Part shown: positions 1-64,000 of the stretch, in pieces
Layout of the letters: each line of letters starts with the position of its first letter
Numbering within the stretch: position 1 is the first letter of the stretch
NCBI GenBank assembly: GCA_029204225.1
Contig: CM055108.1
Coordinates: 21,996,326 to 22,060,325, forward strand
Source of the DNA: Diphasiastrum complanatum
Lineage: Eukaryota; Streptophyta; Lycopodiopsida; Lycopodiales; Lycopodiaceae
DNA length: 64,000 nucleotides
Reading direction: 5' to 3'
Position numbers and translations under genes: made by a program
Notes under the pieces: generated by a model
Databases searched by the model: none
Seen by the model: only the letters and a program-made list of their open reading frames with translations
What the model was told of the DNA's origin: nothing

Positions 1-278
1 GAAAGCACTCACTCATTTGTTTGATTTCACACGTGTGTGTGTTGTTGTTGTTTTATCAAGATATCAGAGATGGAAGTGTGGAGGAATTATTATGATTCTA
101 TGTTCCTTTTCATTTTGTATTTAAATTGTTGTTGTGTAGTATTGATATAAGTGATAGTGAAGCATCCAAATTTGGACATTTCTCTCTCTCTCTCTCTCTC
201 TCTCTCTAAAAGAGAAATGGAAGAAGGTTAATGCATGATTATTGAAGACATGACACTAACATCAAGTTAATGTTGATG
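1..278. repeat. Left flank shared with copy C; (CT)n tract
   Basis: No gene is seen. The stretch matches 51453-51762 closely, starting at the same gaaagcactcactcat phrase, so it is the left part of a repeated block. The block at 51246 opens with TGTGAAAATTGTC, which resembles the start of the copia LTR at 9383, so this may be the end of an LTR cut by the window edge (inference). A pure CT microsatellite lies at about 180-208. Confidence 0.6.
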
Positions 279-1246
279 CATAATGATTGTTTGCTATTAT
301 AGCATGTGATAAGGTTTTGTGCATAAGTTTCAAGATTGAGGAATTGAGTTGTTGGACCTTGGCAAGGATATGTGTAAAGTCTTAATGTGATCAATAGTGA
401 TCAGTATTCAACTTTGTATCAACAAAAATTCCTTCATACCCCATCTTGGCCCCTCTTATGTTTGTAAGATGTATTGTATGCATATCATTGTCCTTTTGCA
501 TTCATGCCAATACATGCTTGATCATGACATGTTGACTGTCATTTGATTGAGAACTAAATGACGTGCATTCCCAAGGCATATGATGGAAATTATCAATGAG
601 TCCACTTGTCCACAACAAGACATAGTTTGCATAATATGCCACGACAAACAAAATCAAGCATAATATGAGTCATGCAAATCTTGCCGAAAAGGTTGAAATT
701 TTTCATCCAAGAGGGCTTCGTGCTATTTCTAAATTTTGCCCAAGAGAGCTCCATATTTTTAGCATAATATTACGATACATAATGGGGTTCCCATAATTAA
801 TTATTGTCCAATTTTGTAAGATTTGAGTGGTGAATGCATCATAATGGTATGTTTAAGCTACAAAGTGTGCTAAGTGTAAATCTTATGGGAAATTTGTCTT
901 AAAAATGGAGTCTTGTCATATTTTTTTTCTTTTACAAAAGCTTCAGCCTTGTGCCCTTCTAAGCAATGCCATGGGAGTGCATTATGCCATTTATCCATTT
1001 ATCAAGTTTTCAAAAATTTGTGAGCATATTCACTTAGGAGTACACATATTGTAGTTGGCAAACCGTAAAAACTTTGTTCAAAGTCAAAACTTAGTATTTT
1101 ATTGAGTATATTCAATTGATTTGTCAGGGACATGAATGAACGTCTTTTTTTGTTTTTTGGTATATATGAAAATGAGCATTTTTCAAAGATTGTGCATGCA
1201 CTCGAATGCCACCCCCCCTCTTTCTCTCTCTCTCTATCTCTCTCTC
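279..1246. repeat. Copy A of duplicated block, 5' spacer
   Basis: Non-coding spacer upstream of the secreted-protein gene. It aligns almost base for base with 42866-43750 (copy B) and, up to about base 925, with 51763-52425 (copy C). Short ORFs here are not preserved between copies, so none is called. The CT-rich stretch at 1218-1247 marks the edge of the GC-rich insert that follows and that copy B lacks. Confidence 0.75.
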
Positions 1247-1257
1247 GTACCTTCGAA

Positions 1258-1714
1258 GTCGCTTATTGGCACGGGAGGGGGAGTAATGCCCGCTCCCGTG
1301 CTTTTGCAACACGTGGTTGGGCTGCATGGTGCCCATCAAAAATCAAGGTGCTCAAATTTTTCGTGGGCGACAAGCGTGACATGGTCCCGGGCAGCGCAGG
1401 TGGTGCCGGGAAGCCCAGTCTCGGGCTGCGCGAGTGGCGCCAGGCAGCCACAACGGGTGGTCCTAGGCTGCACAGGTGGTGTTGGGCAGGCAGGCAGGTA
1501 GGCAGGAGGCGCCAGGCACTAGCACGCCCAGGAGCACACACACATGAGGTGTTGGGAGAGATTGGCTATATATTGCCTCCGGGAAATCTCAGAAAAATGC
1601 TTATGGGATAAATGAGGGTTATGGGCAGCACAGTGGGCAGGAGCGGATTATCTCTGGGACACGTGGCGATAAGGCACTGGGGCGTGCGTAATCGTACCCG
1701 TCCCAATAAGAGAC
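1258..1714 (-). mobile_element. GC-rich insert resembling the YLMG1 promoter, inverted
   Basis: This GC-rich segment interrupts copy A and is absent from copy B (43755-43830). Its ends are imperfect inverted repeats: TCGCTTATTGGCACGGG at 1258-1274 and the complement of TCTCTTATTGGGACGGG near 1698-1714 (15 of 17 match). Read on the minus strand it resembles the promoter and leader of the YGGT gene at 27961-28280. GACACGTGGC (1658-1667), a GGATAA-like box (1606-1611) and CTATATATT (1566-1574) occur in the same order and spacing, followed by the same GC-rich leader containing TTTTTGATGGGCACC on the minus strand. A perfect 9-bp hairpin, gcacgggag/ctcccgtgc, lies at 1269-1301. It is either a MITE-like element that has also supplied the YGGT promoter, or a captured promoter. 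A TACCTT flank on both sides (1248-1253, 1722-1727) is only a weak target-site candidate. Confidence 0.5.
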
Positions 1715-2036
1715 CAGGTCCTACCTTGAGTGAATTTTAGCCTCTCAAGGAGGAATTTAGCACATAGATGCTTCGCTACCCAGGGCATGTACCCGCACGG
1801 GTGTACATCAACAAGCCCTTGCCTAGGAATCATCGCAGAATCTTTGAATTTAGAGCCTTGTCTTACTTGGTAGACATTGGAAATTTGCCAAGTGGCATGG
1901 CTAATGTGAATGTCTCAGAGAAGAGAAGAGAAGCGGGTCTCAACATAAATTGAGCCATGAAGCACCATATGCAAGTGAGCTGTTGCATGTAGAGGAGGAA
2001 GAAGAAGCAGCAGTTGAAGAAGATCAACTACTGATC

Positions 2037-2585
2037 ATGGATTATTCAACCTCAATATTTGCTCTTGTTATGATTTTTGGTCAGTTAGTATGCTTGCTTT
2101 TCGGAAGCGGCGGTACTGTTGCTGCTGCTGCTGAATCTGTGCCTTCAATGTCGTCGTTGGAGCTGCGCCAATTAGGCTCTTCTGGTGATCAAAATGGTTT
2201 TGAGCAGCATGCTGCCCAACAACCAAACGTAGGTATATCCAGCTGTGGCACAGACCACTTTCAGTACTTTTGCCAAGGAGACCTGACGATCAATCCTAAA
2301 ACAATCCAGGACCATTTACATTCTCTGGCAAACTCTGTCCCCACTCACCCCAAATCGCACGCACCAATCACCAAGGACGGCCTGCTAACCGCTTTCTTAC
2401 CAGGTCACATAAACACGCCCAATCCATTCCCTTCGTCTCGTTCGCAACTGAACTGCTGCGTCAAAGTTGTTCAACAGCGGTGTCTACAAAACAAGAAGGC
2501 AACTGGATTATGCTCAGGTTACAATACCGCTTGGGCTTTCGGATATTCTCAAGACAAGGCGTATAGCCTACCCAATGGACAGTAG
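2037..2585 (+). CDS. Small secreted six-cysteine protein, copy A
   Basis: A 182-residue protein of a family I do not recognise. The N-terminus MDYSTSIFALVMIFGQLVCLL followed by small residues and AAAA is a typical signal peptide, cleaved near residue 30-34. The mature part has six cysteines (SSCGTD, YFCQGD, LNCCVK, QRCLQ, GLCSGY), a GHINTPNPFPSS loop and an AWAFGYSQD segment near the C-terminus. It is probably secreted with disulphides. I chose the ATG at 2037 because the signal peptide follows directly; the in-frame ATG at 1950 would add an acidic stretch and hide it. Copy B differs by only three residues, with no frame damage, so both are probably functional or recently duplicated. The cysteine order (C, C, CC, C, C) lacks the CXC motif and eight cysteines of lipid-transfer proteins. 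Confidence 0.75.
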   Translation: MDYSTSIFALVMIFGQLVCLLFGSGGTVAAAAESVPSMSSLELRQLGSSGDQNGFEQHAAQQPNVGISSCGTDHFQYFCQGDLTINPKTIQDHLHSLANSVPTHPKSHAPITKDGLLTAFLPGHINTPNPFPSSRSQLNCCVKVVQQRCLQNKKATGLCSGYNTAWAFGYSQDKAYSLPNGQ

Positions 2586-3221
2586 TACACATTTGTAAGA
2601 GTCGGACTAACCATGATATATATCATGGTTTGAAGTAAGCAGCCAGTCATGCAGTGATGTGACAAAGTACATGCATGATCTACATCGTTGAAGTAGAAAT
2701 CTAAACAAAAGTTCTGTGCTTTCTTTGGAGTTTCTGAATTAGTAGTCAGTCATCTAAGTTGCTAGCCGGCGTCCTTCAATTGTATGTCTTCCAATAAGTG
2801 GTGAGATTGTTTTGTTGGGACTTCCTTTTCTGTACCTGATATAGGTGGAAGGACTTACACTATAACCCGCTGCATGAATGAGCAAATGCTTGTATGAGTG
2901 TGTAAGATGTAAGCAAAGTTATGTGATGAATATTTAAGTTTTTCAGCTGATCTCATCCTAAGTTAACATTATTTCTCATTTCTGATGTTTGTTCATGTCA
3001 TTTATTATGTTGCAAGCATTCTGAATCTGTATGATTTGAAAGCTCCTTAGTGGGTGGGGCTTGCTAGAAACTTATGACTAGTTCCTAGATGGGAAAAACT
3101 TGGAGAATCCTCCACGCAATCTTTTAGATTGAAATACACATGACGAGGAGCCATGCAAGCTATGCAAACTAGGAACAAGGTGATTTATATACACATGTTA
3201 TCACAATAAGCTATGCTATAT
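2586..3221. repeat. Copy A, 3' flank
   Basis: Probable 3' UTR and flank of the secreted-protein gene, matching 44793-45810 of copy B apart from an insertion in copy B. It contains the short palindrome atgatatatatcat at about 2613-2626. Homology with copy B ends abruptly at about 3221 (gctatgctatat), the right border of the duplicated block. The 3222-3560 stretch beyond it is AT-rich and holds nothing I can name. Confidence 0.7.
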
Positions 3222-3560
3222 GCATGGCATTCAAACTTTTAAAGAACATAAGAATAAAAAAATTTCATTTTACAAGAATTGCGAAAAGAAAATTTAAAAA
3301 AGTTAATTTTAATGTGACACCTCAAATGATCACAACCGCATAGTACCGCTAGATCGTGACAAAGCTAAATATGAGACACTTGCTACATGAAATATTTTTG
3401 CGAAAGAGACCACTATTTCTTAGACAACAACATGATGGGAAAATCTCACCTAACAAACAAATTAACGATGAGTCCACTAGGCAATCAACGAATCAAGTCC
3501 AAGACTACCAAGGCCTTTATGAGTGAAGTTGGTAAAATTATTGATTGAAAATTGACACAA

Positions 3561-4262
3561 GGAGCATGTGATCATTCCGGTATTAGTAAAGATGTATATG
3601 CTACAATATTTAAAATTATCAAATAGGCATTTGGACAAGTGCACTTAAAAGAAAAAATTTGATTCCTGGACCATTTCAAATCAAATTAAAAGAGATGTGT
3701 TAAATAGGGGTATGCACAAAATCATTGGTATTCCTTACCATATCATGAATGAAACTTAAAATTCAAAAGTTGGCACCTTGTCATAAGATTCTACCAACAA
3801 CATATTTGTAGAAAAATTGGAAAGGGTTAGTGTTACACTCATAAATGGAGCATTATGCAATACGACAAACTTGGAGAGCCTAAATTGTAGTGTGCAATAT
3901 GAAAATGACATATGGTAGTTAGCAGCTTTTCAGGTTATATTGTTTATTTATTATCTGCTCAAGATGTAAATCTATTAATACTACAAAATTCTCTTGGTTT
4001 AATTAATAATTGTATGTTTTGGACAAGTATTAAAAGAAGATGATGATGTTCTTTTATGGGTTTTTAGCAAGAAAAATTATCCATAGATAATTAATGATCA
4101 TATGAACGACATACCAATCAATGTATCTAAAAGAGGGGATTTTAATGTGGAATGGCATTTGCTCGAAGACTTGAAGACATTCACGCATGTTCAATGTCTC
4201 TGATTGAGCAAATTCGAAAAATCCATGTCTATATTGCATGAAAATTTCAAAGTCAAGAACAA
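3561..4262 (+). pseudogene. Decayed DDE transposase fragment (copy 1)
   Basis: Broken frames translate to GACDHSGISKDVYATIFK, LERVSVTLINGAL, VQYENDIW and DFNVEWHLLEDLK, with ANSK-NPCLYC after a frameshift. These pieces align in order with the minus-strand relic at 10901-11830, including the position of the intron between AAFQ|gt (3926) and the VLKED exon (about 4025). It encodes the middle part of a DDE-type transposase: the second catalytic aspartate region reads LLEDLK here and LAGDLK in the other copy, followed by a P-C-L-Y-C motif. Many stops and shifts show it is dead. The exact superfamily is not settled. Confidence 0.6.
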
Positions 4263-4280
4263 TTATCAAATCTGCAATTG

Positions 4281-4668
4281 AAGAAAAAGATGTTTTGTAA
4301 GTATTGCAAGTGTACAAATCATGAGATCTAGGATTGGAGGGTTCTCAAAGCTAAAAATTCCAGTGAGCAACTAGATCAATAGGCGGATGTAGTCACAGGA
4401 ACAAAGGAGCATTTATGGTCAAGGACCAAAAAGCACTATTAGATAATTCTTGGTTTCAGGATTCTGGAGCTACGCAAAATATGACCAATAATCATGAGCA
4501 TTTTTACTCCTATATGCCTTACAATAAGATACATTCATCTTGGCAACAATAGTACTCACACTATCGAAGGTGAAGGTACAGTGAGATTGAAATTCCAACA
4601 TGATCAATTCAAACTACTATCAAATGTTTTGTATGTTCCTAAACTTTCGCCTATCAGAACGAACAAAA
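4281..4668 (+). pseudogene. Copia gag zinc knuckle and protease fragment
   Basis: MFCKYCKCTNHEI is a broken CCHC knuckle of a Ty1-copia Gag. From about 4411 the frame gives a GAFMVKDQKALLDNSW stretch and DSGATQNMTN, the aspartic-protease active-site block (normally DSGAT/AS.HM). A closely related fragment lies at 50858-51163. The 3' side is cut at 4668 by an antisense LTR. Integrase and reverse transcriptase are missing. Confidence 0.7.
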
Positions 4669-5505
4669 TGTTAGTGATGGAAATCACGGTCATTCTTGAT
4701 TATGCAACCAAACACTAATAAATGATGCGCCAGAAGAATAATTTGTCGCGAATAGCAAGACAGATTATATGTCGCGAATGATTCGCGAGGAGCTAGACTG
4801 TGCTTGACTGATAATTAGTCGCGAAAGATTCATGAAAGACAAGATTAAATGTTAGTCGCCTATTACTAAAATGAGCAACTAGAAAGATCAGACAAAATGA
4901 ATAATAAGCATAGCAATATTAACACAGATCTGAATGCAAAACAAAGAACTATTATTAGATTAAGTATATCAAGTATACATGTCAATAATGCAGTAGAGCA
5001 CAAGAAAATAGCGGATGAAACCGTGTGCTCTACAAAGCTTATTCAATCTGTAAAGGAATGAAACCTTATTGCTTACAATAAAGAATCAATCTATGAGGCA
5101 TCTACTTCGTCTTTCTCGTTGATAAGCTTCTGATGCTAATTTACATATACTCTCCTCTTCCCATCTTTTTCGTCAGGACTCAATCGTCCAGCATTCAACC
5201 TCATACACAAATGGTATTCAGTATCTATATACATAATGTTACAGGTGTGCAGATGAAGAAAGTACAGGGTGGATGTGCTATCTATAGGAGATCATGGGTG
5301 GCTGCAATCGTTGTCCAATCTATTAGCACAGCTGCATGGGATGAGCGTGAAAAGAGTGCGCCGTCAACCATTGCTTTTTTTCTTTTCATCGTCTGTGAGA
5401 ATTTGCATGTCAATATGTAGACTGCGCGACAACACGAGTAAATATGCAGCATGAATGGAGGCAGATTAAAATGGGATTAGCAGAGTAGAGGAAACAAATC
5501 CAACA
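4669..5505 (-). repeat. Copia-2 3' LTR
   Basis: On the minus strand the LTR begins TGTTGGATTTGTTTCC just after a polypurine tract (AAGGGGGGG, 5506-5514) and ends CATCACTAACA at 4669, giving TG...CA ends and about 837 bp. It belongs with the RNase H piece at 5506-5775. A shorter relative lies at 17462-17982, and an LTR with the same start is at 36541. It contains several TCGCGAAT repeats around 4747-4850. The second LTR of this element is not in the window. Confidence 0.75.
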
Positions 5506-5775
5506 CCCCCCCTTAATCTGGATCCGTGAATGCCTTGATCTTCAAACTAAGCAATGCACAAAATTTGTTGTGTGCATTAACACTGAGTGCTTTTGTGAAT
5601 ATGTTTGCAACCATGTCCTGCATTCTGCAGTACGTTAAGCTCACTTCTTTGTTGAGAACCTTACCCCTGATGTAGCGATATCTGATTTCAATGTGCTTAC
5701 TCCTAGAGTGAAATCTAGGGTTGGCCGATAAGGCAATAGCACTTTGATTATCACAATATAAAATTGTAGGGTGTA
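5506..5775 (-). pseudogene. Copia-2 RNase H C-terminal fragment
   Basis: The minus strand reads ILYCDNQSAIALSANPRFHS, then SRSKHIEIRYRYIR and an IFTKALS motif ending just before the polypurine tract. This is the usual C-terminus of Ty1-copia RNase H, which removes RNA from the RNA-DNA hybrid. The upstream part is lost where the plus-strand Copia-3 begins at about 5776. It is close to the plus-strand fragment at 36200-36534. Confidence 0.75.
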
Positions 5776-8700
5776 CTAATTCAGATTAATATCTGACAAT
5801 AACAAGGAGTTAAGTGCAATAGGAGAGAAGATCCAAGATCAAGAACTAGTGCAAACCATCTTGAATGGTTTAGGTGATGAGTTCACCAACTTAGTCCAAT
5901 CGTTTGCCATTCAAGACTCTCTTCCATCCATTGAAAAGTTGCACAATGTTCTTGTGGCCGAGGAGAGTAGGCCTCTACACCTCAAGACAAGAATGGATAG
6001 CATGTCACTTAATGGAGGAGAGGAGAAAGCTAACTTTACATCTAAAGACAAGAAGAAGCAAAATCAAGGCAAGGAGGCCGAGATGAAGAGTGGAGGATCT
6101 ACCTCCAAAGGCAAAGTGAAGAACAAGGCAAAACTAAAGTGTTTCTTTTGTGGAAAGAAAGGACACTTTGCCTCAAAATGCTACTTGAAGAAGAATCAAC
6201 AAGCCAAAGGAGATCAAGGGAACATTGCTCAAGAGAAAGAAGAAGAGGATGTATTCAACACATCCTTAATGGTTGCATCTACACCAACTTCAAGTCAAGA
6301 CACATGGTGGATAGATAGTGGGGCTAGTTCCCACATGTCCTTTAACAAACATTATTTTTCTACTCTTCTCCATTGTAATGACTCTAAGAAGTCAATATAC
6401 ACTACTAGTGATCAAGCATGCAAGATAGATGGCATAGGATCTATACCTCTTTGCTTAGGCACATCTAAAAGGATAGATCTAGATAATGTTTTGTATGTTC
6501 CTACCATTTCAAGAAACTTGCTTAGTGTAGGACAATTAATGGACAATGGACTAGATGTACATTTCAAGAATGGAGTTTGTTCCATCTTGAAAAATGATAA
6601 GTGCATAGCTAGTGGCATTAAGCGAGGTAGACTTTTCAAGTTAGATGCTAATGTTGCAAGTGAAAGTGTGAACTTGGCTAGGGAGGAGCTAACTCAAGTG
6701 GAGCTTTGGCATAAGAGATTAGGCCATCCTAATCTTAAATCTATGGAGTCAATGGCAAGCAAGGAACTAGCTCTCGGCCTACCAAGAGCTTTCAAGAAGT
6801 GTGGAAAGATGTGTGAGGCATGTGGCTTTGCAAAGTCACACAAGTCTTCTTACAAGAGATCTTCATCAAGATCTCTCTCTCCCTTGGATCTCATACATTC
6901 TGATGTACATAGTTTTTCACATGCAAGTAATGGAGGTGCCTTGATGTATGTAGCTTTTATAGATGATTGTACTAGATTCACATGGATTGAGTAACTATCA
7001 AAGAAAAGTCTTGTTTATGAAGCTTTCATTAAGTTCAAGTCTCTAGTAGAGAAACAACTTAGTACTTCTATCAAAGCACTAAGATGTGATAATGGAGGAG
7101 AGTACACCTCCAGTAAAATGAAAGACTTTTGTGAGATCAATGGTATTAAGTTACAATACACTTGTTCCTACACCCCTCAACAAAATGGAGTGGTTAAGAG
7201 GAAAAATAGGAGTCTATGTGAGTGTGCAAAGTCTTTGAGACTTGATGCATCACTCCCCATCTCATTTTGGGGAGAAGCCATAACATGTGCTAATTACTTG
7301 TGTAATAGACTTCCTAGTAGTGCTATAGATGGGATCTCACCTTATCAAGCCTTGTTTGATAAGAAACCCAATGTAAAAGATTTGAAGATCTTTGGATGTA
7401 TTTGTTATGTACACATTCCTTTGGAGACTAGAAGGAAAGAAGATGCTACCTCCTTCAAAGGACTCTTTGTTGGCTATGGAGAAAATAGCAAGGGATATAG
7501 GATGTATGATCCTACATCCAAGAAAGTAAAGGTAAGCAAGGATTTACTTTTTGATCAGTCACAATTTGCTAAGAGCTTGTCAAATGGATCTAACCCATTG
7601 TGCATTGAAGATCTTGACAAATCCGAGGAGGATCTTGTCAAACCCGAGAAGGATCATGACAAACCCGCAGATGGAGATTTGGATCCGAGTCAAAAGGGGC
7701 CGAGAAGATCATCAAGGAGCAAGGCCGGGCCCTCAAGGCTCACCTATGTGGACAAGAGAAAGCAAAAGGAAGACTCTACACCTTCTACCTCTTACTTCTT
7801 TTTAGCTACATTGCTTGAAGAACCATCATCTTTTGAAGAAGCATATAAATCTAAGTTTGGAGAGATGCAATGCAAGTAGAGTATGATGCATTAGAAGAGA
7901 ATCATACTTGAAATCTTGTAAATCTTCCAAGAGGAAAGAAACCACTTGCATGTAAGTGGATTTATAGAATTAAGTACAATCAAGATGGATCTATTAGTAA
8001 GTACAAAGCTAGGCTTGTTGCTAAGGGATTTCTTCAAATAAAAGGATTGGATTATGAAGAAACATTTGCACCTGTAGCTAAGCTTGTAACTATTAGATTA
8101 ATCATTTGCATTGCTACTTTGTTCAAATGGGATCTCTACCAAATGGATGTGACAAATGCCTTCTTAATGGCTTCTTAGAGGAGGAAATCTACATGATGCA
8201 ACCCGAGGGTTTCATCAAGGTTGGTGAGGAGCAAAAGGTGTGCTACTTAAGGAAGAGCCTATATGGCTTGAAGCAAGCACCTAGAGCTTGGTAATCTAGG
8301 TTGCATGATTTTCTCTATTCCCTTGGCTTTGTACTAAGTGCTTATGAACCTTCTTTATATTTCAAATGTAATGAAGGAAAGATCATCATTTTGGTTCTTT
8401 ATGTTGATGACTTCATTATAACAGGAAATGATGATGATGGCATAGGCAAAGTAAAAGTTGACTTATCTAGTGAGTTCAAGATGGTAGATCTAGGCTTCCT
8501 AAAGTTTATACTTTGGATAGAAGTGTCTAGAAGTTGCAATTGTACTTTCATAAGTCAATTTGAGTATGCTACTTCCATTCTTGAAAGATTTGGTATGAAA
8601 GATTGTAAGGGGATTGACACCCCTATGGAGCATGTTGTGAAAGCAACTAATGAAGGTGATGAAGCATCCTTTGAGGACATCACCCTCTTTAGGAAGCTTA

Positions 8701-9382
8701 TAGGCTCTCTAATATATTTGACCATCACTAGACCTCACTTAAGTTTTTGTGTAAGCAAGTTGAGTCAAAGTATGCAAGTTCCTTTAGTTCATCATTGAAA
8801 AAGTGCCAAGAGAGTACTTAGATATGTTTCTAGTACTAGATTTTTTGGCATACTTTATGAAGGATCTAACTTGCACTTGAGAGCCTACTCGAATTCAGAT
8901 TTTGCAGGTGACAAGATGGATAGGAAGTCCATTAGTGCATTTTCAACATTTCTTTGTGGATAAGTGATATCTTGGCTTTCCAAAAAGCAAGATACAATCT
9001 CACTATCTTCTTGTGAAGCTGAGCACAAGGCATTGACTTCAACAACCGAAGAGCTCCTATGGCTAAGAAGACTCTTGATGGAACTACATGTGCTAGAGGT
9101 CGAGGAGATCCCTTACATATTTTTTGACAATCAAGCTTCTCAACATATTGCTTCAAATCCTATCTTCCATGCTAGAACAAAGCATATTGAGATAGCTCAC
9201 CACTTTGTGAGGGAGAAGGTACAATCCAAGGAAGTGCAACTACATCATGTACCATCATCCAAATGCATAGCTGATATCTTAACCAAACCATTTTCCAAAG
9301 ATCCATTTTTTAAGTTAAGATATGCTCTTGGAATTGTAGATAGATGTACACTAGATTTGCCAAGTTAGAAGTGAGGAGGAGT
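5776..9382 (+). pseudogene. Copia-3 polyprotein, 5'-truncated
   Basis: A long Ty1-copia gag-pol remnant in several frames. In order: Gag C-terminus from 5849; CCHC knuckle CFFCGKKGHFASKC (about 6142); protease DSGASSHM (about 6317); GAG-pre-integrase/HHCC zinc finger WHKRLGHPN (about 6708) with CEACGFAKSH; integrase with IHSDVH, CDNGGEYTS (about 7086) and YTPQQNGVVKRKNR; reverse transcriptase with GLKQAPRAW (about 8266) and catalytic YVDD (about 8401); RNase H SSCEAEHKAL (about 9010) and ILTKPFSKD, stop at 9366-9368. A GAGGAGGAG polypurine tract precedes the LTR at 9383. The 5' LTR, primer site and Gag N-terminus are missing. In-frame stops (for example 6992, 8292, 8797) and shifts make it inactive. 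Copia-4 (minus, 18141-22605) is a relative. Confidence 0.9.
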
Positions 9383-9720
9383 GTTGAAAATTGTCACTTC
9401 TCACTTGACATTGGTTCATGTTAATATTGATCAAACATTAGAATATGTTGATGATCTGATTTCACACATGTGGAGCATGTTCCCACGTGTGAAAGGATGT
9501 ACTTTTCATGTTTGTATATATCCAAATTAATTTTGTATCATTCTAGTTAGTGTAAACATGAAGTGACTAGTTTTTAGTCAAGTTGACTAGTCACCTACAA
9601 ATTAGCTTTTCCATGCATGTGCATGAGTAAATGCTCACACATGGCAAGTGGATGTTCACACGTGTGTATAGAGTACTAGAAGATAAGAGTTGACCATTTT
9701 CCTTAGGTCCTATTTTGTAG
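9383..9720 (+). repeat. Copia-3 3' LTR, right end unclear
   Basis: It starts TGTTGAAAATTGTCACTTC directly after the polypurine tract of Copia-3. It contains tandem CACACATGTG/CACACGTGTG-like boxes (about 9464, 9659) and a TATATATCC stretch near 9515. No second LTR is present, so the right end cannot be fixed; about 9720 is an estimate. Confidence 0.55.
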
Positions 9721-10900
9721 GGAATATTCCTATATTCAAGGAGACTAGCTTTTTGGATTTTAGTCATATTCTAGAAGGTCAACTATTGGATAAGGATCAA
9801 GGATGGATCAAATGGATAGATCTGAGTGATGTGGCACTCTTCACATTGTGTTGTCTGTTACTATACTATTGTACTGATGACAAAGCTTTATCATCTTCAT
9901 ATGGATCTGTCACCAGAATATGCTCTACTCAGGACGAGAAATTCAAAGCAACCCAAATTGTCAACTTCTGATACTAGGTCCGATACAGGGAGGAAAAGCT
10001 AAAACATGTAGATTTATGGTCATCAGGAACATTGTATCCTATTGATCCATGTTCATTGCAACATCCAGATTTTCATTCGGTGAGTCAGTTAATAATCTAT
10101 GTGTCATAGTAAAAATGGCCTTTTGGGTTACCGTGAGAATTTGATGCTCTATGGGAATGCACATTCAATGCAAAGAATACATTATTCGGAAGAGGAATCA
10201 AGGAGAATATTACAAAGATGAAAACTTGTTTAGATGAAAATGAGATGCTCAAGGAGGAGATCCAAAGGTTGAAATCTTTTTTGCATCATTATACAACTAG
10301 TAATGATGAGATAAAAATTGCATTTCAATCCATGCGTATCTCATATTTGTCTCTTGTTAAAGATATGGATGTGCTCAACAGAAAGGTCCAAAGAAACAAG
10401 AGGAAAGACTGGTAAACAAGGATATATGTGATCTATCATCCAGAGGAGGTCATAGAAAAAGACGAATCCGTGCTGTTGATTTGCTTATTATATACTGTTG
10501 TGAATACTATGAGTGTCCTAATTTATGCTGACATTTTCATGAACATTATGTTTGAAATGCAGATCAGCATTGGTCGTTGAAGACCATCTGATGAGATTTC
10601 AATTGGAAACTCACTAGGCTGTATCTTGACTTCTAAATCTACGAAATCAATGTTAAATAATAACAAAATGAAAAAGATTAAGGCTTCAATTACTGATAGC
10701 ATTATGGACAACACATCCTCTAATTAGGAAATAGCTTCCTTTATAGAGGCCTCTAGCTCGGAAGTCCATGAAAACAAGATGTGAAGATATATTATTTTTT
10801 CTATAATATGCACCTCCGCATGCAATGTACAGATATGAACATTTCGTAGAGGAATCGGTAGTACAGGTTTCCAATTAGGATCTTCTTGATCTCTTTATAT
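9721..10900. other. Stretch without a recognisable gene
   Basis: AT-rich sequence between the copia LTR and the transposase relic. Only one short frame stands out: 10218-10415 (+, 65 codons), predicted as an amphipathic helix rich in Glu, Lys and Leu (ENEMLKEEIQRLKSFLHHY) ending in a basic RNKRK run, so a possible coiled-coil exon of a lost gene. Nothing else can be supported. Confidence 0.35.
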
Positions 10901-11830
10901 TCATGTACTCCTTGTCATGTCTTTTGCTGTTTTCATGTAGTAGTACAAACAAGGGTGTTTAGAGTTAGCGCCAAGAGATACATTGAACATACATTTCAAT
11001 GTCTTCAGATCTCCTGCTAAATGCCATTCAATGTTAAAAGTGCCAAATCCAAGAATATTGAGTGGATCTCCCTCCATGTGATTTTTTATGGTGGTAGGAT
11101 ATGATGTTCTACTAAATATCCATGAGAGAATGTTATGGTCTTCTTTCAGCACCTATAAGAGAACACAAAAACGTGATTAGCCTCATATTAACACAAAGAA
11201 GATTTTAGATATGAAATCCATATTCAAATGATTATCCCTATTTATTATGCGAAGGAACTGCTATACCTAAAATGCTGCCAACCACCAGATATCATTTTCT
11301 GATTGAACACTAAAATTGAGGCCTTCTGAGTCTTCTGAATTTGAAAGTGCTCCATTCATGATTGTGAGACTGACTCTTTCCATTTTTTGTCCTTTTATAA
11401 TTTCAGACTCATCTAACTTGAGAACAACTATCAACTTGTTATTGACATTCTCATTTGTAATACCGTAAAAATTTATGATGAATGTTAATTAATGTCAATA
11501 AATAAATTGTTGGAATTGTTATATGCTGGACTCTCTCCTTTCGAGCAATACATTTCATTGATATGAGATGGATTACCAACTATTGTCTGCATACCATGGT
11601 TTAACATGTCTCTTTTTTTTTAAAGATGAAATGGTCGTGGGACTGGAAACTTGTTGATATACTATGCAAATGTTTCCTTTATCATCTTAAACATTGTTGC
11701 ATATGCTTCCCTACTGATGCTAGAAAAGTCACATGCTCCCTAAAGCAATGTAGTATCTAATATTTTTCCAACTTAAGCAGGCTTATATAAAGGCCATGTT
11801 AAAATAAAAAAAGATGACAAGCTATCAGGT
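10901..11830 (-). pseudogene. DDE transposase, middle exons (copy 2)
   Basis: Minus-strand relic with at least two exons. The upstream exon reads GACDFSSISREAYATMFKMI, then VPRPFHL, MLNHGMQTIVGNPSHINE, LIVVLKLDES (candidate first catalytic Asp), MERVSLTIMNGALSNSED and ENDIWWLAAF. An intron follows (11153-11266; donor GTATAG, acceptor TTATAG). The next exon reads VLKEDHNILSWIFSRTSYP, FNIEWHLAGDLKTLKCMF (candidate second Asp) and GANSKHPCLYYYMK. The order fits a DDE/D transposase with a GDLK...ANSK.PC block; I cannot assign the superfamily with certainty. Copy 1 at 3561-4262 shares sequence and intron position. Where copy 1 keeps CAG before the intron, this copy has TAG, a C-to-T stop. Confidence 0.6.
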
Positions 11831-11854
11831 AAAATATTCCATGCAAGTTGAGCA

Positions 11855-12464
11855 TTGGAGGATCTAAACCTCGAAGATTTTTATCAAACTATTAAACAAT
11901 CTAAGGTTCAATACACGGTTTGGAAAGAAATTATTGCAGCAACTCAAGATTTCGAAGAAAAAGGTTCTACTCGTATACACAAAGTAGAAGTTTGGAAAAA
12001 GTTAGACAACATGGTGAAATACTTGAGAAAAGATAAATTTTCAAATACTGATGTTCAAATGATACAGAAAACAACCAATGAATTTGTGGATGCAGTTCAA
12101 AGTGCATGGGGTGTTGATCATATAACACATTATATGGTAAGACTTTGATTTTACACTACGATAGACAAATATGTGCAATTAAATTAGATACTTTTGGTAC
12201 TGATTTAGATTATGTTTTTATGACATGCAGCACATATTACGACATCATTCGACATTCTTTGCAAGAAATAGTGGAAGTCTTAGCATATGGTCATCGCAAA
12301 GAATGGAAAAATCTCATTGGCAAGCAAGAGCGGCATTTCATAAAAGTACACAACATGGCAGGACTAGCACAAAAAACAGCTATGTACTGCAACTTTTCCA
12401 ATGGTTTTACAAAAGAATCCAAATTCGTCATAATACAAAATCGACAGATTATAAAATTTTTTAA
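11855..12464 (+). pseudogene. DDE transposase, C-terminal exons
   Basis: Two plus-strand exons join in frame: 11855-12136 (DLNLEDFYQTIKQ ... WGVDHITHYM) and 12231-12464, with intron GTAAGA...CATGCAG (12137-12230). The joined product continues HILRHHSTFFARNSGSLS, then IWSSQRMEKSHWQARAAF, KSTQHGR and LQLFQWFYKRIQ. A GSLS...S-Q-x-x-E-K block near the C-terminus is typical of DDE transposases, where the glutamate (MEKSH) is the third acidic residue. It lies opposite in orientation to the exons at 10901-11830, so the locus was inverted or combined from two copies near 11840. A stop lies just upstream of the first exon, and no intact start is visible. Confidence 0.55.
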
Positions 12465-12560
12465 AAAGCATGCAAATTTATACAAGCCAATAGGCTATAG
12501 ACACACAATAAAATTTTGTATATTAAATACAAATATTTACAAAGTACAATTCAACAGTAT

Positions 12561-14032
12561 CTAATCTGCTTCCGATATTTTTTCCAATGAAAGTTGCAAC
12601 TTAGAATCATGCAACAATTTTCTTCTTTCATATGGATCCAATAGCTCATAGTTTGCATGCTCACTCAGATCAACGTAAGCAGCATACACTGCAAAATGAG
12701 ATGATCTGAGCATGGAATTCACTGGTCCATATCCTAGAATTTTAACCGCAATAGTTTTCCTTACAAAAATTATTTTATGCACCTTATTGAAATTATGTCC
12801 TCCAAGAAAATGAGACAGTGCCTTGATTGCCATAATCATAGTTTCACCATGTTGATGAAACTTTGAATGGGCAACACTTATCTCATTACTCTTGAAGGAC
12901 TTCAGATAGTGCCCCAGTGCATGATCTCTTGAACATTCTCCAGCAGAAGATCTCTGCCCTCCTCGACAAATTGCGAAATCATCAAGGAAAATTGTTTCCT
13001 AAAATGATAAAAAACAAAGTCAGCTCCAGTATATAATCTGACATAACAAATCTACTAGTACTTGATAAGAGACAAAAACTTACGCATTCGGCTTTGTGTT
13101 CTCTGATTACTATCTCTCCGTCAATATTATGTCCACCTTTTGATGTCAATATTGTTGGTGAATAGACAGTTGGCTATGGAAAACCAAGTTGACTTTGAAT
13201 TCTAAGAAACTCCTCCTCAGAAGGTAGATCATCTTCTTTGTTGTGCATTTCCTCCACAGCCATTTTCAAGCAATCTTTCCTTGAATAAAACTTATCATTA
13301 TGTACATCGTCAACACTAGGGAGAAGATCATCAGCATATCAATTATATCCGAAAATTCATCAAGCTCTTTGTTCAAAATGCAAAGAGTCTCAGCTTCAGT
13401 GAAGTTAAAAAGATCCGATCAATCTGATATTGTCAAAAAGAAACTATTATCTATATTATAAGCAAGCAAAGTGATCAAAGATTTATCAGAAGGAGAAAGG
13501 GTAGTGGGTGTTCCAGGGCCTATAAAAGTAGTCCTATTTTGAGCAGGATCAAAATCAGAACAATCATCTAAATTAACACTCGTATCAATAAAAAAAATAT
13601 CTATATTTACAATCTTTGACTTTTCAGCTTTTGTACCACTAGAAGAAGCTGTTTCAGAAGTGGAGGGCACAGTTTTCGAATCGTCAAAAATATTTAACAA
13701 AAAAAAAAAAAAAAAAGCAAACTAAAAATCAACAAATCTACATTTTTTATTATGAATTGGGCACTCATCTACAGACTTGAAATCATTATGTAACTTGGTA
13801 AACATTCTATCAAACTTAGCTTTATAGATATGCTTGTCGAGTGTCACCAAGTCTTGATAATGAATCATGTCCTTATTTTGAGATTTGAATAGAGGAGTAC
13901 TGACACCAGGGCCCTCAGTTATAGAAGGTAGAATAAAAAGAAAAGGAAAAAAAGAGATTTGAATTAGTCCAACCTATCAGTAATACCAAATTCATTAAAA
14001 AAAGAAAACAAACTGGATTTAAAATTAGACAT
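12561..14032 (-). pseudogene. Unknown spliced gene, divergent to the H3-Ulp1 gene
   Basis: I do not recognise the product. From a possible ATG at 14032 (MSNFKSSLFSFFNEFG) the minus strand gives degraded coding stretches: GPGVSTPLFKSQNKDMIHYQ with a short C-P-x-H-x4-C patch, a Ser/Thr/Asp-rich linker (13419-13690), an acidic EMHNKEDDLPSEEEF segment, then exon 13084 upward joined to 12561-12998. That last junction is clean: donor GTAAGT at 13083, acceptor CATTTTAG at 12999, 85-bp intron, frame kept (KAEC|ETIFLDDF). The final exon (145 codons) has DDFAICRGGQRSS, SRDHALGHYLKSF, HSKFHQHGETMIM and ends SLEKISEAD. Stops at 13174-13176 and elsewhere, plus at least one frameshift, show decay. It is transcribed away from the promoter at 14300-14640. 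Confidence 0.5.
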
Positions 14033-14040
14033 TTTAAACC

Positions 14041-14860
14041 AAAATAACAGAACTAAAGTTCCAAATATCGCTCTTAGACACAAACCGCAGGTCAGACAAG
14101 CACGTCAAGGCAACGTGCGCTCGAGAGAGATATTTGAAGTTGGAGTATTGGATCTGAGCACAAGAACACCGAGCAGAGAAGAAAAGGGATGTGAAGCGCG
14201 CTTGAATGCGATACCGGACGATGCAGTATCAGATCCAGGTGCATAATAGTCAACGAAAGGTAATGAGAGCAAGCGGTGCGCTTGAAATCGATATCCGAAA
14301 AAGCAATCATAAATTTGCATGAAAATCCGAGCCGAAAAAGACCTATTTATAAAAAACAAATTTGCACGTGTGGAGGAGCGTTGAAGGAACACGTCTCGAA
14401 TTGTGATTGGTTAAAATAAATGCGTCATACCGAGAATGATTGATCTGACATTTGTCACGTGCAAGAATGACACACATCAATATCAGATTTGCGCATGTAT
14501 CTCAGCCCACGTTGCCTCATAATTGGGTCATCATTGTCAATACGGACATTCCACGTGGATTAATAATCTAACAACACGTGTTTTTGTCATCTTTTCACAC
14601 GTGCAAAAATTTCGTATATATAAGTTCTCGGAATTTTTTATTTTTTTGCAAAATTTTCGCCTTTAGCTCCCGATATTGCTCCCAAGTGTGCTCTTTTACT
14701 GTTCAAGCTTTCGCCCTCTCACAGTGCGCTTGAGTCCGATACCGCTGGTTGTTCAATATCACTTTCGAACTCGCATCTCTTTTCTTCAAATAATTTGTCT
14801 AGATCTTGTGCTCAAAACCGATATTCAGTTCTGGTATCGATCTCAAGCGCCCTTTCATCG
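14041..14860. promoter_or_regulatory. Divergent promoter with CACGTG cluster and iterated motif
   Basis: Two TATA boxes face outwards: TATATATAAG at 14615-14624 (+) and CTATTTATAA at 14343-14352, ATAAATAG on the minus strand. Between them are five CACGTG cores (14365, 14456, 14552, 14575, 14598) plus further ACGT sites, a dense G-box cluster. On both sides, in what should be the transcript leaders, an 18-bp motif close to GATATCGATTTCAAGCGC recurs in both orientations: 14275-14296, 14196-14216, 14115-14133 and 14723-14743 (minus), 14671-14692 and 14833-14850 (plus), with weaker copies at 14226 and 14061. It serves the unknown minus gene and the H3-Ulp1 gene. The iterations could be binding sites of an element-encoded protein (inference). 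Confidence 0.6.
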
Positions 14861-14929
14861 CAAATTTTTTTGTTTTCATCCACTTTTGTTTTGTTCAAAC
14901 TTCTTCTTGTTAATTTTCTTCTTCTGAGA

Positions 14930-17048
14930 ATGATGGCCTGAACCAAATCCACTACCCGTGCTATCACCACTGTACAGCCATCCCATTCCCATGTTCCCTC
15001 TGGTATTAGCCATAGGTGTGGCACGAAGCAGGTCTGGCTGAGAGAGATCAGAAAACTCCAGAGATCAATTGAATTGTTGATCCCTAGAGTTCCTTTCGGC
15101 CGATCTGTTCAAAATGTCACTCTGTCACTTGGGCTAAATGTTCGTTTTGCCATAACAGCCACGTAGGCCTTACAGGGTGTTGCAGAAGATTTTTTGTCCC
15201 AGCTTTTTGAGGATACTTGTCTTTTGGCAATGCATGGTAAGCATGTCACCATCATGCCAAAGGATTTCGTCATTCTCAAGAGGCTTCGGGACAGATATTA
15301 TGGTCTGCATGTTGATAATGCCAGCACCTCCAAAGACCTGCCTCTGGATAGAACCCACGTGCCTACTACCTCTAGGAGGAAGAGAAAGCAGTCTGTCCCC
15401 AAGAAGGTTAGATCTCGGCGAAGGCCAGCTGCTTCCCTTCCTCCTAACCGTATCCCGGCCAAGAGACCCTTTGTCTTCCTGGGCTCTGAGTCAGATGCTG
15501 GAGAATCTGACTCAGATCGAGAATCTTCACCTCTTTCTCCTCCTGTTAATCGTGTAGCTCCTCAGTAGGTTTCATCACCAAAAGTGTTGATTACCCAAGA
15601 GGAGCTAGACAAAATAGCAGAGAAATCTCTATATATTGTTTCACTTCTGTTTTTGCTCCTGTACATAATCTTTTTGTGAGAATTCCATACGATCCAGTCC
15701 AGATTTTTTTTATTCTGACCATTATAATCAATATGAGGCCTCCCTAGTTAACAAAATTGATCTTTTCGGCAACTTTTTTGATTTTTTTCTTCCAGATACA
15801 TGTAGAAGCTTTAGATTAGGTCCCAAATTTTGTGCCATGCTAAAAGATAAGACCTCAAAAATTTCAAATGCAATAATAGAGGCCGGAGTTTTTTTTTTTG
15901 CAGAATAGTATTAGTTTCGATTCCCATGGTACAGTTTTTGTAGTTAGTCCATTTTTCATGGGAGTGGTAAAGGCGAAAGAAGCCAATTTTGAGAAGGTTG
16001 TCTATTTCATCGAGTGCAGTCCTATGGCAAAATTCTATTTGATTCCATATGAAAATAAGTAAGGATTGCTCTTTTGTTTTTGTTGTCTTAACCTGGATTG
16101 TTGCATGCTTCATTGCTTTAATAAGAACACAATTTTTTCATAAATATGAATTTATCCATATTTGTATTTTGGTTCTTGCAGTCGGCATTGGAGCTTGAAC
16201 ATTCTTTTTGTAAAGATAAATAAGGAGGGAGTATCAAATTTTCTATGTGTAAAATTAAACTCAACTGCAAATACACATAGAGAATTTGATTCTTTACTTC
16301 ATGATGTCGTTCGAAAAATACCAACAACGACAACTTCAATTGGAGAGATAACCATTAAATCTCTCAAGGTATATTCTCTGATATGCATGTATTCCTTTTT
16401 TAATTCAAATGTATCATCATAGTATAAATAAAATTTCTATCATTATATTACTAATTCTCATTCCATATATGTAGTGTGTACAACAACAAGATATTTTTAG
16501 TTGTGCATGGTTCATCTTGTACAATACGAAGCTATTTTTTGAATGGTATAATTTACAAACGGATGTAGATATTGAAAAGGTAATATTCTATTCATTTGTA
16601 GTTCATTTCATTCTGATTCATATTTTATATGCATTGTTTGTAATTTGCTGATTCTCGTGTTTTGTGATAACAGTTCACTCTTGAACTGTATACTCCTTAT
16701 GATGTATATAGATTTCGGCAAGAGTTGATCAAAACCTATGCCCAGTACGGTGTAAGCGTTGCACCTGCAATCGAGGGCCCTCAAAAGGAAGCTGCTCCTG
16801 TCTTAACAGCCTTTCAAGTTGTTCAGGATGCAGATCTTATTTTATATGATCAAAAAGAAATAAAAGTCCTTCATAATACAGAGGAAGGCAATTTTGCAAC
16901 AGATATTTCTCTTGTCTTAAAAGGCATCGAGCCCCTTCTCGAAACAGAGGAGGGTGAGATTATAGAAGGAGCTATTGCCTTATCACTTCCTAATACTGAT
17001 ATAGAAAATATAGAAAAATTGACTGAATATAAATCTATTTGTAAATAG
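14930..17048 (+). pseudogene. Histone H3-like domain fused to Ulp1-type protease
   Basis: From ATG 14933 (or 14930) the frame runs MA-stop-TKSTTRA, an H3-type tail start with Arg2 changed to TGA. It continues with a histone fold: VWLREIRKLQRSIELLIP, VPFGRSVQ, ALQGVAEDFLSQLFEDTC, HGKHVTIMPKDF (about 15030-15295). Loop 1 has canonical H3 length. A basic linker (SRRKRKQSVPKKVRSRRR) and a Ser/Asp/Glu patch follow to a TAG at 15566. Past it the code continues (ITQEELDKIAEKS; DLFGNFFDFFLPD; SPFFMGVVKAKEANF; FYLIPYENN). Introns 16059-16181, 16369-16474 and 16580-16673 have GT-AG ends and keep frame. Exons give NRHWSLNILFV (catalytic His), VQQQDIFSCAWFILY (Gln and Cys) and an acidic tail ending 17048. 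This is the C48 (Ulp1) H...Q-C pattern that cleaves SUMO/ubiquitin-like conjugates; the usual acid appears as Asn in VKLNS. Stops at 14939, 15164, 15566 and shifts near 15630-15900 make it a pseudogene. Whether both parts form one protein is inferred from continuous coding. Confidence 0.75.
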
Positions 17049-17461
17049 AGAGACATAAAAAAAAAAAAAAAGATACAATCATTTTACTTGTAAACAACCC
17101 GTTTATGGATTTTTTTTATTGATATCACAATAGATTCTTACAATCAGCTTGTGTCCATAGTCTAATACTGGAATGCAATTTTTCTATAATGATAAAAAAA
17201 AAACTGTAGCATCTGGTGCAATCCATTCATCACTTTCAAAACTAGATAATGGAATTGGTACTATTTGTCCAAAATTTCCTTTTGTATCAGGAATGTGTTG
17301 GAGAGAGAGGGGGAGAATAATTTATGACAAACACGAACGAGAAACAAACTCGAACAAGAAATGAACGAGAAACAAACTCGAATAGAAAATGTTTGTGCAC
17401 AGCGGAATGAACTATACGACTCTCTCCGTAAGCATAACTATGCCTATCAGAATGATAGGAC
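17049..17461. other. Tail of the H3-Ulp1 unit; minus-strand exon fragment
   Basis: A 14-base A run at about 17058-17072 follows the Ulp1 stop. On the minus strand 17184-17299 is open and reads DTKGNFGQIVPIPLSSFESD, then EWIAPDATVFF, ending TAG; it looks coding but I cannot name it, and it is cut at about 17300 by a GA-rich junction. 17318-17400 contains two imperfect copies of an ACGAGAAACAAACTCGAA phrase. Confidence 0.3.
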
Positions 17462-17982
17462 TTTAGTGATAGAAATCATGGTCGTTCTAGATTACACATA
17501 GCCAAACATTAGTAGATGAAGCGCCAGAAGAATAATTTGTCGCAAATAGCAAGACAAATTATATGTCGCGAAGAGCTAGACTGTGCTCGACTGATAATTA
17601 GTCGCGAATGATTCACGATAAACAAGACTAAATATTAATCGTCTATTACCAGTAAGAACAACTAGAAAGATCAGATAGAATAAATGATAAGCATAACAAT
17701 ATTAACATAGATCTGAACGCAGAACCCTGAACTGTATCAGATTAAGTATATCATGTATACATGTCAATAATGTGGTAGAGCACAATACAGTACTGGACGA
17801 AACCGCATGTCCTACAAAGCTTATTTCAATTTGTAAAAAGCAATTAAACCTTAATTCTGACAAGAATGAAGAATCAATGCTCAAGGCATCTACTTCGTTT
17901 ATGTCGTCTTCTTCTGCTCTCTTCATCATCTTTTACACGAATGGTGTCCAGTATATATATATACTACATAATATTACAGGTG
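17462..17982 (-). repeat. Copia-2-type LTR, partial
   Basis: It matches 4669-5250 in the same orientation: TTAGTGATAGAAATCATGG, the gcgccagaagaataatttgtcgc phrase region, TCGCGAATGATTC and ATTACAGGTGTGC. The part corresponding to the first 250 or so bases of the LTR (minus-strand view) is missing. It adjoins the gag fragment at 17985-18140. Confidence 0.65.
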
Positions 17983-17984
17983 TG

Positions 17985-18140
17985 CTGTGCATTCTACTAT
18001 TCCTTGTGCTGAGCTGGTTTCTGGTTTGGCTTCGACTGCTTTGAGTCTTTCTTCTTCTTCTGCTTTGTCATGCCCTTATTGGTGTACAAGGCATAAAAAT
18101 TAGCTGAGGAACTCGAGGCTTCGTTCCTTCGCGTGTCTTC
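17985..18140 (-). pseudogene. Copia gag fragment
   Basis: The minus strand reads SSSANFYALYTNKGMTKQ followed by a Lys/Gln-rich run (KKKKDSKQSKPNQKPAQHKE) and a stop. It resembles the Lys-rich region before the zinc knuckle in the gag piece at 35850-35990 (TLYANIGSKKKKKKGPKQFK). It is a short relic of a Copia-2-like element, bordered on the right by the LTR of Copia-4. Confidence 0.45.
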
Positions 18141-18841
18141 TGTGAAAGTACTGTACTTTAGGACCATAAATGGATCTACAAAAGATCCACAAGAGTGATT
18201 GGATGCTTGCTTAACAATCTATCAAAAAACTAGACACAAAAAAGTTGATCTAGATTGGCAATTTGACAAACAACAAGCATTAAAAATCAAAAGCATTGAT
18301 AAAAATTGAAATCCGAGCCCACACGTGTGTACTACAGGCTGTAGTATGGCCTTCAACTTGAGAAACAAATAGAAATTGATTTGGTTTCATTTGGATCACA
18401 AAAACTCAATGTACATAGTGAACTAGCTTGAGATTGCCAATGAGCTCCAAAAATTTTCTATCTTCTCACTATGGAGAGAGGGAATACATAGCAAATTCGA
18501 CTTCCTTCTTGAAGTTAGGTGGATTTCCAACATGTAATAAGGAAGTTAACTCACTCTCCTTGACCTAAAATGAAACCCTAGTCTATTTCCTAGAGTTATG
18601 CTTGGTAGGTAGCTAGTTGTTCAAATTTTCACCTTAAACTTAGGTGTAGGTCCTATAAAGTAGGGATGACCACCAAATAGACATGACCAACTCTCTTGAC
18701 TTGACTTAACCTACATTAGGATGGGTTTCCCATGTAGCATCATGGCCTCACATGTGTGGGACCCAATTGTGTACACAATTTACACTATTCTACATGGTTT
18801 TTGATCAAGCTAGATTTGCCAATTTTTGACAATTCTTCACA
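18141..18841 (-). repeat. Copia-4 3' LTR
   Basis: Complete LTR: on the minus strand it begins TGTGAAGAATTGTC at 18841 and ends AGTACTTTCACA at 18141. Its partner is 22005-22605. It contains CACACATGTGAG and CACACGTGTG boxes, also present in the Copia-3 LTR. Confidence 0.85.
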
Positions 18842-19051
18842 CTCCTCCTCAAATTTAGATTGATCTATTTACAACTCTCTTGATAGATCAATGAAAGCTT
18901 TTAGAAGTGTCTAAAAAATCCAGCTACAAAAAAGGAACTTTTGAGATTCTAATAGAGAATGATGTCCATGAAGGATCTTTCACCACCTCTTAGAGGATCC
19001 CTTACAAGATGTTCCATAAATGTGTCTATATACATGTAGCACACTTCAAAA

Positions 19052-19894
19052 CTAAACATCATGCCAAGCCATGGATTCCAAGGCATTTTGTGCACTTGAA
19101 GATACATCAATGAAAATATTAAGTGAATAAATAATGTTGCCAAAGACAACTTTTCTTGCTTGATCCATATGATTGAGCCTAGATGGCTCCATCTTGATAC
19201 TCAAGATTCTTCTTGGAGTCCTCGGGTCTTGAGCTTGATCCTCCACTTGACTTGACTCCAAAACATCAATGAATTGAATAATGTGTTGATCCAAAGGTGC
19301 TTCTTCAAGTTTACAAATCTTCCACTCTTGAAAGATCACATTTCCACCATTGACAAATGCTTTGGTTAAAAACAAGTAGATTCTACAATCTCTACTTGAA
19401 GAGCAAAACACTACCATTATTCCTATCATTGAAATAGGATAATCTTTGGTCCTTACATTGGAATGATCATGCACAAAGCATGTGGACACAAAGATTTCCA
19501 AAGCAAATGATGTTTCATCTTTTATGACTCTATTCAAACTATTACAAAAATAGTTATCCAATGAAATTGCTTTATCAACAACAAATGTAAATTTCAAAGC
19601 ATCCCATTTCATTGTCTTGTCATACAAAGTAATAAACACCATGGATCTTAAAGGTAAGAAACAAGTCACCTCATGTCTACTAATACTTTCCAAAAAGTAT
19701 TCAAAGATAGTAGACTCTCCAATGCTCACCACCCTTGCAAGATGCACACTTGAATGGACAATTTGCATGCAATTTGATGACTCGGCCATTGTCATTGAGG
19801 ACTCCCTTGGAACTCTCATGCTTTGAGGCTGATCCTCAATATCTTCCTCCTTTTGATGCTCCTCCTCAATGCAAGCAAGATCACACTTTTCCAA
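19052..19894 (-). CDS. Unrecognised ORF inside Copia-4
   Basis: A 280-residue open frame in the place where integrase and RT should be. I recognise no catalytic motif: no HHCC finger, no D,D35E, no YVDD. Middle segments read HEVTCFLPLRSMVFITLYDK, WDALKFTFVVDKAISLDNYF and DYPISMIGIMVVFCSSSRDC, a mixed hydrophobic globular pattern. Near the C-terminus PRRILSIKMEPSRLNHMDQA matches the linker before RT in Copia-3 (PRRSSRSKAGPSRLTYVDKR). So the centre was replaced while both borders stayed copia-derived. The foreign part may be a captured host gene fragment or a diverged element-specific protein. The long open frame suggests recent origin or constraint. It begins just after a TAA that ends the protease frame at 19904. 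Confidence 0.55.
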   Translation of the reverse strand: MEKCDLACIEEEHQKEEDIEDQPQSMRVPRESSMTMAESSNCMQIVHSSVHLARVVSIGESTIFEYFLESISRHEVTCFLPLRSMVFITLYDKTMKWDALKFTFVVDKAISLDNYFCNSLNRVIKDETSFALEIFVSTCFVHDHSNVRTKDYPISMIGIMVVFCSSSRDCRIYLFLTKAFVNGGNVIFQEWKICKLEEAPLDQHIIQFIDVLESSQVEDQAQDPRTPRRILSIKMEPSRLNHMDQARKVVFGNIIYSLNIFIDVSSSAQNALESMAWHDV

Positions 19895-19903
19895 GATCTC
19901 CTT

Positions 19904-21223
19904 TTAAGTGATCTCCTCATTTGCCAAGCTCATTCTTTCAAAAGCAACACTAGCTTCCAACTTAAACAATCTTCCATGCTTAAATCCCTTTGCAATGCAA
20001 ACATTATTCTTCAAGATGAAACAAACACCATGCTTAAAGTGGACATCCAACCCACTTTCTAAGAGTAAACCAACACTAAACATATTCTTGGTGATTGATG
20101 GTACATAAAGGACATTTTCTAGATCCATGCATTTTGAGGATTCTAGACACAAAGAGATGGTGCCAACACCATCTATCCTACACTCTTCATCATTTGCAGT
20201 AAAGACAAGCTTTTAGCAGCATTGAAAGAGTGTAAGGTTGAGAAAAAGTCCTTTTCACAAGACATGTGAGAGCTAGCCCCACTGTCGATCCACCAATTGT
20301 CTCTTGAATTGCTATTGCTTGTTGGTGAGGATGTAGATGTCATCAAGGATACATCTACTTCATCCTCCTCCTCCTTTGCAAGGTTTCTGTGTTTGTCCTC
20401 CTCCACTTGTGCTCTTAGCCTCTTGTAGCATTCAGATGCATAATGCCCCTTCCTTCCACAAAAGAAGCATTTTTGCTTTAACTTGTCCTTTGAGCTTGAT
20501 GCATCATCCTCTTCTTTGGCCTCCTTTGGATGCTTCTTCTTTCCATTGGTCTTCTTTTTGCCCTTGAATGAGAAATTGGCTTTCTCATCACCATCTTGCA
20601 ATGACAAGGAACTCATCCTAGATTTTGCATGGAGCATCCTACACTCTTCAGCCACTAATACACTGTGAAGTTTTTCTGTAGTTGGCAAAGTGTCTTGGAT
20701 GGCAAAACTTTGGACCAAATTTGCAAAGTCATCTCCTAGACCATTAAGGACAATTTGTACAAGCTCTCCATCATGAATCTTCTCTCCAATGGAAGCCAAC
20801 TCCCTATTTAGAGACTTGATTCTGAGTACATAATCCTGTGCACTCTCCTCACTTCTCCTCATGCTTTGCAAAATTTGATTTCTAAGCATAAGAACTCTAG
20901 AAGTGCTGCTAGACTCATAGATTGATTTTAAAGACTCCCAAGCCTCTTTAGCATTAGTACAAGCTGATACTTCTCTCAACAAATCATTGCTCACATTCAT
21001 CTTCACACAATGAAGTGCAAGCCTAGATCTCTTCTTTAGCTAACTCCTGTGCACCTAGAGGTTCATCTTCATCTTCAATCAAGAACTCATAAAGGTCTTG
21101 GAGCACTAAGAGTGAATCCATTCTAACCTTCCAAATAGCATAATTTGTAGAATTCAACCTCTCACTAGCTTCTAGAAGGTATGCTCCAGCAGATCCCATC
21201 TTACTAGTGACTTCTACAAACAA
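19904..21223 (-). pseudogene. Copia-4 gag-protease
   Basis: Frames 21023-21223, 20173-21006 and 19904-20152 form one Ty1-copia Gag-protease region with small breaks. Seen in order: LNSTNYAIWKVRMDSLL (Gag N-terminus, UBN2-type), SIYESSSTSRVLMLRNQILQ, CCHC knuckle CFFCGRKGHYASEC (about 20460), protease WWIDSGASSHMSCEKD (about 20270), and the LDNVLYVPS/LLLESGLDVHFKHG region before the missing integrase finger. It packages RNA and matures Gag. A frameshift near 20200 and a stop at 21008-21022 break it. Confidence 0.8.
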
Positions 21224-22004
21224 GAAATAGATTTGATTGACTTGAAACTCACAAAGGTCTCACACTTGCAGTGTTTCACTCAAATTTGATTTCTAATCCA
21301 ACAAATGGGCTTATAATCACAGTTCTATCACTCTCTCACAAAGCTGGAATGAAGATAAGATGAAATGAAAACTACTTTCAAACAAATCTTGCCAAGAAAT
21401 GGATTTGATTGTCTCTAGAAACTCACTAAGGTCTCTCTCTTGTAGTTTTTCACTCAAATTAGATTTCTAATCCAACAAATGGACTTATAATCTCAGTTCT
21501 AGCACTTCCTCACAAAGTTGGAATGAAGATAAGATGATGTGAAATCTACTTACAATCAAATCTTGCCAATTTTGGCTATTTTTGGACAAAAAAATGACTT
21601 AATCTCTTTCTTCCTTCTTGGTGTACTTTCAAGACCTGTTTTTAACCTTAATAGGACTTGAACTCAGCCTAGATTAATTAGATTCCATGAAATAAATTCA
21701 AATCTAATCAATGGCAAATGATCTTGGTAGATTATCCCAGGATCTCCACCAAAAATTACACCAACAGCTCACAAATTGAATTTTTTTGGATCAAATGAAT
21801 ACCATGCATTAAATGCAGGTTCAGAGGTGCCCACACATGTGGACAGTACGGATTTGGACCCCTACCAAGTTTGGGATCAAATCTCCTCACCAAAATCAAG
21901 ATTCTAGCTTGCCCTCTCAATACTAGTTTTTAGCACCGAAACTTGCTAAAAATGGATTTGCATTAGATCAATGGCTTATGCTCTTGTACTTGGCTCTGAT
22001 ACCA

Positions 22005-22605
22005 TGTGAAAGTACTGTACTTTAGGACCATAAATGGATCTACAAAAGATCCACAAGAGTGATTGGATGCTTGCTTAACAATCTATCAAAAAACTAGACA
22101 CAAAAAAGTTGATCTAGATTGGCAATTTGACAAACAACAAGCATTAACAATCAAAAGCATTGATAAACATTGAAATCCGAGCCCACACGTGTGTACTACA
22201 GGCTGTAGTATGGCCTTCAACCTGAGAAACAAGTAGAAATTGATTTGGTTTCATTTGGATCACAAAAACTCAATGTACATAGTGAACTAGCTTGAGATTG
22301 CCAATGAGCTCCAAAAATTTTCTATCTTCTCTATGGAGAGAGGGAATACATAGCAAATTCGACTTCCTTCTTGAAGTTAGGTGGATTTCAGCATGTAATA
22401 AGGAAGTTAACTCACTCTCCTTGACCTAAAATGAAACCCTAGTCTATTTCCTAGAGTTATGCTTGGTAGGTAGCTAGTTGGTCAAATTTTCACCTTAAAC
22501 TTAGGTGTAGGTCCTATAAAGTAGGGATGACCACCAAATAGACATGACCAACTCTCTTGACTTGACCTAACCTACATTAGGATGGGTTTCCCATGTAGCA
22601 TCATT
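22005..22605 (-). repeat. Copia-4 5' LTR, truncated
   Basis: It matches 18141-18741 with a few substitutions and small indels (for example a 3-base loss near 22331). The match stops at GTAGCATCAT (22605), about 100 bases short of a full LTR; gypsy sequence follows at once. Confidence 0.8.
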
Positions 22606-23609
22606 CCTTACAAATGGCCTTAGGATAAGATTTACAAGGTGCCTTAGCTTTTAGAACATTCACTCTCACAATTAGTCAGGTTAATTTCCAAAGTCTTACC
22701 ATTGCCTCCTGGGATTTCAATCATGTGAGCAGACCCTTTCTTCCTTTCTAGACAAAATTTCATCATATGTCCAGGCTTCTTACAGACAAAACATAACCAG
22801 GACATAGATTTCTTGAATCTCTTTCTCTTCGGCTTCTTGGGTTCCGATGCTGCTTGATCTAATTCGTCAAGATATTTTGCTTGCTCTGGACCGTGCTTCT
22901 TAACCTTATTGATTTTCAAAGTGGTGGGAATTTGCGCAAATTGCATCCTAGATGCCACCATTGTGGAATCATATGCCTTCGCAATCTAGAAGACATCCTC
23001 GAGGCTTTGAAGCACATTTCGCTTGCATTCGTTCTGATAGTCGGCTGGCAAACCTAGGACAAACTGCCATAATGCTAACTTCGTATCGAATGATGGAACC
23101 CTATTCCATAGGTCCATGAATTCTTGGATATAAGAGTCTAAACTTTTTGTACCCATCTTGCAATTCACGAACTTCAATTTGTAGTCCACGTCATCAGCAA
23201 CTACGAAAACTTTCTTGAAAACTTCCGCAAACGCATCCCAAGTAGTTGGCTTCATCGGTAAATCTTGCCACCACGATAACGCTTTGCCACGTAAGAACAA
23301 CACGACACTTTCAATTTTCTTCTCATCAGGAACACCGTGCAGATTGAAGTAACTACTCCACCACTTGGCCAGCCAGTCCTCGACGACTTCAGGTTTCTTT
23401 TCATTCTTCTTGCTCACATAAACCTCTGATTGAAAACCGAGATTGGGTGAAGACATCAATTTGACTTGATTCAAAAGAACCTCCATTTGCTGATCTCTCA
23501 TCTGATTACAGTTAGTCATATCATTGAGTGTCGTACTCAACTGCTGACAAATCACCATATAAGATGGCGCACCTGGATTTGCAGCTTGATTTGAAGTTTC
23601 TTCGGCCAT
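22606..23609 (-). pseudogene. Ty3-gypsy gag
   Basis: The minus-strand start MAEETSNQAANPGAPSYMVI (23609) opens a Gag of the Retrotrans_gag type: VVEDWLAKWWSSYFNLHGVP, LFLRGKALSWWQDLPMKPTT and MGTKSLDSYIQEFMDLWNRV are its hallmarks. A single TAG (22986-22988) interrupts the frame, which resumes through IAKAYDSTMVASRMQFAQ to a basic KKPKRKRFKKS stretch and a CCHC knuckle, CFVCKKPGHMMKFC (about 22770). It forms the particle shell. The rest of the element (protease, RT, integrase) is lost at the 22605 junction. Confidence 0.8.
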
Positions 23610-25616
23610 CTCGATATATCTATCCTGGAAATTGAACTGATTTTTTACTTTTACAAAATTTTACGTAAAAATTCAGTTCTACGGAAATTGTCAACTATAA
23701 AATCCAGTTCTGTATCTAATCGTCAGAGTACATGCGTATGACCACTCAAAACAAATCTAAACTACTCATGCATGTCTTTAAGAAACCACATGCAGACATT
23801 CCATGCAAGCACAGTACCTCAAAATAGAAAATTGTCATGCATGCAATTAGAACAATTGGAAATTTTACCAATTTTGCTCACAAAATTGCGAAATTTCAGA
23901 TGCTCATATCTTTGGCTACAGAACACCAAATTGGGTGTTGTAAAGCTCAATATAGAGGGAGACCTAGTGAACAAGACACTTGCCACACTAGCCTGCCACC
24001 TAGGACTCACATGTGTGAGTTTAGAATAGCCAATTAAGCTATAGGAGGGCGTATTTTTTCAAGACCAATATGTCAAAAAACATGCAAACACTCAACCAAG
24101 CCTATAAATGATGATCCAAACAGTCTTAAATGGTCTCTAAGAGTTCCACGAAGCCTTTATACAGATCCTATGAAGCAGTATGGGCTGAGAACCATGAATT
24201 CTTGGTTTCTAAAAGTCAAAATTGCTACAAATTTGATGGAATTGAAACATAAGTCTCTACCCATCAATTCACAGGTCTGATGGCTTTCTGGGAAGGTAAA
24301 AAGGAACACAAATCTTGCTGGAAAAAAACCAGAATCATCCTCTTATGGATTTAGAGAAATCCATCCTCCAAAATTCACCGAAATTGGTCAATTTTTGACA
24401 CTTTTTGACTTCCTACAAACCCAATTGCTGGAATTCTTGTCTCTAACTTCTAGGACAGCTTCAAAAGACTAAGATTCATCTTTTTCCAGCTTCAATTGAT
24501 GTTTAACAACCTCCTACCATCCAAATCCATGAAAAAACAAGCAAAAATCATGAATTTTAGCCCTTTCTAGGTTTTTTCACCATGCACAATTGGAAATTAA
24601 TGGCAAGAACATTTTTGAAATCCACATGCAATCCAGAATACAGAGTTATAACCAATCAATTGATCTGATCTTGCTGGATTTTGAATTCTGCCCTCCATTT
24701 TGTGCCAAAAACGTGGAAAACAAGCCAAATTTGGCCACAAAAGAGCCGAGAATCCAAATACATGGAAAGATCCAACATGCAAACTGAGTTTCAACTACTT
24801 CAAAGTGAAATAACTTTCTGGAAATTTCAGACCCTTCACTAGTTTTGACCTACACATGCTAAAACTCCAAAAAAGACACCAAAATTGATTTCCTAGCACA
24901 ATTCTCCACAAACCCTAATGAATTTGAGAGAGATATGGAACATGCAAATTGAATTTGGGAAGATCCACCAACTTGCAACCTTGCTCCTCTCCTTGGATGA
25001 GAATACTTGTTGAATACCACCAAGCTCCAATGAAAAGCACCACCTCTCCAAGCTTGTAAGCCTTGTTCTTATACCACTATAAGGGAAGCTCCTTAGATCC
25101 TGCTTACTAATCCTAAACACAAAGGGTAACACACTATCGAGAAACCACTCAACCAAGTAGAGGCATCCAATCTCTAGAAGCCTCACCCCCAAGCCAAGGA
25201 ACAAGAAGCATGAAAGTAGAGTGAGAGCCTGGCAATGAATCAAGAACCATGATGAGGAGTAGGGCGAGTTTGGACCCATTATATAGAGCCAAAAGCATCT
25301 TGGGCACCCAGCCATGCATAGTCCTATGTTCCCTATACATAGATTCACCTATGCATGGACCAACTATTCATAGAATTGCTATTGATAACTCTACACATGC
25401 ATACACTGTCTCATACCTTGTCTAAACTCCATTTAGTGTGTTCTAGGCCTCACAAGGATATTTGTTACTTTCGGGTCACATCCAGTATGACGTGGCATAA
25501 CTAACGGCTTGTTTCACTGGAGTACCGTGTATCCAAGACTAGGAGTATACTATGGGCCCTTTTCCTCGTTGGGGCTTTCTAGCGTGACCAACCCCCCGTT
25601 GGAAAACTCCCTAACA
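23610..25616 (-). repeat. Gypsy leader and 5' LTR
   Basis: No gene is seen here. On the minus strand an LTR-like start TGTTAGGGAGTTTTCCAACG lies at 25616, and a CTATATAA box at 25277-25286 is well placed for its promoter. The sequence continues to the Gag start at 23609. No clear primer site was found, so the LTR 3' end is undefined. Short ORFs (for example 24893-25348) show no protein features. Confidence 0.45.
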
Positions 25617-27180
25617 TCATTGTTATCACAATAGCTAATATGCAGATTCTCTATTTTCTTTATGTGCATGAGTATTGTCCAAACACTCATAGTTAGTTTC
25701 TCTTTTTGTTAGTGATACTCGCTCCTACAACTGAAGAAAATATTTGATTGTCGACTATCAATGAACTGATCGAATTAACCAACCAAAGTTGACTTTAGTC
25801 GTTTTATATTGAACAGAGGCAGAAGCTTTCGTAACAGTTGGACGATAGTAAGAAGTCACAACAAAATCGGTAAGCGTGGATTACCAAAAGGAGTTACCCC
25901 CATTCCGAAAATGTGTCATAACCGAGAAAAAAAAGCGTGACATACATTTTTACAGTTCAGAATACCCAAAAAAGACAACATATGCGATGGGTGGGAGTGT
26001 CTTCAAAATCGAAAAAGTTGTTGGCTCGAAACACAGTCCTATAGAATCGGGGTTTTGCACGCACATTTTGATAACTATACGATGGAAATAAATTGGTTTA
26101 ATGCGCTTCACCTTCTAGACACGGGTTTGGGAACGCTAATTCAAAAAAAGAAATCAACCAAAATCTTCAAACCTTTTCGTTTTATTGGTTTTTCTGCCAA
26201 GTGCCAATTTACCCCCTGGGAGGGCCTAGGCTTACTTACATAGCTTTTATTTCATTAACTGTAGCCCAATTTGGATTTGTTATCTGTAGTAGCATTTCGA
26301 ATTCTCATATTTCGGCCGAACTTTTTTAAGACATTGGTCAAACTTTTTGAGTCGGGTTTTCGGCTTTCATTGAAGGAAGGAGTGTCAGTAATAAAATTTT
26401 GGTTTGACTTTGGGGTAAAGCTGGTAAAACTCCAACACAAAGAACTCCGAAGAAAAACGTGAAGCGAACCTGGGTGGGCTTTGCCCTGCTCTGGCCGATA
26501 TTTGCCAGGGATCGATGTGGTGAATGGCAAAACTTTTGCATAGCATAGGTTGACCAATCTTCAATTCGAGGTTTGGCAGTTCAAAGAGTGCATGGCCATT
26601 GCAGATGTCTAATTGTTTCGTTTGTCTAAGACACCTACATAGATATTCTACTAGTCAAAAGGTCGATCTAGGTAATACTCTGAATTCCATAGTTCGATTT
26701 GATACTTTATAATTCATTGTTTTTCTTTGTTTGGTAGGGTCTAAATCATCTCCTTATCGAAGTTAGGCATCAGTGACACCAATAGAAACAACAAGCTCAA
26801 TAATTGAGACGTTATGGACATAGATTAGTGGAACACTCTAGAGGAATGTCTCCCTAAAGTGAGAGATGCAAACATATGTCTAATCAATCTAGGGACACTA
26901 GATGAACACAAAACATAACAACAATTGCTTCACTAAGCAAGGGTAAGAGAGAAGCCTACGAATATCAACATGTGTTTGTTTGGGACTATGTCCATCTAGA
27001 AGGGATATCCCCTAAATTAGTGACTCACAGAATACCATTTAGAATTGACACTAGATTAACTTGATAAAACTAATGAAGAGTACCCTACCATACAAAGGCA
27101 TGCGTTTATAAAGAGCTCAAGAGAATGAAAGGCTCATCTTTCTAGTAGAAGACACTTGAGTGGTATTTTTTGATATTGCC
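25617..27180. other. Stretch without a recognisable gene
   Basis: AT-rich sequence with no coding pattern. The ORFs at 25876-26091 and 26255-26557 have no motifs. I see nothing further. Confidence 0.4.
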
Positions 27181-27189
27181 CAATCCCAA

Positions 27190-27700
27190 AAATAATTCCA
27201 CACAGATATATGGGTATGCATGGATTACCAAAAAGTGAACAAAGAAACAATAAACTATCGACTATCATTTATATATCTTGTATTAAAAGAATTAACATGG
27301 GGACATCATAATAATCCATTAATGGATTATTTTGTCGGATATAACCAAATATTTATTGTCAAATAAAATAAGCTAGAAACCACATTCATCACCATATTTG
27401 CCATATTCACATAGTACGTCATTGGGATTGAAAATGATTCATGAATGATTGATTAGAGGATTTCTTGGATGATAACCTCAAGATGTTTACAGATGAACTA
27501 TGTGGAGTGTCCACAATATGCAATCCTAAGAAAATGGTTTTTGATAGAGGCTTAGTGAAAATATTAACATTCATTACATTTGTTGCACAAAAATCAACTA
27601 ATTTTCTTAACAGTACCAAGATTTGTCAATGCCAAATTCACTTGACAATTGATTCTCGTCTTCTGGAGCAGGTCAAGATGATTGCTTAGTAAGAGAGCAT
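27190..27700 (+). pseudogene. Gypsy reverse-transcriptase relic
   Basis: Broken plus-strand frames give VCMDYQKVNKETINYRLSFI, VLKELTWG, MDYFVGYNQIFIVK and LETTFITIFAIFT. These align with the RT core of Ty3-gypsy elements (usual patterns VDYRKLN and LDGFSGYNQI...KTTF). Stops and losses are many; the YMDD region is not readable. It lies a few hundred bases upstream of the YLMG1-like gene. Confidence 0.5.
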
Positions 27701-28010
27701 CAACAACACACATGGCAATGATAATACTACCACAATCAACTCAAGACCATGCTAAATCAAGTGAATGACTTAACACAGCATGCAGAATAACGTGGCCACA
27801 CTTCATCGGTGCTCTACTATTGCAACTAATGCTTGTAAAGTGAACAATTGCTTCGAGACAAAAGGCCAAAAGGTCAACAATACACCGAGGGCCAAACTTG
27901 AAGCAACGAAAGCAAAGAACTAGGAAATGAAAAGCGTTATAGAAAATCTAAAAAAATCTCGAAGGCCCCAGTGCACAGGTTTTTTTTTTTTTTAAATTAG
28001 CTGCCTAGGC

Positions 28011-28080
28011 GCCACGTGTCTGAGCAACCAAAGATTATCCCTAAGCGTTTTTAATGGAATATTGAGAGTGAATATATAAC
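28011..28080 (+). promoter_or_regulatory. Core promoter of the YLMG1-like gene
   Basis: GCCACGTGTC (28011-28020) is a G-box, GATTATCC (28033-28040) is an I-box (GATAA reversed), and AATATATAAC (28071-28080) is a TATA box. G-box plus I-box close together is the known pattern of light-responsive plant promoters and suits a plastid protein gene. The same set, diverged and inverted, occurs at 1562-1667. Confidence 0.6.
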
Positions 28081-28101
28081 CAAGCTCCCAGATTTACCTA
28101 C

Positions 28102-28233
28102 ATGTGTGTGCCTGGGCGTGGCAGTGCCGGTGCCTCCTGCACCCTCTCAATGGCTGACCGGCGCACCTGCCTGCATCTGCCCGGCACCACCGCCTCCCTG
28201 CCCAGCGCTGCCCGGTGCCGCCCACGAAAATAG
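28102..28233 (+). other. Upstream ORF in the YLMG1-like leader
   Basis: ATG at 28102 opens 43 codons (MCVPGRGSAGASCTLSMADR ...) to TAG at 28231, well upstream of the main ATG at 28441. Further upstream ATGs lie near 28313 and 28346. If transcription starts near 28105 as the TATA box predicts, this ATG may just be missed, or it may dampen translation. Function is unproven. Confidence 0.3.
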
Positions 28234-28440
28234 GTGCTCTCCCATTTTTGACGGGCACCGCACGCATGGGCACGTGTCAGCCTGTCGCGCAACCGGGGCC
28301 AAATGGCAAAATATGGACGGCGACGATTCCACCTCCCAAACAGCTATGAATGCAACGTCCTGTCACATTTTTTCTCTTTTTCTTTTTCTCTTTCTCTCTC
28401 TCATTTTTGTGTGTGGCCAAGAGCTCACAGAGCTCTGGCG

Positions 28441-29202
28441 ATGGCTGCCATCTCTTTGCCTCGCATCTTCACGCCTGCATCCTTTTCCTGCCACGGACAT
28501 CTCCACCTTCCGAAGCGTGGCCATGCTGCATCGGCCTTTCCAGCCATGTCGCTCATCCCTCTGCCAAGGCTGTGTATTGCAGAATCTCCCCGTCTTTTAG
28601 GGTTCAATCATCAGCCCTTAGGGTTTGCATTTCAGGAAAGGCCAAGCCACAGATCTCGCATCAGTGCAGGACGAAGAGTTGCTGTAAATGCATTATGTGT
28701 TCAATCTTCTGCAGAGGGTTTTTCAGCCATTGTTGGTGCAGTTTCAAGGAGTTTCGTTGCAGCAGCCCTGTTTGCAAAAGCTATGTTCAGAACCCTAAAA
28801 GAAGATTTGTTTTCTGCTATAGCGCCTCTTCGTCAGGAAGAAGTGAAAACCCTGGCATCCTTGAAGGGAGGGTTACAGTATGCGGTTCTTCCTCTGTGCT
28901 TTGCAGCGATTAGTCAATCTCCTCCTGTGAGCACTCCACTTACGGTTGTGGCTGCTGGGATGGCGAAGTGGCTCGAGTTGTATAGTGGAGTACTGATGAT
29001 ACGCGTTCTTTTGACTTGGTTTCCAAACATTCCATGGGACCGACAACCGCTTCAGGCGATTCGGGACATGTGTGATCCTTATCTCAATCTCTTCCGAAAT
29101 CTTGTTCCTCCTATTTTCAATGCACTAGATGTAAGCCCTATGCTTGCCTTTTTCGTTCTCGGCCTGTTGGCTTCAATTCTAAATACGAGCGTGCAAGGAT
29201 AA
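28441..29202 (+). CDS. YLMG1: Plastid YGGT-family (YLMG1/Ycf19-like) membrane protein
   Basis: A 253-residue protein of the YGGT family. The plant YLMG1 group acts in thylakoids and is linked to nucleoid partitioning and cytochrome b6f assembly. Residues 1 to about 85 are rich in Ser, Arg and His with few acids (MAAISLPRIFTPASFSCHGH), a chloroplast transit peptide. Residues about 95-115 and 145-165 are hydrophobic. The YGGT domain fills the C-terminus: YSGVLMIRVLLTWFPNIPWD, LQAIRDMCDPYLNLFRNLVP and a last membrane helix MLAFFVLGLLASIL. I chose ATG 28441 because the transit peptide starts there; the frame is open further upstream (28303), but that part resembles leader sequence. There is a single exon with a CT-rich leader just before the start (28367-28402). 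AATAAA-like signals follow at 29239 and 29319. It appears intact and is the only clear known host gene here. Confidence 0.93.
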   Translation: MAAISLPRIFTPASFSCHGHLHLPKRGHAASAFPAMSLIPLPRLCIAESPRLLGFNHQPLGFAFQERPSHRSRISAGRRVAVNALCVQSSAEGFSAIVGAVSRSFVAAALFAKAMFRTLKEDLFSAIAPLRQEEVKTLASLKGGLQYAVLPLCFAAISQSPPVSTPLTVVAAGMAKWLELYSGVLMIRVLLTWFPNIPWDRQPLQAIRDMCDPYLNLFRNLVPPIFNALDVSPMLAFFVLGLLASILNTSVQG

Positions 29203-30230
29203 GGCAGGTAGACAAATTTCTTGACCACCAAAAGCAAGCAATAAAAGCATGACAGCTGACAACTGAATGTAGCTCTATTGGAGGGAGGATGTAGCACCGT
29301 AGAGGTGCACCTCGCACTCAATAAAATTGGGGTTTGAGAGAAATGTTTTCAGTAGTTTCCAAGGGTATATAATTCAAAAACCCCTGCAATCACACAGTTT
29401 TTTGAAGTAAATAGTTCTAGCTGATTATGCCACTATAGCTAATAGAGGAACGTTAGGATTAGACAATGAGCATGATCCGAAGTTCTTGCCAAGCAATCTT
29501 TTGGTGGGACTTGATTTTTGTGTTTGAAAAGTTTTCTACCAATTTATTTTCTAAAAGAAGCTTTTTCTTTTGTATGGCAAGTTTGCTAGCTGTTTAAGGT
29601 TTTTGGGTTGAATGCAGCCTTTGTGAAGTTGACGAGTTCTGTTGTACAAGCAATTATTTTTGGAAGAATGCTATCATATAGAGGATATGATAGCAATGTT
29701 TCGATGAGCATGAACTCATCAATGAGCTATCCTTGACAATTACATTGCTTCATGTTGTTTTGTGTGCCATTATAACAGGATATTACTCATAAAATTTATC
29801 GTCTTTATATTGTTTGTGTGCCATTATGATTGCATGTTATTGATAAAATTCAGCGAAAGTATCCTACTCTTTGGTGCAGAACGTGTTAACGCTTGTTTTA
29901 GCTCCTTGTTTTAATGTTTTTTTTGTTCCGATTAAGCTGCTTTCATGTTATGATGTTTTTGGCAAATAATGCAAGCTGCAGTCAAGAGTTCCCTGCACTG
30001 GGCAAATAGAGTAATTTGTCCAATGCTTGCAAGATTGTTACGCACGTCTTTCAAAGGAACATTATGACATTCTACCAAGAATTTTTGCTTCAAGTCCATG
30101 GAAACACAAAGGTTGTGTTGGTAGTACTACACCAAATACTAACTTTACTCAAGTTTTGAAGACTATCAATAGAAGTGACATTACAAAGGATTACAACATC
30201 AATAATGATTGTCTAAATCTTTCAAATTGA
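29203..30230. other. 3' flank of YLMG1-like gene
   Basis: 3' UTR and spacer. CAATAAAAG (29239) and CTCAATAAAATTG (29317) are candidate polyadenylation signals. The rest is AT-rich with no coding pattern; the small ORF 30027-30230 has no features. Confidence 0.5.
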
Positions 30231-32861
30231 CTAATTGTTCATGATATGCGTTTGAGATACAATTAGCACTTGGGGTTGTTAGCATATGTAATGAGATTGT
30301 CTTATCCTGCCAGCAGGCTGCATCGTCCATAAATCTGGATGGAGGTTGTCTTGGTCGATTTGATCTTCCTGGTTGAGTCTCGACCCCCTGATGTGATTCG
30401 TCCTGCTGAGGTTCTGTCTCATTTTCCGAGTTTGTATCGATTTCCTGATTTTCGATCTTGTTGTCTTTTTCTATACCTGTATCGGAAAATTTTTCGATAC
30501 CTAGATAAGAAACCTCTTGAGCTTTTCCCTTGTGGTTGATGAATCGATTTTTCACAAAGATGACATCTTTGCTCGTGAATGATTTTTTTGTTTCCAAATT
30601 GTAGAGCTTGTATGCCTTGTGATCTGGGGAGTAGCCAACAAAAATCGATTTTATGCTTTTGTCATCCAGCTTCTTCTTGAGATCTTCAGGAATCTAATCA
30701 TAAGCGATGCAACCAAACACTTTAATGTTTTTGAGTGATGGTTTTAATCCTATCCACACCTCATAAGATGTCTTGCCATTCAAGGCTTTGGTGATGGATC
30801 GATTTTGTAGGTAGGCAGCTGTAGTAACAGCTTCTACCTAAAATTTCTTTGGAAGAGAGGCATGGGCCAACATGCTCTTGGCACTTTCGATAAGTGTCCG
30901 ATTCTTCCGATCAGCTACACCATTGAACTGAGGTGAGTAGCTTGTAAACTCTTTGAATTCGGTGGAGATAAATTTTCCCCCTCCATCTATGCGTAGAGCT
31001 TTAATCTTCCTCTAGGTCTGATTTTCAACAAACGCATTGAACATGAAGAACTTGAATGCCTTTGATTTGTTCTTCATGAAGTAGGTTGCAGTTCTTCGAG
31101 AGAAGTCATCGATGAAATTTAGGAGGTATAGAGCTCCTCCGTTAGAAGTAGTTTGCATCGGGCCACAAATATCTCTATGTATAAGATCGAACAGGCCCTT
31201 GGAAGTATGAACAGAGTCTGAAAAGAACGGACTTCTTGCATGCTTGCTAATTATACAATTTTCACATGGAGAAGTTGGCTTGCCAATAGTAGGTAGATCT
31301 TGTACTAGTTTCTGAGTCGACATTTGTTGAATACTGTTGAAATTCAAATGGCCTAATCTGAAATGCCAAAGCATATTAGATGAATCAGAAGTAGAAATCG
31401 AAGAGCTTCACTGTTGGAAGAATAACAGTTGTTGAGTTTGTAGAGATTGCCACTTCTTCTCCCGAAAGCTAGAATTTTTTGAGCTTTGTTAAGGATGGTG
31501 CAGCCGTTTGCATCGAATTCAACCCTCCGACCTAAATCAGTGATTTTGCTAATTGAGAGCAGATTCTTGGTCAGATTTGGGACGTGGAGGACATTGGACA
31601 ACAACTTGACTTCACCCTTTTGAAATTCGATTCTGACTGTTCCTTCACCTTGAATCGAATGTGATGAGTTGTCTCCGAGTTGTACGACTTGAGAGTGGGC
31701 GAAAGATTTATAATCTTTGAACCAGTCTTGATGGTGAGTCATGTGTTGAGTTGCTTCAGAATCGAGATACCAAGAATCGATATCATGTTGTTCCCCGTCC
31801 TTGGTCATGAAGGCTGGTCATGAAGGCTGCCTCATCTTCCTCTTGTTGTTGTATCAAAAAACTAGTTGAGGCCAAATTTGTTTGTTGTTGGGACTGCTTC
31901 TTCTTTTCATTGTTGAATTTCAAAGTTCTGCAGTCTTTGATCTCATGTCCAGTTGTCTTACAGTATCTGCAGAATAATCTTTGCTTTGGTTGGAAAGATG
32001 AAGTGTTCGAATTTGACCTTGAGCCAAAATTCGACCCAAAGCCAAAATTTGACCCTGAGTCAAAATTCGATCCCGACTGCATGTTACTCTTCTTTTTGGA
32101 TTTGAACTTTGAATTTTTGGAATATAGAGCATGAGGATCCGTCTTTGATCTTCAGGAGGATGCAGATTTTTTTATTTCCTCTTGTAGAAGCATCAAAATT
32201 GCTCTTTGATAGAGTAATTTGCTCCTGGGTCGAAATTATCATGACTCAATTTTCATAGGCTTCAGGAAGACTCGAATGTAGAGTCATAACAGCATTAGAA
32301 TCTTCAATGACTAAGCCAATTGCAGCCATTTGCTCCATAAGATTTTTGAAAGTATTGATATGACTTGTAACACTTTCTACTTCAGACATCTTCAAGTCAA
32401 AAATTTCTTCCTCAAGCGTAACTTGGAAGTAACATCCCTGATATCATGTAGGGTTCCTAGGATGTCCCATGTATCCTTGGCTGTCTGAGCATTCCGTATG
32501 TGTATTATATGTGTATCCTTGATGTTGAGAATAATCATGGCAAATGCCTTGCCATCTCTCAGTTTCCATTTGGTGATAATGGTTGCATCACCTTCTGGCT
32601 TGACTTCTGTGCCATCAACAACATCCCACAGTTCTTTGGCTAATAGCATGACTTTCATTTTGAACTTCCAAAGATGATAGTTCCCTCCATCGAGTCTCTC
32701 GATTAGAGAAGACTGATCCATTCTGGTTGAGCGAGATCGTTGGTAGAAGCAACGATTTCGAAATGTTGTTGGCTGCGCACTTGCTAGTGCAATATTTTGA
32801 TAGAAACAAGACTAATAATCTGCAATGGAAGCAGATTATTGGACTGTCTGCTCTGATACAA
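30231..32861 (-). pseudogene. Copia-6 gag-protease-integrase
   Basis: Minus-strand Ty1-copia remnant beginning at 32721 with MDQSSLIERLDGGNYHLWKF (Gag). It continues through a CCHC knuckle (CRYCKTTGHEIKDC, about 31960), protease DSEATQHMTHH (about 31760; the usual GAT is EAT), LWHFRLGHLN zinc finger with CENCIISKHA (31250-31370), integrase IHRDICGPM and NFIDDFSRR, then broken D,D35E parts (YSPQFNGVADRKNR, about 30890-30950) to the RPRQPPSRFMDDAA linker at 30300. RT, RNase H and the left LTR are missing. The primer site on the minus strand, TTGTATCAGAGCAG (about 32848-32861), adjoins the 5' LTR. Confidence 0.85.
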
Positions 32862-33501
32862 TGTCGAAAATCAGTGAAAATGAGCGGAAGCTGGGAGCGA
32901 GCTTGGTGTGTGGATCAGAAACACCACAGTTAGCAACAGAACGTTCAAATTGAAATATTCACAGATGCACAAAGAATGATACAGTAGTAGGACAGAAAGA
33001 TTGCACTTTGATTAATATCAAAATAGTGAGTACAATTGCTTATGTGATAACTTCAGCTTACCGTTGTTGAGCGTGATGACCCTGGCTATTTTTTTGAATA
33101 GAATTTCAAAATCAGAAGAAGTTTTCTGATGAAGATTCTAGGATAATATCTTACAAAATATCTACAACTACCTTCTGTTGCAGTTATTACAACCGCCTCA
33201 TTACAGTTACTTCATGTACAAAGTGGGCGGAATGTCAACGTGAAGTCGTTGGTCCGACAATATCAAAATTTATAAGTATCGAAAAAATATATACCGACTC
33301 AAAAACTACTGACTCGAAAAATATAGAATTTTTCAAGTCGATCCAGTATTGAAAAATTCTGTAAACTTCGATCATGAATTTTTCGATCCCTTGAACAGAA
33401 ATTTGAGTCTTCTGTTCTTGTTTTTCAGGATGCTCATTATTGAATGGATTTGAGGTTGAGCATCGAATTTCAACAGATTGAAGGCAGTCGCTCAATCAAC
33501 A
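32862..33501 (-). repeat. Copia-6 5' LTR
   Basis: 640 bp: on the minus strand it starts TGTTGATTGAGCGACTGCC (33501) and ends GATTTTCGACA (32862), directly before the primer site. TG...CA ends are present. It sits inside the element that starts at 33507; no partner LTR is in the window. Confidence 0.8.
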
Positions 33502-33506
33502 CCTTT

Positions 33507-34671
33507 TGTTCATGCAGAGCATGCTCAGTTCCATGCCTCCGGGCCTCACTTTGATGGATTAGATGGTGGTGATGGGGCATGATTTAAACAGCCTCCAACA
33601 AACAATCAAGGCTTGTCGTTCCAAGGACCATCTCAAGTGCAAACGACTCAACCACCAACCAATCCTCAAAGCACTGGTGGTACTTTCTCCCAACACCATT
33701 TCACTTTTACCGCTTCTAACCCCATCGACACAACTAACTTTCCCTTTCCTAAAAAAATTTTCTCCAGAATTCCAACGCATTGCTGCATCTAACCCTTCAC
33801 CTCTTCTATCCCCTGAACTCGATCCCCAAATTGAACACGCCATAGTTGCTGAAGCACCAACAATAAGGCACAGGATCTCACCAAATCACCAAGCAAGGAA
33901 CACCTCATCTCCCAAGAGTTCGCAAAAAAATATCCACCCAAGGAGCGCGCGGTTACATATTGCCAAACCTTGACCACTGCAAGACTTACAAGGAAGCTGT
34001 AAAGCTCTTGGATCCACAACCTGCCTGGCGTCATCAGCACTTCTTACAAAGCAAAACATCCATGGAACGGTATCTCGACGCACCAGCATATATGCGCATC
34101 AATCCATACTATTACCCGGTGGCGCGCGCGTAGAGAACCATTTCCTACCAAGAAGCTGAAAAATAAGATTTACTGGCCCAAGCCCACAGGTGTAAACACC
34201 GACAATCCAGCAGATGATATGATTACCAATTGTCGTGTCTTTCACCATAAACACCACGGCAACCCAGATCGCGACGTGCGATATTTTGTGGATAACTGCG
34301 GCCTGGTAGCCTGCAGAACTAAACAGTTATTGAGATAGAGGCCACCAATTGCCATCAATATCAACAAGCCCTTGTAGACTGAAACAGATCACATCAATGT
34401 GGCACGTCTTTATTACCGTGCAACCCACACTTAGGCATTCCACGTCGATATGGTGGAGCTCTGGAAAATCTATGGATTCTTGCAAGACATGCTACATTAT
34501 TACAAACAACTGCCCTTCCTCAATAAATTACGTTGGCAGATGATGGAAGGTATCGGCAACAAAATCTACCAAATCCGCCAACAACAATCTTGTCTCCAAG
34601 AAGCTCAAAAGATCCAGGACGAAAAAGCTTCGATTGGTGTGGGACCACCAATCCAATAAGGAGGGGGATGA
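33507..34671 (+). pseudogene. Unrecognised ORF before a polypurine tract and LTR
   Basis: A broken plus-strand coding region that ends at CCAATCCAATAA (34650-34659), directly before an AAGGAGGGGGA tract and an LTR. The N-terminal part is Gln/Pro/Thr-rich (SFQGPSQVQTTQPPTNPQST, GGTFSQHHFTFTASNP). The middle has SMERYLDAPAYMRINPYYYP and NPDRDVRYFVDNCGLVACRT. The C-terminus is helical: VDMVELWKIYGFLQDMLHYY, LPFLNKLRWQMMEGIGNKIY. I see no gag, RT or integrase motif. It may be an extra 3' ORF of an LTR element or the cargo of a non-autonomous one. The left side is cut by the Copia-6 LTR. Stops and shifts show decay. Confidence 0.5.
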
Positions 34672-35471
34672 TGTTAGCAACTGTGCTAACACAGTAAAAA
34701 AAGAAAAAAAAAAGAGAAATAAAACTCCGTGGCATGTGTTTTGTAAGTCCACGTATGAGTATGTGTCAATAAACTTCCACCATGGCATGTGTTTTGTAAG
34801 TCCATGAGTAGAAGCTTAAAATAATAAAATAACTTAAAACTTAGGATTAGAATTTAGACTTAAGAAACTTAAGCTTAGAAATATTTTTGTCTTAAATTAT
34901 CTTAAGTTTCAAGTTAGAAACTTTTTAAATTTCTAAGTCCTAAGTTAGATGTTCTAGAATGGCTAGTAAACTAATCCCATAAGTTAGTGGATACTTATGG
35001 AAGACTCTCCTTGCTATAAAATGAGAGGTATTTGCCATGTACACAACACTTTTGAGATTAAGCTATCTTGCTCTCTATTTTTGAGGCTATCTTGTGTGCA
35101 TAGCTTGAGAGAAGGTGCTCGGGCCTCCTCTTGCCTCCTCATTGGTCTGTATTGTGGCATGTGTTTATTTGTTGATTATTGAATTAGTCGCAATCTATTA
35201 TCTCTATCTCCCTTTTGGGTGTTAAATTAAAATCTACCTTAGTGAATTTGCTAGTTGGGTAAGCCTCAGCACGGATTTTATTGCTTGTTATCTTAGTTAG
35301 TTTATTTCAGTTCTAGGCACTAGTTGAGAAAGCCCTAGTGCTTCCATTCTTGTTTGTTTATTTCCCTTTGAAAGCTTTGGTAGGTTTTTAAAAAGGTGGA
35401 CGATCCTCTCTACATTATACTACACCCGTGAGTAGATCTAGCCATCGCGTGAACTAGAAATATATCCAACA
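34672..35471 (+). repeat. LTR downstream of the unrecognised ORF
   Basis: About 800 bp from TGTTAGCAACTGTGCTAACA (itself a hairpin) to ATATATCCAACA. A TATAAAATGAGAGG box at 35014 is the probable LTR promoter. It directly follows the polypurine tract at 34658-34668, so it is a 3' LTR. No partner is seen. A direct repeat GGCATGTGTTTTGTAAGTCC occurs at 34732 and 34784. Confidence 0.65.
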
Positions 35472-36540
35472 CAGACCTAATGTGGATGACACAACCATCG
35501 CCAAATGGAAATTGAAGGATGGTAAAGCTTTCGCGCTGATCATTCTCAACATATCAGATATACTAAAATCGGCCATGTATCTGAAGCTCAAACTTTGAAA
35601 GAAGTATGGGATATTCTTTGCACATTATATGCAGTGAGGGACGTACCTTCTAAGTTATATTGTAGAAGAAAATTTTTTTTCCTCAAATGTGTAATGGCGA
35701 TTCATTACATAATCACATAAACCAATTTAAAAATCTATTGCAACAAATGGCAGTTTTTGAATTAATCATTGACAATCATATTGCTATCAAGCTTTCCACC
35801 TACATACAAAAATTGGGTGATGATCATATCAATCGAAGAAGTGGTGCTGTCAGTTCTTCGAATACAGACTCGCACACTCTATATGCAAACATAGGCTCAA
35901 AAAAGAAAAAGAAGAAAGGCCCAAAACAATTCAAATCGAATAAGAGGCCCACTCAAAATCAAGAGCATCATCAAATCCACAAACAAAGAAGAAAATGTTT
36001 TGTAAATACTGCAAACCCACCAATTATGACATTCAATGTTGTAGGATATTGAAAGCTAAAAACAACAAGAAGTTGGGCGAGAGATGTAGCAACTCGTAAA
36101 TTTCCTTTTGGATTTACAATCTTTCTCAACAATGGTCCTATCTCTTGGAACAATCGTAAGCAAATATCTACAGCTCGTTCTTCTACAAAATCAGGTATAT
36201 TGCTGCTTCTCAAGGTACTAAAGAAGCAGTATGGTTGAGAAATTTGTTATTGGACATTTATTTGAAACATCATGCTCCGACAATTGTCTTATGTGATAAT
36301 CAAAGTGCAATTGCTTTATCGGCCAACCCTAGATTTCAATCTAGGAGTAAGCACGTTAAAATTAAATATCACTATGTCATGAGCAAGATTCTCAACAAGA
36401 AGGTAAGCTTAGAGTACTGTCGAACACAATACATGATTACAGATATATTCACTAAGGCACTTAGCAGTGATGCACACTACAGATTTTGTGCATCGCTAAG
36501 TTTGAAAATCAATGCATTCATGAATACACATTAAGGGGGG
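35472..36540 (+). pseudogene. Copia-8 gag joined to RNase H by internal deletion
   Basis: Gag pieces (TIAKWKLKDGKAFALIILNI; from 35687 SLHNHINQFKNLLQQMAVFE; a Lys-rich run and a broken knuckle FCKYCKPTNYDI at about 36000) pass within 200 bases into RNase H (KEAVWLRNLLLDIYLKHHAP, LCDNQSAIALSANP, ITDIFTKALSSDAH). Protease, integrase and RT are gone. The end at 36534 is followed by AAGGGGGG and the LTR at 36541. It is the same family as Copia-2 (4669-5775). Confidence 0.8.
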
Positions 36541-36850
36541 TGTTGGATTTATATATATATATCTCTCTCTTCCTAAATCCCATAATTAATCTAGATTCAT
36601 TCATGTTGCTGTACATTTACTCGTACTGTCACACAATCTACAAAAATACATGGGAATTGCAAACATGTATCTACACAACCATCAAACTATCGAAGGAGTC
36701 TCGACAACCAAAATATTGACTATTAACTATCGACAGAAGCCCGAATATTCGACTCGAACATTCAAGCCTTTTTCAACTTCCAGCTATTTTGACTCTAGCT
36801 TGAATAAACGATTGTTGACTATCTAATTAGTGTAATGTCATTCTTAATAA
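36541..36850 (+). repeat. Copia-8 3' LTR, right end unclear
   Basis: It starts TGTTGGATTTATATATATAT after the polypurine tract and matches the first part of the minus-strand LTR ending at 5505. Similarity fades after about 36660, so the end is uncertain. Confidence 0.6.
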
Positions 36851-37004
36851 CACTAGTTACTTCCTTCAACTAGTTCCAGGAATGTGCAACTAATTTGACA
36901 ATTATAGCAGCCAAGATCGCCGCCTACCTTGATAATGACAACCACGATCACCACCAAGATCCATATCGGACAACATAAGCTCAATGTGTTTACATTGTGT
37001 GTGC

Positions 37005-37008
<4 letters not shown>

Positions 37009-37040
<32 letters not shown>
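37009..37040. repeat. (TA)n microsatellite
   Basis: About 16 uninterrupted TA units preceded by GTGTGTGCG. Confidence 0.95.
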
Positions 37041-37046
<6 letters not shown>

Positions 37047-37302
37047 CTGAATAAATGTACAATGAAGTTTGTAGAAGAATAGAACGAACATTGATTAATT
37101 CAAGACAAAGGGTAAGTGTAAGCTATCGAATGATCTTCGAATTCTAAATTTAAAAAAGGCATTATAAGAAATGTCACGTAGATTGACAAAGTTTATTAAT
37201 GTAAATTACCGAAAAAAATTCATTTTCTGCCCAAATGCTTTTTCATTTCTGCCTGCACTATTTTTGATGCTTAACCATTCTATATACATTAACATTTGTA
37301 TT

Positions 37303-37576
37303 TCATTAAAAATAGTATAAAGTTTTATTCGTAGCTCCGATTGAGACGAAAATTATATCGTTGGAAAGCGCTCGACGAGAGCTTTCCAACGGTACCCTAA
37401 ATGACCTATGATATTTGACTTTTTTTTTAGAAACTTTGACTGGCTATAACTTTTTAATGGTAGCTCAAAAGTAGTTTTGTGGAGTATTGTTGAAAATTTC
37501 TCATCGAGCGCTTTCTAACGGTATAATTTTCATCTCAATTAGAGCTACGGTTAAGAAGTGTTACTATTTTTAATGA
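37303..37576. mobile_element. Foldback MITE with 76-bp arms
   Basis: The arm 37303-37378 (TCATTAAAAATAGTA ... GAAAGCGCTCGACGA) is an imperfect inverted copy of 37501-37576 (TCATCGAGCGCTTTC ... TACTATTTTTAATGA). Arms pair over nearly their whole length, with a 120-bp loop and no coding. A phrase in the loop (ATAACTTTTTAATGGTAGCTC, 37446) recurs as ATAACTTTTTAATCGTAGCTC at 61908. Target duplication is not clear. Confidence 0.65.
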
Positions 37577-40500
37577 TAAATTCCATATTATAATATGAAT
37601 AACATGTCATGCTTGTGGGCTGCCCTCGTCGCCGAAGTATAAGCAAAATTTGAGAAAAAATATAAAAGGATTCTTCACAAAGGGTCTTTTTCTGATTTAG
37701 AACTCCTCTAATAACTTGCTACATTTTGAATAAAATCTAATTGTCTTATTGCATTTAGAATCATGTCAGTGTGAATGTATGCTCCTTTGATCAACTGTTC
37801 TATGTATTTTTGTTGCTCAAGTCCCGTATAGAATTATCTGTACTATCTAACGCTTCTATAGTCAACAGTCTAACGACTTTGTGTTTGTCTATGTAATCAA
37901 TCTTATCGATTCTAACGATTTCAAAGTTAGAATCAAGTAGAATCAATTGAGTCCTCTAACTCAATATTCTGGTTCGAATATGATAGCCATTTCATTAAAA
38001 AGGCTCATATTCAGAAGAGCTCAACAATCCTTAATCAAATCTTTCATTGCTTTCCGCATTTTTCTCCCCTGATAAATTTGTATGAAACATCAAACCAAAG
38101 GAAGTGAAAACATAGTGTAAAGTGAGTAAAACAAATCAATTCTTTCCATCTCAATCCCCAATTTCTAGCACAACTATGAGCGTAATGGTCAATCAATCGC
38201 CCCTCATTTTAGTATAGTGTAGATCCCTCCAATGAGATTAAGATGGAAGAAAATTCAAATAGGATGAAGTTTTACTCTCAAAACCTTCAAAAAGAAAAAA
38301 AAAATTATCAAATTTTCACAACAAACTACTATAGATACAGTAAATGATAGTTCAAATATTTTTTTAAACTAGAGATTAAAAAAATTGACATACAAGAAAT
38401 TAGAATCATTTTCATCAAAGAATATCATTGTTTGTGTTTCTTACACTCTCAATTAGGCAAATCACTTAAGAATTTATCAATACTAGCATTGTTCCATAGC
38501 AAACCCATTGATCCAAAGGGGTTGGCTTAGTTGATTATCTTGGCATTCAAAGTTTCTTTGGTACCAGTTTAAGCCTCCCTTGGAACCAAGACACATACCA
38601 GATCCATTGAACATGACAAACGAAGTACATCTTTGTGATTCCAGATGTAAAATTGATATAAACTATGATGATAATTGTGCTTTTTACCAATTTCATGAGA
38701 TCTAAGAATACCACAAAATGTACCAGGCCTAGGCTATACAAATTATATCAAACGTACAACAAGAATCACACAATCACACCTATATTTTTTCCTTTCTTTC
38801 TCGAACACTGCCCATGTGAGTGAAATTTAAACTTTGGTGGTCAATCCCATACCAAGAACCCTCTACCAACACACCACACATGGGTGGGTCACAACCTCTA
38901 CTTTTACAAGAGTAGAATGTCAATAAAACTTGGAGTCTCTTCTCCTTCACCCTCTCTGGAGGATAAAATGCTACATACATCCATAATAGGATCTTAACTT
39001 GTAAGTTACATATAGCATTTTATTTATGATGAGTTCTTATCATATTCTAAGTCCTCATCACATAACAATTCTTGTATGAGATTTCATCATTTATCACAAA
39101 CAACACATTTTTTTTTATTGAACTTCTTGTATTCTCTAGCTCATTATTATATTGCGAGTGACATTGTAGCTAGATTTCATAGTCGAACTACCAATATAAC
39201 AAGTGCATCTTTGATGACTGGGAATGAATCATGTTGAGAATTGTAGTGAGCTCAATCTAGGTAATGGGGTAGTAGCTTCCCATGTTCAATGAACTAAAAA
39301 GACGTTGAGTGGACCACCTCTCAAAGTACAAATGTTACTAGTTCATTAGAATGGAAATGTAGCTTATAAGCTCCCTCCTTTATCTACATCAAGTATGGAG
39401 GGTATGCATTGAACCCAAGATGACAACCAGATTTGTTACACTACATCCACCATTCAAGGTTCCCACTATAAATTTATTGAACACCACAAAAATTGAAACT
39501 TTTTATGTCATCTTACTTATAAAACAAAAGCATATGATTTATGGCAAGACTTTAACTATCCAGGATGCTCGTCCCTTCATCACATCATTTATCTTAATGT
39601 TTTTGTAGTGAAGCATTATGTAGATTTATCCAGAGACTTTTGTCAAGGTAAGCAGCAAATGCAACTTTGGGGCCTACAACAAGGATAGATTTCCAAGCAT
39701 TTATTGATTGATTTGTCAATGGAGAAATTTTCGTGGAAATTTGCCTTTGTTGTCAATGGTTATGATTGGCTTTACGCTACTGAGATTTGCTCTTGGACAA
39801 GGATTCAATTTTAGTGGTAAAGGAAGGACATGCTTCTGGTTACTAGTGTCCCTAATATATGTGTTGTTTTTATATGAAGCTTGAGTTATCTTCATTGTGG
39901 CCATCCCACTAGGTAACTATGTAGTTGTCAAGGCTTTTTCTGGCTTGTGGAGTCTCTTTGGATGAAAATTTTATTAAGTATGATTGTGATGGTAGTGAGT
40001 AGCATTGGGCTATTTTGGATGAATATCAAGGAGCTTTTCGATGGCACAAAAGCTTCAATATTATCACGTTGTGCATAATAGGCTTTGGCTTTGACTATCA
40101 TTGTGCTATCTTGCCAAGCGCTTGATCTGTTGACTGGGAAAAACATGATGCAAGTTATCACAATTACACCTTTATACATTGTGGGATGAATTATTAGTTT
40201 CAACTCCTTCACTTCACAATTTATAAGTCTAGAGAAAAGCTACACAAGACTACAAGTTGTTGCATGTGGGGTTAGATGACTGGCTTGCATGTTGCTCATG
40301 GAGTTCATGACTCATTTCTAATAGTTCAGCTCATGTGCATTTTGAAGGAAGCATCAAATCATTCACATAGCTAGTGCATGTCAAATTAAGGAGCAAAACT
40401 TACAGTCCATGCAATATCATGTTGTGTAAGGCTAAATAGCTCTAAGTGGGTGCCACTTTGAAACAAAACTGAGAGATTTTTTGGACATTTTCTTTGCCTA

Positions 40501-40673
40501 AGTCAGAGCTGAGTACCTCTCTATTCAAGATGATTTTATTGCAAATCAATCATAGTTTGTAGTTACCGTGTGAGCTAGTCCAATCAAGGTTTAAATTTCT
40601 TTCTAATAACAAGTATTTTGGACAAGTTTTGGCAAGTGCATGTAGTGCATGACCCGGATAAAGTTATGTATGT
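37577..40673. other. Long stretch without a recognisable gene
   Basis: About 3 kb of AT-rich sequence. ORFs such as 38780-38980, 39420-39608 and 39928-40212 lack motifs and credible start contexts. I see no RNA gene and no clear repeat border. Confidence 0.4.
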
Positions 40674-41372
40674 CTAAAAACTGGTTAGGCTCGGATCTTT
40701 CTCTTTGTGATCTCCTTGGTGAAAAGATTTGAGGTGACTCCCTTTCAATTCTCGGTCCCATCTCTTCATGATAATTTTCAAGAGTGATGATAGGAGAATC
40801 CTTTGAGAATCTTTGATCTCGACCTTATCAAAGATGTATTTTTTATTCTCATGGAAAATAACATCTCTACTCTCAATTGTAAATGAGGTAGAGGGAACAT
40901 AAACTCTGTATGCCTTCTTGTTGGATGAGTATCCAATCATGATCCCTTTGACTGAATTTGGATCATCTATTTTCCTTGTTTCCAAGGGTACATGGACAAA
41001 GCAAGCACATCCAAAAACTCTAAGGTGATCAACCTTAGGTTTCTTCTTAAACAAGACTTCATATGGTGATCTTCCTACAAGTGCATTGTGAGGTAATCTA
41101 TTGCACAAATAATTTGCACAATTAATTGCTTCTCCCGAATATTCAATAGGCAAAGAAGCTTCAACTCAAATTGCTTTAGCACATTCACATAGAGATCAAT
41201 TTTTTCTTTCAACAACTCCATTTTGAGATGGAGAATAAGCACAAGAAGACTCTCTCGTAATCCCTTCAACCTCACAATAATCATAGACCTTGTTGGAGAT
41301 GTATTCACCTCCTCCATCACATCTCAAAGCTTTAACTTTAAAAGAAAATTGTTTCTCAACAGATAGCAATCA
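40674..41372 (-). pseudogene. Copia integrase fragment
   Basis: The minus strand reads VKALRCDGGGEYISNKVYDY, then SPSQNGVVERKN, and from 41153 EYSGEAINCANYLCNRLPHN, HLRVFGCACFVHVPLETR and MIGYSSNKKAYRVY. This is the second half of a Ty1-copia integrase (D and E of the D,D35E core lie in CDGGG and QNGVVER), close to Copia-3 (AITCANYLCNRLPSSA). One break near 41150 separates two frames. Confidence 0.8.
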
Positions 41373-41538
41373 TATATAAAAATCACAAGACAAATGACTA
41401 GAAACCTCACAAGAGTGTAGAGTGAAAAAGTCTTATCAATCTTCGTAGCAAAATGATTCTTTTCTTTTCTTTCGTAGTCTTTCATTTTGCGCCCCTTTGC
41501 GATTTGTGGTCCTAGAGGTGTGTTTATGAGAACATGGT

Positions 41539-42033
41539 TTGTGTTATTGTCGTGATGCTAGCTGGGCATCTCTCAAAGACGACTGTAAAAGTGTCTTAGG
41601 AGGATGCACCATCGCATCAGGTGCAGCAAATCTCTGGGTCAACAAGAAGCAGACCATTGTGGCTCAGTCATCCTGCGAAGCAGAGTACGTTGCAGCAACA
41701 AAGATGGCCAATGAGATAATTTGGCTCAGACAGTTCCTTGACGAATTGGGTGAAACGAGGAATCAACCTCTGGTCCTGCAGATGGACAACACATCTGCAA
41801 TACATCTAACGAAAGACCCTATGTTTCACTCCAGGATAAAACACATTGCGATCAAGGACCACTTAATCATGGATCTAATTGGCAAAAAGATGTTGCAGAC
41901 CATCTTCATTGGAATGAAAGACATGGTTGTTGACATTTTCACAAAGGCCTTAGACAAAGGTCTGTTCGAGAAACAAAGGAGCAGTCTTGGAGTCGTCAAG
42001 CTATCATGTTTTGAGAGAGAGTTGAAGAAATGA
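41539..42033 (+). pseudogene. Copia RNase H fragment
   Basis: It opens CRDASWASLKDDCKSVLGGC, then KKQTIVAQSSCEAEYVAATK, LQMDNTSAIHLTKDPMFHSR and VVDIFTKALDKGLFEKQRSS, ending at 42033. This is Ty1-copia RNase H with its D...E...D residues present. It is nearest in sequence to Copia-1 (57480-57930). The upstream RT is missing; the border lies at about 41537. Confidence 0.8.
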
Positions 42034-42035
42034 AA

Positions 42036-42844
42036 TGTTTCTAATGCTAAAGCTTTGCTAGATTTCAATTCTGAATTTTTGACAAAAGATGACAAGACAC
42101 GACACGACACGACAAAACACGAAATCAGTCGTGCTCCATGAATAGCCAAGAAGATCAGTACCAAGGGGTACAAACATTTGATCAGATGTTATGACATCAA
42201 CAGAAGCATTCAAGATTGTGGCTAATCTGTCACTCTTGTAATTCATGATTAGTTGGAGATGTTTAATCTTTTCTAATCTGTAAGTTACACGACGTGACAC
42301 AAAATTGTTCACGAACTATATACTTTCTGTTTTGATGCATAATGCATGTCGAATGCTAGTAAGCAAGACAAGAAGTCAGAAGACGAAAAATGTAGAATAC
42401 GAGTGCCTGCGTGCGAGACAATTCTGCATAGGATCTGTAGATCCACAAGTCCGCTAGTAAGCGAGATGTGATTCTTAGAGAAGTGTATTTCTCTCATGCC
42501 ACCGCACTACGTGGATCTGTCATGCAGTGCTTGAAAAATCAAGTTCGTCATATGAAAAGGCATGTTGCCAGAGCACTAGGTCATCTTCGGCTTACTATGG
42601 TATCGGCTCTGCTGCTAGCCAGGGCCACATTAATCATGTTCACTCTTAGTAACCAGGAACACATAGTAGATCCAAACAAGATTAATCGTGCACATATGAG
42701 ACTAATCTCACTATGACCCAGTACATAAACATATTAGTCATCATCTAGCAGATTCCTTCAAAATCCGCATATGTTACTCACATATCACACTGAGAATCTT
42801 GTAACTCAGCTACAAAAGATTCTATTTCTCTTGAGTAAATAACA
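42036..42844 (+). repeat. Copia 3' LTR next to copy B
   Basis: It starts TGTTTCTAATGC just after the RNase H stop and ends near AGTAAATAACA (42844). It contains GACACGACACGACACGAC at about 42097-42114. Ends are inferred from TG...CA only. It abuts the left border of duplicated block copy B. Confidence 0.45.
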
Positions 42845-44243
42845 TATTAGGGAAATCTCTGAAGTGATTGTTTGCTATTATAGCATGTGCATAGGTTTCA
42901 AGATTGAGGAATTGAGTCGTTGGGCCTTGGCAAGGATATGTGTAAAGTCTTAATGTGATTAATAGTGATCGGTATTCAACACTATATCAACAAAAATTCC
43001 TTCATACCCCATCTTGGCCGCTCTTATGTTTGTAAGATGTATTGTATGCATATCATTGTCCTTTGCATTCATGCCAATACATGCTTGCTCAATGACATGT
43101 TGATTGTCATTTGGATTGAGAACTAAATAACGTGCATTCCCAAGGCATATATGATGGAAATTATCTATGAGTCTACTTGTCCACAACAAGACATAGTTTG
43201 CATAACATGCCACGACAAACAAAATCAAGCATAATATGAGTCATGCAAATCTTGCCAAAAAGGTTGAAATTTTTCATCCAAGAGGGCTTCGTGCTATTTC
43301 TAAATTTTGCCCAAGAGAGCTCCATATGTTTAGAATAATATTAGAATGCATAATGGGGTTCCCATAATCAATCTCCATTGTCCAATCTTGTAAGATTTGA
43401 GTGGTGAATACATCATAATCGTATGTTTAAGTTACAGACAGTGTGCTAAGTGTGAATCTTATGGGAAATTTGTCATGTCATATTTTTTTCTTCTACAAAA
43501 GCTTTGGACTTGTGCCATTCTAAGCAATGCCATCCTAGTGCATTATGCCATTTATCCCTTTATCAAGTTTTCAAAAACTTGTGACATATTCACTTACGAG
43601 TACACATATTGTAGTAGGCAAAGTTCAAAGTCAAAACTTAGTATTTTATTAAGTATATTCAATTAATTTGTCGGGGACATGAATGAACATCTTTTTTTTT
43701 GGTTTTCTTGTGAAAAGAGCATTTTTCAAAGATTGTGCATGCACCCAAAAACGGTTTCCTCTCCCTCTCTCTCTCCACAAAATATCAGCTTTTGGCGGAG
43801 AAGTGGAGGTTGATTTTTCCAACATCGAACCTTGAGTGAGTGAATTTTAGCCTCTCAAGGAGGAATTTTAGCACATAGATGCTTTGATACCGAGGGCATG
43901 TACCCGCACGAGTGTACATCAACAAGCCCTTGCCTAGGAATCATCACGGAATCTTTGAATTTAGAGCCTTTTCTCATTGGGTTGCCCTTATAGAATCTGC
44001 CTTGTCTTACTTGATAGACATTGGAAATTTGCCAAGTGGCATGGCTAATGTGAATGTCTCAGAGAAGAGAAGAGAAGTGGACATAAATTGAGCCATGAAG
44101 CACCCTATATCTCTGTGTGTCAACCCGTTTCCTTTCCTTTCTCGTGGGTGTTTGCTTCATGCTCTCAGGCAAGTGAACTGTTGCATATACACACACGAGA
44201 GGAGGAAGAAGAAGCAGCAGTTGAAAAAGATCAACTCCTGATC

Positions 44244-44792
44244 ATGGATTATTCAACCTCAATATTTGCTCTTGTTATGATTTTTGGTCAGTTGGTATGC
44301 TTGCTTTTCGGAAGCGGCGGTACTGTTGCTGCTGCTGCTGAATCTGTGCCTTCAATGTTGTCGTTGGAGCTGCGACAATTAGGCACTTCTGGTGATCAAA
44401 ATGGTTTTGAGCAGCATGCTGCCCAACAACCAAACGTAGGTATATCCAGCTGTGGCACAGACCACTTTCAGTACTTTTGCCAAGGAGACCTGACGATCAA
44501 TCCTAAAACAATCCAGGACCATTTACATTCTCTGGCAAACTCTGTCCCCACTCACCCCAAATCGCACGCACCAATCACCAAGGACGGCCTGCTAACCGCT
44601 TTCTTACCAGGTCACATAAACACGCCCAATCCATTCCCTTCGTCTCGTTCGCAACTGAACTGCTGCGTCAAAATTGTTCAACAGCGGTGTCTACAAAACA
44701 AGAAGGCAACTGGATTATGCTCAGGTTACAATACCGCTTGGGCTTTCGGATATTCTCAAGACAAGGCGTATAGCCTACCCAATGGACAGTAG
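44244..44792 (+). CDS. Small secreted six-cysteine protein, copy B
   Basis: A 182-residue paralogue of the gene at 2037-2585, differing at three residues (PSMLS for PSMSS, LGTSGD for LGSSGD, VKIVQ for VKVVQ). It has the same signal peptide (MDYSTSIFALVMIFGQLVCL) and six cysteines in the mature part. The ATG at 44244 is kept for the same reason as in copy A; the in-frame ATG at 44088 gives a longer, poorly conserved N-terminus that differs from copy A, which supports the shorter form. The coding part is better conserved than the upstream spacer. Function is unknown; secretion is inferred from the leader. Confidence 0.75.
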   Translation: MDYSTSIFALVMIFGQLVCLLFGSGGTVAAAAESVPSMLSLELRQLGTSGDQNGFEQHAAQQPNVGISSCGTDHFQYFCQGDLTINPKTIQDHLHSLANSVPTHPKSHAPITKDGLLTAFLPGHINTPNPFPSSRSQLNCCVKIVQQRCLQNKKATGLCSGYNTAWAFGYSQDKAYSLPNGQ

Positions 44793-45258
44793 TACACATT
44801 TGTAAGAGTCGGACTAACCATGATATATATCATGGTTTGAAGTAAGCAGCCAGTCATGCCAGTGATGTGACAAAGTACATGCATGATCTACATCGTTGAA
44901 GTAGAAATCTAAACAAAAGTTCTGTGCTTCCTTTGGAGTCAGTCATCTAAGTTGCTAGCCGGCGGACTCTAGACTAAATCCTTCAATTGTATGTCTTCCA
45001 ATAAGTGGTGAGATTGTTTTGTTGGGACTTCCTTTGCTGTACCTGATATAGGTGGAAGGACTTCCACTCCAACCCGCTGCATGAATGAGCCAATGCTTGT
45101 ATGAGTGTGTAAGATGTATGCAAAGTTATGTGATGAATATTTAAGTTTTTCAGCTGATCTCATCCTAAATTAACATTATTTCTCATTTCTGATGTTTGTT
45201 CATGTCATTTATTATGTTGCCAGCAATCTGAATCTGTATGGTTTGAAAGTTCCTTAGT

Positions 45259-45646
45259 TAGTGATTTACATCAGGCTGTTTGTTGGTTTTGAGTACTTAG
45301 CTCACTATTTTAAATTTTTACTTAGCTATCTTTGCCTTTCTTGGATTTCAGACCCTTCTCCATTGGTTGGACCAATTGTTATGTCTCTAGATGAGCCCAT
45401 CTAGACCTCTTCTCTCTTCCCTCATGCTTTCCCTCCTATCTTCTCTTCTCACTTGCGATTGTCTCTTGCTTTGGCTCTTAAAGGTATCACCACTCTTCGC
45501 CAACTTGTTCATGTTCCTTCCAATGGGTAGCTTAATTCATTTTTGGAGTTATTCACTATTAATTTTAAATACTTTAATCGTCTTGTTTAATTTGATCATG
45601 GGTTGAGTCCCATCATTTTAATAAAAGCAAGGATATTATTATTAGT
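45259..45646 (+). mobile_element. 388-bp insertion in copy B, possible non-LTR tail
   Basis: Copy A reads CTCCTTAGTGGGTGGGG without interruption at 3046-3062; copy B has 388 extra bases between CCTTAGT and TTAGTGGGTGGGG, duplicating TTAGT. The insert ends in GGGTTGAGTCCC, AATAAAAG and TATTATTATT, which resembles the 3' end of a 5'-truncated non-LTR element. No coding motif is visible. Confidence 0.55.
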
Positions 45647-46225
45647 GGGTGGGGCTTGCAAGAAACTTATGACTAGTTCCTAGATGGGAAAAACTTGGAG
45701 AATTCTCCATGCAATCTTTTAGATTGAAATACGCATGACGAGGAGCTATGCAAACTAGGAAGAAGGTGATTGATATACATATGTTATCACAATAAGCTAT
45801 GCTATATACGACAAACTCAAATTGCATTGGCCAAGCTGAATTTCGACCTACAATCTCTGGTTTGGCAAACAAATGAGCACAAGCCATCCACGATCATCTA
45901 ATACCATCAAACTCAAATCCAAGCAAGATTCTAGCAATCTGTCCGACCACTTATTCCAATAAGGGTCTGTAGGTAATGCACCCTCGATTGTGTAACTTGT
46001 AGGTAGGTTAGCCGAAACAAGATTAGCACTATACGATGTAGGACAACCTTATTTCACTTTTCTAAGCATACTTTTTTTCTCCAAAAAATCTCTCATGGTT
46101 TGAAATTCACTTGGATTCTCACCAATTGTCAAAGACTCCTTAAGGCAAATGATATCTTCTATAATGGCCTCAATGCTATAACATTAGATAGATTTTTTAA
46201 TATTTTGACATCTTCGACCCTACAG

Positions 46226-46243
46226 TGGCGCCGTTGCCAGGGA
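46226..46243 (+). promoter_or_regulatory. Gypsy primer-binding site (tRNA-Asp type)
   Basis: TGGCGCCGTTGCCAGGGA is one base from the usual tRNA-Asp primer site of plant Ty3-gypsy elements of the Tat/Athila type. The LTR should end at CA 46223-46224; its start between 45811 and 46224 could not be fixed. Confidence 0.75.
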
Positions 46244-46445
46244 TACGTTGTCACTAACTAGTATAGCTGCATTTTAGCTATTTCTTGCTTTTTGGAGTAG
46301 TTTTAGGTAGATTTTTGGGTGTTGTATTAAGGTACTGTCCCAGACCTACATAGAAGCCTGCGAGAAGCATTGCAAAAATTAGAGAAAAAACCATAAAATT
46401 TCAAAAAACCCTTGTAAAAATCCAAAAAAATGCAAATCTTCACCA

Positions 46446-47087
46446 GAACTCTCGCAGAGCCCTCTGAAGTTCCATGTCAGTGAGACCAGAACATAGAGAG
46501 GCTAGCGAGAGTTACTTCACTATCTAAGTGCATGTGCGAGAGTTTTCAGTGAAAAAAGGATAGGAAAATACCAAAGCTCGCAGACACTAAAAATTTTAGT
46601 TCTAGTGGGCAAGAACTCTCGTAGAGAATTATGAAATTCCATTTCAGTGGGACCAGGACACAGAAGAGCCTGCGAGAGTTAGTTTGATTGCAGTGAGCAG
46701 AAAATTGGGTTTAAGTGCTAAAAAATCACTAAAAAGTGAAGATCCAGCAAATCCTTCCAGAGAGAACTCTCGCAGACCATCTCAATCGATCCATAATGTC
46801 AATCTCCATCAATGATGAAGCCTGCAAGAGTTAGTACTGAGAATTGGTGAAGATAAAGCCAAAATAGTGGTTTCGAATCCTCACATACAGTAAAATTTTT
46901 ACTTCTTGCGCGAGTTAACTCTCACAAAGAATTCTAGAGTCAGATTTGAGCCAGATTCAGCTCCTATGATCCTTTCGAGAGTTACTTCCCAAGGATCTAA
47001 AAGATATCAAGATTTTTATCTGCAAAATAGCTAGAGAACCCTGGCACAACCAACTCTCGCACAAGAGAACCCTCGCTAACTAGAACA
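46446..47087 (+). repeat. Tandem repeats in the gypsy leader
   Basis: A diverged unit with AACTCTCGCAGA near its start and TGCGAGAGTTA near its end recurs at 46446, 46613, 46764, 46916 and 47051 (spacing 135-167). Shared inner phrases include TCAGTGAGACCAGAACA and TCAGTGGGACCAGGACA. Each unit can fold by pairing CTCTCGCA with TGCGAGAG. It lies between the primer site and gag. Confidence 0.6.
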
Positions 47088-49625
47088 ATGGAAAGATCTG
47101 CACCAAATCCAGCTACTGTCAAAATCTCAGGTCAATCAGTGCAAGGAGTAAAAAACTATCAAGGAAAAACCATCGTACAAGGCCTAAATTTCACTTCCAG
47201 CCAATGGACTCAACGGGCCAACTGGTACCTGTCACTCCCTTGCAAGCAGTCCGGAGGGCACCTCAGATGGAGATACCAAAATACGACGGATCATCAAATC
47301 CCATCCACTTCCGCCAGATCTACGAGCAAGCTTCTGAAATCTACGACGAATGGACACTTGTAAAAAAGCTGATGTTGTTTCCCATGTCCCTATTAGCGGT
47401 GGCTCAAGATTGGTTTTTCAACCTATCAGAGGAAGAGAAATCCACTTGGGAAGTTGTTAAAGCGGCTCTTATCACGCGCTTTAAGCGAAGAATATTCCTA
47501 TAAGATCCATTTCTCCTGCTCAGCAAGGTTAAGATGGGAAAAAGAGAAAGGGTTAGGGACTATATATGAAAGATTTCAGATCCTTAAGATCCAATCTAGT
47601 TGAATGATCTTTGCTTAGCAAGAGAAATACACTACCAATCTCACCAATGTAGAAAAATTAACATCTACAAACAAATTGAGATGCAAACACTAATAGAACT
47701 TGATCAAACTTGAATGAAATAAAAAAGTACTGTTGTTGTCCATACAAAACCAGCAAGCTACTATATTTCATATGTGTGGATCCAAAAATAACAAATATAG
47801 ATCATTCTACACATAGAATTGCAAGCAATCACCAAGATAGTGCACCAATGGATAGTAGAACCCAAGAGAACCATGTATAAGCATGAAATGAGATAGAGAA
47901 GAGAGAAGATTGCTCTCTCTATGAGCTACATTCTTTTATAGCAGGTCCAAACCCTTATCGGAACAAAACCAGCTACAATATCCCCGACACAAAAATGTAT
48001 GGTATTCAGTATGCACTCAAAACCATACAACAAACGAGTGCCCAGTCCTAAAGCAAAATCTGAGACTGACACATAGATTTTGCCATTTGTGCAATGCAAC
48101 ATCGCACGATATGGCATTTTGCCCATTTAACCCCCAGATTGTTCAACAGAAAAGGAGTCTTTATCAGACTTCTTATCCATATCATCAAGGGGCACCAAAT
48201 GCGACACCGAGGTACAGCGCACCAAATCATCAACAATGTATGGCCTTACCTGCACCATTGGGGCCAGTCAATCAACAAGTGGCCCACGTAAACTTGATAG
48301 CAGCAGAACCAGAATTGCCAATATCACCTCAACCTGAGCAACAATGGTATGGACCGGATGAACCATTTATGGATCCTGCCATAAATGAATATATTGCAGC
48401 CTATGCAGCTCAAACTCAACATCAAGGAGGAAGAAATTACTGCTGCTATGGATGTGACGAAGGACACAGAATTGCGGAATGTTCTTACAAGGGACAATAT
48501 ACATCCTTCTGTAGAGAATGCGGTTATGGACATTGCTACAGGAATTTTCCATTGAGACCCAGGACCAGTTCACCATTGATCTTGATTGTAATACAACAGG
48601 CAATAGTCCTAGAGGGGATGCCACTGGAAAGGCAATAACTCCATGCTCCTGTGTTAGCCGTTACGCAAGCATTGAAGAGGAAGGAAGTGGCTCCCTCACC
48701 ACCACCATCGGTCACTAATGACCAATTCTCAACTTTAGCGCCATATCCGAATGTGAGGGAAGAAAGGAGACAATAACAGAAGATACGGCACTGGGTATAG
48801 AGAGAGCACAAGCAGAGGAAAAAGAACAAGAAAGGGACAACCCCATGGAATCTCCCGCTGATGGCGAATGGGAACCACAAACGGGCTCACCATTGCGCAC
48901 TGATCAAAATGATCGGTTGCATCGTCATGAACCACCTTTTCACATGGTAGAGCCCAAGGAGCCACGCACTGAAAGGCTCACAAGCTTACCAATGAGCCAT
49001 GTTAGTTTACCCCTTGGAGAATTATTGCGGATTGTGCCACAAGCTAAAATCCTTTTGGCCAGGCTTTTAGACGGCTTTAGTGGTTACAACCAGGTGAAGA
49101 TAACACTCCAAGACTAGCATAAGACAACATTTGCCATGGAATGGGGAACCTATGCCTATAAGGTGATGTCATTTGGACTTTGCAATGCCCCAAGCACTTT
49201 CCAGCGAGTCATGCAGGTGGCATTCAAAGAGTATTTGCAGAAATTTTTGGAAATTTTCTTGGTGCATGCATGGACCAGACTCAGAAAACTTATCCAATTT
49301 GGAGAAAGTGCTACAAAAATGCCACGAATTCCAGATCTTCCTGAATCTAAAAAAATATCAATTTTGGGTTACACATGGCTTGATTCTCAGCCATATAGTA
49401 TCTACACATGGGATCGCCATGGAGCTATTGAAAATCAGGATCATTGTTGATCTACCACCACCAGGAACGATCCGTGAAGTCTACATTTTTATGGGTCATG
49501 CTAACTATTATAGGATCTTCATTCTAGATTTTGCGGAGCTAGCTTGACTAATTTACAAACTCACAACAGATCCACATTGGAACGAGGAAGCCCTAAAGGC
49601 TTTCCAAAAACTTAAAGATGCACCA
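47088..49625 (+). pseudogene. Ty3-gypsy gag and RT with deletions
   Basis: Gag starts near 47204: VRRAPQMEIPKYDGSSNPIH, KKLMLFPMSLLAVAQDWFFN and EKSTWEVVKAALITRFKRR. After an insert (47578-48075) the frame resumes with a CCHC knuckle (CHLCNATSHDMAFC, about 48080) and a second Cys-rich patch (CCYGCDEGHRIAEC, about 48440). From 49040 the RT appears: LLDGFSGYNQVKITLQD, KTTFAMEWGTYAYKVMSFGL and CNAPSTFQRVMQ; the catalytic YxDD region reads FLEIFLVHAW and is lost. It then runs to DPHWNEEALKAFQKLKDAP (about 49570-49626), the region where RNase H begins. Protease and integrase are missing. It is a dead element. Confidence 0.75.
47578..48075 (-). repeat. Probable solo LTR inside the gypsy gag
   Basis: About 500 bp separates two parts of one gag gene. 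On the minus strand it begins TGTGTCAGTCTCAG near 48075 and has CTATAAAAGAATG at 47936-47946, placed like an LTR promoter. Borders are approximate and no target duplication was confirmed. Confidence 0.45.
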
Positions 49626-50850
49626 GGTGAGTTATTATCTAGTACGGGCTTCGATCCAATGGGGAGGGGGCTAAACTACGGATCTAAGCCTACCAAGGGT
49701 GTCAATCCGGATATATGATCTGAGGGTGGAATGGCTTAGTGTAGAAGTAAGATGCTTGACACTTTCTTGGTTCTTCTTAAGGTTTAGATATGTAAAGATC
49801 CTCTTCTTGGATCTTGGCTTCTCTTGGAATGTTTAGGCTCTTTGAGCTCTAAACCTTCTTCTCTTGAGGCTCAGCTTCTCAAGGAAGGGGAACAATGGAA
49901 AAAAGACCTACCTATGGATCTTATTGATCACTCCAAATGTGGTTCTAACACCTATTATTATTGTGTGGTTTTGTGGATTATGTGATTGAAAGCTTGGGCT
50001 AATGGTCATTCTTCTTGTGATAGCATGATTAGGAAACAATAATCAAGCATTCAAGCTCCCACAATCAATCATACAAGTGTAAAAGAAGAGGGCTTCACAT
50101 AGAAAGAAAAGGTAGGAGGAGGAGGCTTTGCTTCTCTCTCTCATTCTCAATCTCTATTCTTGCAAAAGTGTTTTCAAAATGGTATCACATCCCACTTATA
50201 AACAAAGTTAGGGTTAGGGTTTTTGGTTCACCCAAAACCATGTGCCATAACAACTTGACTATCTTAAGAGTTAAAAAATCCAAATTGCATTTTAAACTAG
50301 TGGGCTCCTTTCTTATTTTGGCCCATCGGTATTTTAGATCTATCTCTATTTCTCATGCTTTTGGCTTGCGAGTACAATGCACCAATTGAGATTTTTTGGC
50401 ATTACATTATTGATAGATCTAACTCTTGAGCCGACTCGGCCATGTTTGTATTCCCATTGTCGTAAGATCTGTTGAGGAGATGATGGGCTTGGTCTTTGCT
50501 CGTTGGACAGTCTGCAATCTTGTTGACCTTCTGATATTGGCTTTCCTGATGGATCTGAATTTTGGAACTCCTTTTGGGTTGTTCGTCAATGTTCGTTGGC
50601 GTAGTTTGGTCGCATGATATCATTGTTAGAAGAATCTTTACTGGAATTATCTGTTAGAAGAATCTTTACCAAAATCTTCTAACATGCTAGATCCAGGTTT
50701 GATCTAGGATTGGTTGGGTGGTTTGGCTCCATAGTCTCTTCTATTGTGTTCTCATATCCTCATCTTAGGGGCAATCCTTTGGGGTCTTTATAGTAAGAAT
50801 GCCGGTAAGCAACCAGATCAATAGGAGAATGCAGTCACGACACCTCCCAA
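49626..50850. other. Stretch without a recognisable gene
   Basis: It follows the gypsy RT relic. A purine run GGGGAGGGGG at about 49659 may be a polypurine tract with LTR sequence after it. A direct repeat TGTTAGAAGAATCTTTAC occurs at about 50624 and 50651. No coding pattern is seen. Confidence 0.35.
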
Positions 50851-50857
50851 CTTTGAC

Positions 50858-51163
50858 ATGGATGAAGGAGCATTTATGGTCAAAGACCAAAAAGAGCTAT
50901 TGGATAATTCTTGGTTTTTAGATTCTGGAGCTACTCAACATATGACCAATCATCGTGAGCATTTTTACTCCTATGCATCTTACAATACAATAAGATACGC
51001 TCATCTTGGCGATGAAAGCACTCACACTATCAAAGCTGAAGGTACTGTGAGATTGAAATTTCAGCATGATCAATTCAAACTACTATCAAATGTTTTGTAT
51101 TTTCCTAAACTTTCTACAAATCTGTTATCAATACGTAGAAATACTGTTTTGGGCATAAGGTAG
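50858..51163 (+). pseudogene. Copia protease fragment
   Basis: 101 open codons: GAFMVKDQKELLDNSWFLDS, GATQHMTNHREHFYSY, then FKLLSNVLYFPKLSTNLLSI. This is the Ty1-copia aspartic protease region with DSGATQHM, and close kin of 4411-4660. Both sides are lost; a TGTGAAAATTGTC LTR-like start follows at 51246. Confidence 0.75.
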
Positions 51164-51245
51164 AGTTCAAGTTTGATCAATGCCAAATTATCGATAGGAC
51201 AAGTAAGATCCTAACTCTCATATTTGAGCAATCTCATGTCAATGT

Positions 51246-51624
51246 GTGAAAATTGTCAAGTTTTGATGAAACTAGCTTCATTGTTCTACATCCTTTGGAT
51301 CTTGAAAATGAAATAATGTTCATTCATATTTAAAATGATCAAGTTTTAGTGAGAAGATGAAACTTCATTTTGGCACTCATTGACTCCTAGGTTTCCAAGG
51401 GTTAAAGACGTTCAATGCAAAGGCAATGGAGACTCATATATGGTGAAACCAAGAAAGCACTCACTCATATGTTTGATTTCACATATGTGTGTTGTTGTTT
51501 TATGAAGATATCATAGATGAAAGTGTGGAGGAATCATTATGATTCTATGTTCCTTTTCATTTTGTATTTATATTTTTGTTGTGTAGTATTGATATAAGTA
51601 ATAGTGAAGCATCCAAATTTGGAC

Positions 51625-51699
<75 letters not shown>

Positions 51700-52425
51700 G
51701 GAAGAAGGTTAATGCATGATTATTGAGGATATGACACTAACATCAAGTTAATGTTGATGCATGTTGATTGTTTGCTATTATAGCATGTGTAAAGTTTTTG
51801 TGCATAAGTGTCAAGATTGAGAAATTGAGTTGTTGGGCCTTGGCAATGATATGTATGAAGTCTTAATGTAATCAATAGTGATTAGTATTCAACTTTGTAT
51901 CAACAAAAGTTCCTTCATAAGCCATCTTGGCCCCTCTTATGTTTGTAATATGTATTGTATGCACATCATTGTCCTTTGCATTCATGCCATTTTATGCTTG
52001 CTCATGTTGATTGTCATCTAGATTGAGAACTAAATAATGTGCATTCCCATGGCATATGATGAAATTTATCAATGAGTCATTTTTCCATAACAAGACAAGA
52101 GGATGAGTTTATAATTTGCATAATATGCCACGACAGACAAAATCAAGCATAATATGAGTCATGCAATTCTTGCCCAAAAATTACATTAAAGGTTGAAATT
52201 TTTCATCCAAGAGGGCTTTGTACTATTTCTAAAATTTGCCCAAGAAAGTTCCATATTTTCTAGCATAATATTAGAATGCATAATGGGGTTCCCATAATCA
52301 ATCTCCATTGTCCAATCTTGTAAGATTTGAGTGGAGAAGACATCATAATGGTACGTTTAAGTTACAAATAGTGTGCTAAGTGTAAATCTTATGGGAAATT
52401 TGTCTTAAAAATGATGGAGTCTCAT
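51246..52425. repeat. Duplicated block, copy C, left part
   Basis: From 51453 it matches 1-925 of copy A; the part from 51763 also matches copy B. It stops near ATGGAGTCTCATG (52425), where a truncated copia LTR begins. The first 200 bases (TGTGAAAATTGTC ...) resemble a copia LTR start. Confidence 0.75.
51627..51697. repeat. (CT)n microsatellite
   Basis: About 35 perfect CT units; the matching position in copy A (180-208) has about 14. Confidence 0.95.
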
Positions 52426-52682
52426 GCTTAAAAAATTAAACTGATTATTTGATTGTTCTATTTTCGTGCATCTCCTTGTCTTTCGCTATCTTGATTGCTA
52501 GAATGGAATCTGGTCTGTGATGTGGGGTCACATGTCTAGGTTCCTGTGAGCTTCCACACAAAAGAAAATTCAAAGAAACAAAATCATTTGCGACAACGCA
52601 ACAAAACCGTTCGCGACATGGTATCAGAGCCTACAGGTTATCACTACTGATATTTAAGCAATGATATTCTAGACAACAGAAT

Positions 52683-54690
52683 ATGGGTACAACGATCCAG
52701 ACAAGAGTAGAAAGCAGTCTTGATGGTGCAAATTACAGAATATGGAAATTCAAAATCAAAACACTTCTGAAGGGTGAAGGGATTTGGTCGGTGACCGAAC
52801 TCTAAGAGGTGCAGCCTCTAGAGGGAGACCCAAGGAGAGCTGAATGGATCAAAAAGGATGAGCGCGCAATGGCGATCATCGTTTCATCCATAAATAAAGA
52901 TCTACTCATGCAGATTGAAGACTGCAAAGGCATACATGCAGCGTGGTAAAGATTGAAATAGAAGTATGAAGTGAGGACTGCAGCTTCAGTCATGCACCTT
53001 CATAATTAGGTGCAATCCATACGATGGGATGGCAATCAGTTGGTTCAGCACATTGAGAAGATCAGAATGATCTTTGCTCAGCTCGCTACATCAGGATAGG
53101 AGCATGAAGTCCCAGCACCACAACAATTGATGTACTTCATGAAATCTCTACCGACGTCCTATCAGCCGCTGAGAATGCTCATACTGAGTCTACCGGAAAT
53201 GACATTCGACAAAGCAGTCAGTCTTGTCACTGTTGAGAGACTGATGAGAGACGAAGGAGAGAGAAGCAGTGATCAAGAAAAGGCTCTCTTCACGAAAGGA
53301 AAGAAGTAAGAACAAAAATAAGCCAAGATTTGAGAAGACAAAGTCCTAAAATCAACAATCTTCTTCCTGGGATCACTGCCACAACCCAGGCCATACAGTC
53401 AATAAATACTGGTTCAATCCAGCACTGCAAGAAAAAGGGGCATTCTGCATACGATTGCAAATTTCACCCAAAAAAAAAAACAACTGCAAACATTGTCAGG
53501 CCAAGCAGAGCTGCCAGGAGCACTCTATGTGCCCTCAGTCAGAAAAGATATACTATCCGTTTCCAAGATGGAAGATCTTGGCATTCGAGTTTTGTTCGAC
53601 GACACCACATGCCGCATGATTGAGAAGATGACACACAAGTTGCTGACGGTCAGATGCACATAGGAGAATGTATCATTTGAACATGCAGAGCCTATACGAC
53701 ATGAGCAAAAAAGATATAGTCACAGGTCTCAAGATTTCAAGGCCCAAAACTGAGTCTACCAGATATGACATTCAACAAAGCAGTTAGTCTTGTCACTGAT
53801 GAGAGACTGATGAGGGACAAAGGAGAAGGAAGCAGTGATTAGGAGAATGCCCTCTTCATGAAAGAAAAGAAGAAAAACAAGAACAAACCCAGATTCGAGA
53901 AGATGAAGTACTCGAATCAACAATCTTCTTCTTGTGATCACTGTCACAAACTAGGCCATACAACCAACAAATGATGGTTCAAACCAGCAATACCTTGCAT
54001 GCACTGCAAGAAAAAGGGGCACTCTGCATACGATTGCAGATTCAACCCAAAAAGAAAGAATAGCTCTTAGAAAGCAAATGTTGCTGAATCATCCAAGGAT
54101 GCAGATAGAGGTGATGAAGCCTTCACAATACTTGATGAAACTTCGACCAGCTACGCTGAACACGACTACGATGTAGTCATTGATTCAGGAGGAACATCAC
54201 ACATCACCTGCAACAAGAAAATATTGATTGACTTCAGAGAACTCAAAAATAACAGAGCAATGATTCTAGGTTGTGGGAGCATACATGATGTCAAAGGCAT
54301 CGAGACTCTATAGCTACGAACATTGTCAGGTCAAGCAGAGCTGCCAGAAGCATTCTACGTGCCTTCACTATGAAAAGATCTGCTATCAGTCTCCAAGATG
54401 GTAGATCTTGGAATTCGAGTTTTGTTCGATGGCAACACATGTCGCATGATCGAGAAAATACAAACAAATTGCTGACGGTTGGATGTAGAGAAGAAAATCT
54501 CTACCAAGACAAGATAATCAACAACTCTGATAGCATATTAAATGCATCAGAGAATGCTCTGGCACAGAAGAATGTATCATCTGAACATGAGGAGCCTGTA
54601 TGACATGTGTAAGAAAGACATAGTCACAGGTCTAAAGATATCAAGACCCGATACTGAGTTCTGCGAAACTTGTCAGAAAGGCAAACTGAC
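52683..54690 (+). pseudogene. Copia-1 gag-protease with internal tandem duplication
   Basis: Gag starts at 52683 (MGTTIQTRVESSLDGANYRI) with a stop after VTEL. The stretch from LPEMTFDKAVSLVTVERLMR (about 53188) through a zinc knuckle (53420-53470) and SKMEDLGIRVLFDDTTCRM-type protease sequence to the ARMYHLNMQSLYD zone (53700) is repeated at 53752-54600, where the second copy keeps more protease (VIDSGGTSHITCNKKI, about 54178). The first copy has an internal deletion and an AAAA-rich break. Many stops are present; it is inactive. Confidence 0.75.
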
Positions 54691-54699
54691 CTATTTCCA

Positions 54700-55440
54700 G
54701 ATTTCACGCGTGTGGGGAATGTCCACAAGTATGACGGATCTAATTAAGCTTTGTGATTGGCATAGTAACCTGATTCTAGATTGATTAGCAAGATCTAGTT
54801 CAGAAGAAATGGCTTTATTACAATCTAGCATGCTAAGCAACTGAATATGATAGCAATGAATCAATAATGAGCAAAAAATACAAGATATCAGTGTATAAGC
54901 ATTAGCTTCAACACGAGTTAGAAAGAGAAAAGTAGAGAGATAACAAGCAAAATAGTTTAGATCCAAAATGGCATGAGATAGCTACAAAACTTTGGTTCTT
55001 CATCATTGATTGTGAGGAGAGTTACACATATTTATGAGGTAGCTCGAGGTAGAACCACATCCATCCATTACAAAATGACATCTTAAGTGACATCTAGAGT
55101 CTATGTGACATTTGTCACTTGCCATGCATGAAATTCTACCAACTTTTTACAAGTGTACTAGTTCTAACTAACAAAGTACAAATCATCATGCATGTGTCCA
55201 TTACACTTTGTGCATGCCTTGCATGTCACTATGGATCACTTACAATTAATGCATGTGAATTGCCACGAGTTTCTACAAGCATGACCTTGCTAATTCTATG
55301 TCTACAAACTATATGCAAGTAGTATTCATCAATCTAGATATTACATAACCATGTAGCTCGAGTTCTATGTAGGCCAAACTTGACATTTTGCATTAATGAG
55401 CTACATACTTGCATGGTACAACATTTGTAGCAAGCCAAGA
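54700..55440 (-). mobile_element. Insert in Copia-1 integrase, possible solo LTR
   Basis: The integrase code stops after CETCQKGKLTYFQ (54660-54700) and resumes at VCGPIKVDSIQDRG (55448). About 740 bp of non-coding sequence separates them. On the minus strand ATAAATATGTGTAAC (about 55022-55037) could be a TATA region. Ends and target duplication are not resolved. Confidence 0.45.
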
Positions 55441-55447
55441 AATCGAT

Positions 55448-57950
55448 ATGTCTGTGGACCGATAAAAGTGGATTCGATCCAAGATCGAGGTATTTCCTGA
55501 CATTCATAGATGACTACAACTGGATGACTACGATCTACTACCTAAAGAAGAAATCTGAAGTATTTATTTCCTTCAAGAAGTTCATGGCATTTGCAGAGAG
55601 ACACATCTCAAAGAAGATACAGATCATCAGATCTGTCAATGGAGGTGAGTACAAGATCAAAGAATTTTCAAAATTATACCAAGAACAAGGGATCGAGAAT
55701 CAGTTCACTCCTGCATACACACCAGAATATAATGGTGTCGCTGACAGAAGAAACAGAATGCTAGTTGAAGGAGCCAAATGCATGATGACACAGGCTCAAT
55801 TGCCAAGTCAATTCTGGGCTGAGGCAATAGCTGTAGTTGTACACCTGCAGAACAGATCAACAATGACAACGCTGGAAAATGAGATACGAAATGTGGACAG
55901 GTAGAAAGCCTGATCTATCATACGTACGTGTGTTTGGATGTGCAGCTTACAAGAATATTCCAAAAGAAAAGAGAAGCAAGCTCTAATTTATGGTCGGATA
56001 CTCGAACGGAACACAAGTATACAAGCTCTACAACCCAACCACAAAAAAGGTCGTTTCGAGCAGAGATGTGAAGTTCGATGAGTCCACATTCCTTGGATTA
56101 AAAAATGAAAGAGGCCATGAGATCTTCACATTGCTGCCAATTCAAGAGGGAGATCGAGGACAGATGTCAAATCAGAATGTTGAGCCACAGACTCCATAAC
56201 AACAGGAAGCAGAAGATCAACCCCACGAACAAGAAACGTTCGAGCAACGACGAAACGAACCCAAAAGTTCAACAAGACAAAAAAGACCTCCAGACCGTTA
56301 CGTTGACAATCTTCAGTGGAGCGAAGACACGCAATTTGAGAACTACAGCTTCATTGAAGAGCCAACAACATACCAAGAAGTTGTCCAGAGTCCAGAGGGA
56401 GAATTCCGGAAGCAGGCAATGTCAGAGAAGACCGAGTCGATGAGGCGAAACGAGGCATGGACACTAGAGCCACTGCTAGAAAACAGAAAGATAGTCGACT
56501 GCAAGCGAGTGTACAAGAAGAAGATGACATTCGATGGCACCGTTGGCCGTTACAAGGCAAGGCCTATTGCAAAAGGCTACACACAGAGATATGGTGTTGA
56601 TTATTTCGACACATATTTGCCGATGGTCAAGATGACAAGCATACGACTACTCCTTGCATATGCCACACAACACAATCTAGAAATTCACCAGATTGACGTG
56701 AAGACAACCTTTCTTCATGGAGATCTAGAGGAGGAAATCTTCATGAAGCAACCTGAAGGATTTGAAGACCCCGACAATCGACAATATGTCTGTCGGTTGC
56801 AAAGATGCATCTATGGTCTAAAACAGGCATCACGAGCTTGGTATAAGAAGCTCGACAGTCTTCTAAACCCTCTAGACTTCAATCCTACACAATCGGACTA
56901 TAATGTCTACATAAAAAGAGTAGGAAAAGATTTTGTGATACTAACTATTTTTGTGGACGATTCCATGATGATAGGAAATTCCTTGATGTTGATCAAAGAC
57001 ACGAAGAGTCAGATTTTTGAAAGTTATGAAATCACAGATCTAGGAGAAGCAATGAAATGCCTCGGGCTAGAGATCAGAAGAGATCGAACAAAGTGCAAAA
57101 TGTACTTGAGTCAGTCTGAATATGCCAAAAACGTGCTCAAGCATTATCACATGATGGACTCCAAAGAAAAGGCCATACCAATGATAGCTGGTGCCAAGCT
57201 GACGAAGCAGGATTGCCCAAAAACGGAAGATGAAGAACAGAAGATGGCAGGTATACCCTACCAAAGCCTAATCAGTAGTCTGATGTACCTTACAATTTGT
57301 ACCAGACCCGATCTAGCTTTCTCTGTTTATGCCTTAAGCCAATTCTCTTCCAATCCTGGCATGGCACATTGGCAAATGACAAAGCGAATCCTACAGTATC
57401 TGAAGGGTACCCAGAATATGGGATTAGCCTACAGAGCTGAAAACGAAAGAAAAAGATTCGAGCTGCACCACTACAATGATGCAAGCTGGACGAGCTGCAA
57501 AGATGACAACAAGCCCATAACTGGAGGATGTACCGTAGCGTGCGGAGCTGCAATCAGCTAGATATGCAAAAAGCAAACCTTGGTAGCTCAGTCTTCTTGT
57601 GAAGCTGAATATGTCGCAGCTTCAAAGGTGGAGAACGAGGTAGTGTGGTTATAGATGATGCTGCAGACAATCGAGATACCACAAGAAGGACCATGCACGG
57701 TGATGATGGACTCTCAGAGTGCCATTTGTCTGTCCCAGGACCCTGTCACTCCATTCAAAGACAAAACACATACCTCTAAAGTACCATCACATTCGAGATT
57801 TAATCTCGAAAGGAGAGCTCCAGATCTAGTACATAAAATCTAAAAACATGATTGCAGATCTACTCACAAAGCCGCTCGACAAGCCACTCTTTGCCAAGCA
57901 AAGAAAGACAATTGGATTAAACATGCAAAGCTGCAAGGTTCAAGAGGGAG
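55448..57950 (+). pseudogene. Copia-1 integrase, RT and RNase H
   Basis: Integrase resumes at 55448: YFLTFIDDYNWMTTIYYL, SVNGGEYKIKEF, YTPEYNGVADRRNRM (catalytic Asp side altered to SVNGG). RT lies in one long frame, 56419-57561: RYKARPIAKGYTQRYGVDYF, QIDVKTTFLHGDLEEEIFMK, GLKQASRAW and an active site FVDD (about 56952; usual YVDD). RNase H follows with QSSCEAEYVAAS, a TAG at 57559 and another at 57652, then MIADLLTKPLDKPLFAKQ (57848). It is defective, but the RT frame is notably long. Confidence 0.85.
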
Positions 57951-58695
57951 TGTCAGAAATGGTGAACTCCTACAACTTTGTCGTGACACAAAAGTCAACG
58001 TGCCTTGACTCGAAGGTCGAACGATTCACGAAGATCAAACAATTCGTGAAAGTCAACGTGCCTCCAAGACGAACGGGTGATGAACGATTCGCGAACGATT
58101 CGCGAAAATCAAACATGGCTCCAAGACCACAAAACCGCAAAAACCGCAAAGCAACGAAAAATCAACGAAAGATAATCTTTCACGCTGCCAGCTGGCATCT
58201 CAACGGGCTTGGAGTCTTAAACTTCACGCCCAGCTGAAACGGGTAGCAACAACGGAGAGTAACTAATTAGTTGATTAGCGTTAATTACTCTTGTAATTCT
58301 CTGCTTAGCTATCTTGTAAACTCCACACAGTGGAGATAAAAACTACATTTCTGGATTATAGTAGACACAGTGAGATATAGAGAGTAGAGCAGAAAAAGAA
58401 ATAGACGAGAAACGAAAACAGTTGTGTATGAAAGTCTGCCAATGAGCAGAACAGAATGAAAGAGCAGAGCGTCAGGCCGCCAACGAGCGAGACACTGACC
58501 ATCTCGCTCTTAAAAAATTAAACTGATAATTTGATTGCTCTATTTTCATGCATCTCCTTGTCTTCCGATGTCTTGATTGCTAGAATGGAATCTGTTCTGT
58601 GATGTGTAGTCGCGTGTCCAGGTTCATGTGAGCTTCCGCACAAAAGAAAATTCAAAGAAACAAAATCGTTCGCGACAACAAAATCGTTCGCGCCA

Positions 58696-59832
58696 GTTTT
58701 GAACAGCAGCATCCTTTCCAACAACCAAACGTAGGTATATCCAGCTCAGTGCTTGCCAAAAACCTATAATCCATTGAAAAAAGCCTACCAAATTTTAAAA
58801 CCACCTACTAAGAAAAATTCTGTAGGTTCTCATAACCTACATGTTTGAGCACTTATAGGTTATGAGCCTATCAAATATTAAACTATAGGTTTTTATTTTC
58901 ATATAAATTGTTTTCGGTTCAAGGTTTTAGAAATAATTAGTTTAGCTCTAAGCTTTAATACATTATTTGAGTGGCCCACCAAATTTAACAATTTGATATT
59001 GATTATTGCATCACTCTAATTTCTTGTGTTTTTTAGAAGTTGTTGACTTTTCAAAAATCTTGTCTTTTGAATCTTGCATCTCAGTTTGCTTGCGGGAAAG
59101 ATATTACGAATTTACATTAATAACTAACTCTATTAATGTGAATTTGTAATATTTTGTCGACAATCAAATTGTCAATAAAGCTATGTAATATAAGCGTTAT
59201 ATGAACCTACTTACTTTACTACACATCAATTTCTTGCATTTGAAAACAATAAACAAAAATTTTCTTGCATCTCAAAAATGTTGTCAATTTTTTCAAAGTC
59301 AATTCCCTTTAAGTTTTTTACAAAGTTAATTTTTGGAAAAAGATGTCAATTCCATTCTTATACTTGCCGGCTTTTCCTAACAATGAGCCAAAGTTTTATC
59401 AGAGCCTTTTTAAAAGTTTTTTTTAAGCCTCCTCTGTATATAATCTTAGGCTTTGTGTTAGGTTGAAAAAAATGTTTTCCGCAAGCACTGATCCAGCTCT
59501 GGCACCAACCACTTTAGTACTTTTGCCAAGGACACCTGACGATCAGTCATAAAAAAATTCGGGACCATTTATAGTATCTGGCAAACTCTGTCCCCAAATC
59601 GCACGCAACAATCAACAAGGACGGCATGCTAACCGCTTTCTTACCAGGTCACATAAACACGCCCAATCCATTCCCTTCGTCTTGTTCGCAACTGAAGTGC
59701 TGCGTCACAGTTGTTCAACGACAGTGTCTACAAAACAATAAGGCAACTGGACTATGCTCAGGTTACAATACCGCTTGGGCTTTCGGATATTCTCAAGACA
59801 AGCTGGCGTATAGACTACCCAATGGACAGTAG
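58696..59832 (+). pseudogene. Secreted-protein gene, copy C, interrupted
   Basis: Bases 58696-58746 match the codons for FEQHAAQQPNVGISS of copies A and B; after the MITE the match resumes at 59491 and runs to the stop at 59832 (ending AYRLPNGQ). The 5' part, with the signal peptide, is gone, replaced by Copia-1. Short deletions, a shift near 59540 and stops break the frame. The C-terminal 60 codons (SQLKCCVTVVQRQCLQNNKA ...) are still readable but diverged more than A and B from each other. Confidence 0.85.
58747..59490. mobile_element. Non-autonomous hAT-type MITE, 744 bp
   Basis: Terminal inverted repeats CAGTGCTTGC (58747-58756) and GCAAGCACTG (59481-59490) are perfect over 10 bp and continue imperfectly. 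The flanks ATCCAGCT at 58739-58746 and 59491-59498 are an exact 8-bp target duplication; copies A and B have a single ATCCAGCT at this point. Eight-base duplication with CAG...CTG ends is the hAT pattern. It has no transposase coding and is AT-rich inside. Confidence 0.9.
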
Positions 59833-59894
59833 TACACATTTCTATCAGGGTAGGTGTCAGTCATTTATTCAAGGTTGCCATTTTTTTTAAATGG

Positions 59895-60410
59895 CAGCCA
59901 GAATTGCAACCCTGGCTCCATTGTTTTTTGCAGCCAAGCGGGCTGGCTACAATAAACAATGTAGCCAGGATTATGATCTTGGCTGCAAATTGTTTTGCAG
60001 CCAAGATCGCAACCCTGGATGCAAAAAACAATGCAACCAGAGTTGCAATTGTGGTTGCAAATTTTTTTTCAACCCGGATCGCAACCCTGGTTGCAAAAAC
60101 AGTTGCAGCCAGTACGCTTGGCACGTCGGCGTGCCTGTCTGCAAAACCCAATGCAGCCAGGCTTATGATCCTAGCTGCAATTTTTTTGCAGCCAGAATTG
60201 CAACTTTCGCTGCAAAAAAAATGTAGCCAGGCTTATGATCCTGGTTGTAAATTTTTTTTGCAGCCAGGATCACAACACTGGCTGTAAAAAGCAACTGTAT
60301 AAAGCAACGCAGCCACGATTGCCATCTTGGCTACAAATTTTTTTCTAGCTAGGATTGCAACCCTGGCTGTAAAAAACAATGTAGCCAGCCTTATTATCCT
60401 GGCTGCAACC
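59895..60410. repeat. Array of about 13 quasi-palindromic 36-bp units
   Basis: Units begin near 59895, 59961, 59997, 60030, 60069, 60105, 60153, 60189, 60222, 60260, 60308, 60344 and 60382. Each is close to GCAGCCAGGATTGCAACC followed by CTGGCTGCAA and an A- or T-rich spacer, so each can fold by pairing GCAGCCAGG with CCTGGCTGC. Open frames across it are a by-product of the repeat. Confidence 0.8.
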
Positions 60411-60713
60411 GGTGAAAGAGAGGAACCGTAACCGTTGAGAGAGAGGTACCATGAAAATCGTTGAGAGAGTGGAACCGTGAACGGTTCCTCTCTTTCAACG
60501 GTTCTCACGGAGAGCAGCATCCGAGAGAGAGGGAGAGCATCCGAGAGAGAGAGAGAGAGAGCATCGTGAGAACCGTGAGCGAGAGAGAGGGAGAACCACG
60601 AGTGAGTGAGAGAGCAACCGTTAGAACCGTGAGTGAGAAAGAGAAACCGTGAGAACCGTTGAGAGAGAGGAACCATGAGAACCGTGAGTAAGAGAGGGAG
60701 AGCATATGAGAGA

Positions 60714-60746
<33 letters not shown>

Positions 60747-60886
60747 CACCATGAGAACCGTGAGTGAGAGAGAGAGGGAGAGCATGAGAGAGAGAGAGAG
60801 AGAGAGGAACCATGAGAAGGACCGTGAGAACCGTGAGAGAGAGAACACCGTGAAAACCATGAGTGAGAGAGAGAGAGGGAGAGCAT

Positions 60887-60936
<50 letters not shown>

Positions 60937-61060
60937 ATCATTGAAGCATTGATACAGATGTTATAGCATCCACCATTGAGAGAGAGGAACCGTGAGAACC
61001 GTGAGAGAGGAACCACGAGAACCGTTGAGAGAGAGGAACCGTGAGAACCCTAGAATGCCA
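60411..61060. repeat. GAACCGTGAGA/GAGAGA minisatellite
   Basis: Repeats of GAGGAACCGTGAGAACCGTT mixed with GA runs and AGGGAGAGCATCCGAGAGAG. GA tracts lie at about 60714-60746 and 60889-60936. An inverted piece (GGTTCCTCTCTTTCAACGG, 60484) makes a palindrome with 60410-60480. Long Glu/Arg or Ser/Leu ORFs here are artefacts. Confidence 0.85.
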
Positions 61061-61350
61061 ACCAGCATGTCTTGAATTCACGATTACATTAATATTTATA
61101 TTTCATTGATCTGTATTGTTTTTGTTTTTGTTTTGTAGTGTTTAGGGACAAAGTACACAAGTAAACTTCTTTCATCATGCTAAAACGTATCAGATGGACG
61201 AGCTGAATGCCACAAGTTATAAATTGCAAGTAACTAACATTGACAATAGCAGAATGACTAATATTCCAAACTAGGTCAAGAAATACATTTAAACTCAATG
61301 ACTCACAATAATAGTATTTCAATTTTTCATCACACAAGATTCAGAGCTTG

Positions 61351-61827
61351 TTAGAGATGTGGTACATTTCTCTCCCTAGATAATACTTGAAATAACTCAG
61401 AAATAGTGAGACGTGGTTGATGCATAACCATGTTGTTGTCAATGTCCAGCCCCAGAACAACAATATAGATAAAGTACATATGCTTGCAAGGTGTAAATTT
61501 TTCTCTCGTTGTGCCTCTCACGAAATCCTCACAAGTGCAGTTTGGAGATTCTTGGATCGTGTATGTGTTTCCATTTGGATTTGTTGCGAAACTCTGCACA
61601 TGAAAAGAAACTTCTCGATTTTTAACCTTCACATCCTCCTTAACAATGCATGCCCTCATTTCGATAGCTCTTGCAATTCTCTCCTTTGCAGCAATAGAAA
61701 TTGAGTGCCTTCTTCTGGTTTTTCCTTTTTGCGGAGGAGTTGCAAATTCTTTCATGTGTGGGCCTGTTTGTTGTCCATCAAATGGGCATGCTGTTCTAGT
61801 TTCATGTTCTTCCGTACACTCCAACAC
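61351..61827 (-). CDS. SWIM zinc-finger ORF, transposon-type
   Basis: 158 open codons on the minus strand ending TAA at 61351. The N-terminal part is charged, with a basic KGKTRRRHSISIAAKERIAR stretch (NLS-like). Then EVSFHVQSFATNPNGNTYTI leads to a SWIM finger: CTCEDFVRG ... PCKHMYFIYIVVLGLD (C-x-C...C-x-H; about 61440-61520). SWIM fingers close MULE/FAR1-type transposases and also occur alone in domesticated proteins. No DDE core is in this frame or near it. The start is unclear: the frame opens at a TTG and no good ATG precedes the charged part, so it is probably the last exon of a larger gene. It sits between two GA/CT minisatellite tracts. Confidence 0.55.
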   Translation of the reverse strand: MLECTEEHETRTACPFDGQQTGPHMKEFATPPQKGKTRRRHSISIAAKERIARAIEMRACIVKEDVKVKNREVSFHVQSFATNPNGNTYTIQESPNCTCEDFVRGTTREKFTPCKHMYFIYIVVLGLDIDNNMVMHQPRLTISELFQVLSRERNVPHL

Positions 61828-63079
61828 ATTAGAGGAGCCTTTAAGAATTCATGCAAGATGTAATTTACATTATTCAAAAATTATAGCACTAGTACTTTTG
61901 ACTTGCCATAACTTTTTAATCGTAGCTCAGAAGTATATCATCTAGCATATCATTGGAAAGTCCTTGTCAACCTTATGAAAACAACTTCTTGCTTGTAATG
62001 TAGTGTTTTTTTGGCTGATTTTTATTCATTGAGTATTTTTGCCTCAACTTCTAAGAGAGCATATCTACATTCAATAGACGGACTTTTGGGACAGCCGTCT
62101 ACGCTATGGCAGAAAAATCAGCAGCATTTATGACAAAGTCTTGTTAGAAGGGCCAGCAAAATATTGCTTAAAAGAGCAAAAATTTCTAAATTTTTTGCAA
62201 AATATAAAATTCTACATAACTTTCATTTTGAAGTGACCATTAAACATCTACTAAAAGCCCAATAGTATGAGAATACATCAAACAGTTTCTAGAAATGAAA
62301 TAACCATGTACAATAAAGCAGAGGTTTATTGAATTCATACGAGTTTCTATAACCTACTCTGAGAATACCAACCTAGCAAGCCTTTTAGTTACATCAGAAG
62401 TATTACAATAATTTGTCATATAGCCAACTACTCTATCTAATCATAAGAGGACAAATCAGCTAGATAATGCATTCAACAATGTCAACCCACTTAGTGAAAT
62501 CAAACTAGCAAGCATTTTGGTTACAGTAATAGTATAGCCCCAAATATAGCCGACAAATTTATTTAATCATTATAGTAGTAATCGAATATGTCATAGCTTA
62601 AAGATGTACACATCATGATCACCCTCAACCAACCGAGTAGCCAAACACAAAATGGGCATTAGGTGACAATTATAGAACTACAGCCCAAAATGCTTTTCCA
62701 AACAGCAAACTACTCTATCTATTCATTACAGAACTACAATAGAACACAAGATAATGCATTCAATACTAGCAGAAAACTACGACAACAAGGCATTTAGTTA
62801 CACTACAAATAAAACAGCCCATATTGCATTGCCATACAACCGCCAACTCATTCTAATCAAAAACAGTAAAAAAAAAACCTGTGGTAAAAACTTTACCATC
62901 GTAGTAAAGGATTTGGGCCATTAGGACTCACTCCATGTCAAACCACCCTTGAAAAACCTTAAACAATCTATACAATTTGTAAAGACAGTGGTAATAAGAT
63001 TTGGAACTAGTATTGATTTAGAGCTAGAACAATAAATAAACTGTCAAATAAACTTAATGCATGGATTAAATTGGGAACT

Positions 63080-63080
<1 letters not shown>
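61828..63080. other. AT-rich stretch without a recognisable gene
   Basis: It includes 61890-61965, which resembles the loop of the foldback MITE at 37420-37470 (ATAACTTTTTAATCGTAGCTC). The rest has no coding pattern in any frame. Confidence 0.4.

Positions 63081-64000
<920 letters not shown>

Follow-up and report, generated by a model that had tools for sequence, protein, structure and literature searches.

H3-Ulp1 jumping genes of Diphasiastrum complanatum may make their own chromatin protein

Can a histone H3 fold and a SUMO-removing protease be parts of one transposon gene, and what would the combined protein do? The question is raised by a locus in a 64,000-nucleotide stretch of Diphasiastrum complanatum contig CM055108.1 (the window, to which coordinates refer unless another sequence is named). 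A preliminary description held that an H3-like region continues in register, past a single TAG, through a basic linker into spliced exons of a C48 protease. The H3-like region was borne out: positions 14930–15300 match Pfam family PF00125 with 77.4 bits against a cut-off of 26.4 (E = 1.4e-21), two other copies reach 86.8 and 78.6 bits, and the closest PDB chain is 1p3a (E = 4.3e-21). The His-Trp, Gln, and Cys motifs are present in the spliced exons where they had been placed, and the three frame-keeping GT-AG introns were confirmed with their phases (Table 1). The continuity of the frame was upheld in part. The basic linker is in the H3 frame; however, the window copy has three in-frame stops in its H3–linker frame and not one (TGA 14939–14941, TAG 15164–15166, and TAG 15566–15568), and it is out of frame between ~15675 and ~15904. 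Because of these stops and frame lesions, the window copy does not read in register into the protease exons. A chance origin of the open H3 and Ulp1 frames is excluded. One stop was observed in frame 14942–15565, where 9.2 were expected, and none in 271 spliced Ulp1 codons, where 18.9 were expected; in neither case did any of 2000 simulated sequences have so few stops, the second test being generous because the exon borders were chosen by eye.

Table 1. Features of the window copy of the H3-Ulp1 element and the H3 gene of a second element family. dN/dS ratios are from 14 copies, with 95% ranges in brackets.
Feature	Coordinates	Strand	Evidence or remark
Footprint of decayed element copy	9844..17296	+	blastn of the 9920-bp A577 element, 89–95% identity
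Footprint blocks	9844-10473, 10473-10708, 10705-11774 (inverted), 11775-17198, 17201-17296		
Gene 1 remains, transposase-like	10473..12564	+	KLDESEI, HLAGDLKTL, VHICTLHAE, and GMEKSH motifs
Gene 2 remains	12561..13973	-	ORFs; aligned counterpart in A577; no Pfam match
Diverged inverted duplication, dyad near 14484, outward TATA-like stretches	14004..14944	.	alignment score 242
H3-Ulp1 gene, decayed copy	14930-17048	+	four exons, three introns
Exon 1: H3, linker, first C48-like part	14930..16058	+	open in L010 and A577
H3-like N-terminal tail, family form ARTKSTAR-AITT	14936..15031	+	dN/dS 0.57 (0.33–1.04)
Histone H3 fold	15032..15300	+	PF00125 E = 1.4e-21; dN/dS 0.40 (0.25–0.66)
Linker from H3 to protease, basic then acidic/Ser	15301..15568	+	dN/dS 0.95 (0.57–1.73); GC 0.525
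C48-like domain, first part (ITQEELDKI..., FVVSPFF..., FYLIPYEN)	15569..16058	+	same exon as H3 in L010 and A577; likeness to the ITxxD start of C48 judged by eye
Intron 1, phase 2	16059..16181	+	GT 24/30, AG 26/30 loci
Exon 2, catalytic His (RHWSL)	16182..16368	+	His codon in 18/22 distinct copies
Intron 2, phase 0	16369..16474	+	GT 24/30, AG 24/30 loci
Exon 3, Gln and catalytic Cys (QQQDIFSCAW)	16475..16579	+	Gln 17/22, Cys 16/22 distinct copies
Intron 3, phase 0	16580..16673	+	GT 23/30, AG 24/30 loci
Exon 4, C-terminal tail and stop	16674..17048	+	dN/dS 0.99 (0.65–1.48)
Second-family H3 gene	L064 4814-6004; L065 4766-5996		

The H3-Ulp1 element family is huge in this genome. In 1,744,706,496 bases distributed over 5176 contigs, a query comprising H3, the linker, and the start of the protease found 7675 candidate places; 150 of them were scored, and all 150 scored H3 matches had E ≤ 2.7e-101. 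The scored copies, the window itself excepted, have identities of 74–85%, and most span the whole query. The protease query gave 9411 candidate places, of which 133 were scored, with 408 matches at E ≤ 0.001. The 30 loci scoring best with the H3-plus-linker query were compared, and removal of eight near-identical copies left 22 distinct copies. Being picked by this score, the 30 loci favor preserved H3 stretches; the dN/dS of the linker is still near 1 under this choice. Eight of the 22 copies (L010, L014, L015, L023, L029, L030, L031, and L033) were dropped because of poor downstream alignment or greater divergence, which left 14 copies alignable over the gene.

The better copies show how the two halves are joined. 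Locus L010 contains one open frame of 397 amino acids, which extends from upstream of the Met through H3, the linker, and the protease part to intron 1, and copy A577 (contig C577) has 373 stop-free codons counted from the Met, which lead from the H3 tail through the linker into the protease part and end at the GT donor. The stretch corresponding to ~15675–15904 is open in the better copies and belongs to exon 1, without an intron. An intron between H3 and the protease, with its donor near 15565 or 15676, had been considered first for the window copy and was discarded because L010 and A577 are open there. H3, the linker, and the C48-like start form one exon of one gene in the better copies. 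It is extremely improbable that the locus instead holds two consecutive genes, with H3 ending at the 15566 stop and the protease starting later. Such an arrangement would fit the TAG at the end of the linker in the window copy, where the GC content falls from 0.525 to 0.336, and the stop at the 15566 codon in 7 of 30 loci, but the remaining loci read through this codon, and no stop separates H3 from the protease part in L010 and A577. All 30 loci have the second Met codon, the six intron borders are each kept in 23–26 of the 30, and all six occur together in 11 of the 22 distinct copies. Among the spliced copies, none was established as intact over all four exons.

The origin of the H3 part was assessed by comparison with host histones and centromeric variants. 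The host has 13 canonical H3 loci, which are 97–99% identical to plant H3, whereas the element H3 is only ~51% identical to the host canonical H3 over 85 residues. The window H3 is 46% identical to Arabidopsis H3.1 over 112 positions, identical to Arabidopsis H3.1 and H3.3 at 44 of 86 positions, and 46–49% identical to CENH3 and 44% to human CENP-A. A recent processed copy of a host H3 gene is ruled out by the 51% identity together with the element's own tail and linker, which are present in 22/22 copies. Capture of a CENH3 was considered because of the LLIP, AED, and KDF motifs in the element H3, which shares with CENH3/CENP-A a divergent H3 fold, the MARTK start, and, in plant forms, LLIP. 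However, the loop-1 insertion typical of CENH3 is absent from the element H3, its identity to CENH3 does not exceed that to H3, and a phylogeny placed it, together with the H3 of a second element family described below, outside both H3 and CENH3 (support 83/78, with long-branch warnings). Loop length and the tree, with the same warnings, rule out CENH3 capture. By these comparisons, the element H3 is a much-altered H3 and not a CENH3. Viral contigs contained no relative of the H3 or the protease part, and PHROGs gave nothing for H3 and one chance-level match for the protease. None of 7995 candidates from a protein database search with a composite query had E ≤ 0.01, a result that is not evidence of absence because the query contained runs of X. 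Modeled by AlphaFold without an alignment, the H3 part reached a pLDDT of 43.8, and the model was discarded.

The first eight tail residues of the element H3 are largely retained in the 22 distinct copies (A1 in 19, R2 in 15, T3 in 21, K4 in 21, T6 in 20, A7 in 16, and R8 in 17), whereas K9 is replaced in 21, position 9 being Ala in 20, Val in one, and Lys in one. Within the fold, R49, H113, K115, P66, F67, and P121 are kept in 22/22 copies, D123 in 21, R116 in 17, and R83 in 16. We take R49, H113, K115, P121, D123, R83, and R116 to be positions that face DNA or the H3-H3' contact. Residues 63, 68, 70, and 73–80 are replaced. The residue conservation in the 22 copies is compatible with incorporation of the element H3 into nucleosomes with H4. 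The protein could alternatively be a decoy that soaks up H3 chaperones or K4 readers and writers and stays out of nucleosomes. In keeping with a decoy, ARTKSTAR stays while most of the tail and the region matching H3 residues 79–90 (LGLNVRFAVTAMQ) have diverged; a decoy is nevertheless improbable, as the nucleosome-facing arginines and H113 and D123 are kept beyond a decoy's needs.

The identification of the protease half was made at the level of motifs. Pfam ranks C48 first in each copy scanned for it, with 13.3–16.4 bits and always under the cut-off of 20.7; the window copy has a weak match of 15.3 bits (E = 0.018). A profile comparison aligns the His, Gln, and Cys with those of SENP1, SENP2, and Ulp1, weakly (E = 0.033, probability 1.55%). 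The position of the triad Asp is occupied by Asn in the window copy and in 18 of the 22 distinct copies, and no PDB relative of the protease part was found. The C48 assignment is based on the sequence in which His, Gln, and Cys follow each other and the distances between them, on the top Pfam rank, and on the selection described below. The protease half is a probable SUMO-removing enzyme of the C48/Ulp1-like type.

Both the H3 and the protease halves look preserved by selection, and the linker and C-terminal tail do not. The dN/dS ratios were calculated by the Nei-Gojobori method with a codon bootstrap. In the 14 copies, the ratio is 0.34 (0.11–1.2) for the 19 codons after the linker, 0.35 (0.16–0.84) for the protease stretch 15925–16056, and 0.48 (0.29–0.77) for exons 2 and 3; the linker and exon 4 are without sign of purifying selection. 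In all 22 distinct copies, the ratios are 0.47 for the H3 fold with the tail, 0.98 for the linker, 1.08 for exon 4, and 0.86 (median 0.75) for exons 2 and 3, where several copies do not align, which accounts for the higher protease value. The 14-copy set is the cleaner of the two, and the 22-copy set weakens the protease result.

These ratios bear on whether the gene is passive cargo, in which pieces of host H3 and Ulp1 genes would have been picked up and multiplied without serving any function, as happened in fungal hAT elements. Capture of H3 by DNA transposons exists (PMC6710886), and many copies in the present family are broken: between 14933 and 15610, 17 of the 22 distinct copies have one to three stops and five have none. 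However, passive cargo is very improbable, because the ratios of 0.40 for the H3 fold and 0.35–0.48 for the protease contrast with 0.95–0.99 for the linker and tail of the same copies, about half of the fold residues are replaced and yet the frame is undamaged in 5/22 copies, and H3 is kept in two diverged families. According to the accessible part of PMC6710886, hAT transposons of the Dothideomycete fungi Pseudocercospora fijiensis and Pyrenophora tritici-repentis carry histone H3, and, like the family studied here, are inverted-end DNA transposons that amplified an H3 sequence, there to hundreds of copies. The fungal H3 is a transduplicated, unfused near-host copy, mostly truncated and inactivated in P. 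fijiensis, and the elements have a hAT transposase and 8-bp target duplications (PMC6710886). In contrast, the H3 of the window family has diverged deeply, is joined to a C48-like domain, and is under selection, and it lies beside a different transposase-like gene in elements for which no target duplication was seen.

The DNA element of which the window contains a broken copy has inverted ends and a high copy number, and the H3-protease gene is its cargo. The window copy is without both ends, and LTR-like sequence follows its right side. Complete ends are found in the A577 element, which comprises 9920 bp between the ends CATTAGAGAAAATATGGGCCC... and, on the opposite strand, CATTAGAGAAACTTAGAGCCC..., and has the terminal inverted repeat CATTAGAGAAA at both ends. 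With up to two mismatches, the left end occurs at 1146 places (573 + 573) and the right end at 1040 (517 + 523), whereas reversed-pattern controls for both ends gave 0 places. Terminal inverted repeats and high copy number fit a cut-and-paste DNA transposon. All seven end-to-end copies that were read (A577 and six pairs, 6.1–10.7 kb) have inverted ends, and H3 matches lie inside at least three of them (A577, C1:33126502-33135397, and C2:45465672-45474192). An exact target duplication of at least 2 bp was found in none of the seven, and inverted ends without a target-site duplication are unusual for a cut-and-paste transposon. At C4:12569900-12570064, two left ends face each other ~100 bp apart, like short derivative elements.

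Two more genes accompany the H3-Ulp1 gene in the element. As to a DDE transposase, acidic motifs were read by eye in gene 1; one chance-like match and no Pfam family above the cut-off was obtained for gene 1, none for its relative in the second family, and no PDB match for either. As to the VANC gene and MURA-type transposase of VANDAL/KIU MULEs, Pfam gave no transposase family for gene 1 and no family for gene 2. The hAT transposase domain was likewise not matched in the scanned gene 1 or gene 2 sequences, and the 8-bp hAT target duplication is absent from all seven end-to-end copies. Relative to A577, with which C10 agrees, the window copy carries a 1.07-kb inversion at 10705–11774. The inverted duplication between gene 2 and the H3-Ulp1 gene of the window copy exceeds the scores of 300 simulations (≤191) and of 300 other centers (≤185), scorings before this global test having given borderline values only. 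With its TATA-like stretches, which were read by eye, it is probably a two-way promoter between the H3-Ulp1 gene and gene 2 on the opposite strand.

Several other features were noted in the window. LTR-like sequence at 17442–17907, 80% identical to 4649–5119, adjoins the H3 element where its right side is cut, and a minus-strand Copia-type element follows at 18141–22604, with LTRs (18141–18743 and 22005–22604) that are 98% identical, as in a young insertion. Positions 3812–4244 are 64% identical to gene 1 and represent a remnant of a related family. A gene-like segment is duplicated at 1971–3051 and 44169–45258 (94.6% identity), with a third partial copy near 59491–59844. The open frame 28252–29199 is probably the host gene of the window and presumably encodes a plastid YlmG/YggT-like protein. 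A minus-strand frame at 61354–61848 has a weak SWIM zinc finger match (E = 0.014) and is perhaps a Mutator-like remnant.

A second element family with an H3 gene was recognized in a search of the genome with plant H3.1 (6076 candidates, 150 scored, 154 matches), in which many rows besides host genes and H3.3-type exons were 44–57% identical to the query. The family is known from two loci, L064 (C10) and L065 (C19), both of which carry MARTKQTARDPRV..., a long Pro-rich N-terminal part, and an H3 fold at the C-terminus with a PF00125 score of 96.4 bits. In L064, the N-terminal part and H3 are in one frame, with a stop between them. No protease fused to H3 was found at the two loci, which shows that the H3-protease fusion is not obligatory. 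The tail reads ARTKQTAR-D in both, and, as judged from the tail sequences, K9 loss with K4 retention is common to both element families. A homologue of gene 1 adjoins the second-family H3, on the opposite strand in L064 (137/396 identities, E = 7e-85); the same transposase-like gene thus lies beside H3 in two diverged families.

This constant neighborhood is also compatible with a role in transposition itself, in which the H3 fold would be a DNA-binding and dimerizing part of the transposition complex, holding the target nucleosome or the element ends. The protease would act on the SUMO of host repair factors, with silencing uninvolved. Selection on the fold but not on the linker would fit such a role, as would the proposed involvement of transposon-borne Ulp1 and OTU domains in repair once transposition has occurred (PMC2836005, accessible text). 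Conservation of tail residues 1–8, including K4, is without clear use in a purely structural part, and we regard a role confined to the transposition complex as rather unlikely.

The anatomy of the gene is firm, and from it we infer an anti-silencing function in chromatin. Two families have lost K9 and kept K4, and selection acts on the two domains around a free linker; both findings favor a protein that works in element chromatin and most likely counters silencing. In the best explanation, to which we assign a probability of about 0.4, the H3 part enters element chromatin and the tethered protease strips SUMO there, which would keep the element expressed and mobile. The H3 part would pair with host H4 and, at or close to the element, become part of nucleosomes or of an H3-H4-like complex. 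Its tail would offer the residues used by K4 writers and readers and no K9 to methylate, so that element chromatin could escape the K9 silencing loop. The protease would remove SUMO from silencing, chromatin, or repair proteins at the element, and H3 pairing and SUMO removal would act together. The protein would correspond to the VANC/KIU anti-silencing proteins that Arabidopsis VANDAL elements encode, H3 taking over the chromatin-addressing role of VANC.

Elements of this kind have partial parallels. Ulp1 as transposon cargo, which the preliminary description called common in plant DNA transposons, is known from published examples (PMC13317346, PMC2836005), and H3 as transposon cargo has a precedent in the fungal hAT elements (PMC6710886). 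As described in the accessible part of a review, VANDAL/KIU (Kaonashi) elements of Arabidopsis have a VANC gene with a Ulp1 domain, and KIU-carrying VANDALs are anti-silencing (PMC13317346). Like the window family, they are multi-gene DNA transposons that join a Ulp1 domain to a chromatin-related protein, but they are non-TIR MULEs with VANC in place of H3, and the word "histone" is absent from that part of the review (PMC13317346). Ginger1 and other animal transposons carry Ulp1 or OTU domains (PMC2836005). Ginger1 thus also has Ulp1 within a transposon protein, joined, however, to a DDE transposase with a Gypsy-type integrase core and not to a histone, and its target duplication is CCGG (PMC2836005). 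DNA viruses are another case of genetic parasites that code for their own H3, as single histones; in the examples in the accessible text, these are 75–87% identical to host H3 and without a protease fusion (PMC9145170). No published H3-Ulp1 fusion was found in the accessible open-licence literature, in agreement with the preliminary description, which knew of no family with this pairing.

More tentatively, and with clear doubt, the two families may be read as a plant transposon lineage with an H3 class of its own, long maintained in at least two families next to one transposase-like gene, lacking K9, retaining the K4 module, and fused to a SUMO protease in one family, which would provide private, silencing-resistant chromatin and local SUMO editing. 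If this is true, the histone would belong to the transposon by descent and not by recent capture, and the family would offer a direct test of whether genetic parasites can evade silencing by substituting part of the host nucleosome. Precise predictions follow from the thousands of candidate copies, the K9 loss with K4 retention in the two families, and the selected domains set against a free linker. If the fusion works, it would be a natural histone-tethered deSUMOylase.
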